Source: an uncultured Lachnospiraceae bacterium (GTDB taxonomy: Bacteria > Bacillota > Clostridia > Lachnospirales > Lachnospiraceae). Taken from it: a stretch of 47,979 nt of DNA. A program made the position numbers and the translations under genes. This document shows, one piece after another, positions 1-47,979 of the stretch. Location of the stretch: positions 1 through 47,979 of the forward strand of contig OMUU01000027.1 in the NCBI GenBank assembly GCA_900314295.1, read 5' to 3'. Each line of letters begins with the position of its first letter. Within the stretch, counting starts at the first letter, position 1. The notes under the pieces are model-generated. The model saw only the letters and a list, made by a program, of their open reading frames with translations, was not told the DNA's origin and did no database searches.

Positions 1-10
1 TGTTAGCCAA
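1..10 (-). CDS. rpsT: 30S ribosomal protein S20, first codons only
   Basis: Read on the minus strand, the left edge gives TTG GCT AAC A (Met-Ala-Asn-...), the usual beginning of ribosomal protein S20, preceded by a strong AAGGAGGTG ribosome site. S20 binds 16S rRNA during small-subunit assembly. In many Firmicutes rpsT is next to lepA and divergent from it, which fits the lepA gene at 370. Only three codons are inside the window, so the call rests on this short match, the ribosome site, a good minus-strand promoter at 89-117 and the neighbour. A TTG start for S20 is known in other bacteria. Confidence 0.55.
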
Positions 11-88
11 ACTGTACACCTCCTTTTTTCTTATTCGTATGATGTTCTTTATAGGATGACACTTTTCCACTTCCGAACATGCTTATTT

Positions 89-117
89 ATATTATTCTAT
101 TTCATAGTGCTTGTCAA
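89..117 (-). promoter_or_regulatory. Promoter for rpsT
   Basis: On the minus strand, TTGACA (112-117) and TAATAT (89-94) are separated by exactly 17 bp in AT-rich DNA. It points towards the rpsT start at the left edge, about 80 bp away. Confidence 0.7.
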
Positions 118-202
118 CGGAAATCATAAAAAACTTGAATTTTCCGTACCTTTTCCGTACATTCGCCACCTCTTTTTCGGATATTTTCCATCCGCCTGTA
201 CC

Positions 203-231
203 TTGCGGCCCCAGACAAAGTCGAGTATAAT
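203..231 (+). promoter_or_regulatory. Candidate promoter for lepA
   Basis: A perfect TATAAT (226-231) follows a weak -35 TTGCGG (203-208) at 17 bp. The resulting leader of about 130 nt before lepA contains small hairpins (for example CCTG-GAAG-CAGG near 268-279) but no regulatory RNA that I recognise. Confidence 0.5.
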
Positions 232-369
232 CTCACTGTATATCTGTCGGAGTCTGCCTGGAAGCAGGTGAAAGGTCCCGAAGAGGCAGAATGCTCCAAC
301 AGCGGGAACTGAGAAGGACCATTTGTAAACGTCAATACAGACATTGTTTCATGAACCGGAGGTAGTACC

Positions 370-2184
370 TTGTCATTCATAGATCAGAGCAAAATCAGAA
401 ATTTTTGCATCATCGCGCATATCGATCATGGAAAATCAACGCTGGCAGACCGCATCATCGAAAAAACAGGTCTTCTGACCAGCCGCGAGATGCAGAACCA
501 GGTCCTGGACAATATGGATCTGGAGCGGGAGAGGGGAATCACGATAAAAGCGCAGGCCTGCCGGACGGTTTACAAGGCAAAGGACGGCGAGGAGTATATT
601 CTGAACATGATCGATACGCCCGGCCATGTGGACTTCAATTATGAGGTCTCCAGAAGCCTTGCGGCGTGCGACGGAGCTGTCCTGGTCGTGGATGCGACGC
701 AGGGAGTGGAAGCGCAGACGGTGGGCAACGTGTATCTTGCCATGGAGCATGACCTGGAAATTTTTCCGGTGTTGAATAAAATTGACCTTCCGAGTGCCCA
801 TCCGGAAGAGGTAAAAAGCGAGATCGAGGACGTCATCGGACTGGACGCGGAGGATGCGCCGGAGATTTCGGCGAAGACCGGACAGAATGTAGAGGATGTC
901 CTGGAGGCAATTGTTCAGCGGATCCCGGCTCCCACGGGAGATGTGCAGGCTCCGTTGAAGGCCCTTATCTTTGATTCAATTTATGATTCCTATAAGGGGG
1001 TAATTATCTCCGTACGGTTGCGTGAGGGGTCGGTGAAGCCGGGCGACCGGATCCGAATGATGGCGACCGGGGCGGAGGAAGAGGTGGTCGAGGTCGGATA
1101 CTTCGGCGCGGGGCAGATGATTCCCTGCGATGTTCTGGAGGCGGGAATGGTCGGCTACATCACCGCGAGTATCAAGAATATCAAGGATACCCGTGTCGGT
1201 GATACTGTGACCAATGCGGATCGTCCCTGTGCGGAACGGCTGCCCGGATACAAAAAGGTGCAGTCCATGGTCTACTGCGGTATCTATCCGGCGGACTCGG
1301 CGAAGTATCCGGAGCTTCGGGACGCGCTGGAGAAGCTCCAGCTGAACGACGCGTCCTTATATTACGAGCCGGAGACCTCGGCGGCGCTGGGCTTTGGATT
1401 CCGCTGCGGATTCCTTGGACTTCTTCATCTGGAGATCATCCAGGAGCGTCTAGAGAGAGAGTATAATCTGGACCTGGTGACGACGGCTCCCGGAGTTGTA
1501 TACAAGGTGCACAAGACGAGCGGCGAGATCATGGAGCTGACAAACCCGTCAAATCTTCCGGATCCTTCTGAAATCGATTACATGGAAGAACCGATGGTTA
1601 AAGCGGAGATTATGGTGACGACCGAGTTTGTCGGCCCGATTATGCAGCTCTGTCAGGAACGGCGGGGGGAGTATCAGGGTATGGAGTATATCGAGACGAC
1701 TCGTGCGCTTCTGACCTACCATATCCCGCTCAACGAGATCATCTATGATTTCTTTGACGCGTTGAAATCGAGATCGAGAGGGTATGCGTCCCTGGATTAT
1801 GAGATCATCGGTTATCAGCGAAGCGAGCTGGTGAGACTTGACATTCTGGTGAATAAAGAGCCGGTGGATGCTCTGTCATTCATTGTATTTGCGGACTCTG
1901 CCTATGATCGCGGGAGAAAAATGTGCGAAAAACTGAAGGAAGAGATCCCGCGACAGCTTTTCGATATTCCGATTCAGGCGGCAGTCGGCTCCAAGGTAAT
2001 CGCGAGGGAGACTGTCAAGGCTTTGCGCAAGGACGTTCTTGCAAAATGCTATGGCGGCGACATTTCCCGGAAGAAGAAGCTTCTGGAAAAACAGAAGGAA
2101 GGCAAAAAGAAGATGCGTCAGATTGGAAACGTGGAGATTCCGAAGGACGCTTTCCTGAATGTCCTGAAGCTGGACGAGAGCTGA
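370..2184 (+). CDS. lepA: Elongation factor 4 (LepA/EF4) GTPase
   Basis: Ribosome-associated translational GTPase, 604 aa, the normal family length. GTP-binding motifs are visible: AHIDHGKST at residues 16-24 (G1), DTPGH at 82-86 (G3) and NKID at 136-139 (G4). The C-terminal LepA-specific region is present and ends in a lysine-rich segment ([20 protein letters not shown]) typical of the family. LepA is thought to act on stalled or mis-translocated ribosomes and in 30S biogenesis; its loss is often tolerated. The start is TTG at 370, preceded by GGAGGT (360-365 region), and gives the conserved beginning [17 protein letters not shown]. hemW follows after 17 bp, suggesting co-transcription. Confidence 0.97.
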
Positions 2185-2201
2185 TCCCGGGTCGGACAGA
2201 T

Positions 2202-3470
2202 ATGGAATTATATATACACATTCCGTTTTGCGTAAAAAAATGCGGGTACTGCGACTTTCTCAGCTTTCCCGCGGAAGGAAAATTACAGAAACGATATGTA
2301 GAGGCGTTGCTCCGGGAGATCCGGAGCTTCTCCGGAATGGAACAGAGAGTTTCTTCTATATATATTGGGGGAGGAACACCATCAATTCTCCCTGCGGAGT
2401 GCATCGGGGAGATCCTGTCTGCGGTCGGAGAAAGCTTTTCTGTTGAAGAGGGTGCAGAGATCTCGATGGAAGCCAACCCCGGAACCGTACAGCCGGGGAG
2501 TCTGTCCCTATACCGCAGAGCGGGCGTCAATAGGCTGAGTCTTGGCTGTCAGTCTGCCGATAACGCTGAGTTAAAGCGACTGGGAAGAATCCATAGCTTT
2601 GAGGAGTTTCGGGAGAGCTTCGCATATGCGAGGGAGGCCGGCTTCGCAAATATCAATGTAGATCTGATGTCGGGGCTTCCGGGGCAGACGGAGGATTCCT
2701 GGGAGAGAAGTCTTTCGAAGATCGCGTCATTGGGACCGGAGCATATTTCGGCTTACAGCCTCATCATCGAAGAGGGGACGCCCTTCTACGAAAAATATCA
2801 CGCGGTTTCGGGAATGATTGCCGGAGGGGAACCGGACCGGCTTGTGCAAAAGCTGGAAGAAGAGAGGTATCACCTGCGTGAGGAGGAGCAGCTTCCCGGT
2901 GAGGAGACGGAGAGGCAGATGTACGACCGAACAGAAGAAGTGCTGACCGGATACGGCTTTCACCGGTATGAAATTTCAAATTACGCGAAAAAGGGAAGAG
3001 AATGCAGGCATAATGTCGGGTACTGGACCGGGACCCCTTATCTTGGACTGGGCCTGGGGGCGTCCTCTTATACGGGATGTCTCCGTTTCCGCGGCACAGA
3101 TGACATCGGGAGATATCTGAAGGCCCACGGCGATCCGGCTGGCAATGAGAGAATGATAGAATTGTTTGATCGAGTGAATTTTTCTCCCGATGAGCTGCGG
3201 GATATCCTGGCGCGCGACGGGAGAGAGGAAGCGGAATGCCTCGGGGAAAGGGATCAGATGGCGGAGTTTATGATTCTGGGGCTGCGGCTTGTAGCCGGCG
3301 TCAGTTCGTCGGAATTCAGACGACGCTTCGGGCAGGAAATGATGAAGGTGTACGGGAGTACCATTCGAAAGTATGAAGATGTCGGCCTTCTTCGGGAGGA
3401 AGGAGACCGGCTGATTCTGACACGGCGTGGACTGTCCCTGTCCAATACGGTCATGGCGGACTTCCTGTAG
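2202..3470 (+). CDS. hemW: Radical SAM heme chaperone HemW
   Basis: Radical SAM protein of the HemW (formerly oxygen-independent coproporphyrinogen oxidase-like) family, 422 aa. The start ATG at 2202 gives MELYIHIPFCVKKCGYC, with the 4Fe-4S-binding cysteines C10, C14 and C17 in the CxxxCxxC arrangement; further family motifs are GGGTPS and NVDLMSGLPGQT. The pattern lacks the N-terminal extension of true HemN, and the lepA-hemW order is classic for Firmicutes, so heme chaperone is preferred over coproporphyrinogen dehydrogenase. The middle has a charged, poorly conserved stretch (roughly residues 200-245) rich in Glu and Arg. The open frame continues upstream into lepA, but no better start than 2202 is seen. 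Confidence 0.93.
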   Translation: MELYIHIPFCVKKCGYCDFLSFPAEGKLQKRYVEALLREIRSFSGMEQRVSSIYIGGGTPSILPAECIGEILSAVGESFSVEEGAEISMEANPGTVQPGSLSLYRRAGVNRLSLGCQSADNAELKRLGRIHSFEEFRESFAYAREAGFANINVDLMSGLPGQTEDSWERSLSKIASLGPEHISAYSLIIEEGTPFYEKYHAVSGMIAGGEPDRLVQKLEEERYHLREEEQLPGEETERQMYDRTEEVLTGYGFHRYEISNYAKKGRECRHNVGYWTGTPYLGLGLGASSYTGCLRFRGTDDIGRYLKAHGDPAGNERMIELFDRVNFSPDELRDILARDGREEAECLGERDQMAEFMILGLRLVAGVSSSEFRRRFGQEMMKVYGSTIRKYEDVGLLREEGDRLILTRRGLSLSNTVMADFL

Positions 3471-3486
3471 AGACTTGCTTTTCAGA

Positions 3487-3510
3487 GCCTGCCGGCAAAG
3501 GGCGGCAGGC
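3487..3510 (+). other. Hairpin in the hemW-uvrA gap
   Basis: GCCTGCCG (3487-3494) and CGGCAGGC (3503-3510) form a perfect 8-bp stem. No T-run follows, and the uvrA ribosome site lies just downstream, so it is unlikely to be a strong terminator; it could stabilise mRNA or modulate uvrA translation. Confidence 0.4.
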
Positions 3511-3527
3511 AGGTTAGGAGTAATAGA

Positions 3528-6359
3528 TTGACGGAAAAAAATCATTTTATCAAAATCAGAGGCGCTTCAGAGAATAATCTGAAGAATATGAATATCGATA
3601 TTCCCAGGGACAAGCTGGTGGTGCTGACCGGCCTGTCCGGATCGGGAAAGAGCTCGCTGGCGTTTGATACCATTTATGCGGAGGGGCAGCGGCGCTACAT
3701 GGAAAGCCTTTCTTCCTATGCGAGACAATTCCTCGGGCAGATGGAAAAGCCAAAGGTGGAAAGCATCGAGGGACTGCCGCCGGCCATCTCCATCGATCAG
3801 AAATCGACCAACCGAAATCCGAGATCCACGGTGGGGACGGTCACGGAGATATACGATTATTTCCGGCTACTGTACGCCAGGGTCGGTATTCCGCACTGTC
3901 CGAACTGCGGACGGGTGATCAGCAGACAGACGGTGGATCAGATGGTAGGGCAGATCCTGGAGCTTCCGGAGAAAACCAGAATTCAGCTGCTGGCGCCGGT
4001 GGTAAGAGGACGTAAGGGCCGTCATGAAAAGGTGCTGGAGCAGGCGAGAAAATCCGGCTATGTCCGCGTGGTTGTGGATGGAAATCAGTATGACCTGTCC
4101 GAGGACATTGTTCTGGATAAAAATCTGAAGCATAATATCGAGGTTGTAGTGGACCGTCTTATTGTTCGTCCGGGAATTGAGAAGCGCCTGACGGATTCCG
4201 TCGAAAACGTACTGAAGCTTTCCGGCGGCCTTTTGATTGTAGATACGATGGACGGGCATACGCGAAATTTCAGTGAGAGCTTTTCCTGCCCGTATTGCGG
4301 GATCAGTGTGGATGAAATTGAGCCCAGAAGCTTCTCCTTCAACAATCCATTTGGCGCCTGCCCGGAGTGCTCGGGTCTGGGGTATCGGATGGAGTTTGCG
4401 GAATCCCTCATGATTCCGGATCCGTCGAGATCCATCGACGAGGGCGTTTTTGCTGTTCCGGGCTGGCAGTCCAGCGCGCAGAAGGGAAGCTTTACGCGGT
4501 GCATGTTGGAGGCACTGGCGGAGGAATATCATTTTTCGCTTTCTACGCCGTTTCAGGATTACCCGAAGAAAATTCACGACATTCTGATCTACGGGACAAA
4601 GGGACATTCCGTACAGGTGCACTATAAAGGGCAGCGTGGAGAGGGTGTCTATGACGTGGCTTTTGAGGGCCTGATCAAGAATGTGGAGCGCCGATACCGG
4701 GAAACAGCCTCGGAATCGTCTCGTCAGGAGTACGAGAGCTTCATGAATATCTCTCCGTGTCCTGCCTGTCACGGACAGAGGCTGAAGCCGTCTTCGCTTG
4801 CGGTCACCGTCGCGGACAAGAATATCTACGAGGTGACAAATCTGTCGATAGAAAATCTTCTGAAATTCCTTGGCGACATCCGGCTCACGGAACATCAGAT
4901 GCTGATCGGGAGGCAGATTTTGAAGGAAATCCGAAACCGCGTGAGCTTTCTCCACGAGGTCGGGCTGGATTATCTGACATTGGCGCGGGCTACCGGATCG
5001 CTTTCCGGAGGCGAGGCACAGAGAATCCGGCTTGCGACACAGATCGGGTCGGGGCTTGTAGGTGTGGCGTATATCCTGGATGAGCCGAGCATCGGCCTGC
5101 ATCAGAGGGACAACGGCAAGCTTCTCGGTACGCTGAAGCATCTTCGGGATCTGGGGAACTCCGTTCTCGTGGTTGAGCACGATGAAGAGACGATGCGGGC
5201 GGCGGACTGTGTGGTGGATATCGGTCCGGGTGCGGGCAGTCATGGCGGCGAGCTCGTGGCTATGGGAACCGCGGAAGATATTATGAGGTGTCCGGAATCC
5301 ATCACCGGTCAGTATCTGTCCGGAAAACGGAAGATTCCGGTTCCGGAGAAGAGAAGAAAACCAAAGGAGTGGCTGACCGTCCGGGGTGCCGAGGAACACA
5401 ATCTGAAGAATATCGACGTAAAATTCCCGCTCGGTGTGATGACATGTGTGACCGGCGTGTCCGGATCCGGAAAGAGCTCGCTCGTCAATGAGATTCTCTA
5501 CAAGCATCTTCAGAGGGAGCTGAACCACGCGCTCGTGATCCCGGGCAAGCATAAGGGCCTTGACGGAATGGAGCACCTTGACAAGGTGATTAATATCGAC
5601 CAGTCTCCGATCGGACGGACGCCGAGATCAAATCCGGCGACGTATACCGGCGTGTTCGATATGATCCGCGATCTCTTTGCTGCGACGCCGGACGCAAAAG
5701 CGCGGGGCTACAAGAAAGGACGTTTCAGCTTCAATGTCAAGGGCGGGAGATGTGAGGCGTGTTCCGGAGACGGAATCGTCAAGATTGAGATGCACTTTCT
5801 TCCGGACGTCTACGTTCCGTGTGAGGTATGCGGCGGCAAGCGGTACAACCGGGAGACGCTGGAGGTCAGATACAAGGGAAAGAACATTTTCGAGATTTTG
5901 GATATGACCGTAGAGGAAGCGCTTACCTTTTTCGAGAAGGTGCCGTCCATTTACCGGAAGATCAAGACACTCTACGATGTCGGTCTTTCGTACGTCAAGC
6001 TGGGGCAGCCTTCTACGGAGCTGTCCGGTGGCGAAGCACAGAGAATTAAGCTTGCCGCCGAGCTTTCCAAGAGGAGTACAGGCAGAACGTGCTATATTCT
6101 GGATGAGCCGACAACCGGACTTCATTTTGAGGATGTACACAAGCTGGTGGATATTCTGCAGAGATTTACGGAAGACGGGAATACGGTGATTATCATCGAA
6201 CATAACCTCGATGTGATAAAGACTGCGGACTATATCATCGATATGGGACCGGAGGGCGGCGACAAGGGCGGAACCGTGATCGCGAAAGGTACGCCGGAGG
6301 AGGTCGCCGAGGTGCCGGAATCCTACACCGGTCAGTATCTCAGGGATTATCTGAAGTGA
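3528..6359 (+). CDS. uvrA: Excinuclease ABC subunit A (UvrA)
   Basis: DNA damage-recognition ATPase of nucleotide excision repair, 943 aa, normal length. Two ABC modules are visible: Walker A GLSGSGKS at residues 35-42 and GVSGSGKS at about 643-650, each with an LSGGEAQRI signature and an ILDEPS/ILDEPT Walker B. Zinc-binding CxxC pairs are present near residue 254 (CPYC...CPEC) and near 742 (CEAC...CEVC). UvrA loads UvrB at lesions; uvrB is not in this window. The start is TTG at 3528 with TAGGAG upstream. A separate promoter was not identified; the gene probably reads through from hemW. Confidence 0.97.
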
Positions 6360-6389
6360 AGAGGATTTTGATAGAAAGGGACGATGTAT

Positions 6390-7394
6390 ATGCCGGTTAC
6401 TGACATTGGAATTGATCTTGGAACGGCGTCGATCATTGTGTATGTAAAGGGTAAGGGGATCCTGTATCAGGAGCCTTCGGTTGTGGCCTATGACAGGGAT
6501 GCAAATAAAATTCTGGCGTTCGGGACAGAAGCGGCTCAGTGCATCGGGAGAATGCCCGGAAATATCGTCGGGATACGTCCGCTGAAGGACGGCGTGATTT
6601 CGGATTTTGTTGTCACGGAACGGATGCTGCGGTATTTCATCCGGAAATCCATGGGAAACTGGAATATTCTGAAGCCGCGGATCTGCATCTGTGTGCCGAG
6701 CGGCGTCTCGGATATTGAGAAAAGAGCGGTGGAGGAGGCTTCCTACCGGGCAGGCGCCCGAGATGCCGTGATTGTCCGGGAGCCGATCGTGGCGGCAATG
6801 GGAGCGGGTGTGGATATCATGCGTGCGAGCGGCAGCATGATCGTCAATATCGGGGGCGGCGTCAGCGAAATCGCGGTTCTGTCGCTGGGCGGGATTGTGA
6901 TTGCACAGTCGATCCGGACAGGCGGAGAAGCCTTTGACGAGGCGATTTGTCAGTATGTTCATGATGTCTACGGTCTCATTATAGGAAGTCAGACGGCGGA
7001 GGATATCAAGATTCAGATCGGATCGGCTAATCCGGGCACGGCCTTGAGAGAGGTTTCGGTCACAGGGCGGGACGTGGACGCGGGGTTCCCGCGGACGATC
7101 AGCATTACCTCGGATCAGGTGAGGGAGGCTGTTGCCCCTGCAGTGCGCCGGATCATAGAGACAATCCGCATTGTGATGGAGAAGACGCCGCCGGATCTTG
7201 CGGCGGATATTGCAAAGCGGGGAATTGTACTGACCGGCGGAGGCGCTATGCTGGAAGGGCTGGAAGGCGAGATCGCTAAGGCGACGGGGATCCGGACACT
7301 TCTGGCGGATAATCCGCAGCAGGCGGTTGCGGTCGGGACGGGACGGTATATCCGGGCAATGGCGGATTTTGACAAGCAAAAGAGTTACCGCTGA
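6390..7394 (+). CDS. mreB: MreB/Mbl-family actin-like cell-shape protein
   Basis: Bacterial actin that forms membrane-bound filaments guiding lateral wall synthesis, about 334 aa. The phosphate-1 motif is DIGIDLGTASIIVYVKGKG at the N-terminus and the phosphate-2 motif is IVNIGGGVSEIAVLSLGG near residue 155; GIVLTGGGAMLEGL is the adenosine motif. Two ATG codons are possible (6384, 6390); AAAGGG at 6375-6380 is better spaced for 6390. No mreC or mreD follows, so this may be an Mbl or MreBH-type paralogue; MreB, Mbl and MreBH cannot be told apart by eye. recD2 follows within 30 bp. Confidence 0.92.
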   Translation: MPVTDIGIDLGTASIIVYVKGKGILYQEPSVVAYDRDANKILAFGTEAAQCIGRMPGNIVGIRPLKDGVISDFVVTERMLRYFIRKSMGNWNILKPRICICVPSGVSDIEKRAVEEASYRAGARDAVIVREPIVAAMGAGVDIMRASGSMIVNIGGGVSEIAVLSLGGIVIAQSIRTGGEAFDEAICQYVHDVYGLIIGSQTAEDIKIQIGSANPGTALREVSVTGRDVDAGFPRTISITSDQVREAVAPAVRRIIETIRIVMEKTPPDLAADIAKRGIVLTGGGAMLEGLEGEIAKATGIRTLLADNPQQAVAVGTGRYIRAMADFDKQKSYR

Positions 7395-7423
7395 GACCCG
7401 GAAGTGATCATTTGGAGATGAGC

Positions 7424-9667
7424 ATGTCGGATAAAATAGAAGGATATGTGGAGCATATCATCTATCGAAATGAAGAAAACGGGTATACGGTGCTGAATTT
7501 ATCCGCGCTGGACGAGGATGTGACCTGTGTCGGCAATTTCTCTTCCATCAATGAAGGGGAGTATATTGAGGCGGAGGGGGAGTACAGCCTTCATCCGAGC
7601 TACGGGATGCAGTTCAAGGCAGAGAATGTACGGATTACGATTCCCAGAGATAATGTGGCCCTGGAGCGGTATCTGGGAAGCGGAGCGATCAAGGGGGTCG
7701 GAGCGGCGCTGGCCTCGCGCATTTTGAAGCGGTTCGGGGATGATACGCTTCGGATTCTGGAGGAAGAGCCGGAGAGGCTGGCGGAGGTAAAGGGAATCAG
7801 CAGCAGAAAAGCCCGGGAGATCGGGGAGCAGGTCGAGGCGAAGTCGCAGATGCAAAACGCCATGATTTTTCTCTCCCAGTATGGAATCTCGCTTTCGCTT
7901 GCAATTCGAATCTACAACCGGTATCAGGATAAGCTTTATTCGGTGATGCGGGAGAATCCGTATCAGATGGCAGATGATATCGACGGGGTCGGATTCAGAA
8001 TCGCCGATGAAATTGCGACCAGAGCAGGAATCCGTCCGGATTCGGAATACAGGATTCGCAGCGGAATTCTGTACGCGCTCAATCAGGCAAGTACGCAGGG
8101 ACACATGTACCTGCCGAAGGAGATCCTGATTCAGCGGGCCGGGGAGCTGCTGGGAACTGAACCCGGGGACATCGACCGATACCTGATGGACCTTGCCATC
8201 GACAAAAAAATAAAGGCTTTGGTTTGTGAGGATGAAAATGGAGATTCCCATGCGAGAATATACACAGAGAGAGCTTACCTGACAGAGCTAAACTGCGCGA
8301 GGATGCTTCAGGATCTGAATCTTCATATCAATGAGGACGAGGAGGCGGTGAGCGAAAGAATTCGCAGGATTGAGAAGTCCGACCGGCTTGTTCTGGATGA
8401 CCTTCAGCGAAGGGCGGTTGCGATGGCGGCTATGAACGGTATTTTCGTGCTGACCGGCGGACCGGGAACCGGAAAAACCACGACAATCAATACGATGATC
8501 CGATACTTTGAGTCGGAGCACCTGAGTATAGCACTGGCTGCGCCGACCGGCCGCGCAGCAAAGCGGATGACGGAGGCGACCGGTTATGAGGCTTCTACGA
8601 TACACCGCCTTCTTGAAATCTCGGGCGCTGCCGATGAAGAGTCGATGAATGTGCGCTTCGAGCGGAATGCCGGCAATCCACTTGAGCAGGACGTGATTAT
8701 CATCGATGAGATGTCGATGGTTGATATCTTCCTGATGCATTCGCTGCTTTCGGCGATTGTGCCCGGAACGAGGCTGATCCTGGTGGGCGACCAGAACCAG
8801 CTGCCAAGTGTGGGGCCGGGCAGTGTCCTGAAGGACATCATCCGGTCCGGATGCTTTCCTGTGATCATGCTTACCAAGATTTTCCGGCAGGCCCAGGAAA
8901 GTGATATCGTGGTAAACGCGCACAGGATTCATGCCGGTCTTCCCGTGCGGACAGACAATCGGAGCCGGGACTTTTTTTTCCTTGAGCGGGAGGATGTGCG
9001 GGTCGTTCAAAGGGTTGTGCTCGCCCTGGTGCAGGAAAAGCTTCCCTGTTATGTGAAGGCGGATTCGTCGGAAATTCAGGTTCTGACTCCGACACGGAAA
9101 GGAGCACTCGGTGTAGAGAGCCTGAATCGGATTCTGCAGACCTATCTGAATCCGCCGGACCCGACAAAGCAGGAGAGAGAAACGTCCCGTGGAATTTTTC
9201 GGGAAGGGGACAAGGTCATGCAGATCCGCAATGACTATCAGCTGGAATGGCAGCTTAAGGGAAAATACGGGATCGTCGCACAGAGGGGACTTGGGGTGTT
9301 CAACGGAGATATGGGCATCATCCGCAGAATAGATGCGCCGAATGAACTGCTGACCGTAGAATATGAAGAGGGCAAAACCGTGGAATATACGTTCCGCCAG
9401 CTGGATGAGCTGGAGCTGGCTTATGCCACAACCGTTCACAAGGCGCAGGGAAGCGAATATCCCGCGGTAGTCATACCTCTTCTCGGTGTCCCTCACATGC
9501 TTCAAACCCGGAACCTTCTCTACACGGCGGTAACGAGAGCCAGAAAGTGCGTGGTACTTACGGGAAGCAAACAGATTTTTCAGGCGATGATCGACAATGC
9601 AACCGAAGAGAACCGTTACACATCACTGGCCGAGCGGATTGTTGAGCTTAAGCAGGAGGATATCTGA
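7424..9667 (+). CDS. recD2: ATP-dependent RecD-like DNA helicase RecD2
   Basis: SF1B 5'-3' helicase of the stand-alone RecD2 type, about 747 aa. An N-terminal OB-like region (GYVEHIIYRNEENGYTVL) and helix-hairpin-helix repeats precede the helicase core; Walker A is GGPGTGKT at residues 345-352, Walker B DVIIIDEMSMVD, and the C-terminal UvrD-like motif AYATTVHKAQGSEYPAVV is intact. RecD2 works in repair and replication-fork stability without RecBC. The frame is open from a TTG at 7412, but GGAG at 7414-7417 is correctly spaced for ATG 7424, giving MSDKIEGYVEHI. The stop is two bases from the next gene, comF, so the two are translationally coupled. Confidence 0.95.
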   Translation: MSDKIEGYVEHIIYRNEENGYTVLNLSALDEDVTCVGNFSSINEGEYIEAEGEYSLHPSYGMQFKAENVRITIPRDNVALERYLGSGAIKGVGAALASRILKRFGDDTLRILEEEPERLAEVKGISSRKAREIGEQVEAKSQMQNAMIFLSQYGISLSLAIRIYNRYQDKLYSVMRENPYQMADDIDGVGFRIADEIATRAGIRPDSEYRIRSGILYALNQASTQGHMYLPKEILIQRAGELLGTEPGDIDRYLMDLAIDKKIKALVCEDENGDSHARIYTERAYLTELNCARMLQDLNLHINEDEEAVSERIRRIEKSDRLVLDDLQRRAVAMAAMNGIFVLTGGPGTGKTTTINTMIRYFESEHLSIALAAPTGRAAKRMTEATGYEASTIHRLLEISGAADEESMNVRFERNAGNPLEQDVIIIDEMSMVDIFLMHSLLSAIVPGTRLILVGDQNQLPSVGPGSVLKDIIRSGCFPVIMLTKIFRQAQESDIVVNAHRIHAGLPVRTDNRSRDFFFLEREDVRVVQRVVLALVQEKLPCYVKADSSEIQVLTPTRKGALGVESLNRILQTYLNPPDPTKQERETSRGIFREGDKVMQIRNDYQLEWQLKGKYGIVAQRGLGVFNGDMGIIRRIDAPNELLTVEYEEGKTVEYTFRQLDELELAYATTVHKAQGSEYPAVVIPLLGVPHMLQTRNLLYTAVTRARKCVVLTGSKQIFQAMIDNATEENRYTSLAERIVELKQEDI

Positions 9668-9669
9668 AA

Positions 9670-10416
9670 ATGAACCGGGAGAGATGGGCAGGCAGTCGGA
9701 TACGGGCTGGAAAAATTGCAGAACTGATTTATCCGCGGCACTGTCCGTTCTGCGACTGCCTTCTCTCGGGATCTGAGCCGTATCTATGCAGAAAATGCGC
9801 CGCGAGTGTGAAGTTCATAAGCGGACCGGTCTGCATGAAGTGCGGGCGGCCTCTGGAATCGGATACCATGGAATTCTGCGATAATTGCCGAAGAAGGGAG
9901 CATTCCTTTCTTCGAGGCTTTGCGCCGTTGACCTATCGCGGTATGGTACAGGATTCGATTACTCGTTTCAAGTACGGAAACAGGGCGGAGTACGCGGCGT
10001 TTTATTCGGCGGCAATTTTGAAATATGGAAGAGCTCATCTGGAGCAATGGAGACCGGAACGGATCGTGCCTGTTCCGATTCATCCGGACCGGTATCGGAA
10101 AAGAGGATATAATCAGGCGGAGGAAGTGGCGCTGCATCTGTCGCGGCAACTCGGAATCCCCTGCAGTTCGCATGAGATTTTCCGGCAAAAGAATACCAGA
10201 CCGCAAAAAGGTCTGACACCCTCGATGCGGAGGAAAAATCTGTCGGGCGCGTTTGCGGCGAAGGATGGGATCCGGCTGCCGGAGCGGGTACTCCTGGTGG
10301 ACGATATTTACACTACGGGGGCAACGTTAGATGCGCTCGCGGAGACGGCGGCGGAAGCAGGGGCGAAAAAAATCTGGTTTGCGTGTATTTCGATAGCGCC
10401 CGGGCAGAGTATCTGA
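9670..10416 (+). CDS. comF: ComF family phosphoribosyltransferase-like protein
   Basis: 248 aa protein of the ComF/GntX family. The N-terminal third has zinc-ribbon cysteine pairs (CPFC...CRKC...CMKCGRP...CDNC), and the C-terminal half is a type I phosphoribosyltransferase domain with the PRPP loop VLLVDDIYTTGAT. In naturally competent bacteria ComFC helps DNA uptake or processing; in most Clostridia the biochemical role is unknown. It lies directly behind recD2, two bases after its stop, which ties it to DNA metabolism. No competence genes are in view. The assignment to the family is firm, the role is not. Confidence 0.93.
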   Translation: MNRERWAGSRIRAGKIAELIYPRHCPFCDCLLSGSEPYLCRKCAASVKFISGPVCMKCGRPLESDTMEFCDNCRRREHSFLRGFAPLTYRGMVQDSITRFKYGNRAEYAAFYSAAILKYGRAHLEQWRPERIVPVPIHPDRYRKRGYNQAEEVALHLSRQLGIPCSSHEIFRQKNTRPQKGLTPSMRRKNLSGAFAAKDGIRLPERVLLVDDIYTTGATLDALAETAAEAGAKKIWFACISIAPGQSI

Positions 10417-10423
10417 TAATTAC

Positions 10424-10452
10424 TTTCCATGAATTCGGAAGTATGTTAGAAT
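10424..10452 (+). promoter_or_regulatory. Candidate promoter for the cdaA operon leader
   Basis: TTTCCA (10424-10429) and TAGAAT (10447-10452) are 17 bp apart. Transcription would begin around 10459, almost exactly at the first base of repeat element C (10461), so the element would be the 5' end of the transcript. Confidence 0.45.
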
Positions 10453-10460
10453 AAGGTACT

Positions 10461-10638
10461 GTATAAGTCCAGTCGCATGACAGAGACGGACTGCACACCT
10501 ATAGGGTGTGCAAGTCCGGCTATGGCTTTGCGACGACAACAGGTATGAGCATGGAGCGGTGTGAAACACCGCGGGAATGCGAATACCTGTTAGCGGCACG
10601 AAAGCTGCGAAGCAGCGAAGTGCCGCGGGGACTTATAC
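10461..10638 (+). repeat. Repeat element C, full-length copy (C1)
   Basis: A 178-bp element bounded by perfect 10-bp inverted repeats, GTATAAGTCC (10461-10470) and GGACTTATAC (10629-10638). Inside are further stems that I can pair by eye: GTCGCA with TGCGAC; a long hairpin CGGACT-GCACACC / GGGTGTGC-A-AGTCCG with loop TATA; AACAGGTAT with ATACCTGTT enclosing GCGGTGT-GAA-ACACCGC; and GCGGCAC / GTGCCGC enclosing GCTGC-GAA-GCAGC. Together they make a branched, four-way-junction-like RNA. No protein coding is evident. A second copy (C2) lies at 40720-40848. I do not recognise it as a named RNA family; it could be a MITE-like element or a structured leader RNA. Confidence 0.75.
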
Positions 10639-10655
10639 AGAGTCAATACGTAAAC

Positions 10656-10730
10656 AGCTCTTCGAAAACGCAGAAGGGCCCGCCTGTCGCAAAGCGCGCG
10701 TAAGAGGCTTTTGCGATTTCGAAGGCAACA
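10656..10730 (-). repeat. Repeat element A, copy 1 (inverted)
   Basis: Minus-strand copy of the A palindrome: GCTCTTCGAAAACGC on the left pairs imperfectly with GCGATTTCGAAGGC on the right around a GC-rich centre. It lacks the left-arm extension seen in copies 2 and 3. It starts 17 bp after element C1, the same spacing as at the trp locus. A T-run (10740-10747) lies shortly after it. Confidence 0.75.
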
Positions 10731-10774
10731 GGTAATAATATTTTTTTAGAAATTTACAGGTAGAGGACAGGAAA

Positions 10775-11212
10775 ATGATTGACAAGAAGAGGCTGTATCT
10801 GATGATCGGTCTGGCGAGATTCGAGAAGAAACACGCGGACGGATCTTTCCGGATCAGCCGGTATTATCAGAACGACTACACGGCGTTTGCCCTTATTCGG
10901 AATCTGCTGCTGAGCACGATTGCATACATTCTGCTGCTGGGCGTACTGTTGCTGGCAAATATGGATACGTTTTTTGCTCGGCTGAATTCCGCGGATCTCC
11001 GTCCTGTGATCGCGGTGCTGATTGTCAGCTATATTATTTTTGTGGGCATCTATTCCGTTATCGCCTATATCCTGGCGCGGATCCGTTATGTGCGCATGCA
11101 GAGCGACATGGAGGAATACGAGCGGGCTCTCGCGAGGCTGGGACGTATGTATCGGCGCGGATACCATGAGGAAAGCGGAGAACGCGAAGGGCAGGAGGAA
11201 GAAGAAAAATGA
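10775..11212 (+). CDS. Small membrane protein of unknown function
   Basis: 145 aa; not recognised. The N-terminal 45 residues are charged and soluble-looking, followed by two hydrophobic segments (about residues 43-65, rich in Leu, and 77-100, rich in Ile/Val) and a basic-acidic C-terminal tail ending in EGQEEEEEK-like residues. The start ATG has AGAGGACAGG upstream. Its last bases overlap the next gene by 4 bp (ATGA), so the two are translationally coupled. With the 407-aa membrane protein and cdaA/cdaR it forms an apparent operon led by elements C1 and A1. A membrane partner for the c-di-AMP module is a guess from position only. Confidence 0.8.
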   Translation: MIDKKRLYLMIGLARFEKKHADGSFRISRYYQNDYTAFALIRNLLLSTIAYILLLGVLLLANMDTFFARLNSADLRPVIAVLIVSYIIFVGIYSVIAYILARIRYVRMQSDMEEYERALARLGRMYRRGYHEESGEREGQEEEEK

Positions 11213-12432
11213 ATGCACTACTGGAATTAAGAGAAAGACTGATCCGTTTCTATACGGATTATGACATATATATTCGCCCGCTTTTTCGGTTTGCGCTGGC
11301 GGTGATTACGTTTATCACACTGAACGATAGAATCGGGTACATGAGTCAGGTAAATAATCTGCTTGTGATCATTATTCTGTCCGTGATCTGTGCGATCCTT
11401 CCGATAAACGGGATTGTTTTTCTCGGTACGATTCTGATTGTTGTGAATAGCTTCGGACTGAACGTCGGAGTCGGTGCCTTTGCGGTTGTACTGTATCTGC
11501 TGATGCTGCTTCTCTATTTCCGTTTTGTCCCGAAGGATGCGCTTGTGATTATTCTTACGCCGGTGGCGGGAGCACTGCATGTGCCGATGACGGTTCCTGT
11601 TGTGATGGGACTCATGCGGGGACCGGTCTCCGCGATTTCTCTGATATTCAGTGTGCTGTCCTGGTCGTTTGTAAACGGCCTTCCGGACACCGTTGAGGCC
11701 GTTGTAAATAGAAAAGGTGCCAGTATGATTGATATTGTACAGGCAATACCCGGTGCGATGCTGAACGCGAAGACGATTCTCATGCTCGTGACCTTTGTTG
11801 TCGTATTTCTGATCGTTACATGCATCCGTGAGCTGGTAAGCAGCCATACCTGGGAGATCAGCATCCTTGTCAGCGCAATCATCTACCTTGGCCTGATGAT
11901 CGCCGGAGCAAGCATTCTGAATGTGAAGATAAATCTTCCGATAACGGTGATGGAGACCGTGCTGTCGGCGGCGGTAGCGCTTGTCTTCGAGTTCTTCTGC
12001 TATAATGCGGACTATTCGCATACCGAGTTTCTTCAGTTTGAAGATGACAACAACTACTATTATGTAAAAGTCACGCCTAAGCGCAGACCGAGGTATGATC
12101 TTGAGGTGGAAGAGGAACAGGATGAAGAAGAAGTAGAAGCGGACGGAGATGAGAAACGTTTTGTTACACGGGAGAACAATGCGTTTGAGAAAAAATTTGA
12201 CGGGATCAATCTTCAGTCAAAGCTCGAGGAATCCTTAAAGTCCTTGAATACAAATCAGAACGGGCGGGAGAACCGGCAGCTCCATACTTCCGAAAATGAG
12301 ACCGGTAAGGATGCTCGGACTTCCGGAGTCGCAGAAGAGACGATACGGCTTGATCGGATTTCCCCGGAGATGGAAAAGGAAGCAAAGGCAGGGGATGAGA
12401 CTCTGGGAGAGACAAGAGTCATCAGAAAGTAA
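11209..12432 (+). CDS. Polytopic membrane protein with long acidic cytosolic tail, unknown function
   Basis: 407 aa; not recognised. Roughly the first 265 residues are a run of hydrophobic segments (about eight), including LLVIIILSVICAILPI and MLLLYFRF, consistent with a multi-pass inner-membrane protein. From about residue 280 the chain becomes highly charged, with an EEEQDEEEVEADGDE stretch and no recognisable domain. Near the end are two similar short motifs, EETIRLDRI and GETRVIRK, resembling phosphothreonine/FHA-type target motifs, though this is only a visual likeness. It overlaps the upstream 145-aa gene by 4 bp and is followed by cdaA. Function unknown. Confidence 0.85.
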   Translation: MNALLELRERLIRFYTDYDIYIRPLFRFALAVITFITLNDRIGYMSQVNNLLVIIILSVICAILPINGIVFLGTILIVVNSFGLNVGVGAFAVVLYLLMLLLYFRFVPKDALVIILTPVAGALHVPMTVPVVMGLMRGPVSAISLIFSVLSWSFVNGLPDTVEAVVNRKGASMIDIVQAIPGAMLNAKTILMLVTFVVVFLIVTCIRELVSSHTWEISILVSAIIYLGLMIAGASILNVKINLPITVMETVLSAAVALVFEFFCYNADYSHTEFLQFEDDNNYYYVKVTPKRRPRYDLEVEEEQDEEEVEADGDEKRFVTRENNAFEKKFDGINLQSKLEESLKSLNTNQNGRENRQLHTSENETGKDARTSGVAEETIRLDRISPEMEKEAKAGDETLGETRVIRK

Positions 12433-12525
12433 AGGGACATGTGGTAAGCGGAACGGCAAGCCGTATGGATGTATACGCTTGTTCCGTACATCATCCAGCC
12501 TTTTGTCAGAGAAGAAGGAGAATGT

Positions 12526-13410
12526 ATGAATGCTTTTCTGAGCAGGTTTCAGTATTATATCCTGTCATGGCTGAAGCCGCCAAAGACAATTCAGGTCATT
12601 GACATCATTCAGATACTGCTTCTGGCTTTTCTGATCTACCGGCTGATCATCTGGATGAAGAATACCCGCGCCTATACGCTGCTCAAGGGAATTCTGTTCA
12701 TCGGGGCGTTCGTCATAATTGCCAATATTTTGAACATGGAAGTCATTGTATGGCTTCTCGGCAATCTGAGCGTTGTGGCATTTACAGCGATCGTCATTAT
12801 CTTTCAGCCGGAGCTTCGAAAGGTGCTGGAGCAGATGGGACACAGCAACGTGCTGCGCTCGTTTTTTTCGATCAACCGATCCGGCGAGGAGAATAAGAGG
12901 TTCAGTAATCATACGATCAACGAGCTGGTGAGAGCCTGCTTCGAAATGGGGGATGTGAAGACGGGAGCCCTGATCGTCATAGAAAAGGAGACACTTCTGG
13001 ATGAGTATATCAGTACGGGTATCCGACTGGACGCCATCGTTTCCGGACAGCTGCTGATCAATATTTTTGAACACAATACACCGCTTCACGATGGTGCGGT
13101 GATTATCCAGAATGATCGGATCGCGGCCGCAACCTGTTATCTGCCGCTCTCCGACAATATGGAGCTGAGCAAAAAGCTGGGAACCAGACACCGTGCAGGT
13201 GTTGGTATCAGTGAGATTACAGACTCTCTTACCATTATCGTGTCCGAGGAGACGGGGAGTGTGTCCTATGCGATAAATGGAAGGCTGCATACAGCGATAT
13301 CCCCGAGCGAGCTGCGTGAAGTTCTTCAGGATGTTCAGGTTCTGTACAATGACAAAATCCGCATGCTGAAAGGGGGACGCAGAAGTCATGATACGAAGAA
13401 TTCTCGATAG
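12526..13410 (+). CDS. cdaA: Diadenylate cyclase CdaA
   Basis: Membrane-bound c-di-AMP synthase, 294 aa. N-terminal hydrophobic helices are followed by the DAC domain with both catalytic motifs: DGA at residues 189-191 (in PLHDGAVII) and RHR at 221-223 (in GTRHRAG). Two ATP are joined to give cyclic di-AMP, which controls potassium and osmolyte balance and the cell wall. The frame is open from 12469, but AAGGAG at 12515-12520 is spaced for ATG 12526 (MNAFLSRFQYY), the conserved beginning. It overlaps cdaR by 23 bp. The usual third gene, glmM, is missing here. Confidence 0.96.
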   Translation: MNAFLSRFQYYILSWLKPPKTIQVIDIIQILLLAFLIYRLIIWMKNTRAYTLLKGILFIGAFVIIANILNMEVIVWLLGNLSVVAFTAIVIIFQPELRKVLEQMGHSNVLRSFFSINRSGEENKRFSNHTINELVRACFEMGDVKTGALIVIEKETLLDEYISTGIRLDAIVSGQLLINIFEHNTPLHDGAVIIQNDRIAAATCYLPLSDNMELSKKLGTRHRAGVGISEITDSLTIIVSEETGSVSYAINGRLHTAISPSELREVLQDVQVLYNDKIRMLKGGRRSHDTKNSR

Positions 13411-14716
13411 TCTGCGTTCCAACATCGGATATAAGCTTCTGGCGCTGCTGGTAGCAATCGTAATCTGGTATGCGGTGGTGGATATCAATGATCCGGTGGA
13501 AACGGCCTCCTATACGGTCCACATAACAGTGACAAATGAATCGTATATCTCCAACGGAAAACAGATCTATATGATTGAGGACCAGTATAAGACAGTTACC
13601 GTGTATGTGAAGGGAAACCGTTCGGAGTTGAAGAATGTTTCGGCGGACAATATTACCGTCACGGCTGACCTGACCCAGATTGTCGATCTGGATAGAGATC
13701 CGGTCATGGTGCCGCTCACAGTTTCGGTTCCCGGAATTTCGGCGTCCAATGTGACGCTTTCGAGAACAACGATTCCGATTACGATTGAGGATGTCGCAAG
13801 CAAGGAATTCGCCGTGAGTGTAGATACGGGAAGCTCGGTTCCAGGTTCCAGCTACGAGGTGGGGAGCGCGACTCCAAATCCGGAGAAGATTGTGATCAAT
13901 GGTCCGGAATCTGTTATCAATGAGATCGACAGTGTCGTTGCCAAGATTGATGTCACCGGGATGACACAGGACGGAAATCGCAAGGCGGAGCTTGAAATCA
14001 TGGACAAGAACGGCGGGGCGCTGTCTCAGGAGACGATCAAGGATGATCTGACCTTTGACGGAGGCGTACCGGATGTTTCGGTCTATGTCGATCTGTGGAA
14101 GAAGCAGTCCGGCGTCGGAATGAAGGTTGATTATTCCGGTGAACCGGCCGAGGGATACAATGTAACCGCTGTTAGCACGACGCCGGAGACCATTACGGTG
14201 GTTGGAACGGATGATGCGCTGAATCAGCTGGCGGAGAACGGAAATGTCATCACGATTCCGGAGGGATATGTATCTGTCTCGGATGCTTCCTCGGACGTTA
14301 CGGCCGAGGTGGAGCTCAGTGATGTGCTCCCGGATGGCCTGCGCCTTGCATCGAGCACAGCAGGGACGGTCACGGTTACGGTCACGATTCTCTCCGATGA
14401 GACAAAGGAATTCAGGCTGGATGTCGATGACATCACCACAAATAATCTGGATCCGGAGCTGACCATCTCCTATGATCAAACCAGCATTCAGGTGCGTCTG
14501 AATGGAGCGGGATCGGTCATCGACGATCTGAAAACATCGGATATCAAGGCATCGATAGATCTCAAGGGAAAGAGTACCGGGGATTACACCGTGAACGTGT
14601 CATTCACTCTTCCGACGGGGGTATCCCTGGATAATGAGGTTTCAATTCCGGTACATTTGAAGGAAAAGGCGACAGCTAGCGCATCTTCCGACAGCGGAAA
14701 GGATAGCAATCCGTAG
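13388..14716 (+). CDS. cdaR: CdaA regulatory protein CdaR (YbbR domains)
   Basis: 442 aa extracytoplasmic regulator of CdaA. A single N-terminal membrane helix (about residues 17-31, LLALLVAIVIWYAVV) anchors a chain of beta-rich YbbR domains; the motif IWYAVVDINDPVE and the recurring 'G ... I ... V ... GP' pattern with VINEIDSVVAKIDVTG are typical. The C-terminal end is Ser/Ala/Asp-rich and looks disordered. Its start lies inside the cdaA end (23-bp overlap), so expression is coupled. CdaR binds CdaA and tunes c-di-AMP synthesis. Confidence 0.93.
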   Translation: MIRRILDSLRSNIGYKLLALLVAIVIWYAVVDINDPVETASYTVHITVTNESYISNGKQIYMIEDQYKTVTVYVKGNRSELKNVSADNITVTADLTQIVDLDRDPVMVPLTVSVPGISASNVTLSRTTIPITIEDVASKEFAVSVDTGSSVPGSSYEVGSATPNPEKIVINGPESVINEIDSVVAKIDVTGMTQDGNRKAELEIMDKNGGALSQETIKDDLTFDGGVPDVSVYVDLWKKQSGVGMKVDYSGEPAEGYNVTAVSTTPETITVVGTDDALNQLAENGNVITIPEGYVSVSDASSDVTAEVELSDVLPDGLRLASSTAGTVTVTVTILSDETKEFRLDVDDITTNNLDPELTISYDQTSIQVRLNGAGSVIDDLKTSDIKASIDLKGKSTGDYTVNVSFTLPTGVSLDNEVSIPVHLKEKATASASSDSGKDSNP

Positions 14717-14823
14717 CTTTTAAGTACTGCACGGGGTATGGCTTTCGGCTTGCCGTTGTCTTATATAGAGATGCGGCCGTGTGTGTCAGGCAATACGGCG
14801 GGCATATACAGCAGGGGAAGGAA

Positions 14824-15111
14824 ATGGTAAGCAAAGCAATGGTGATAATGGGAAAGAACGGGCTGCATCTGAGGCCTGCCGGTCGAATCAGCGAGACTGC
14901 GCTCAGGTTCCGTTCCGAGATCACCCTTGAATACAATGGGGGACTTTCCACTGCAAATGCTCGAAGCGTACTCAGCCTTCTCGCCGCAGGCTTGCAGGAA
15001 GGAGACGAGGTCAGGCTTTGCTGCAGAGGAAGCGATGAGAGAAAAGCCTTGGACGCAGTCGCAAAGGTGTTTTCAGAAGAAACGGAAGCGGTCTCGTTGC
15101 AGGAAAAATAG
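14824..15111 (+). CDS. HPr-like phosphocarrier protein
   Basis: 95 aa protein of the PTS HPr family. The active-site His15 is kept in NGLHLRPAG (canonical GIHARPA), and a serine, S48, is in RSVLSLLAAG, close to the regulatory Ser46 of HPr. It therefore may receive phosphate from enzyme I, unlike Crh which lacks the histidine. The site sequence and the loss of the canonical MG(V/I)MSLG helix make it a divergent HPr; it may be a paralogue with a regulatory task. The start ATG 14824 follows AGGGGAAGG; the frame is open further up to 14779 but without a ribosome site. No other PTS gene is nearby. Confidence 0.88.
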   Translation: MVSKAMVIMGKNGLHLRPAGRISETALRFRSEITLEYNGGLSTANARSVLSLLAAGLQEGDEVRLCCRGSDERKALDAVAKVFSEETEAVSLQEK

Positions 15112-15170
15112 TTACAGAATGACAGATTTCCAAGAACTATCGATCCGGACATAATAATAGTTTACGAACG

Positions 15171-15212
15171 ATGCCCCGGTATGCCGTAGCAAAGACGGCA
15201 GCCGGGGCATTT
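15171..15212 (+). terminator. Hairpin after the HPr gene, probable terminator
   Basis: ATGCCCCGG-TA-TGCCGT / ACGGCA-G-CCGGGGCAT forms a stable stem of 15 pairs with loop AGCAAAG (15171-15210). Only a short T-run (TTT) follows, so it is a weak classical terminator, but its position at the operon end supports the role. Confidence 0.6.
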
Positions 15213-15324
15213 CCAAGCAGATTCGGTTTTTATTTTCACATATTTTACACAAATTATAGGTAAAATACGTCTATAAAAAGGGGTATTGGCGCTAAAGTGA
15301 AATAGAAACGGAGGAGCTTAAGAT

Positions 15325-17031
15325 ATGAGTGATTTATATGAAGACAGAGATTCGGGTTCATCGTCAGAGAACAACAGAACATCGGACCCGTCATTAAAGG
15401 AAAACGAGGGTAACGCAGAGACGGCTTCCTCATCGGAACAGCATGTGGACGAGAAGACAACCTATAGTTGGGTGAATCCGAAACTTCGTCAGAGTGGATC
15501 GGATCAGACAGAGAATAATCCCTGGTCCGGAGGAGGTGACGGAAACTACTGGAGATACAGCGACGACAGAGGAAATGGGACGGGAATGGACCGGAAGGGG
15601 CGCAGAAATCTTGATCAGGATCACCAGGTGAAACGCCCGCGGCGAAGCGGCAGACATTGGACGACCGTAATTGCCATGGCAGTTGTGTTCGGGCTGATTG
15701 CCGGCCTTGTTGCTTATGGTGTCAATTACATCGGGAATCGCATTCATCCTGTATATTCGACTGCTTCCGCCGGAGAAAATGCGGACAAAAAGGATCTCTC
15801 CGGGGAAAAAGAACCGGAAAAGTCGGAAAATGTCTCTGCTTCCTCCGAAACAGCGGTTTCATCGGACATTCCCACAACAGGCAAGCAACAGGATATGTCA
15901 GTTGCGGAGGTTGCTTCGGTGGCGATGCCGTCTCTGGTAACAATCTCCACGATGTCTGTGGAAGAGATGCAGAGCTTCTTCGGCGGTACGCAGAAATATC
16001 AGGTACAGGGTGCCGGGACCGGCGTCATTATCGGAGAGAATGATTCAGAACTCCTGATAGCCACGAACAATCATGTAATTGAAGGCGCGACGCAGGTGTC
16101 TGTTGGCTTTGTAGACGAATCGGTTATTTCGGCTCAGATCAAGGGCTTCGATGAAGACCATGATCTTGCAGTGGTTGCGGTTAAGCTTTCGGATATCTCT
16201 GAGGTCACGAGAAGCCAGATCCGGGTGGCAACCGTCGGAGATTCTGATGCGCTTGTTCTGGGACAGCAGGTGGTGGCAATCGGAAATGCGCTTGGATACG
16301 GGCAGTCTGTGACGAGCGGATATGTCAGCGCCCTGAACCGTTCCCTTCAGCTTTCTGACGGTACGAATACATTTACCTCGGACGGGCTTATTCAGACAGA
16401 TGCTGCTATCAATTCCGGAAATTCGGGTGGGGCGCTTCTGAATATGAAAGGAGAACTGGTTGGAATCAACGAGGCCAAGAGAAGTGGAAACGGCCAACAG
16501 GCATCTGTAGATAATGTAGGCTTTGCGATTCCCATGGCGAAGGCGGAGCCGATCCTGGAGGAACTCATGAATGAGAACACCAGGGAACAGCTGGAGGATG
16601 ACAAGAGAGGATACCTGGGTATCACTTGTGCGGACGTTACCAGTGAGTACTCGCAGATCTATAACATGCCGGAGGGCGTCTGCGTGACTTCTGTCGTTTC
16701 CGGAGGGCCGGCAGATCAGGCGGGAATCCGGAAGGGAGATGTCATTACAAAATTTGACGGCAAGAGCGTTACGTCGTATTCCAAGCTGGAAAACCGTCTG
16801 AAGTATTATTCCTCCGGGGAAGAGGTTACGGTGGCAATACAGCGGGCAAGCGGAAGCACCTACAAGGAGCAGACGGTTAAAGTGACGCTGGGAACAAGTG
16901 ATGCCATCAGCAGCATTCCGAATTCAGATACACAGGGATCCGGGCAGGACAACAATTCCGGAATTCCGGGAACAGAGCCGGGTGGAAATAACAACAGCGG
17001 CGATATTTTCGGACAGATTTTCGGATACTGA
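15325..17031 (+). CDS. htrA: Membrane-anchored HtrA/DegP-like serine protease with PDZ domain
   Basis: 568 aa trypsin-like protease of the HtrA family, probably acting on the outer face of the membrane. A hydrophilic, charged N-terminal region of about 110 residues lies in the cytosol, followed by one membrane helix (about 112-137) and the protease domain. The catalytic triad is visible: His250 (NNHVIEGA), Asp280 (DHDLAVVAV) and Ser367 (NSGNSGGAL). A PDZ domain (about 430-520, YLGITCADV...GPADQAGIRKGDVI) follows, and the tail is Gly/Asn/Ser-rich. The start ATG has GGAGGAGC upstream. It is followed by a divergent clpX, so both protein quality-control genes may be co-regulated. Confidence 0.95.
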   Translation: MSDLYEDRDSGSSSENNRTSDPSLKENEGNAETASSSEQHVDEKTTYSWVNPKLRQSGSDQTENNPWSGGGDGNYWRYSDDRGNGTGMDRKGRRNLDQDHQVKRPRRSGRHWTTVIAMAVVFGLIAGLVAYGVNYIGNRIHPVYSTASAGENADKKDLSGEKEPEKSENVSASSETAVSSDIPTTGKQQDMSVAEVASVAMPSLVTISTMSVEEMQSFFGGTQKYQVQGAGTGVIIGENDSELLIATNNHVIEGATQVSVGFVDESVISAQIKGFDEDHDLAVVAVKLSDISEVTRSQIRVATVGDSDALVLGQQVVAIGNALGYGQSVTSGYVSALNRSLQLSDGTNTFTSDGLIQTDAAINSGNSGGALLNMKGELVGINEAKRSGNGQQASVDNVGFAIPMAKAEPILEELMNENTREQLEDDKRGYLGITCADVTSEYSQIYNMPEGVCVTSVVSGGPADQAGIRKGDVITKFDGKSVTSYSKLENRLKYYSSGEEVTVAIQRASGSTYKEQTVKVTLGTSDAISSIPNSDTQGSGQDNNSGIPGTEPGGNNNSGDIFGQIFGY

Positions 17032-17141
17032 TTTTCTAGGAAAATGTGTTCCGATAAAAAAACTGATAATAAACTTATAAATCAATTTCGAATATATCAG
17101 ATGACAAACCAGCAAATAGGATGAGTGGTGAAGGGATCGAT

Positions 17142-18695
17142 ATGACAGACGATAAAGATATCATTGACGGCGATTTCCGAGAGGTTTCGGATTTTGACAG
17201 GCAGGATCGGGCGGGAAAGAATTCCGATGAGAAGAAGATCGTCGCAAAGAATCCGGAGGAGCAGAGCCCGGATGATGAAAGTGCCTCCGATACTGAGGAA
17301 AATTCAGGCGCGCGAGAGGACAGAGAAGAGGACGGAGAGCGGAATGCCGGACATTACTGCATGATGTGCCGCAGACCGGAAAGTGTTACCGGAAAGCAGA
17401 TCGAATTACCTGGCGGGATGCATATTTGTACAGATTGCATGCAGAAGGGATTCGAGGCAATGCAGAATCCCGGGATAAATGAGATGCTGAGCAAACTGCC
17501 GCCGAATGTAGGAATGATTGACCTTTCGGGGCTGGGCCTTGGCATGCCTGCTCGTGATCATAAAAAGAAAGAAAAGCAGGCCGTCCCGAAAAAGAAATTT
17601 ACGATGCAGGATGTCCCGAGACCACACATCATCAAAGAAAGACTCGATGAATACATCATTGGTCAGGAGCACGCGAAAAAAGTGATGTCCGTGGCGGTAT
17701 ATAATCACTATAAGAGGATTTTGCAGACACCGGAACAGATGAAGGACGGAACGGAGATCGAGAAATCCAATATGCTGATGATCGGTCCGACCGGGTCCGG
17801 AAAGACCTATATGGTTCAGACACTGGCAAGGCTTCTGGATGTACCGCTTGCGATTACAGATGCTACGAGCCTGACCGAGGCCGGATATATCGGGGACGAT
17901 ATCGAGAGCGTCGTGTCAAAGCTTCTTGCGGCCGCGGATAACGATGTGAACCGCGCAGAACATGGCATTATCTTTATTGATGAGATCGATAAGATTGCGA
18001 AAAAGAAAAATACCAGCCAGAGAGATGTGAGCGGCGAGGCGGTTCAGCAGGGACTTCTGAAGCTTCTCGAGGGAAGTGAGGTTGAGGTTCCGGTGGGAGC
18101 GACGAGCAAAAACGCGATGGTTCCGCTGGAAACCGTGAATACCAAGAACATCCTGTTTATCTGCGGTGGTGCTTTTCCGGATCTTGAGGATGTGATACGG
18201 GAGCGGCTGAACCGCAGCTCATCCATGGGATTTCAGGCGGAGCTGAAGGATCAGTACGAGGAGGATCCGGACATTCTTCAAAAGGTAACCAACGAAGATC
18301 TTCGCGCATTCGGAATGATTCCGGAGTTCCTGGGAAGACTGCCCATTGTTTTTTCGCTCCAGAGCCTTACCGAGGATATGCTCGTCAAGATTCTGCGGGA
18401 GCCGAGGAACGCGATATTGAAGCAGTATGAGAAGCTGCTGGCCATCGACGGGGTGAAGCTGGTCTTTGATGACGGCGCGCTTCACGCCATTGCGAGAAAG
18501 GCAATGGAGAAGGATACCGGGGCCCGTGCGCTTCGAGCAATCATCGAAGACTTTATGCTGGATATCATGTATGAAATACCGAAGGACGACAATATCGGCG
18601 AGGTCATCGTGACAAAGGAATATGTGGAGCATACCGGCGGACCGAGGATCATCCTGAAAGGACAGGAGCTTCCCGGAGGTCCGATTCCGTCGTAA
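17142..18695 (+). CDS. clpX: ClpX-like AAA+ unfoldase, divergent form
   Basis: 517 aa ATPase clearly of the ClpX family: zinc-binding domain with C73, C76, C96, C99; Walker A GPTGSGKT at 215-222; Walker B IIFIDEIDKIA; pore loop GYIGDD; sensor 2 GARALRAI. It is about 100 residues longer than common ClpX, through an acidic N-terminal extension of about 70 residues and a long linker before the AAA+ domain. Two landmarks differ: the ClpP-docking IGF loop appears as MGF (362-364), and the RKH loop used for ssrA recognition is replaced by GATSK (319-323). It may be a second, specialised ClpX. No clpP or tig is adjacent. A start at 17121 is also open, but AAGGGA fits 17142. Confidence 0.92.
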   Translation: MTDDKDIIDGDFREVSDFDRQDRAGKNSDEKKIVAKNPEEQSPDDESASDTEENSGAREDREEDGERNAGHYCMMCRRPESVTGKQIELPGGMHICTDCMQKGFEAMQNPGINEMLSKLPPNVGMIDLSGLGLGMPARDHKKKEKQAVPKKKFTMQDVPRPHIIKERLDEYIIGQEHAKKVMSVAVYNHYKRILQTPEQMKDGTEIEKSNMLMIGPTGSGKTYMVQTLARLLDVPLAITDATSLTEAGYIGDDIESVVSKLLAAADNDVNRAEHGIIFIDEIDKIAKKKNTSQRDVSGEAVQQGLLKLLEGSEVEVPVGATSKNAMVPLETVNTKNILFICGGAFPDLEDVIRERLNRSSSMGFQAELKDQYEEDPDILQKVTNEDLRAFGMIPEFLGRLPIVFSLQSLTEDMLVKILREPRNAILKQYEKLLAIDGVKLVFDDGALHAIARKAMEKDTGARALRAIIEDFMLDIMYEIPKDDNIGEVIVTKEYVEHTGGPRIILKGQELPGGPIPS

Positions 18696-18703
18696 AAGAA
18701 AAG

Positions 18704-18826
18704 GAAGCACTTCCGTGCCGCATACGCGTCCCTTCGTGCTCATGCTTGTTGCCTTCGAAAAGCACACGCAGTCTCTTACGCGCGCTTCGCGTGCGACGAT
18801 CCTGACGGTGCCTTTCGAAGAGCTTT
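18704..18826 (+). repeat. Repeat element A, copy 2a
   Basis: A-family palindrome with left-arm extension (GTGCCGCATACGCGTCCC and further) followed by the core CCTTCGAAAAGC...CTTTCGAAGAGC. It begins right after the clpX stop and may act as its 3' end. 112 bp (18714-18825) are identical to 18898-19009. Confidence 0.85.
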
Positions 18827-18883
18827 TTCATAAGCTAGATAAGCTACGGATTGCTCCGTGCTTCGCACTCTCGCAATCCTACA

Positions 18884-19010
18884 AGCATTCGCACTTTCGT
18901 GCCGCATACGCGTCCCTTCGTGCTCATGCTTGTTGCCTTCGAAAAGCACACGCAGTCTCTTACGCGCGCTTCGCGTGCGACGATCCTGACGGTGCCTTTC
19001 GAAGAGCTTA
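18884..19010 (+). repeat. Repeat element A, copy 2b (tandem duplicate)
   Basis: Second A copy, 184 bp downstream of copy 2a and identical over 112 bp. The spacer between the copies holds a smaller hairpin (GGATTGC ... GCAATCC, about 18848-18878). Confidence 0.85.
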
Positions 19011-19096
19011 TATAGCTATTTTTATTGTGAAAAATTGTATTTTTGGGGATACAATTGATAAAAATTTGTCGAAATCCACAGTTTTGACGAATGTTG

Positions 19097-19125
19097 GTGA
19101 CATTAAGGTGTGAATCATGTAAAAT
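19097..19125 (+). promoter_or_regulatory. Promoter for pckA
   Basis: GTGACA (19097-19102) and TAAAAT (19120-19125) are separated by 17 bp, with very AT-rich DNA just upstream (19014-19080), a likely UP-element. The leader would be about 155 nt and contains no RNA motif that I recognise. No convincing CcpA cre site was seen. Confidence 0.6.
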
Positions 19126-19288
19126 GATTTCCGTAGAAGATTACACGGTTATATTTGATCACACAGATTTCGGAAGAACTATTTATCGTCGCGCTCTGAC
19201 AGATGCGCGGGTGATACGGAGAATCCGGAAACAACTTTCGGACACCGGGTGATTCATGAGTATTTCTGTAAAAGGAGGAAGCAATTCA

Positions 19289-20893
19289 ATGGCTAACGTA
19301 GATTTAACAAAGTACGGCATTACCGGAACCACAGAAATCGTATACAATCCTTCTTATGAAGAACTTTTTGAGGAGGAGACAAAACCGGGGCTGACCGGAT
19401 ATGATAAGGGACAGGTAACAGAGCTCGGTGCGGTTAATGTTATGACCGGTATTTACACCGGACGTTCTCCTAAAGATAAATTCATCGTTATGGATGAGAA
19501 TTCCAAGGACACTGTATGGTGGACATCCGATGAGTATAAGAACGACAACCATCCGGCTTCGATCGAGGCATGGAACGCTGTAAAGGAAATCGCGAAGAAG
19601 GAGCTTTCCAATAAGAAGCTCTATGTCGTAGATGGCTTCTGTGGCGCAAACAAGGATACCAGAATGGCTGTCCGCTTCATTATGGAAGTTGCATGGCAGG
19701 CACATTTCGTTAGAAATATGTTTATCAAGCCAACGGCTGAGGAAGAAGCAAACTTCGAGCCGGATTTCGTTGTTTACAACGCATCCAAGGCAAAGGTAGA
19801 GAACTATAAGGAGCTCGGACTGAACTCTGAGACAGCTGTTGTCTTCAACGTAACCTCCAAGGAGCAGGTTATTGTCAATACATGGTACGGCGGTGAGATG
19901 AAGAAGGGTATGTTCTCTATGATGAACTACTTCATGCCGCTGAAGGGCATTGCTTCCATGCACTGCTCTGCAAATACAGATCTGAACGGTGAGAACACGG
20001 CAGTATTCTTCGGCCTCTCCGGAACCGGAAAGACCACCCTGTCTACAGATCCGAAGCGTCTGCTGATTGGTGATGACGAGCACGGCTGGGATGACAACGG
20101 CGTATTCAACTACGAGGGTGGATGCTACGCAAAGGTTATCAATCTGGACAAGGACTCTGAGCCGGACATCTACAATGCAATCAGAAGAGACGCTCTTCTT
20201 GAGAATGTAACCGTTGACGAGAACGGAAAGATCGATTTCACAGACAAGAGCGTTACCGAGAACACCCGTGTGTCCTACCCGATCGACCACATCGAGAAGA
20301 TCGTAAAACCGATCTCCCACGGACCGGCAGCACAGAACGTTATCTTCCTTTCCGCTGATGCATTCGGAGTTCTTCCGCCGGTATCCATTCTGACACCGGA
20401 ACAGACGAAGTACTATTTCCTGTCCGGATTTACTGCAAAGCTTGCAGGAACCGAGCGTGGAATCACAGAGCCGACACCGACCTTCTCCGCTTGCTTCGGA
20501 CAGGCATTCCTTGAGCTTCATCCGACGAAATACGCGGAGGAGCTTGTAAAGAGAATGGAGAAGAGCGGAGCAAAGGCTTACCTTGTGAATACCGGTTGGA
20601 ACGGAACCGGAAAACGTATCTCCATCAAGGATACCCGAGGCATCATTGATGCAATTCTGAACGGTGATGTTCTGAAGGCTCCGACCAAGAAGATCCCGTA
20701 CTTCGACTTCGAGGTTCCGACAGAGCTTCCGGGCGTAGACAGTGGAATCCTGGATCCTCGTGACACATATGCTTCCGCATCTGAGTGGGACGAGAAGGCA
20801 AAGGATCTTGCGGCGAGATTCATTAAGAACTTCGCAAAATATCAAGGCAATGAGGCGGGCAAGGCACTGGTTGCCGCTGGTCCGCAGCTCTGA
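19289..20893 (+). CDS. pckA: Phosphoenolpyruvate carboxykinase (ATP)
   Basis: 534 aa ATP-dependent PEP carboxykinase, interconverting oxaloacetate + ATP and PEP + CO2 + ADP. In fermentative gut Clostridia it often works towards oxaloacetate, feeding fumarate/succinate, or for gluconeogenesis with fbp (29888). The kinase loop GLSGTGKT lies at residues 242-249, and the family motifs [19 protein letters not shown] and [11 protein letters not shown] are intact. The start ATG 19289 has a near-perfect AAAGGAGG eight bases upstream; the frame is open from 19256 without a site. Codon use is strongly biased (GCA, AAG, CCG, GTT), as in highly expressed genes. It has its own promoter and terminator, so it is monocistronic. 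Confidence 0.97.
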
Positions 20894-20968
20894 TAATCCA
20901 TCCGACATAATCTGGTGACGCGTTTTGGATATGCGCACAAACATACAAAACAGAAATGAAGTGCAGAA

Positions 20969-21062
20969 CGAGATAAAACACGCTGTGCGGGTTTTATCTC
21001 GCTAACGCGATGCTCGCCGCTGACGAATCCTTCGCATTTGGCTGCGGCTCACTGCTCGCGTA
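20969..21062 (-). repeat. Repeat element B, copy 1 (inverted)
   Basis: Minus-strand copy of the B element; on the + strand it opens with CGAGATAAAAC...GTTTTATCTCG (11-bp perfect stem, 20969-21001), then ...GCCGCTGACGAATCC and GGCTGCGGCTCACTG. In its own orientation it starts about 6 bp after the pckA terminator hairpin read on the minus strand. The 75 bp between pckA and the element hold nothing that I recognise. Confidence 0.8.
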
Positions 21063-21067
21063 AGTAG

Positions 21068-21117
21068 AAACTCCCGTGTGCCGGGACCTGAGAGGTCCGG
21101 TACGCGGGAGTTTTTTT
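21068..21117 (+). terminator. Rho-independent terminator of pckA
   Basis: AACTCCCG..CCGGGACCT / AGGTCCGG..CGGGAGTT with loop GAG, followed by seven Ts. Strong and nearly symmetrical, so it could also work on the minus strand. Confidence 0.9.
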
Positions 21118-21142
21118 AAGGAGGATTTTCCACCGTTTGGCA

Positions 21143-21171
21143 TTGCGCGGTGTATGAGAATTGATTATAAT
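21143..21171 (+). promoter_or_regulatory. Promoter for mscL
   Basis: TTGCGC (21143-21148), 17-bp spacer, perfect TATAAT (21166-21171). Start of transcription about 65 bp before the mscL ATG. Confidence 0.65.
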
Positions 21172-21242
21172 CAGATTAAGGCTGGGGTTTACCAAAGGCC
21201 GAAATCAATTTATCAAAGGAAAGGTTTGAGGAGGATGAATCA

Positions 21243-21689
21243 ATGAAAGGATTTATGAAGGAGTTCAAGGCGTTTATCTCTCGCGGAAATGTCATGGATA
21301 TGGCAGTAGGTATTATCATAGGCAGTGCGTTCACCGCGATCGTTACGGCAATGGTCAACAATATCATTATGCCGCTGATTTCCGTGATTACCGGTGGCAT
21401 CAGCTTTGATCAGTGGAATATCACGATGGGTGCGGGAAAGGATGCGCCGGTGCTGGGACTTGGAACCTTCATTGCAGCGGTTGTCAACTTCCTTCTCATC
21501 GCCTTGGTTTTGTTCATGGTCATCAAAGGGATAAATAAGATGCATGAAGGCGCCGATAAGCTCGCTGGAAGAACAAAAGAAGAGGAAAAACCGACGACAA
21601 AGATCTGCCCGTACTGCAAGTCTGAGATTCCGATTGAGGCGACGAGATGTCCGCACTGCACCTCTCATCTGGAAACAGAGGATGCGTAA
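21243..21689 (+). CDS. mscL: Large-conductance mechanosensitive channel MscL with C-terminal zinc ribbon
   Basis: 148 aa. The N-terminal 110 residues are a standard MscL: FKAFISRGNVMDMAVGIIIG (first pore-lining helix), then the second membrane helix near residues 75-100. It opens under membrane tension to release osmolytes after hypo-osmotic shock. The C-terminus carries an unusual extra zinc-ribbon pattern, CPYC (C122, C125) and CPHC (C136, C139), after a charged Glu/Lys linker. Similar ribbons are known on many Firmicutes membrane proteins, but their role on MscL is not established. GAGGAGG precedes the ATG at 21243. It is probably monocistronic with its own promoter. Confidence 0.95.
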   Translation: MKGFMKEFKAFISRGNVMDMAVGIIIGSAFTAIVTAMVNNIIMPLISVITGGISFDQWNITMGAGKDAPVLGLGTFIAAVVNFLLIALVLFMVIKGINKMHEGADKLAGRTKEEEKPTTKICPYCKSEIPIEATRCPHCTSHLETEDA

Positions 21690-21772
21690 AAATCTTGTCG
21701 GCGTATTTTAAGAGAAAGAAGTAGTAAAAACGCATAATAAAACCTCTTTGAAGAGGGACGTGTTTGATCAAC

Positions 21773-21801
21773 TTGCCATAATATAGGGAATGAACTATAA
21801 T
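21773..21801 (+). promoter_or_regulatory. Promoter for the DUF3048 lipoprotein gene
   Basis: TTGCCA (21773-21778), 17-bp spacer, perfect TATAAT (21796-21801). The leader before the TTG start at 21865 would be about 55 nt. Confidence 0.65.
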
Positions 21802-21864
21802 AAGGGTGTCGGATGCCCTTGTAAAGCCATCCGTCCAAGGATAAAGATTGGGGGATTTGAACGA

Positions 21865-22980
21865 TTGAGAAAGAAATATATTATGGCATTGCTCTGTGTG
21901 ACGATCGGTGCCGGCCTTATGGCAGGGTGCGGAAAAGCGGAGACAGTGGACTCTTCGGTGGCGCTGGTCACTTCCACGCCTACTCCGACCAGTACTCCGA
22001 CGGATACACCTTCTGAGACGCCGACTGCGACGCCCGAGTCGACACCGACGGAGGCGGAGGAGCCGGAGAATACGCTTTCGGATGGGCAGATGTACAGCTA
22101 TCTGACCGGTGAACCGGTGGATGCTGCAACCGGTTCCAGAAGACCGATTGCAATTATGATCAATAACCTGCAGCCGGCGGTGCCGCAGTCCGGGATCAAC
22201 CAGGCGGATCTTTTGTATGAAATTGAGGTAGAGGGAAATATCACGCGTCTGATGGCGGTTTTCCAGGATCCTTCCAATATTGGAAAGATCGGGCCGGTGA
22301 GAAGCGCCCGCCCTTACTTTGTTTATTTTTCAATGGATAACAAGGCGATTTATTCCCATTATGGCTGGAGCCAGCAGGCGCAGGATCTGATCACATCACA
22401 GAATATGGAGGACATCAACGGTATGACCGCGGGTGGATTCTACCGGTCGGAAGATCGGAAGGCTCCGCACAATGTGTACGTGGCGGGATCCTCTCTGGTA
22501 AGCGACGCGGACAGCCTGGGATATGACCGTGCATATCCGGAAGGCTATACATCAAACCTCGCGTTTAATACTGCGGATACGGATATCAGTGGGGATGTGG
22601 CGAATACGGTTCACATCCCGTTCAAGTACGATGATCCGTATTTTGTGTTCCATTCGGAAGACCGGCAGTATTATCGCTATGAGTACGGCTCCGAGCATGT
22701 GGATCAGGAGACGGGAGAACAGCTGAAGTTCAAGAACATCATTGTGCAGTATGTAAGTCAGTGGCATCTGGACGACAATGTGCATCTGGATATGAATTTG
22801 TTCACCTCGGGAACGGGCGTTTACTTTACGGATGGAAAAGCAATGCCGATCACATGGGAGAAGTCGGATCAGAATGACCAAACGGAATATTTTGACAGTA
22901 ACGGCAATAAGATCTGCCTGAATCCAGGCAGGACGATGTTTGAGATCTGTTCGGACACGAATGCGGCCAGCTGGTCCTGA
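21865..22980 (+). CDS. DUF3048 domain-containing lipoprotein
   Basis: 371 aa if started at TTG 21865, which gives a clean lipoprotein signal peptide, MRKKYIMALLCVTIG then lipobox LMAGC with lipidated Cys22. The frame is open up to 21790, but that stretch would spoil the signal peptide. GGGGGA at 21850-21855 fits as ribosome site. After a Thr/Pro/Ser-rich linker (about residues 30-75) comes the DUF3048 domain, with RRPIAIMINNLQPAVPQSGI, DLLYEIEVEGNITRLMAVF and GPVRSARPYFV, and the C-terminal half with IPFKYDD and TWEKSD. DUF3048 proteins (YerB-like) are exported; their function is unknown. It stands between its own promoter and a second promoter at 23047. Confidence 0.9.
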   Translation: MRKKYIMALLCVTIGAGLMAGCGKAETVDSSVALVTSTPTPTSTPTDTPSETPTATPESTPTEAEEPENTLSDGQMYSYLTGEPVDAATGSRRPIAIMINNLQPAVPQSGINQADLLYEIEVEGNITRLMAVFQDPSNIGKIGPVRSARPYFVYFSMDNKAIYSHYGWSQQAQDLITSQNMEDINGMTAGGFYRSEDRKAPHNVYVAGSSLVSDADSLGYDRAYPEGYTSNLAFNTADTDISGDVANTVHIPFKYDDPYFVFHSEDRQYYRYEYGSEHVDQETGEQLKFKNIIVQYVSQWHLDDNVHLDMNLFTSGTGVYFTDGKAMPITWEKSDQNDQTEYFDSNGNKICLNPGRTMFEICSDTNAASWS

Positions 22981-23022
22981 CCGTACCTGGCTGGGGGTAA
23001 ACCGTGACGAGACTGGTTCTAT

Positions 23023-23047
23023 ACCGGAAGGCAGTACGCCTTCCGGT
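23023..23047 (+). terminator. Perfect hairpin after DUF3048 gene
   Basis: ACCGGAAGGC (23023-23032) and GCCTTCCGGT (23038-23047), loop AGTAC. There is no T-run, so termination is uncertain; the right arm runs directly into the -35 box of the next promoter (23047-23052). Confidence 0.45.
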
Positions 23048-23075
23048 TGACAACCGAAAGCCGGGTTTATAGAAT
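23047..23075 (+). promoter_or_regulatory. Promoter of a short transcript upstream of folA
   Basis: Perfect TTGACA (23047-23052), 17-bp spacer, TAGAAT (23070-23075). A terminator follows only 80-110 bp later (23156-23183). Confidence 0.65.
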
Positions 23076-23081
23076 AGAAGC

Positions 23082-23183
23082 TGAATGAAAATGATACAGG
23101 AACAGCGGGGGTCTTCAGGATGGCAGCCTGTTATCTGACCGTCGCGGCCGGAAGAAGATCTGTGAGAAGCAGGTCTTTTTTTT
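23082..23183 (+). ncRNA. Candidate small RNA or attenuated folA leader
   Basis: A consensus promoter at 23047 and an intrinsic terminator at 23156-23183 bracket about 100 nt without an ORF. The stretch has possible pairing (ACAGG ... CCTGT near 23095-23130) but fits no RNA class that I recognise: not SRP, 6S or a THF riboswitch by eye. It could be an independent sRNA, or the terminated leader of folA (23310) that reads through under some condition. Confidence 0.35.
23156..23183 (+). terminator. Intrinsic terminator between DUF3048 gene and folA
   Basis: AGATCTG (23156-23162) pairs with CAGGTCT (23170-23176, one G-U pair), loop TGAGAAG, followed by a run of eight Ts. Confidence 0.75.
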
Positions 23184-23283
23184 ACGCGAACCGTGAGCCG
23201 CAGCCGAATGCGAAGGAATCGTGTGCGGCGGGCGTCGCGATAGCGAGATAAAACCCGCGCAGCGTGTGTTATCTCGTTAACGA
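23184..23283 (+). repeat. Repeat element B, copy 2
   Basis: Full forward copy: GCGAACCGTGAGCCGCAGCC..., then CGAGATAA ... TTATCTCG (8-bp stem near its end). It starts directly after the T-run of the 23156-23183 terminator and ends just before the folA ribosome site. Confidence 0.8.
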
Positions 23284-23309
23284 GAAGAGCGGAAAGGAGA
23301 GTGTAGAGT

Positions 23310-23822
23310 TTGAAAGCCATTGTTTGTGCAGATCAGAATTGGGGAATCGGAAATCAGGGGCATCTTCTGGTCAATATTCCCTCAGATATGAAATTTTTCC
23401 GGGATACAACGATCGGCCATGTCGTGGTGATGGGAAGGAGGACCTTTGACGATCTTCCCGGCGGACGGCCGCTGGAGGGACGGGTGAATATTGTTCTGTC
23501 CCGGGATCCGAACTTCCATCCGGCGGATGTCATCGTTGTCCGGGGGAAAAAAGAACTCTTTGAGGAATTAAAAAAATACGATACAGATGAAATCTTTATC
23601 ATCGGCGGCACATCTGTCTATGAGCTGATGCTTCCATACTGTGATGAGGTTTTTGCGACGAAGGTGGATTTTGTTTATCAGGCGGACTGTTATTTTCCGA
23701 ACCTCGATTACATGCCGGAATGGGAACTGGCGGAGGAGAGCGAGGAGCAGACATGCTTTGATATTGAGTTTGTTTTTCGAAAATACCGCAGGAAGTATCA
23801 CACGGCATTTCCTGAAATTTAA
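23310..23822 (+). CDS. folA: Dihydrofolate reductase
   Basis: 170 aa, reduces dihydrofolate to tetrahydrofolate with NADPH; the target of trimethoprim. The N-terminus ADQNWGIGNQGHLLVNIPSD carries the substrate-binding acid Asp26, and VVVMGRRTFDDLPGGRPL and IFIIGGTSVYELMLPYCDEV are NADPH-binding family motifs. The loop after the Trp is GNQGHLL instead of the more usual GK(D/N)G. The start is TTG at 23310, with GGAAAGGAGA (23291-23300) upstream. thyA, its usual partner, is not next to it. The leader holds repeat B2. Confidence 0.94.
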   Translation: MKAIVCADQNWGIGNQGHLLVNIPSDMKFFRDTTIGHVVVMGRRTFDDLPGGRPLEGRVNIVLSRDPNFHPADVIVVRGKKELFEELKKYDTDEIFIIGGTSVYELMLPYCDEVFATKVDFVYQADCYFPNLDYMPEWELAEESEEQTCFDIEFVFRKYRRKYHTAFPEI

Positions 23823-23929
23823 GGCATGGATCTGACAGCCCTATTGCCATAACAGTGGTGTGGGATCAAGAACGGAAAGCATTTAGTAAGCATCTTTCAT
23901 TGTTTGAGATAGAAAAGAAAGGCAGACGT

Positions 23930-24985
23930 ATGAAGACAAAGACAGTACATATCGGAAACAGAGTGATCGGAGGCGGGCATCCGATCCTGATTCAGTCCAT
24001 GACAAACACCAGGACGGAGGATGTGGAAGCGACGGTTGCACAGATACAGGCGCTGACGAAGGCAGGGTGTGATATTATCCGCTGCACCGTTCCAACCATG
24101 GAAGCCGCGGAGGCTCTTACGGAGATCAAGAAGCAGATTGTGATACCGCTTGTCGCAGATATCCATTTCGACTATAAGCTGGCAATTGCCGCGATGGAAC
24201 ACGGCGCAGATAAGGTCCGGATCAATCCCGGGAATATCGGAAGTACGGACAGGGTGCGCGCCGTCGTGGACTGTGCCAGAGAGAGGAGAATTCCGATCCG
24301 CGTCGGAGTGAACAGCGGATCCCTGGAGAAGGATCTGCTGGAGAAGTATGGCGGCGTGACGGCCGAGGCGCTTGTGGAAAGCGCGCTGAAGCAGACAGCC
24401 ATTATTGAGGACATGGGTTATGACAACCTCGTCATCAGCATCAAATCATCGAATGTCATGATGTGCGCGAAGGCACATGAGCTGATCGCGAAAAAAACGG
24501 ATCACCCGCTCCATGTGGGAATTACCGAGGCTGGAACGCTCTATTCCGGCAATCTGAAATCGGCGATCGGACTGGGAATTATTCTGTATCAGGGAATCGG
24601 AGATACCATTCGCGTATCCTTGACGGGGGATCCTCTTGAGGAGATCCGGACGGCAAAGTTCATCCTTCGGACGCTTGGACTGAGGAAGGGGGGAATCGAG
24701 GTAGTTTCCTGCCCGACCTGCGGAAGAACGCAGATCGATCTGATTCACCTTGCAAATGAAGTGGAGAAAATGACGGAGGACTATCCGTTAAATCTTAAGG
24801 TTGCGGTGATGGGATGCGTTGTAAATGGACCGGGTGAAGCCAGAGAGGCTGATCTTGGCATCGCCGGCGGAAGGGGCGAAGGGCTTCTGATCCGAAAAGG
24901 CGAAATTATTCGGAAGGTTCCGGAGGATCAGCTTCTGGATGCCCTCAGAAAGGAACTGGATAACTGGGAGAAGCCGGGAATGTGA
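23930..24985 (+). CDS. ispG: 4-hydroxy-3-methylbut-2-en-1-yl diphosphate synthase (IspG/GcpE)
   Basis: 351 aa. Reduces MEcPP to HMBPP in the MEP isoprenoid pathway with a 4Fe-4S cluster. Cluster cysteines lie in CPTCGRTQID and GCVVNGPGEA near the C-terminus, and the N-terminal TIM-barrel half begins KTVHIGNRVIGGGHPILIQSM. The start ATG 23930 follows AAAGAAAGGCAG; the frame is open to 23855, but that prefix is not typical of the family. polC lies 62 bp downstream, the frequent dxr-rseP-ispG-polC arrangement of Firmicutes, although dxr and rseP are absent here. Confidence 0.96.
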   Translation: MKTKTVHIGNRVIGGGHPILIQSMTNTRTEDVEATVAQIQALTKAGCDIIRCTVPTMEAAEALTEIKKQIVIPLVADIHFDYKLAIAAMEHGADKVRINPGNIGSTDRVRAVVDCARERRIPIRVGVNSGSLEKDLLEKYGGVTAEALVESALKQTAIIEDMGYDNLVISIKSSNVMMCAKAHELIAKKTDHPLHVGITEAGTLYSGNLKSAIGLGIILYQGIGDTIRVSLTGDPLEEIRTAKFILRTLGLRKGGIEVVSCPTCGRTQIDLIHLANEVEKMTEDYPLNLKVAVMGCVVNGPGEAREADLGIAGGRGEGLLIRKGEIIRKVPEDQLLDALRKELDNWEKPGM

Positions 24986-25047
24986 TGATGTCAGGGTCGA
25001 AAGAGGATTGGATCCCGGCATCTTGCGATGGGAGAGACAGGTCTTAG

Positions 25048-28000
25048 ATGAGCAATACGGACATTCAGAGAGAAATCGACAACCAGAAGAACGGGGAAAT
25101 TCGGGCAGAGAGCGGAGTGCAGAGGAACGCGGACACAGCAGCGGCGCAGGGGCAATGCGCGGAGGAGCCGGAGAGCCGGAAGCTTGCGGATGCCTTTCCA
25201 AATCTGGAGCTCGAGGGGGAGCTTGAGGAATATCTGCAATTCGCTGTAGTAAGAAAGGCTGCATATAACCGGAAACGCGGCGTTTTGCACATCTATCTGG
25301 AGAGCCCGCAGTGGATTCACAGAAAGTATATAGATCAGCTGGAGACGGAAATTCATCGCCAGCTTTTTTCGGATGCCGGTTTTTGTGTGAAGGTGACGGA
25401 AAAATTTCATCTTTCCAGACAGTATAATCCGGAGAAGCTTCTGGAGGTGTATCGTCCCAGCATTCTGTACGAGCTGAAGAAAAGGGACATCTTCCTGGCC
25501 TACCTGTTCCGGACCGCGAAGATCAGCTTTCCGGAGGAACACCTCATGAAGGTCGAACTGGAGGATTCCGTGATCGGCCATGAGCACTGCAGGGAGCTCA
25601 CTCATATTCTGGATCGGATCTTCACATACCGGTGCGGGCTTCCCGTAGAGATCGAGACCGATTTTTACCCGGTGAAGGAATCGGAGGATCTGAAGCGAAG
25701 TGCGCAGCAGATGCGGGTACAGGCAAAGCACATTTTTGAAAATTCGAAGGCGGGCCGGGAGCGAAACGGGATTTCGGAGTTCGACGGAGACGGAACCGGA
25801 GGTGAAGGGGGCCGAGCGCCGGATACGGCCTCTTCGGAGAAAGCACCAGGCGGTGGAGCTGCGGCTTCGGCAGGAAGGAGCGGCTATGGCGGCAGACAGA
25901 GCTCTGGTGGAAAGGGACGCTTCTCGAGAAGATCCGGAAGGGGCGGATTCGGCTTTGGCGATCGCCTGAAGATGGACGATGATCCGAATCTGATCTACGG
26001 AAGAAATTTCGATGAAGACAGCATCCCGATCGAATCGATCGACGAGACAACCTCGGAGGCGGTCATCCGCGGTCAGATTCTGACGATGGAAATGCGTGAT
26101 CTGAGAAACGAGAAGGCTCTCGTAATCTTTGCGGTTACAGATGATACCGATACCATTCAGGCGAAGATTTTTATCATGCAGTCGCAGAAGGAGGAACTTG
26201 CCGGGGAACTGAAGGCCGGAAAGTTCATCAAGCTGAAGGGCAGAGTCATGCTGGACAGCTATGAACACGAGCTGACGGTATCTACAGTGATCGGGATCCG
26301 GAAATCGGTCAGCTTCCGGCAGGGACGCTATGACAGCAGCCCGGTAAAGCGGGTGGAGCTTCACTGCCACACGAAAATGAGCGATATGGATGGCATAACG
26401 GATGCCTCGAAGCTGGTACAGCGCGCGTATGACTGGGGCATGCCGGCAATCGCGATCACAGATCACGGGGTGGTTCAGGCTTTCCCGGAGGCGAACCATG
26501 CTCTCGAGGCCATTGATGAATCTTATCAGAAGAAATACGCGGAGGAGCACCCGGATGCCGACAAGAGCGAATTAAAGAAGGTCAAGGCGCCGTTTAAGGT
26601 CATTTACGGCATGGAGGCATATCTTGTAGATGACCTGAAGGGAATTGCCACAGACAGCAGAGGACAGAGTCTCGATGATAATTATGTGGTCTTTGATATC
26701 GAGACGACCGGTCTGTCCAACCTGACGTGCAAGATTATTGAAATCGGCGCTGTCCGGGTCGATAAGGGGGAGGTTGTCGACCGGTTCTCGGAATTCGTGA
26801 ACCCGGAGGTTCCGATTCCATTCCGGATCACGGAGCTTACAAGCATTACGGATGAGATGGTGCAGGATGCGCCGCCGATCGAGGTGATTCTGCCGAGGTT
26901 CCGCGAATTCTGTCAGGGTGCTGTTCTTGTAGCTCATAACGCGGATTTTGATACGGGATTTATCAAGATGGAATGTGCGAGGCAGAAGATCGACTGGGAC
27001 TTCACCTATGTGGATACCGTGGCGATGGCACAGCTGCTCCTGCCGAATCTGTCCCGTTTCAAGCTGGATACCGTCGCGAAGGCGGTGGGAGTCTCTCTGG
27101 AGCATCATCACCGTGCCGTAGATGACGCGGAATGCACAGCCTGGATCTTCGTAAAATTTGTGGCGATGCTTCACGAGCAGGGAATCCACGACCTGGATTC
27201 CCTGAACCGGGAGGGGAGCGTCAATCAGAATGCAATCCGGAAGATGAAGTCGAGCCATGCGATTATTCTCGCGAAAAACGAGGCGGGACGGGTAAATCTG
27301 TACCGCTGCGTATCGGAATCGCATCTGAAATATTTTAACCGGCAGGCGAAGCTTCCGAAGAGCTTCGTGCAGGAGCACCGGGAGGGGCTGATCATCGGTT
27401 CCGCCTGTGTGGCCGGCGATCTCTACCAGGCGTTGCTAAGAGGCGCGCCGGACACGGAGATCGCGAAGATTGTAAGCTTTTATGATTATCTGGAAATTCA
27501 GCCGCTGGGAAATAACAGCTTCCTGATCGAGGACGAGAAGAATCCGGCGGTCAACAGTATGGAGGATCTCCAGGAGATCAACCGGAAAATTATCCGTCTG
27601 GGAGAGCAGTTCCATAAGCCGGTCGTCGCGACCTGTGACGTTCATTTCATGGACCCGCAGGACGAGGTTTACCGCCGGATTATTATGGCCGGGAAGAAAT
27701 TCGCGGACGCGGACAATCAGGCTCCGCTGTATCTGCGTACGACGGAAGAGATGATGGAGGAGTTCGCATATCTCGGAGAGGAAAAGGCAAGGGAGATTGT
27801 CGTTGACAATACGAATAAGATCTGTGACATGATCGAAAGGATGAGCCCGATCTACCCGGAGAAATGTCCGCCCGTGATCCCTCATTCCGATGAGATGCTG
27901 CGAACCATCTGCTACCGGAGAGCGCATGAGATCTACGGGCCGGATCTGCCGGAGCTTGTGCAGGCAAGACTGGAGAGGGAGCTGACCTCGATCATTTCGA

Positions 28001-29796
28001 ACGGGTATGCGGTGATGTACATCATTGCGCAGAAGCTGGTGTGGAAATGCAATGAGGACGGATATCTGGTGGGATCGCGAGGATCGGTCGGCTCTTCTTT
28101 TGTGGCGACGATGTCCGGAATCACTGAGGTAAATCCACTTCCGCCTCATTATCTGTGCCATCACGATTACCATGTGGAATTCGATACGCCGGATGTTGTG
28201 AAATACCGCAAAATGGGATACTCCGGATGTGATATGCCGGACAAGAAATGCCCGGTCTGCGGCAGGGTCATGGACAAGCTGGGATTTAATATCCCGTTTG
28301 AAACCTTCCTCGGTTTCAAGGGAAACAAGGAGCCGGATATCGACCTGAACTTTTCGGGTGAGTACCAGACAAAGGCTCACGCATACACGGCGGTTATCTT
28401 CGGTGCCGGTCAGACCTTCAAGGCAGGAACCATCGGCACGCTGGCGGACAAGACTGCGTTCGGATTCGTGAAGAACTATTACGAGGAAAAGGGGATTCAC
28501 AAGAGGAGCTGTGAGATCGACCGGATTGTACAGGGCTGTGTCGGGATCCGGAGGACCACCGGGCAGCATCCGGGAGGTATCGTCGTCCTTCCGCAGGGAT
28601 GGGACATCAACACGTTTACGCCGGTGCAGCATCCCGCGGACGACCCGGATTCGGATATTGTCAGCACCCATTTTGATTATCACTCCATCGATTCCAACCT
28701 TCTCAAGCTCGATATTCTCGGACACGATGATCCTACCATGATCCGTATGCTCGAGGATCTGACGGGAGAGGACGCGACAAAAATCCCGCTCGATGAGCCG
28801 AAGGTCATGAGTCTGTTTCAGAATCTCAGTGCGCTGGGACTTCAGCCGGAGCAGATCCATGGCATAAAGCTAGGTACACTCGGGATTCCGGAGTTCGGCA
28901 CAAGCTTCGCTATGCAGATGCTTTTTGATACGAAGCCGCAGAACTTTACGGATCTTTGTCGAATCTCAGGACTTTCTCACGGTACGGACGTCTACCTCGG
29001 CAATGCGGAGACCCTGATCAAGGAGGGGAAATGCACCCTGGGAACGGCCATCTGCTGCCGTGACGACATCATGGTTTATCTGATCAATAAGGGAATGGAC
29101 TCGGAGGAGAGCTTTTCCATCATGGAGATGGTCCGGAAGGGAAAGGTTGCAAAGAAACAGTGCAAGAACTGGCCGGAATGGACAAAGGACATGAAGGAAC
29201 ACGGCGTTCCGGACTGGTACATCTGGTCCTGCGAGAAGATCAAGTACATGTTCCCGAAGGGACATGCCGTAGCCTACGTTATGATGGCGTATCGAGTGGG
29301 ATGGTACAAGGTATACCGGCCGCTGGCGTATTATGCGTCGTATTTTTCGATACGCGCGAAGGCGTTCTCCTATGAAAAAATGTGCCAGGGACAGCGCCAT
29401 CTGGAGGAGATCATGGACGAGTTCAATTCCCGCAAGGATTCCCTGTCCAAGATGGAACAGGATCAGTACGGCGATATGTGTCTCGTTGAGGAGATGTACG
29501 CGCGCGGATTTGAGTTCATGCCGATCGACATCTATAAGGTGCAGCCGCATCGTTTTCAGATTATTGACGGAAGGCTGATGCCGTCACTGGATGCGATCGA
29601 TGGACTGGGCTCCGTGGCGGCGGACAGCATCGTACTGGCGGCGAGAGACGGAAAGTTTTTGTCAAAGGATGATCTGCGCCAGAGGGGAAAGGTCGGGAAG
29701 AGCATCACCGATACACTGGACCGGCTGGGGATCATATCAGATCTGCCGGAGACGAATCAGATCTCGCTGTTTGATTTTCAGATGGATGCCGTCTGA
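25048..29796 (+). CDS. polC: DNA polymerase III PolC-type alpha subunit
   Basis: 1582 aa replicative polymerase of low-GC Gram-positives. Domains in order: an N-terminal domain; a Gly/Arg/Ser-rich low-complexity linker (about residues 232-310); an OB domain; a PHP domain (VELHCHTKMSDMDG near 438); an embedded DEDD proofreading exonuclease (FDIETTGL near 549); the palm with GSRGSVGSSFVA; a zinc-binding site CPVC near 1068; the catalytic DIDLNFSGEYQ near 1098; and C-terminal helix-hairpin-helix. All key motifs are intact. The ATG at 25048 has only a weak GGGAGAG, 12 bases away. It follows ispG closely and is probably co-transcribed. Confidence 0.97.
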   Translation: MSNTDIQREIDNQKNGEIRAESGVQRNADTAAAQGQCAEEPESRKLADAFPNLELEGELEEYLQFAVVRKAAYNRKRGVLHIYLESPQWIHRKYIDQLETEIHRQLFSDAGFCVKVTEKFHLSRQYNPEKLLEVYRPSILYELKKRDIFLAYLFRTAKISFPEEHLMKVELEDSVIGHEHCRELTHILDRIFTYRCGLPVEIETDFYPVKESEDLKRSAQQMRVQAKHIFENSKAGRERNGISEFDGDGTGGEGGRAPDTASSEKAPGGGAAASAGRSGYGGRQSSGGKGRFSRRSGRGGFGFGDRLKMDDDPNLIYGRNFDEDSIPIESIDETTSEAVIRGQILTMEMRDLRNEKALVIFAVTDDTDTIQAKIFIMQSQKEELAGELKAGKFIKLKGRVMLDSYEHELTVSTVIGIRKSVSFRQGRYDSSPVKRVELHCHTKMSDMDGITDASKLVQRAYDWGMPAIAITDHGVVQAFPEANHALEAIDESYQKKYAEEHPDADKSELKKVKAPFKVIYGMEAYLVDDLKGIATDSRGQSLDDNYVVFDIETTGLSNLTCKIIEIGAVRVDKGEVVDRFSEFVNPEVPIPFRITELTSITDEMVQDAPPIEVILPRFREFCQGAVLVAHNADFDTGFIKMECARQKIDWDFTYVDTVAMAQLLLPNLSRFKLDTVAKAVGVSLEHHHRAVDDAECTAWIFVKFVAMLHEQGIHDLDSLNREGSVNQNAIRKMKSSHAIILAKNEAGRVNLYRCVSESHLKYFNRQAKLPKSFVQEHREGLIIGSACVAGDLYQALLRGAPDTEIAKIVSFYDYLEIQPLGNNSFLIEDEKNPAVNSMEDLQEINRKIIRLGEQFHKPVVATCDVHFMDPQDEVYRRIIMAGKKFADADNQAPLYLRTTEEMMEEFAYLGEEKAREIVVDNTNKICDMIERMSPIYPEKCPPVIPHSDEMLRTICYRRAHEIYGPDLPELVQARLERELTSIISNGYAVMYIIAQKLVWKCNEDGYLVGSRGSVGSSFVATMSGITEVNPLPPHYLCHHDYHVEFDTPDVVKYRKMGYSGCDMPDKKCPVCGRVMDKLGFNIPFETFLGFKGNKEPDIDLNFSGEYQTKAHAYTAVIFGAGQTFKAGTIGTLADKTAFGFVKNYYEEKGIHKRSCEIDRIVQGCVGIRRTTGQHPGGIVVLPQGWDINTFTPVQHPADDPDSDIVSTHFDYHSIDSNLLKLDILGHDDPTMIRMLEDLTGEDATKIPLDEPKVMSLFQNLSALGLQPEQIHGIKLGTLGIPEFGTSFAMQMLFDTKPQNFTDLCRISGLSHGTDVYLGNAETLIKEGKCTLGTAICCRDDIMVYLINKGMDSEESFSIMEMVRKGKVAKKQCKNWPEWTKDMKEHGVPDWYIWSCEKIKYMFPKGHAVAYVMMAYRVGWYKVYRPLAYYASYFSIRAKAFSYEKMCQGQRHLEEIMDEFNSRKDSLSKMEQDQYGDMCLVEEMYARGFEFMPIDIYKVQPHRFQIIDGRLMPSLDAIDGLGSVAADSIVLAARDGKFLSKDDLRQRGKVGKSITDTLDRLGIISDLPETNQISLFDFQMDAV

Positions 29797-29887
29797 AATG
29801 GGGATGGCAAGCTTTTGCCGAATTTCAGGTATTGGTGAAGATACCGAAATGGGATCATAAAAGATCGAAAACGAGGAGGGTTTTTAT

Positions 29888-31840
29888 ATGGAGGATCTGA
29901 AAGTAAAATATCTGCAGCGGCTGGCGGAGCTGTATCCGACCATTGCCGCCGCGTCTACAGAGATCATAAACCTGGAAGCGATCCGGAATCTTCCGAAAGG
30001 CACGGAGCATTTTCTCACGGATATTCACGGAGAGTATGAGGCCTTTACGCATGTGCTGAAGAACGGATCCGGTTCCGTCAAGAAGAAGATTGACGAGGTG
30101 TTCGGGCGCACGCTGAGCGAGTCGGATAAGAGCGCTCTTGCTACATTGATCTATTATCCGAATGAAAAAATCGCTCTCGTTCGGCAGCAGGAAAAAAACA
30201 TGGATGACTGGTACAAAATTACCCTGTATCGGCTAATCGAAATCTGTAAAAAAGCGTCATCGAAATATACGAGATCGAAGGTGCGCAAGGAGCTTCCGAA
30301 GGATTACGCATATGTGATTGAGGAGCTGATCACGGAGAAGCCGGATGTTCTGGACAAGGAAGCGTACTACAATTCCATTGTTGACACGATTATTGACATT
30401 CAGAGAGCAGAGGATTTCATTGTGGCGCTTTGCCACCTGATTCAGCAGCTGGTCGTGGATCACCTTCATATTCTGGGCGATATCTATGACCGGGGTCCGG
30501 GTCCGGAGCGAATCATGGACCGGCTGATGAATTATCACTCGCTGGATATCTGCTGGGGCAACCATGACATTGTCTGGATGGGTGCCGCGGCCGGATCCCT
30601 TCCGTGTATCGCAACGGTCCTCAGGATCTGCGCGAGGTACGGGAATCTGGATATTCTGGAGGACGGATACGGCATCAATATGATTCCGCTAGCTACCTTT
30701 GCTTCCAGAGTTTATGGGGATGACCCGTGTACGCTTTTTAAGCTGAAGGGTGAGAATTGCACGAGACTTCCGAATGAGAATGAGCTGAACATGCGGATGC
30801 ATAAGGCTATCTCCATCATCCAGTTCAAGCTGGAGGGACAGCTTTTCCGGGAACGTCCGGAGTTTCAGATGCAGGACAGGATGCTGCTAGATAAGATTGA
30901 TTATGAAAGAGGAGTTATACGACTGGGCGAAAAGGAATATACGCTTCTGGATCATAATTTTCCGACGATCGATCCGGCGGATCCGTACCGTCTGACGGAG
31001 GACGAGATGGAAGTGATGGAGCGCATGCAGCGGGCCTTTACGCAGTGTGAAAAGCTCTATCAGCACATGAATCTTCTCCTGAACAAGGGCAAGCTGTACT
31101 TTATCTATAACGACAATCTCCTCTATCACGGCTGTATCCCGCTGACCGAGGACGGCGATTTTTTGCAGGTGGATGTCTATGGAAAGAAGTTCTGTGGAAG
31201 GGCGCTTTACGACGAGCTCGAAAAATATGTCCGCAAGGCGTTTTTCGCGGTAGACGAAGAAGAGCGGAAGAAAGGGCGCGATATCATCTACTGGATCTGG
31301 TGCAGCCCGCAGTCCCCGCTGTTTGGAAAAGATAAAATGGCCACCTTTGAACGATATTTCATCCGCGAGAAGGAAACGCATGTGGAGAAGAAAAATCCAT
31401 ACTACCGTCTTCTGGACAACGAAGAGGTCATGGACCGTGTACTTGCAGAGTTCGGGCTTGGGTCCGACGCGCATATTGTGAACGGACATGTTCCGGTTAT
31501 GCAGAGCTCCGGGGAGAGCCCGGTAAAATGCGGCGGTAAGGTGCTGATTATCGACGGCGGTTTTTCCAAGGCGTATCAGGGAAAAACGGGGATTGCCGGT
31601 TATACCCTCATCTACAATTCGTATGGGATGCAGCTCGTGGCACTGAAGCCTTTTACCTCAACGGAGGACGCTGTGCGCAACGAGACGGATATCCACGGCG
31701 AAAAAATCATGGTCATGAACGCGCCGCACAGGCTGCATGTCAGCGACACCGATATCGGGCGTCGGCTGAAGGAAAGAATCGATGAGCTGAAGGAGCTTCT
31801 GGAGGCGTATCGAAGCGGCGCGATCAATGAGATTGTTTAA
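29888..31840 (+). CDS. fbp: Fructose-1,6-bisphosphatase class III
   Basis: 650 aa FBPase of the Firmicutes type (class III), a metallophosphatase-fold enzyme removing the 1-phosphate from fructose 1,6-bisphosphate for gluconeogenesis. Metal-binding motifs are DIHGEYEAF near residue 46, GDIYDRGP and WGNHDIVWMG, and later NGHVPV. Length and composition are as in the family. GAGGAGGG lies seven bases before ATG 29888. With pckA in the same window it makes two gluconeogenic steps, but they are not one operon. Its 3' end runs into repeat A3. Confidence 0.95.
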   Translation: MEDLKVKYLQRLAELYPTIAAASTEIINLEAIRNLPKGTEHFLTDIHGEYEAFTHVLKNGSGSVKKKIDEVFGRTLSESDKSALATLIYYPNEKIALVRQQEKNMDDWYKITLYRLIEICKKASSKYTRSKVRKELPKDYAYVIEELITEKPDVLDKEAYYNSIVDTIIDIQRAEDFIVALCHLIQQLVVDHLHILGDIYDRGPGPERIMDRLMNYHSLDICWGNHDIVWMGAAAGSLPCIATVLRICARYGNLDILEDGYGINMIPLATFASRVYGDDPCTLFKLKGENCTRLPNENELNMRMHKAISIIQFKLEGQLFRERPEFQMQDRMLLDKIDYERGVIRLGEKEYTLLDHNFPTIDPADPYRLTEDEMEVMERMQRAFTQCEKLYQHMNLLLNKGKLYFIYNDNLLYHGCIPLTEDGDFLQVDVYGKKFCGRALYDELEKYVRKAFFAVDEEERKKGRDIIYWIWCSPQSPLFGKDKMATFERYFIREKETHVEKKNPYYRLLDNEEVMDRVLAEFGLGSDAHIVNGHVPVMQSSGESPVKCGGKVLIIDGGFSKAYQGKTGIAGYTLIYNSYGMQLVALKPFTSTEDAVRNETDIHGEKIMVMNAPHRLHVSDTDIGRRLKERIDELKELLEAYRSGAINEIV

Positions 31841-31842
31841 AA

Positions 31843-31967
31843 AAGCATTCGCACTTTCGTGCCGCATACGCGTCCCTTCGTGCTCATGCTTGTTGCCTTC
31901 GAAATCGCAAAGGTCCCTTACGCGCGCTTCGCGTGCGACGGACCCTTTGGCGTTTTCGAAGAGCTTA
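31843..31967 (+). repeat. Repeat element A, copy 3
   Basis: Full-length forward copy with left-arm extension (GCATTCGCACTTTCGTGCC...) and core CCTTCGAAATCGCAAAGGTCC ... GGACC-type right arm ending in TTTTCGAAGAGC (core 31897-31963). It lies between the convergent fbp and the minus-strand PLP gene and supplies the latter's TAA stop (31965-31967). Confidence 0.85.
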
Positions 31968-33077
31968 TACATTCACATCTGTGCGGAGCTGGGTGAGAAG
32001 GCGGTCATTGTCGTCCGGATTCATGAAGCAGAACCGGAAGTATTTGTTGGAGAGGAAGGGGAAGGTGGAGCAGTTGCGGATCATGAGCCCCTTCCGGATG
32101 CAGTGGTCGAAGAGAATGTCCGCGTCCATATCCTCGCGAAGAATCCGGACGAGGATGAAGTTAGCCTTCGGCTGATATACCTTGACGGAATCCCAGGTCA
32201 TAAGCTCCCGGTAGATCCTGGTGCGTTCGGTATCAATCAGATTCCTGGTTTTGTTGATGTATTCGGTATCGCTGAACATCAGCCTTCCGGCGACCTCGGC
32301 GATAGAGCTGATGGACCAGGGGTTCTGCAGGGAGATCACCTTTCGGATCAGGTCGGTATTGCCGGTGATGGCGTAGCCGAGGCGAAGGCCCGGCGCCGCG
32401 AAGAATTTTGAAGTTCCTCTCAGAACGACGATGTTTGTATACGATTCGGTAAGTGGAACGGAGGAAATCCTCTCGTCCGCGTGCGTAAATTCAACATATG
32501 TCTCATCCACCATCACAAAAATGCCGTGTACCATGCAGGCATCCAGGATGGTGCGCATCTTGTCGTTTGAGATGGCGGTAGAGGTCGGATTGTTCGGATT
32601 ACACAGAATGAGGAGATCAAGGTCGTCCGTAAGATGGCGGCAAAGATCGGCTGGATTCAGCTGAAAATCTTCCTCTTCTTTCAGAGGATAGTAGACGGTC
32701 TGACCGCCTCTCAGAGATATTTCTCTTTCATACTCGGAATAAGAGGGCCCGAGAATCATAGCCTTTTTCGGCGCATCGGCCTGGATCATCAGGGAGATGA
32801 GCTCTGTGGAGCCGTTACCGACGATGACGTTTTCGTAGGTGGTTCCCGCATATTCCGCGATAACCTTCCGAAGATCCTTGTATTCCCGGTCGGGATAGGT
32901 CTGAATAACGTCGATATGCTCGCTGATAGATTCCCTGAGATTGCCGGAGATTCCGAGCGGATTGATGTTCGCAGAAAAGCTTGTGATCTTTTCCTTCGGG
33001 ATATGATAGATTTCTTCTATTTTTTCCAGATCGCTTCCATGAAAATGATCCTTATGCTTCAGGGTAAACTGAGCCAT
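31965..33077 (-). CDS. PLP-dependent aminotransferase-fold enzyme, CobD/HisC-like
   Basis: 370 aa, aminotransferase class I/II fold. SANINPLG near residue 35-42, the CNPNNPT motif near 159-165 and the PLP-lysine site TSKFFAAPGLRLGY with Lys224 are characteristic of the histidinol-phosphate aminotransferase / threonine-phosphate decarboxylase (CobD) group; NxNPLG and the KFFAxPGLRLGY form favour CobD. No cobalamin or histidine genes are adjacent, so the substrate is open. A GTG at 33086 is also in frame, but GAGGTG is spaced for ATG at 33077. It is the only complete minus-strand gene and is bracketed by repeats A3 and A4. Confidence 0.88.
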   Translation of the reverse strand: MAQFTLKHKDHFHGSDLEKIEEIYHIPKEKITSFSANINPLGISGNLRESISEHIDVIQTYPDREYKDLRKVIAEYAGTTYENVIVGNGSTELISLMIQADAPKKAMILGPSYSEYEREISLRGGQTVYYPLKEEEDFQLNPADLCRHLTDDLDLLILCNPNNPTSTAISNDKMRTILDACMVHGIFVMVDETYVEFTHADERISSVPLTESYTNIVVLRGTSKFFAAPGLRLGYAITGNTDLIRKVISLQNPWSISSIAEVAGRLMFSDTEYINKTRNLIDTERTRIYRELMTWDSVKVYQPKANFILVRILREDMDADILFDHCIRKGLMIRNCSTFPFLSNKYFRFCFMNPDDNDRLLTQLRTDVNV

Positions 33078-33120
33078 ATTTGACACCTCGATTTCTAAGT
33101 ATTGTATAGATTACAGTCCT

Positions 33121-33198
33121 GCTGCCTTCGAAATAGCAAAAGTCTCTTACGTGCGCTACACGTGCGACGAGCCCTTCTGCGTTTTCGAAGAGCTTACA
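33121..33198 (+). repeat. Repeat element A, copy 4
   Basis: Core-only forward copy, CCTTCGAAATAGC ... GCGTTTTCGAAGAGC, in the gap between divergent genes. The left-arm extension is absent. Confidence 0.75.
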
Positions 33199-33276
33199 GT
33201 AAATCGTAGCCGTTTTAGTGCGTGCATGATCAATAACTGCGCAGGTGAACGGATCTCACGAGCGCCGGTCAGAACA

Positions 33277-33305
33277 TTGCGCAGGTCCTGCATATGTTGT
33301 ATACT
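33277..33305 (+). promoter_or_regulatory. Candidate promoter for the DUF5717 operon
   Basis: TTGCGC (33277-33282), 17-bp spacer, TATACT (33300-33305). The leader would be about 160 nt and contains a hairpin around GAGACTCCGAATTGGTCTC (33318-33336). Confidence 0.5.
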
Positions 33306-33473
33306 GCAATGTGGATGAGACTCCGAATTGGTCTCGTTCGGAACTAAGTGTAATTCGAATGCGGGTATTCGTCAAGCTTCCGTGTAGTCTCCGGATCAGG
33401 GAGTCGGGGACGCAATTTTCCGGAAAATGTTCGGAAAAGGTGACGGCATGACGCAGGGCCGCTTTAGGATAAG

Positions 33474-36400
33474 GTGGGAGTATTGAAGAATAAGGACAGA
33501 ATAATAGAGGCCGGGTTCGTATATGATCTTCCGAAGCTGGTTTTTTCTGAAGAGGAATATCGCATTGTAGTGGGTGAGGGTGAGGTCCGCAGAGGGACGT
33601 TTCATGTCCGGGCTTCGGATGGCAGTACGATCCGGGGAAGTGTGCTGTCGGAAGACTACAGGATCCATCTGCTGACGACGGAATTCGAGGGCAAGGATTG
33701 TGAGATCGGTTTTCTTGTGATAACCAAAGGATTGCTCACCGGTCAGAGTGTACGCGGGAGTATCCTGGTGAGCAGCAATATTGCCGAAAAAGAATTCTCT
33801 GTGTATGCGGAGATTGTGGATATACCGGGACAGGGTGAGGAGCCGGAGATACGGACGCTGGATGATTTCTCAAGGCTTTGTCAGAAGAGCCTTCGTGAGG
33901 GATTTCTGATGTTCACAGATCCGGGGTTTTCAAGAATCCTGAACGGCAACAACCGGCAGTATCTGGGACTTTACCGTGGGATGTCGCACAATCCGGTCAC
34001 CTATCAGCATCTCGAGGAATTTCTGGTTTCGACAGGCAAGAAGGAGCCGATCGAGATTACGCTGGACAAGCAGCAGAAGGCGGTTTACCACCTGGATGTG
34101 TCCCAGAAGGACACGCTCTATGTCTACCGGAACGTATGGGGATATATCCGGCTTGAGGTAGAGGTAGAGGGTGACTTCCTCGAGGTGACGAAGAAGGTGA
34201 TTACTACCGAGGATTTCATTGGGAAGGTATACGGGCTGGAATATATCGTTCACAGCGACAGACTCGGAGAGGGAAAGTCCTTTGGGAAAATCCGGATTCG
34301 CAGCGTTCACCAGGATCTGGAGTACACCGTTGAGGCATCCCGCAAAGAGGAGTCGGAGATCCTTCCGTCTGCGGTACGAAGCAGAAAGATTGCCTGGCTG
34401 ATGAGGGATTTTCTGGGCCTTCAGCTTCACACGCTGGATTATCGAAGCTGGCTGGAGTCGTCTTCGATGACGGTGCATGAGATGCTCGAGGAGAATCCTG
34501 ACGACTCGGCGGCTATTCTTTATGCCGCTTATCTGGAATTTTCCAGAGATGACAACGGAAAGGCGATGGAGCGGCTTTGGCCGATCAAAGATGGAAAGGT
34601 TACTCCTGCGAACAGTGAGGAAAAGGGAATCTACCTTTCGCTCGCGAAGGAGGTGGGACTGCTTCCGGAGGAAAAACGCGATATTCTCCCGCTTCTTATG
34701 AAATACTACCGGAAGAATCCGGGAAGCTATCTTCTGCTGAAGCTCTGTCATCAGGAGGAGAACGGGGAGATTGTAAATTCGGCGGACCGTATGCAGGAGT
34801 ACGAGGACTGCTTCAATGCCGGATGCATGAGCCCGTTTCTGTACCTGGACGCCTGGAATCTCCTGGCGCGTGAGGAGTCTCTGCTCCGCAGGCTTTCACC
34901 ATTTATGATCCAGGTTCTGAATTTCGGTCTGAAGCACGATTTTATCACGGAAGGGCTGCTACAGAGAACCGCTTTTCTGAGCGATAACGAAAAGAACTTC
35001 AATCGGCCGGTGTATCGGATTCTCTCCACCGGATACAAGAAATATCCAAATGATGCTGTTGTTGAAGCAATATGCAAGCTGCTGATCAAGGGAAATCCGG
35101 TGGATCCGTGCTGTTTCCCCTGGTATGAGAAGGCGGTGCTTCATGATCTGCGTATTACAAGGCTCTATGAATATTATATGGAGACGTATCACAAGCCGGC
35201 GAGCGAGAGACTCCCGCAGCAGATCCTGATGTATTTTGCGACGAACACGGAGCTTGCGGAGAAGAAGCGTGCGCTCCTGTATGCGAGCATCGTGCTGAAC
35301 CGCGAGGAGGACGACACCAGCTTTCTGAACTACGGCCGCTACATTCGGACCTTTGCGATGGAGTCTCTTCGCAAGGGACGGATGAACGAGAATTACGCAG
35401 TGCTTTACCGGCAATTTTTCCGTAAACCGGATTCTCCGGAGATCGCGGAGCTGCTGGGAAATGTTCTGTTTGTGCATAAGGTCACGGTTTCGGACCCGAT
35501 GGTGCGGCAGGTGGTTGTGAGCCACTACGCGCTGAAGGAGGAGGAAGTCGCGATGGTGAAAGACGGGGTGGCTTACCCCAGGATCTACACCGATGACGCC
35601 GCTGTTCTCATGGAGGATGTGCATCATCGCCGATATGCGACGACTGTTCCCTTTGAAGTGACCGGGCTCATGGATTCCCGGGAAAGTGCACATGCTATTC
35701 TGGAACAGGGTGTGAGCCATCCGGGAGCGGAGCTTTCCATCTGCCGGGAGAAGGCGTTTCAGATGGACGTTAACAGCCGTACTGTTTCTGCCTATCGGAT
35801 GGCGGTTACGGAGGATGCGTTTACGGATGAGTATCGCCGAACTCTGCGCAGAAAGCTTCTGGAGTATGATATGGCGCATCCCGATGAGGGACTTCTTCCC
35901 AGGAATATGAGCGAGGAGGAAATCAACCGCTATGCGGAGGCAGATAAGGTCAGTACGATCGTGCTGCTGATCCGTGAGGGCCGTTATGAAGAAGCTTTTC
36001 ATGTGATATCGGAATTCGGATGTGAGGGTGTGCCCACCAGGCTTCTGCTTCGTTTATCCAGCCGCCTGATCCTCGGAGGGGGAGAGGACGGAGAGAAGCT
36101 TTTGCAGCTGACCGAGTACGTATTCAAAAAGGAAAAATATGACGAGGTTATGCTGAGCTATCTTCGGGATCATTACCGGGGATCTGTCCGGAATCTGTGC
36201 AGATTATGGAGGAGACTGAAGGGATTTCAGCTGGAAACGCTCCGTCTGGACGAGCGGATTTTGCTGCAGTCGATCCGTACGCATCAGTTCCCGGACGACG
36301 AGGCAAAGATTTTGGAAGATTATATCCGTCAGCAGGGAAGACCGGAGGTAACGGCGGCGTTTCTCGCGTATCTGTCGGATTATTATTTCCTTGGGGGACG

Positions 36401-37022
36401 TGGAATTTCCGGTCCGGTGTTTGTCCTCATGGAGAATGCAATGGACCGCGGAGAACTGGATTATACGATCTGTAAGCTTGCTCTTTTACAGTATTATTCG
36501 ACGAAGGATGAATTGGACGATGGGCGAATGGAAAGAGCGGGCGCTATGTTGAAGCAGATGGATGAAAAGGGTCTTCGTTTTGAATTTTATCAGAAGCTTC
36601 CGAAGCGGTTGATTCAGGCATATCAGATCGAGGACAAGGTGTTTGTTCAGGACCAGTTCCAGCCAGACAGCCGGGTGATTCTTCATTACCAGCTGACCGA
36701 ACAGGACGGCGGACAGTCGGAGTGGATCAGCGAGCCGATGAAGAATGTCTACAATGGCATCTTTGTGAAGGAGTTTCTGCTGTTTTACGGCGAGACTCTG
36801 CGCTATTACATGAGCGTTATGAAAGATGGAAAAATAACGGATTCTGATACGTATGAGGTCTCTCTCGTGGATATGGATACGTCCGGGACGACGAAATTCC
36901 GGCTGCTTAATCGCATGCTGGAAGCACGGGATCAGGGCGATGACGAAAAACTGCGGGAAGCAGAGAAACAGTATCTGCGACAGGATAATTTTGTCAGGCA
37001 GTTCCTGAAGCTGATGAATTGA
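33474..37022 (+). CDS. DUF5717 family protein, large solenoid-like scaffold of unknown function
   Basis: 1182 aa. I assign the DUF5717 name from memory of Lachnospiraceae annotation. About the first 230 residues look like two to three beta-sandwich domains (alternating V/I-rich strands, for example SVLSEDYRIHLLTTEFEG). The long middle is helical and resembles a TPR-like or HEAT-like solenoid (LYAAYLEFSRDDNGKAMERL, YEEAFHVISEFG). The end has another beta domain (RVILHYQL..., LRYYMSVMKDGK) and a short helical tail. No signal peptide, membrane helix or enzymatic motif is seen. The start may be GTG 33474 or TTG 33483. It is followed after 10 bp by DUF5716. Confidence 0.85.
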   Translation: MGVLKNKDRIIEAGFVYDLPKLVFSEEEYRIVVGEGEVRRGTFHVRASDGSTIRGSVLSEDYRIHLLTTEFEGKDCEIGFLVITKGLLTGQSVRGSILVSSNIAEKEFSVYAEIVDIPGQGEEPEIRTLDDFSRLCQKSLREGFLMFTDPGFSRILNGNNRQYLGLYRGMSHNPVTYQHLEEFLVSTGKKEPIEITLDKQQKAVYHLDVSQKDTLYVYRNVWGYIRLEVEVEGDFLEVTKKVITTEDFIGKVYGLEYIVHSDRLGEGKSFGKIRIRSVHQDLEYTVEASRKEESEILPSAVRSRKIAWLMRDFLGLQLHTLDYRSWLESSSMTVHEMLEENPDDSAAILYAAYLEFSRDDNGKAMERLWPIKDGKVTPANSEEKGIYLSLAKEVGLLPEEKRDILPLLMKYYRKNPGSYLLLKLCHQEENGEIVNSADRMQEYEDCFNAGCMSPFLYLDAWNLLAREESLLRRLSPFMIQVLNFGLKHDFITEGLLQRTAFLSDNEKNFNRPVYRILSTGYKKYPNDAVVEAICKLLIKGNPVDPCCFPWYEKAVLHDLRITRLYEYYMETYHKPASERLPQQILMYFATNTELAEKKRALLYASIVLNREEDDTSFLNYGRYIRTFAMESLRKGRMNENYAVLYRQFFRKPDSPEIAELLGNVLFVHKVTVSDPMVRQVVVSHYALKEEEVAMVKDGVAYPRIYTDDAAVLMEDVHHRRYATTVPFEVTGLMDSRESAHAILEQGVSHPGAELSICREKAFQMDVNSRTVSAYRMAVTEDAFTDEYRRTLRRKLLEYDMAHPDEGLLPRNMSEEEINRYAEADKVSTIVLLIREGRYEEAFHVISEFGCEGVPTRLLLRLSSRLILGGGEDGEKLLQLTEYVFKKEKYDEVMLSYLRDHYRGSVRNLCRLWRRLKGFQLETLRLDERILLQSIRTHQFPDDEAKILEDYIRQQGRPEVTAAFLAYLSDYYFLGGRGISGPVFVLMENAMDRGELDYTICKLALLQYYSTKDELDDGRMERAGAMLKQMDEKGLRFEFYQKLPKRLIQAYQIEDKVFVQDQFQPDSRVILHYQLTEQDGGQSEWISEPMKNVYNGIFVKEFLLFYGETLRYYMSVMKDGKITDSDTYEVSLVDMDTSGTTKFRLLNRMLEARDQGDDEKLREAEKQYLRQDNFVRQFLKLMN

Positions 37023-37032
37023 GGAGGTGCGG

Positions 37033-38202
37033 ATGAGCGCAAGAGAACTGATTGTAGGGATAGATCTTAACCGAAATCAGCCGCAGATCTGTTACTATGA
37101 GCGAGAAAAAGAAAACACGGTTACAGCGCCGATGAAGGTCGGGAACGATATGGTTTCCTTCCGTGAGATTCTCGACGGGGTTGAAAATCTGGTTCATGAT
37201 TTTCCGGACGAGAAGGAACGGGAGCGAAGGAGGGATGAGCTGGAGGAGACGGCCGCAGAGACGATGCGCAAGGCGCTTTATACTCTGGGCCTGAATGATC
37301 CGGGATCACAGATCGTCGGAATTACGATAACGGTTCCTGTCCTGACCCGTCCGATCGTACATCTGGTCAAATCCATCTACCGGCAGCTGGGACTTGCAAA
37401 GGCCCGCGCTTTTCTTCAGGATTACAAGGAAAGCTGCTTTTACCATACGATTTATCAGAAGAGGGAGCTCTGGAACCGGAATGTCGGGTTCTTTATCTTT
37501 GAGGGAGAGAAGGTTTCTTTTCTGTCCATGAGCATGAATCCGCAGACAAGACCGGTGACCTTTACGATGGAGGACGGAATCACAATCAGTCTGAAGGAGG
37601 ACCGGAGCCTTTGGGATGAGCAGTTCTATAATATGATCAACGCTTCTCTCCGGCAGAACATGTATTCTTGCATTTTTCTGATGGGAGATACGTTTGACCG
37701 GTCCTGGGCGGGGCGCTCCATTGCACTGCTTTGCCGGGCGGGGCGGAAGGTTTTTGTGGTCGATAATCTCTATGCGAGAGGCGCGTGCTACACGGCGCAG
37801 GAGAAGGTCGTCCAGAGAAAGTTCCCGGACTGTCTGTATCTCGGGGATGAAATCATCCGCAACAATATCGGAATGAAGATGTACCTTCAGGGGAGAGAAA
37901 CCTATTATCCGTTGATCGCCGCGGGAGTAAACTGGTATGAGGCGGATAAGATCTGTGAGTGTATTTTGATCGGCAAAGAGCATGAGCTGCGGTTTCTGAT
38001 CAGTCGTATGGATGAAAAGGATCAGAAGGTATCGGTAATGGAGCTGCCGGAGCTTGACGACCGTCCGGACGGGACGACCCGTCTGCGGATTCATTTGTCG
38101 TGCGAATCTTCGAAGCGCTGCGTGATTGAAGTTGAGGATCTGGGATTCGGAGATATGTATCCGGCGACCGGAAAAGTCTGGCGGGAAATTCTGGAGGAGT
38201 GA
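37033..38202 (+). CDS. DUF5716 family protein with a degenerate actin/Hsp70-like fold
   Basis: 389 aa. The name DUF5716 is from memory. Its layout follows the Hsp70/actin ATPase fold but with altered nucleotide motifs: ELIVGIDLNRNQPQICYYE at the start (phosphate-1 place), ITITVPVLTRPIVHLVKSIY near residue 97 (compare Hsp70 ITVPAYF), an FFIFEGEKVSFLSM strand pair where phosphate-2 (DLGGGT) would be, and CIFLMGDTFDRSW...YARGACYTA where Hsp70 has GG(S/T)..GAA. The canonical GGG and GT residues are gone, so ATPase activity is doubtful. ATG 37033 has GAGGAGGTG before it. It overlaps nothing but is tightly packed with DUF5717 and the TPR gene. Confidence 0.85.
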   Translation: MSARELIVGIDLNRNQPQICYYEREKENTVTAPMKVGNDMVSFREILDGVENLVHDFPDEKERERRRDELEETAAETMRKALYTLGLNDPGSQIVGITITVPVLTRPIVHLVKSIYRQLGLAKARAFLQDYKESCFYHTIYQKRELWNRNVGFFIFEGEKVSFLSMSMNPQTRPVTFTMEDGITISLKEDRSLWDEQFYNMINASLRQNMYSCIFLMGDTFDRSWAGRSIALLCRAGRKVFVVDNLYARGACYTAQEKVVQRKFPDCLYLGDEIIRNNIGMKMYLQGRETYYPLIAAGVNWYEADKICECILIGKEHELRFLISRMDEKDQKVSVMELPELDDRPDGTTRLRIHLSCESSKRCVIEVEDLGFGDMYPATGKVWREILEE

Positions 38203-38207
38203 AACAA

Positions 38208-38981
38208 ATGAGCATGGCTGTGTTGTGTCAGGTGAAGAGGGCGGACCATCCTTTTTATATCCGCGACATTGATCTGAATATTTACTCGATTGAGGAGCTC
38301 TGCTATTTTGTAGATCATAATCTAGCTCTGGTTGAAGAGGATTTCTTTGACGATGCTCTGATCGGATGGATCGGAGAGGAGCTTCAGGATCACAATTTTG
38401 TTCGGACGCTGGAGAGAATCCGGAAGGAGGGCGTACAGCCGCTTGGAAGAATGCTGCATGCTCTGAATGCTGAGACCGGATGGATCTATGTGCAGGACCG
38501 GGAGGCATTTGAGAAAACGCTTGACGGCAACCGGAAGCTTCCCGGACCGGAAAGACTGCGCCTGCGGGCTGATTCGCTGGTAGGTTACGGAAAATACACG
38601 AAGGCGATCGAGGAGTACAAGAGAATTCTTGGAATGGAAGATCTGGAGGGGCTCGGCGAACAGTTTCTGGGCACGGTGTACAACAATATGGGGGTCACCT
38701 ATGCCAGGTTGTTTGAGATGGATGAGGCGATCAATTGTCTGAGAAAGGCCTATGACAGCATTCACTCCAGAGAGGCTCTCAGGAATTATCTCTGCGCCGT
38801 TTACCTTGCGAGAGGGACAGAAGGTTTTGAAAACTCTGCTGATGAGCTGAAGGCGGATAAAGAGACCAGAGAGACCCTGCTTTCCGAGATCAAGGATAGG
38901 AAACTACCGGAGCCTGAGGGGGATATTAATTCCCTGCTTGGCGAATGGGTCCGCGAGTACCACAGGGAAACCGCGAGGTAA
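38208..38981 (+). CDS. TPR-like protein, third gene of the DUF5717/DUF5716 module
   Basis: 257 aa; not recognised beyond TPR-like repeats. The N-terminal 100 residues (SIEELCYFVDHNLALVEEDF, DDALIGWIGEEL) form a helical unknown domain. Residues about 115-195 contain TPR-like helix pairs with typical G-Y-A/N-N-G-Y signatures (YGKYTKAIEEYKRIL, NNMGVTYARLFEMDEAINCL). No membrane segment or signal peptide is seen. GGAGGAG at 38193-38199 is spaced for ATG 38208; a GTG at 38199 overlapping the previous stop is less likely. It ends the operon, followed by the palindromic repeat array. Confidence 0.85.
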   Translation: MSMAVLCQVKRADHPFYIRDIDLNIYSIEELCYFVDHNLALVEEDFFDDALIGWIGEELQDHNFVRTLERIRKEGVQPLGRMLHALNAETGWIYVQDREAFEKTLDGNRKLPGPERLRLRADSLVGYGKYTKAIEEYKRILGMEDLEGLGEQFLGTVYNNMGVTYARLFEMDEAINCLRKAYDSIHSREALRNYLCAVYLARGTEGFENSADELKADKETRETLLSEIKDRKLPEPEGDINSLLGEWVREYHRETAR

Positions 38982-39006
38982 CAGAGAACTCGAAGGTATT
39001 ATATTT

Positions 39007-39408
39007 AGCGTCGCCCGGGTCAGACTGTTTGAGAGACAGGCGGGCGACGCAAATCAATCAAATCCAAGCAAATCTTAAAATCGTCGTCTGGTCCAGGACC
39101 GTATGAGGCTCGCCAGGCGACGCAAATCAAGCGAATCTCTAAATCGTCGCTTGCTTCAGGGTATATGAAGCTTGTCTGGCGGCGGAAAACAAGCAAATCA
39201 CAAAATCGTCGCTTAGTTCAAGGTACATGAGCAGGAGTCAGGCGACGCAAATCAAACAAATCTCAAATTCGTCGCTTGCTTCAGGGTATATGAAGCTTGT
39301 CGGGCGGCGGAAATCAAACAAATCACAAAATCGTCGCCCGGTTCAGGGAACATGAAGCTTGTCAGGCGACGGGAATCAGGCAAATTATAAAATCGTCGCA
39401 TGTTTTAG
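39007..39408 (+). repeat. Tandem array of about 62-63-bp palindromic units
   Basis: Units begin at TCGTCGC and recur at 39081, 39144, 39206, 39269, 39331 and 39393 (last one partial), spaced 62-63 bp; a first diverged unit begins at 39007. Each unit pairs its ends (CGTCGC... with ...GCGACG) and holds an inner stem (CTTCA/TGAAG), then an AAATCAAACAAATC-like spacer. Unit 1 has a perfect 10-bp stem, GCGTCGCCCG/CGGGCGACGC. The whole period is conserved, so this is not a CRISPR array. It stands between the TPR gene and a nuclease-like gene. Confidence 0.85.
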
Positions 39409-39435
39409 AAAAGAGGATAAGAGGAAGGAGAAGGT

Positions 39436-40318
39436 ATGGAACGTGAAAGAATGGATCAATATCTGTATGCAAGTGAAGAACTATATGCTTGGATTTTAAA
39501 ACGTGCGGACGCTTTAAAAAAGGTAATAGATTAAAAAAGAAAAGGATCTTGCAAAGTACCAGGCAAAGCTTCCGCCGGTAAAGATTAAAGCGTCTGCAGA
39601 TGGAAAAAATCACGCTAGAGAACAATTTTATTGGCGGAAGAGCGCTGACGAAAAAACCGGAACGTATCTTAAAAAGACGCCGGAGAACATAAAATTTATT
39701 AAGATGATGATTCAAAAAGAATATGATCAGAAACTGCTGAAAGCAGCCAATAATGAGTATAAGTATTTGCTGGGCGGGAAACGCTTCTGCATGATGGATT
39801 CTTTTGAGAAAGCATATGATTCCATGGGTGCGGTGAAGCAAAAATGGGTCTCTCCTGCTTTTGTAAGCGATGAACAATATGAGGAAGAATGGCTTCGGCA
39901 ATCCTTTTCTGATGCGGGATATAAGAGCGAGAACAAAGTCTATAAAACAAAACAGGGGGAAGAAGTCAGATCAAAATCGGAACTAATCATTGCAAATGCA
40001 CTTTTCGAAAAAAAGATTCCATATCGCTATGAGTATCCACTGACAGATTCAGGACGGATATGGGCAGTGCCGGATTTTACGGTTTTAAACGTCTGTGAGC
40101 GGAAGGAGTACTATTGGGAACATTTTGGAATGATGGGAGATCCGGAATATGCAAGAAATACGATGAAGAAGATTCGAAGTTATGAAAAGCATCATATGTT
40201 TCCCGGAAACGAAGTTATCTATACGTTTGAGTCAGATGAGGTTCAAATTAACGTAGAAAGCATAGAAGATATTATTGTAACATATTTTGGAAGAAAATAC
40301 CGTCCGAACCTGGACTGA
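39436..40318 (+). pseudogene. Frameshifted PD-(D/E)XK nuclease-like gene
   Basis: The reading frame starts at ATG 39436 with AAGGAG before it and stops at TAA 39532 after 32 residues; the other part continues in the next frame from 39533 to 40318 (about 261 codons). Removing one base at 39532 restores a 293-aa protein. The C-terminal region looks like a PD-(D/E)XK-type nuclease: SKSELIIANALFEKKIPYRY (Glu codon 39980), VPDFTV (Asp codon 40073), YYWEHFG (Glu codon 40118). The segment is markedly AT-richer than its surroundings, suggesting recent acquisition. Family is from motif likeness only. An internal ATG at 39704 could give a 204-aa product. Confidence 0.6.
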
Positions 40319-40359
40319 AAAGTTCATGTTACACAGTATAAATATCTCGGAAAGTTTTC

Positions 40360-40388
40360 TTGACAGAAGCTGTGAAACGTGGTTTAAT
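40360..40388 (+). promoter_or_regulatory. Promoter of the trp operon
   Basis: Perfect TTGACA (40360-40365), 17-bp spacer, TTTAAT (40383-40388). Transcription would start near 40395, at the head of the T-box leader. Confidence 0.8.
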
Positions 40389-40394
40389 ATCAAC

Positions 40395-40718
40395 ATAATT
40401 TAAGACTACATCAGTTTAAACCGTTGAAGTGGAGATAAAGCGGATGGGGCACTCACAGAGAGTCCGGGGAGGTGTGAGCCGGGCAGGACGCTGATCTGTA
40501 AATGGACCACTGAGGGCAGGGTGAAAGTATAGGATGAACACCGCAGGTGATCATGGTACGAGTAGCTTCTGACGCAGGGCATACGTTACATGCCGGAGAT
40601 ATGATGGTATCTCATGAGTGTGTGGAGACACAAATACAAGGTGGCACCGCGGGAATCGAAGCTGTACGATTATACCCGCCCTTGACAGAAGAAAATCTGT
40701 CATGGGCGGGTATCTTAA
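40395..40718 (+). promoter_or_regulatory. Tryptophan T-box riboswitch
   Basis: A T-box leader ahead of trpE. The specifier loop reads AAATGGACC with codon TGG (Trp) at 40503-40505. Stem I shows the AGAGAGTCC motif (40455 onwards) and the GTGTGAGCC region; then come a stem II-like hairpin (GGGCATACGTTACATGCC) and stem III (GAGATAT...ATGGTATCTC); then the T-box AAGGTGGCACCGCGG (about 40639-40651). Uncharged tRNA-Trp would pair with TGG and the T-box bulge, stabilise the antiterminator and let the operon be read. Everything fits a classical Trp T-box; only one unit is present. Confidence 0.92.
40671..40717 (+). terminator. T-box terminator hairpin
   Basis: ATACCCGCCC..TTGACAGA / TCTGTCA..GGGCGGGTAT with loop AGAAAA. 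The stem is long and strong, but the sequence after it is TATCTTAATG, not a clean T-run; element C2 begins at 40720. Confidence 0.8.
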
Positions 40719-40719
40719 T

Positions 40720-40848
40720 GTATAAGTCCAGTCGCATGACAGAGACGGACTGCACACCTGTAGGGTGTGCAGGTCCGGCTATGGCTTTGCGAATACCTGT
40801 TAGCGGCACGAAAGCTGCGAAGCAGCGAAGTGACGCGGGGACTTATAC
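40720..40848 (+). repeat. Repeat element C, deleted copy (C2) in the trp leader
   Basis: Same terminal repeats as C1, GTATAAGTCC (40720-40729) and GGACTTATAC (40839-40848). A 49-bp segment is missing relative to C1, apparently lost between two TGCG repeats; this removes the third stem. The other stems persist with a few changes. It starts two to three bases after the T-box terminator stem. Confidence 0.8.
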
Positions 40849-40865
40849 TGTAACAAAACGAAATC

Positions 40866-40986
40866 AGCTCTTCGAAAACGCAGAAGGACTCGTCGCACGC
40901 GAAAGAACTTAGGACTCTTCGAAAACGCAGACAAACCGTATGTTGCGAAACATGTGTAAGAGAATGAAGTGACGCGTATGCGGTTT
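40866..40986 (-). repeat. Repeat element A, rearranged copy 5
   Basis: Two truncated, inverted A halves. The first (40866-40905) runs AGCTCTTCGAAAACGCAGAAGG and breaks at the centre. The second (40915-40986) restarts with CTCTTCGAAAACGC and ends in GACGCGTATGCGG, the left-arm extension of copies 2 and 3. It starts 17 bp after C2, as A1 does after C1. Confidence 0.7.
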
Positions 40987-41016
40987 CAGGAAACTTCAGG
41001 ATACGGAGGAAATGTT

Positions 41017-42486
41017 ATGAAGCAGACATCGTTCGAGGAAGTGAAGAAGATTGCAGCATCCGGCGATTATAAGCGAATTCCGGTGACAAGGGAGATTCTC
41101 TCCGACATCCGCACACCGGTGGAAACTCTGAGAGCACTGCAGAATGTCAGCAGCCACTGCTTTCTCCTGGAGAGTGTGGAGGACAGCCGGCAGTGGGGCA
41201 GATACACGTTTCTCGGATTTGATCCGTCCATGGAAATTTCGTGCAAGGATCATGTCCTTACCGTAAATGCCGGCGGCAGAATCCGGATGGAAACCGCCCA
41301 TCCGGGAATCTACATCAAGCAGATTATCCACGAGAACAGATCGCCGCGGATTCCGGGACTTCCCACGCTGACAGGAGGGCTCGTCGGTTATTTTTCCTAC
41401 GATTACATTCAGTATGGTGAGCCGGAGCTGAAGCTGGACGCGCCGGATGAAGACAGGTTTGATGACGTAAATCTGATGCTGTTTGACAAACTGATCTGTT
41501 ACGATAACTTCCGTCAGAAGATCGTCCTGATTGTCAATATCCATACGGAGTGCATGGAGACCGATTACAACAAGGCTGTTATTCAACTGGATGAGATGGA
41601 AAACATCATCCGGAACGGAAAGCCGAAGAATGTGCCTGTGGGGCATCTGCTTGAGCCGCTGAAGCCGAAGCTTTCTCTGGAGGAGTTCTCGGAAAAGGTT
41701 GAGAAAATAAAGCATTACATCCGCGAGGGAGATATTTTTCAGCTTGTTTTCTCGAATCCCATGAAGGCGGCGTATGAAGGCAGCCTCCTGAATACCTACC
41801 GCGTTCTCAGAACGACAAATCCGTCACCGTACATGTTTTATTTTTCGGGGGATGATGTGGAAATCGCAGGAGCTTCTCCGGAAACGCTCGTAAAGGTGGA
41901 AAACGGGGTAATCCGGACCTTCCCCCTGGCGGGAACAAGGCCGAGAGGACGGGATGACCAGGAGGATCAGCGTCTGGAGAAGGAGCTTTTGTCCGATGAA
42001 AAAGAGCGTGCGGAGCATAATATGCTGGTGGATCTTGGACGAAATGATCTCGGCAGACTGTGCAAATTCGGGACAGTGGAAGTTGAAAAATATATGTGTA
42101 TTGAAAAATACTCGCATGTCATGCACATCGGATCGGCTGTAAAGGGGGAGCTTCGCGATGACAGGCAGGCCATCGATGCCGTAGACTCCGTGCTGCCGGC
42201 GGGAACGCTCTCGGGAGCTCCGAAGTTCCGCGCATGTGAACTGATCAATGAGCTGGAGAATGACAGAAGAGGAATTTACGGCGGCGCAGTCGGATATGTT
42301 GATTTTACGGGGAATCTGGATGTGTGCATCGCGATTCGTCTGGCATATAAGCGGAATGGGAAGGTATTCGTTCGTTCGGGCGCCGGGATCGTCGCGGACA
42401 GTGTTCCGGAGAAGGAATATCAGGAATGCCGGAATAAAGCGAGAGCCGTGGTGGAAGCTCTTAAGAAAGCGGAGGAAGAAGAATGA
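41017..42486 (+). CDS. trpE: Anthranilate synthase component I
   Basis: 489 aa chorismate-binding subunit. With TrpG it makes anthranilate from chorismate and glutamine, the first committed step to tryptophan. The tryptophan feedback motif LLES is present at residues 50-53, followed by RYTFLGFDP. The C-terminal chorismate domain shows IREGDIFQLVFSNP, SPETLVKVENG, RPRGRDDQED and AGAGIVADSVPEKEY. The ATG 41017 with ACGGAGGAAA before it is chosen over an in-frame ATG at 40969, which lies inside repeat A5. It overlaps trpG by 4 bp (ATGA). Confidence 0.97.
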   Translation: MKQTSFEEVKKIAASGDYKRIPVTREILSDIRTPVETLRALQNVSSHCFLLESVEDSRQWGRYTFLGFDPSMEISCKDHVLTVNAGGRIRMETAHPGIYIKQIIHENRSPRIPGLPTLTGGLVGYFSYDYIQYGEPELKLDAPDEDRFDDVNLMLFDKLICYDNFRQKIVLIVNIHTECMETDYNKAVIQLDEMENIIRNGKPKNVPVGHLLEPLKPKLSLEEFSEKVEKIKHYIREGDIFQLVFSNPMKAAYEGSLLNTYRVLRTTNPSPYMFYFSGDDVEIAGASPETLVKVENGVIRTFPLAGTRPRGRDDQEDQRLEKELLSDEKERAEHNMLVDLGRNDLGRLCKFGTVEVEKYMCIEKYSHVMHIGSAVKGELRDDRQAIDAVDSVLPAGTLSGAPKFRACELINELENDRRGIYGGAVGYVDFTGNLDVCIAIRLAYKRNGKVFVRSGAGIVADSVPEKEYQECRNKARAVVEALKKAEEEE

Positions 42487-43082
42487 TTCTGTTAATTGAC
42501 AACTACGACAGTTTTTCATATAACCTTTACCAGCTGATCGGCGCCCTGAACCCGGATATTGAGGTGATTCGGAATAATGCAAAGACAGTCGGAGAAATCA
42601 GAGATATGAAGCCGGACTGCATCATTCTATCTCCGGGACCGGGAAAGCCGAAGGACGCGGGTATCTGCGAGGATGTCGTCCGGGAGATGGGCGGAGAGGT
42701 GCCGATCCTCGGCGTCTGTCTCGGCCATCAGGCAATCTGCGAGGCGTCAGGCGCCGTGATCTCCTACGCGAAAAAGCTGATGCACGGCAAACAGTCACGG
42801 GTGAAGCTCGATGTGACGGCACCGATTTTCAGAGGACTCCCGGAAGAGGTGACCGTGGGGCGGTATCATTCCCTGGCAGTCATGGAGGACACGCTTCCGC
42901 CCCAGTTGAAGGAAATCGCAAGGGCTGACGACGGAGAGGTCATGGCTGTGGCGGACATGGAAAGTAAGATCTACGGGCTGCAGTTTCATCCGGAATCGAT
43001 TATGACGCCGGAGGGAAAACAGATGCTTCGGAATTTTCTGACGAGCAGCGGAATCGCGGCGGCGGAAGACAGTGAAAAATAG
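42483..43082 (+). CDS. trpG: Anthranilate synthase component II (glutamine amidotransferase)
   Basis: 199 aa class I glutamine amidotransferase supplying ammonia to TrpE. The nucleophile Cys79 is in LGVCLGHQAI, and the His169/Glu171 pair is in QFHPES. The oxyanion motif ILSPGPGKP is intact. The start overlaps the trpE stop by 4 bp, which ties the two subunits' translation. This form may also serve p-aminobenzoate synthesis in species without pabA; no pab genes are in view. Confidence 0.96.
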   Translation: MILLIDNYDSFSYNLYQLIGALNPDIEVIRNNAKTVGEIRDMKPDCIILSPGPGKPKDAGICEDVVREMGGEVPILGVCLGHQAICEASGAVISYAKKLMHGKQSRVKLDVTAPIFRGLPEEVTVGRYHSLAVMEDTLPPQLKEIARADDGEVMAVADMESKIYGLQFHPESIMTPEGKQMLRNFLTSSGIAAAEDSEK

Positions 43083-43094
43083 AAGAAATACATT

Positions 43095-43200
43095 GAAGAA
43101 TAGAAGCATCAGAGAATAGGAGCATTCAAGAATAGAGGCATCAAAGAATAGAAACCTTCAAGAATAGAGGCATCAAAGAACGGAAGAAATTCATCGAAGA
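43095..43200 (+). repeat. Degenerate 16-bp tandem repeats in the trpG-trpD gap
   Basis: About six units of the type AGAATAGAGGCATCAA repeat with a period near 16 bp, AT-rich, ending close to the trpD ribosome site. Unlike the rest of the operon, this gap is 151 bp long. No ORF, promoter or terminator is seen. Confidence 0.7.
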
Positions 43201-43233
43201 ATAACGAAAATACATCGACAGGAGGAAAGAAAA

Positions 43234-44256
43234 GTGATTAAAGAAGCCATTGAAAAAATCGTAGACAAACAGGATCTTACCTATGACGAGGCTTACACCG
43301 TCATGAACGAGATCATGAGCGGACAGACGACGCAGACACAGAACGCCGCCTTTCTTGCGGCACTTTCCACAAAATCCGCGAAGGCGGAAACTATCGATGA
43401 GATCTCCGGCTGCGCGCAGGCGATGAGAGAGCATGCGATCCCGGTCAGACATCCCGGGATGGAGGTTCTCGAGATCGTGGGTACGGGAGGCGATAAATCC
43501 CATACCTTTAATATCTCGACGACGAGCGCCTTTGTCATTGCGGCAGCCGGAATTAAGGTCGCGAAGCACGGTAACCGCGCGGCATCCTCACTCTCCGGAA
43601 CAGCGGACTGCCAGGAGGCGCTTGGGGCAGATATCAACCAGGATCCGGAGAAGGCGCTGCGGCTTCTGACAGATGTCGGAGTCTGCTTCCTCTTCGCCCA
43701 GAAATACCATACAGCGATGAAATATGTAGGGGGTATTCGCAAGGAGCTCGGCATCCGGACGGTATTTAACATTCTGGGACCGCTGACGAATCCGGCAAAT
43801 CCCGAGTATTTCCTTCTCGGCGTGTACGATGAGTATCTGGTAGAGCCGATTGCAAAGGTTCTGGACAAGCTCGGCGTGAAGCGCGCATTTGTCGTATACG
43901 GGCAGGACCGCCTGGATGAGATTTCTGCGAGCGCCCCGACCACTGTCTGCGAGCTGCGGGACGGATATTACAGGTCGATGGTCATCACCCCGGAGCAGTT
44001 CGGTCTGACGCGCGGCACGAAGGATGAGCTTGTGGGAGGAACTGCGGAGGAAAACGCGCAGATCACAAGGAATATCCTCAACGGCACAATTCAGGGAACA
44101 AAGAGGAACGCTGTGCTTCTGAATGCCGGAGCTGCAATCTATGTAGCGGGAAAGGCGGACAGCATCGACGAGGGGATCCGGACGGCAGCGGAATTGATCG
44201 ACAGCGGAAAGGCAGAGAAGGTTCTCGAGGATTATATCCGGGAATCCAATGCGTAA
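43234..44256 (+). CDS. trpD: Anthranilate phosphoribosyltransferase
   Basis: 340 aa. Joins anthranilate and PRPP to phosphoribosyl-anthranilate. The PRPP-binding glycine-rich motif is [14 protein letters not shown] from residue 83, with [12 protein letters not shown] and the anthranilate-side [19 protein letters not shown]. The start is GTG at 43234 with GGAGGAAAG before it. Stand-alone TrpD, not fused to TrpG, is the usual Firmicutes form. Confidence 0.97.
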
Positions 44257-44363
44257 GAAAACGGCGCGGTTCTCAGCATGGCTGTGAGGCTGGCTGCTTT
44301 ATGCCGCAGGCAGAGCAAAACCGTAAGGACTATCAGATGTGCGGTACTGATATAGGAGGATAC

Positions 44364-45155
44364 ATGATATTAGATGATCTGGCGGAAGCCACAAGAAACC
44401 GTATCCGAAAACAGAAAGAGGCGATTCCTCCGGAGGAACTCCGGCGGAGGGCAGAGTCCATGAAGGCGGACACCGGCTTTCCCTTCGAGGCAGCGCTGGC
44501 GCGTCCGGGGATGTCCTTTATCTGTGAGGTAAAAAAAGCATCTCCATCGAAGGGACTCATTGCGCCGGATTTTCCGTATCTGGAAATCGCGAAAGAATAT
44601 GAAGCAGCAGGGGCATCCGCTATCTCATGCCTGACAGAAACGGATTATTTTCTGGGCAGTGACAGGTATCTGGAGGATATCGCGTCCGCGGTGCAGATCC
44701 CGGTTCTCCGGAAGGATTTTACAATTGATCCGTACATGATCTGGCAGGCCAGGGTGATGGGCGCCTCCGCTGTGCTTCTGATCTGTGCCATTCTCAGCGA
44801 AGAGCAAATCCGGGAATTCCGGGAGATCGCGGAGGGGCTTGGACTTTCCGCTCTTGTGGAGGCACATGACGAACAGGAAGTGGAGACGGCTGTCCGGGCG
44901 GGAGCGCGTATGATCGGAGTGAATAACCGGAATCTGAAGGATTTTACGGTTGATGTCCGGAATTCGGTGCGGTTGAGAGGAATGATTCCAAAGGATGTGA
45001 TCTATGTTTCCGAGAGCGGAATCCGGACTCCGGAGGATGTCGGGGCGCTCTTCCGGAACGGTACAGACGCTGTTCTGATCGGGGAGACGCTGATGCGCAG
45101 CCCGGATAAGAAAGCGGAGCTTGATTTTCTGCGCCGGGACTGTGTGGACCGCTGA
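44364..45155 (+). CDS. trpC: Indole-3-glycerol phosphate synthase
   Basis: 263 aa TIM-barrel enzyme that decarboxylates and closes the ring of CdRP. Motifs: FICEVKKASPSKG (catalytic Lys), VLRKDFTIDPY, IGVNNRNLKDF and VSESGIRTPEDV. ATG 44364 follows ATAGGAGGATAC exactly; the frame is open from 44301 but without a site. The trpD-trpC gap (107 bp) contains a GC-rich hairpin and no other feature. trpF follows after 28 bp. Confidence 0.96.
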   Translation: MILDDLAEATRNRIRKQKEAIPPEELRRRAESMKADTGFPFEAALARPGMSFICEVKKASPSKGLIAPDFPYLEIAKEYEAAGASAISCLTETDYFLGSDRYLEDIASAVQIPVLRKDFTIDPYMIWQARVMGASAVLLICAILSEEQIREFREIAEGLGLSALVEAHDEQEVETAVRAGARMIGVNNRNLKDFTVDVRNSVRLRGMIPKDVIYVSESGIRTPEDVGALFRNGTDAVLIGETLMRSPDKKAELDFLRRDCVDR

Positions 45156-45183
45156 AATTGAAGAATCAGATTCGGAGGAAAAC

Positions 45184-45804
45184 GTGAAGGAACAATGCAA
45201 GATTAAGATCTGCGGAATGCGAAGGGAAGAGGACATCCGGGCGGTGAACCGATGGCGGCCGGATGCCGTCGGGTTTATCTGCACGTCCCGTTTCTGGAGG
45301 TACATCCCGATAGAACAGGCGGCGAAGCTTCGGGGTATACTGGATCCTTCCATCAAGGCCTGCGGCGTTTTTGTGAATGAACCATATGAGTATATCGCGG
45401 AGTATCTGAAAAAGGGAATCATCGATGCGGTTCAGCTTCATGGAGACGAGGATGAGTACTACATCCGTCAGCTTCGGAAGGTCATGCTTTTTCAGGATAC
45501 GCTGGTTCCGGTGATCAAGGCCTATAAAATCACCTCGGAAAAAGATATGATTCGCGCGAAGGCGAGCATTGCGGATTATGTGCTTCTCGACAGCGGGGCC
45601 GGAACGGGGCAGAGGTTCGACTGGAGGCTGATCCGGGATGTCGGAAGACCCTATTTTCTGGCCGGAGGGCTTACCCCCGAAAACATCCGCGAAGCGGCGG
45701 AACGCTTCCGGCCGTACTGCCTGGATTTGAGCAGCGGGGTGGAGACAGACCGGGTAAAGGACCCGGAGAAGATCCGTCAGGCGATTGAGAATCTTCGGAG
45801 ATAG
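45184..45804 (+). CDS. trpF: Phosphoribosylanthranilate isomerase
   Basis: 206 aa TIM-barrel enzyme converting PRA to CdRP. The catalytic Cys lies in KIKICGMRREEDI at the start; VQLHGDEDEYYI and the phosphate motif LAGGLTPENIREA and LDLSSGVET are intact. The first phosphate loop region reads GFICTSRFWRYIP, where GFxFxxxSPRxV is usual, a noticeable difference. The start is GTG 45184 with CGGAGGAAAA before it; an earlier in-frame TTG at 45121 inside trpC is rejected. Confidence 0.93.
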   Translation: MKEQCKIKICGMRREEDIRAVNRWRPDAVGFICTSRFWRYIPIEQAAKLRGILDPSIKACGVFVNEPYEYIAEYLKKGIIDAVQLHGDEDEYYIRQLRKVMLFQDTLVPVIKAYKITSEKDMIRAKASIADYVLLDSGAGTGQRFDWRLIRDVGRPYFLAGGLTPENIREAAERFRPYCLDLSSGVETDRVKDPEKIRQAIENLRR

Positions 45805-45882
45805 TATATATGGCAGCTATTCCGGGAAATCCGTTCCCGGAGTTTGAATAAATTCATAGAGAATAATACAGTGGAGGAAAAA

Positions 45883-47073
45883 ATGACAAATCCAAACGGA
45901 AGATTCGGTGAATTCGGAGGACAGTATGTTCCGGAAACATTGATGAACGAACTGATTCATCTGGAAGACGCTTACAACCATTACAAAAAGGATCCGGAGT
46001 TCGTGGCGGAGCTGGATTCGCTGATGAAGAACTATGCGGGTCGTCCTTCCCTTCTCTACTATGCGGAGAAGATGACAAAGGACCTCGGAGGTGCAAAGAT
46101 CTATCTGAAGCGAGAGGATCTGAATCACACCGGCGCTCACAAGATCAACAACTGTCTGGGACAGGTTCTTCTTGCGAAGAAGATGGGAAAGACCAGAGTC
46201 ATCGCCGAGACGGGAGCGGGACAGCACGGTGTAGCGACAGCTACCGTTGCTGCATTGCTCGGCATGGAGTGCGAGGTCTTCATGGGAGAGCTCGACTGCC
46301 AGAGGCAGAAGCTGAATGTCTATCGGATGGAGCTTCTCGGCGCAAAGGTTCATCATGTAAAGAGCGGATCCATGGTTCTGAAGGACGCCGTGAATGAGGC
46401 GATGCGTGAATGGGCCGGACGCGTGGAGGATACTCACTATGTGCTCGGCTCCTGCATGGGACCGCATCCGTTCCCGACCATCGTCCGTGATTTCCAGTCG
46501 GTTATCTCAAAGGAAGCAAGGGAACAGATTCTGGAGAAGGAAGGTCGGCTTCCGGATGTGGTGATGGCATGCGTAGGCGGCGGCTCCAATGCAATCGGTG
46601 CTTTTTATAACTTCATACCGGATACAGGGGTCAGACTGATCGGATGTGAGGCTGCGGGCAGAGGCGTGGATACCGGTGAAACTGCGGCTACCATGGCAGT
46701 CGGCAAGCTCGGCGTCTTCCATGGAATGAAATCGCTGTTCTGCCAGAATGATTACGGACAGATCGATAAGGTATATTCGATTTCTGCGGGCCTTGATTAT
46801 CCGGGAATCGGGCCGGAGCATGCATATCTGAAGAGTATCGGCCGTGCGGATTATGTTCCGGTGACCGATGATGAAGCAGTCGATGCGTTTGAATATTTGT
46901 CTCGCACAGAGGGAATCATTCCGGCCGTCGAGAGCGCGCATGCGGTGGCCTATGCGAGAAAGCTTGCGCCGACAATGAATAAGGATCAGATCATGATCGT
47001 CTGCCTGTCCGGACGCGGTGACAAGGATGTGGCATCTATTGCAAAATACAGAGGAGTGGATATCGATGAGTAA
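45883..47073 (+). CDS. trpB: Tryptophan synthase beta subunit
   Basis: 396 aa PLP enzyme that condenses indole and serine. The PLP lysine is Lys87 in HTGAHKINN, as in the classical TrpB1 type; [17 protein letters not shown] and [10 protein letters not shown] (phosphate-binding) are intact. The start ATG 45883 follows GTGGAGGAAA; the frame continues upstream to 45844 without a site. Its last 8 bp overlap the trpA start, so the alpha and beta subunits are coupled. Confidence 0.97.
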
Positions 47074-47842
47074 AAAAATAGCAGACGCATTTAAAAACGG
47101 CAAAGCATTTATTCCATTTATCACCGCGGGTGATCCGTCCATCGAAAAGACAAAGGAATTCATTCTGACTATGGAGAAGGCGGGTGCGGATCTGATTGAA
47201 ATCGGTATTCCGTTTTCGGATCCGATCGCGGAAGGTGTCGTGATACAGGAGGCCGATCTTCGGTCCCTGGAGGCGGGAACAACAACGGATACGGTTTTTG
47301 ACATGGTTGCGGATCTGAGAAAAGAGACCGATATGCCGCTGGTTTTTATGACGTACCTGAACATTGTATTCTATTACGGCTATGAAAGATTTTTCAAACG
47401 CTGTGAAGAGGTCGGGATCAGCGGTATCATCATCCCGGATATGCCGTATGAAGAAAAGGGAGAGTGCTCGGATATCGCTGCAAAGCACGGCGTTGAAGTG
47501 ATCTCCATGATTGCGCCGACATCAGAGAAGAGAATCCGGATGATTGCCGGTGAGGCGCGCGGCTTTATCTACGTTGTGTCCTCGATGGGAGTCACCGGAG
47601 TACGATCAAAGATCACGACAGATCTCGGCTCGATTCTCGGCCACATTAAGGATGCCACGGATGTTCCGGCAGCCATCGGGTTCGGAATCAATACACCGGA
47701 GCAGGCAAAGGAAATGGCTTCGATTGCGGACGGCGTCATTGTCGGAAGCGCAATTGTAAAGCTTGTGGCCAAATACGGAGCAGAGGCTGCTCCGTATATC
47801 TACAGCTATGTAAAAAGCATGAAAGATGCCATCCGCATATGA
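47066..47842 (+). CDS. trpA: Tryptophan synthase alpha subunit
   Basis: 258 aa TIM-barrel subunit that splits indole-3-glycerol phosphate and passes indole to TrpB. The catalytic Glu is Glu45 in [10 protein letters not shown]; the position of the second acid (Asp60 in Salmonella) is Glu56 in [16 protein letters not shown] and [13 protein letters not shown] are family motifs. The start ATG 47066 lies inside the end of trpB. It is the last gene of the operon, followed by a strong terminator. Confidence 0.95.
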
Positions 47843-47871
47843 AACATATGAAAACAAAATAGTACGAATTT

Positions 47872-47924
47872 CCGCTTCCGGACAGAAGAGACGATGGCAG
47901 TCCCGCGTCCGGAAGCGGTTTTTT
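47872..47924 (+). terminator. Rho-independent terminator of the trp operon
   Basis: CCGCTTCCGGA (from 47872) pairs with TCCGGAAGCGG (47908-47918), followed by a run of six Ts. Strong. Confidence 0.92.
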
Positions 47925-47979
47925 GCGCGAACAGTGAGCCGCAGCCGAATGCGAAGTATTCGTGTGCGGCGAGCGTCGC
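47925..47979 (+). repeat. Repeat element B, copy 3, cut by the window edge
   Basis: GCGCGAACAGTGAGCCGCAGCC... to the window end, closely matching B copy 2 over 55 bp. It starts directly at the end of the trp terminator T-run. Confidence 0.8.

Follow-up and report, generated by a model that had tools for sequence, protein, structure and literature searches.

The module of three tightly packed genes at positions 33474–38981 of the window (the whole stretch of 47,979 nucleotides analysed here, from an uncultured Lachnospiraceae bacterium) raises the question of what a protein laid out like an Hsp70 chaperone does when the residues of an active ATPase are missing and its neighbours are two large repeat proteins. 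The DUF5717 gene (33474–37022, 1182 amino acids), the DUF5716 gene (37033–38202, 389 amino acids) and the TPR gene (38208–38981, 257 amino acids) are open reading frames on the forward strand, separated by 10 bp (first and second) and 5 bp (second and third) as first described, and GGAGG sites precede the second and third genes. The DUF5717 gene may start at the TTG at 33483 instead of the GTG at 33474. Since the upstream aminotransferase gene lies on the opposite strand, the module needs its own promoter, and a weak promoter-like element, TTGCGC-17-TATACT (33277–33305, forward strand), was read by eye 5′ of it. The earlier proposal of such a promoter is borne out in part: the candidate is found again at the aligned position in one relative (L049) and has a counterpart, TTGCGT-17-TATAAT (by eye), in another (L055), but a third (L050) lacks it at the aligned position, and a consensus promoter scan of 31500–41500 gave no forward-strand site ahead of the DUF5717 gene and a total number of sites not above that of shuffled sequences.

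Repeats were also observed in this region. An interspersed repeat of about 77 bp with partly self-complementary ends occurs at 31891–31967, at 33120–33196 and, on the reverse strand, at 10656–10730; it has 43 matches in its own genome at 78–100% identity, and one of its copies precedes the module. A tandem array of a 62-bp unit (39060–39399, 5.4 copies) lies just 3′ of the module, and a second, short array with a 16-bp step (43091–43186) lies between trp-type genes.

All three genes are plainly under purifying selection: the dN/dS values against L049 and L050, although approximate because synonymous differences are high (0.46–0.60 per site), are 0.054 and 0.051 for the DUF5717 gene, 0.084 and 0.082 for the TPR gene and 0.041 and 0.031, the lowest of the three, for the DUF5716 gene. 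In a Kyte–Doolittle scan no hydrophobic stretch was found in the DUF5717 or the TPR protein and the sole peak of DUF5716 (1.75 at residue 94) falls on its ITITVPV strand, so that all three proteins are read as cytosolic. NCBIfam gave no useful name for any of them.

The nature of the middle protein was addressed through its motifs, a structure model and profile comparisons. GIDLN, ITITVPVLTRP and LMGDTFDRSW...ARGACYTA are present and aligned with Hsp70 sites, and the phosphate-1 GTT and phosphate-2 GGGT motifs are absent, which agrees with the layout and the missing GGG and GT residues pointed out in the preliminary description. The model, built from 63 sequences (mean pLDDT 92.1, pTM 0.87), carries the Hsp70 fold, with a degenerate nucleotide-binding domain (residues ~1–262) and a substrate-binding β-domain (~267–389) at which the chain terminates, leaving no helical lid. 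In a Foldseek search of the PDB, DnaK heads the ranking (7kru, E 8.8e-15) and the best matches are full-length Hsp70s, with TM-scores of about 0.5 and an r.m.s.d. of 9–11 Å, which means that single domains match and not the whole arrangement. The 50 matches listed represent Hsp70, Hsp110 or a complex that contains one of them (7sqc_Z0 being titled only as a ciliary apparatus), and Ssz1 of the yeast ribosome-associated complex (RAC; 6sr6, 3.5e-10) and Hsp110 are among them. Because the substrate-binding β-domain is present, the original label 'actin/Hsp70-like' is narrowed to Hsp70; an actin/MreB filament protein was considered and rejected on the same domain, which is found in the model and in the profile alignment. 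'Decayed', as the protein had also been called, fits the ATPase site but not the gene itself, with its dN/dS of 0.03–0.04.

At the sequence level the link to Hsp70 rests on bridge proteins, since matches of the family by itself are weak. The window protein matches Pfam DUF5716_C (E 5e-93), which alone appears at E up to 1, with no direct match to the HSP70 model; the 63 family sequences alone match DnaK at E 0.0033 over the first 150 positions; and HHalign of the family against Hsp70-D of a larger operon described below gave E 3e-5 and a probability of 73 over 137 columns. The bridge is formed by Hsp70-B of that operon, of which a single chain matches both DUF5716_C (1.8e-25) and HSP70 (1.9e-16) in locus L036; Hsp70-B of L045 also matches both. 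With a profile of 28 sequences (A1; 19 of the DUF5716 family and nine Hsp70-B relatives), positions 9–409 align with DnaK 36–501 at E 1.3e-17, across both domains. The profile leaves about 85 DnaK residues unmatched; these presumably constitute lobe IIB. DUF5716 is an Hsp70 homologue by descent, in reduced form, and we regard this as nearly certain. Its β-domain, with a mean conservation of 2.49 bits versus 2.15 bits for the nucleotide-binding domain, probably still binds a peptide or a partner. Because G9 of phosphate-1 is invariant and the phosphate-1 site is not under-conserved (2.43 bits versus an average of 2.25 bits), some nucleotide binding may, to judge from the alignment, remain; ATP-dependent operation was considered and judged unlikely.

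The two neighbours are as they had been characterized, namely a protein of β domains with a long solenoid and a TPR-like protein. The first matches Pfam DUF5717_N (E 8e-215) and DUF5717 (E 1e-89), and its AlphaFold model (mean pLDDT 87.0, pTM 0.63) consists in the first half of a β domain (22–115), helices (129–186), a further β domain (195–288) and a solenoid (298–665), and in the second half of a β domain (667–731), a solenoid (735–1050), a β domain (1055–1130) and C-terminal helices (1141–1181). Foldseek with DUF5717 returned generic solenoids and β-sandwich proteins only, with whole-chain TM-scores below 0.2. The third protein matches TPR_12 (E 7e-8).

The module belongs to the core of one family. 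PF18980 (DUF5716) was found in all 37 Lachnospiraceae genomes and in 11 of 24 genomes from other families of the order, in 59 of 116 genomes of a second sample of the order and in four of 299 genomes across the phylum, all four being Lachnospiraceae; PF18984 was above the cut-off in ten of 291 genomes of the class, again all Lachnospiraceae. When 200 Lachnospiraceae genomes, one per genus, were surveyed, PF18980 and PF18983 (DUF5717) were each found in 195 and occurred together in 194, which answers the question of co-occurrence for these two genes; both are missing from four genomes (G365, G427, G434 and G464), and the two genomes with only one of them (G035 and G482) are 67% and 68% complete. 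DUF5716 is single-copy in 193 of the 195 genera having the gene, with no internal stop among the matches listed. Among the best 80 of 577 relatives, a choice by which the gene-order sample leans to close kin, the DUF5717 gene lies directly upstream of the DUF5716 gene in 77 loci and a TPR gene lies downstream in all 80; the three loci without an adjacent DUF5717 gene comprise two contig ends and L070. Locus L070 (1–8436) holds DUF5716 and TPR genes with no DUF5717 gene in the 8.4 kb upstream, where an integrase-like reading frame (by eye) is found instead, through either insertion or misassembly. Flanking genes were considered as a functional clue and set aside as uninformative, being variable (the commonest clusters, by eye purine genes and an aminotransferase, occur in 38, 33, 26 and 22 of 81 loci). 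A phage or mobile origin was likewise dismissed, since none of the 42 pattern matches obtained from viral contigs is a DUF5716 relative.

The origin of the module becomes apparent in the other families of the order, in which the 11 genomes with PF18980 provided 12 loci that were read gene by gene. Six of these (L034–L038 and L044) carry, as far as the DNA extends, a larger operon composed of two genes for DUF5717 followed by genes for Hsp70-A, a GrpE-domain protein, Hsp70-B, Hsp70-C, Hsp70-D and a TPR protein, in which Hsp70-A, -C and -D are motif-intact and Hsp70-B is already degenerate; the remaining loci run off the end of a contig, are scattered over several contigs (G040) or exist in reduced form (G051). 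The labels come from a Pfam scan of L036 (ten proteins) with spot checks of L034, L035, L038 and L044, and from the list of open reading frames for the loci beyond these. In these Pfam searches the GrpE domain has E-values of 1.4e-14, 7.1e-11 and 9.1e-13, and a vWA domain is found in Hsp70-D of L036, L038 and L044. In L034 and L036 an extra coiled-coil membrane gene ends the operon and is followed by a tRNA synthetase gene, of the valyl type in L034 (Pfam). These genes do not everywhere form a single operon, since they lie on three contigs amid other genes in G040 and the B and C matches lie on different contigs in several further genomes. In L034, from the genome that most resembles the Lachnospiraceae form, the Hsp70-D and TPR genes are each split over two frames (4860–7384), by decay or assembly error. 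Locus L045 of G051 (5816–10915) holds two DUF5717 genes and a degenerate Hsp70-B, with no TPR gene found and no GrpE or further Hsp70 genes adjoining, and is apparently a second reduced form that arose by a separate reduction.

The other parts of the larger operon were then sought in Lachnospiraceae. A strong match to the GrpE fusion (E 7e-50 or better) was obtained in 11 of the 24 genomes from other families but in 0 of the 37 Lachnospiraceae genomes; four weak GrpE matches (<30 bits, three of them in Lachnospiraceae) adjoin dnaK and were taken as ordinary GrpE. Among the PF00012 matches listed, frames of Hsp70-D length (696–721 amino acids) occur only in nine other-family genomes, and the PF00012 search of the window genome gave two 38-position DnaK-like fragments and MreB, with no motif-intact operon Hsp70. 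That such Hsp70s are kept elsewhere in Lachnospiraceae was also considered and rejected: of 12 further Hsp70 matches taken from ten Lachnospiraceae genomes none groups with Hsp70-A, -C or -D, three grouping with DnaK and nine forming one clade with a protein from G059 (support 0.999), which we take to be HscC-like.

A tree of 66 Hsp70s with local support values, from which the Hsp70-D frame of L034 (198 amino acids) was excluded and in which L034_7381 was grouped as Hsp70-C, placed DUF5716 as a monophyletic group (1.0) that joins Hsp70-B of L034 (0.997). The clade of B, C and DUF5716 has a support of 1.0 and that of B and DUF5716 alone 0.34, so that DUF5716 derives from the B/C side, and its closest relative is most likely B, the fourth and already degenerate Hsp70 of the operon. 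The motifs degrade stepwise, from GID[LF]GTTNS/T (GMDLGTTNT in one case) and D[LFM]GGGT in Hsp70-A, -C and -D (the split Hsp70-D frame of L034 stops before phosphate-2) through forms such as GIDLGN and DFGSRE in Hsp70-B to forms such as GIDLNRNQP and IFEGEKVS in DUF5716. The computations further show that DUF5717 corresponds to the two scaffold genes of the larger operon fused into one, and the TPR protein of the window is related to the TPR protein of about 390 amino acids encoded there (phmmer 3e-12 for L037 and 2e-8 for L036; also L042, L035 and others). The module is a reduced form of a multi-Hsp70 operon and not a stand-alone invention.

A gene for a coiled-coil membrane-hairpin protein accompanies the module in part of the family. 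It was matched in 91 of the 200 genera (~45%; one match, in G028, is weak), with no match in the other 109, including the window genome. All eight proteins scanned have two hydrophobic stretches, between parts that we read as coiled-coil-like. Of 92 places listed, 85 were compared and 84 had a module coordinate, the seven others not being counted; the gene and the module are no more than 4.5 kb apart in 83 of these 84 genomes. In L116–L120 and L122 it is downstream of the TPR gene, and five of the 92 matches listed contain stops, as if the gene were lost in places.

The origin of the module from the larger operon is well supported; as to function, we infer that DUF5716, DUF5717 and the TPR protein form a complex. 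On balance we favour as likely the reading in which the module is a family-wide remnant of the multi-Hsp70 operon and DUF5716, carried by a solenoid scaffold, serves independently of ATP as a subunit that binds clients or acts as an adaptor. DUF5717, with its β domains and solenoid, would be the platform, on which DUF5716 would be seated and would bind a client or partner through its β-domain independently of nucleotide, and the TPR protein would bring in partners; in the ~45% of genera that have it, the hairpin protein may anchor the complex to the membrane. Since the window genome shows no Hsp70 but DnaK, it is DnaK that would have to supply any step driven by ATP, in the manner of the chain hand-over from Ssz1 to Ssb in yeast. 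Such a hand-over of clients to DnaK is a tentative and rather doubtful suggestion by analogy. We would give as little weight to the wider picture of a bacterial counterpart of the Ssz1 relay, in which a nucleotide-free Hsp70 on a solenoid scaffold, membrane-tethered in many genera, might catch clients for DnaK as the leftover of a machine that once included ATP-driven Hsp70s, an exchange factor and a vWA subunit of its own. The cytosolic assembly or chaperone-like complex proposed in the preliminary description is supported, both of the results that it named as refuting (a DUF5716 model lacking the fold, or genes often found apart) having turned out the other way, and the observations behind it are confirmed.

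Other explanations of the same data must be weighed against this adaptor. The module may be purely structural, with a rigid Hsp70 core joining DUF5717 to the TPR protein and a β-domain that binds DUF5717 and not clients; the strong constraint on a protein with no ATPase site, the two large repeat scaffolds and the high-confidence lidless model are all consistent with this. However, conserved positions occur in both domains and the β-domain is on average the more conserved, which suits a binding groove, although this conservation does not distinguish a client from a partner, and we consider the structural reading possible but the less probable one. That DUF5716 is a pseudogene-like, functionless leftover, as its lost ATPase motifs might suggest, is contradicted by a dN/dS of 0.03–0.04, the lowest of the three genes, and by a gene found in 195 of 200 genera and free of internal stops among the matches listed, so that this explanation has a negligible probability.

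The remaining two explanations place the module in a larger system. A membrane-linked role in assembling an envelope or secretion structure, with the cytosolic module docking on the hairpin protein, would account for the hairpin gene beside the module in 83 of the 84 genomes compared and at the end of the larger operon in L034 and L036, but 109 of 200 genera, including that of the window, gave no hairpin match, five of the 92 matches listed contain stops and the flanking genes vary; we regard this as quite unlikely. We also hold it to be improbable that the module is left over from, or a variant form of, the NTP-dependent conflict systems (for immunity or self-killing) with a GAP1-N2 GTPase predicted by Kaur and colleagues, even though HSP70s, GrpE, β domains with TPR, vWA and a membrane-hairpin gene are shared parts in the portion of that work consulted (PMC7159879) and PADLOC candidates are weakly matched by three L036 operon proteins (PDC-M61B, 5.5e-9 and 3.1e-6; PDC-M71B, 2e-9). 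These matches may reflect shared HSP70 and TPR domains only; the Pfam scan gave no GTPase or effector among the ten L036 proteins, PADLOC gave no match for the three window proteins, and the distribution is core and not patchy (195 of 200 genera, 193 single-copy, no viral relative among 42).

Two of the three module genes, annotated as nothing more than DUFs, belong to the core of Lachnospiraceae, a dominant family of gut bacteria. If the favoured reading is true, the entire family runs an Hsp70-derived complex without an ATPase of its own and related families display the ancestral parts list, which would allow a direct comparison of what Hsp70 does without its ATP cycle and would give DUF5716 and DUF5717 a testable function. 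A full-text literature search gave no paper on the module in the text accessible to it, with DUF5716 turning up in PMC8115291, and neither 'Clostridi' nor 'Lachnospir' occurs in the available part of a 2024 survey of DnaK duplication (PMC11019930). The Hsp70 origin of DUF5716 and the larger multi-Hsp70 operon in other families of the order are new.

Among known systems, the window proteins are members of Pfam DUF5716 and DUF5717, both of which Pfam lists as families of unknown function and whose descriptions, as shown, mention neither Hsp70 nor a larger operon. DnaK of the DnaK–GrpE system shares the fold and both domains with DUF5716, whereas the latter lacks the phosphate loops, the IIB lobe and the lid. 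Of published gene neighbourhoods, the closest is found in the HSP70/GrpE theme of the GAP1-N2 systems, some of which, in the part of Kaur et al. (2020) consulted, combine HSP70, GrpE, a second HSP70 without a peptide-binding domain and an FNIII-TPR protein (PMC7159879); the HSP70, the GrpE, the protein of β-repeats and TPR and the occurrence of Firmicutes among the hosts are in common with the larger operon. However, a GTPase is present there and none was found among the ten L036 proteins, their extra HSP70 has no peptide-binding domain whereas DUF5716 retains its β-domain, and DUF5716 is near-universal in one family. Ssz1 would be the nearest working analogy, with no common descent beyond Hsp70 claimed. 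Ssz1, which binds ATP, has a J-protein as its partner on the ribosome, whereas no J-domain was found among the ten L036 proteins (Pfam scan) and DUF5716 additionally lacks lobe IIB. In the available text, Ssz1 is an Hsp70 homologue with a substrate-binding β-domain but without lid or ATP hydrolysis, which hands nascent chains to Ssb and is stably complexed to a partner that serves as scaffold (PMC7083937); DUF5716 likewise has no hydrolysis site and a β-domain without a lid, as seen in its motifs and its model, and a partner of the same kind is predicted for it.
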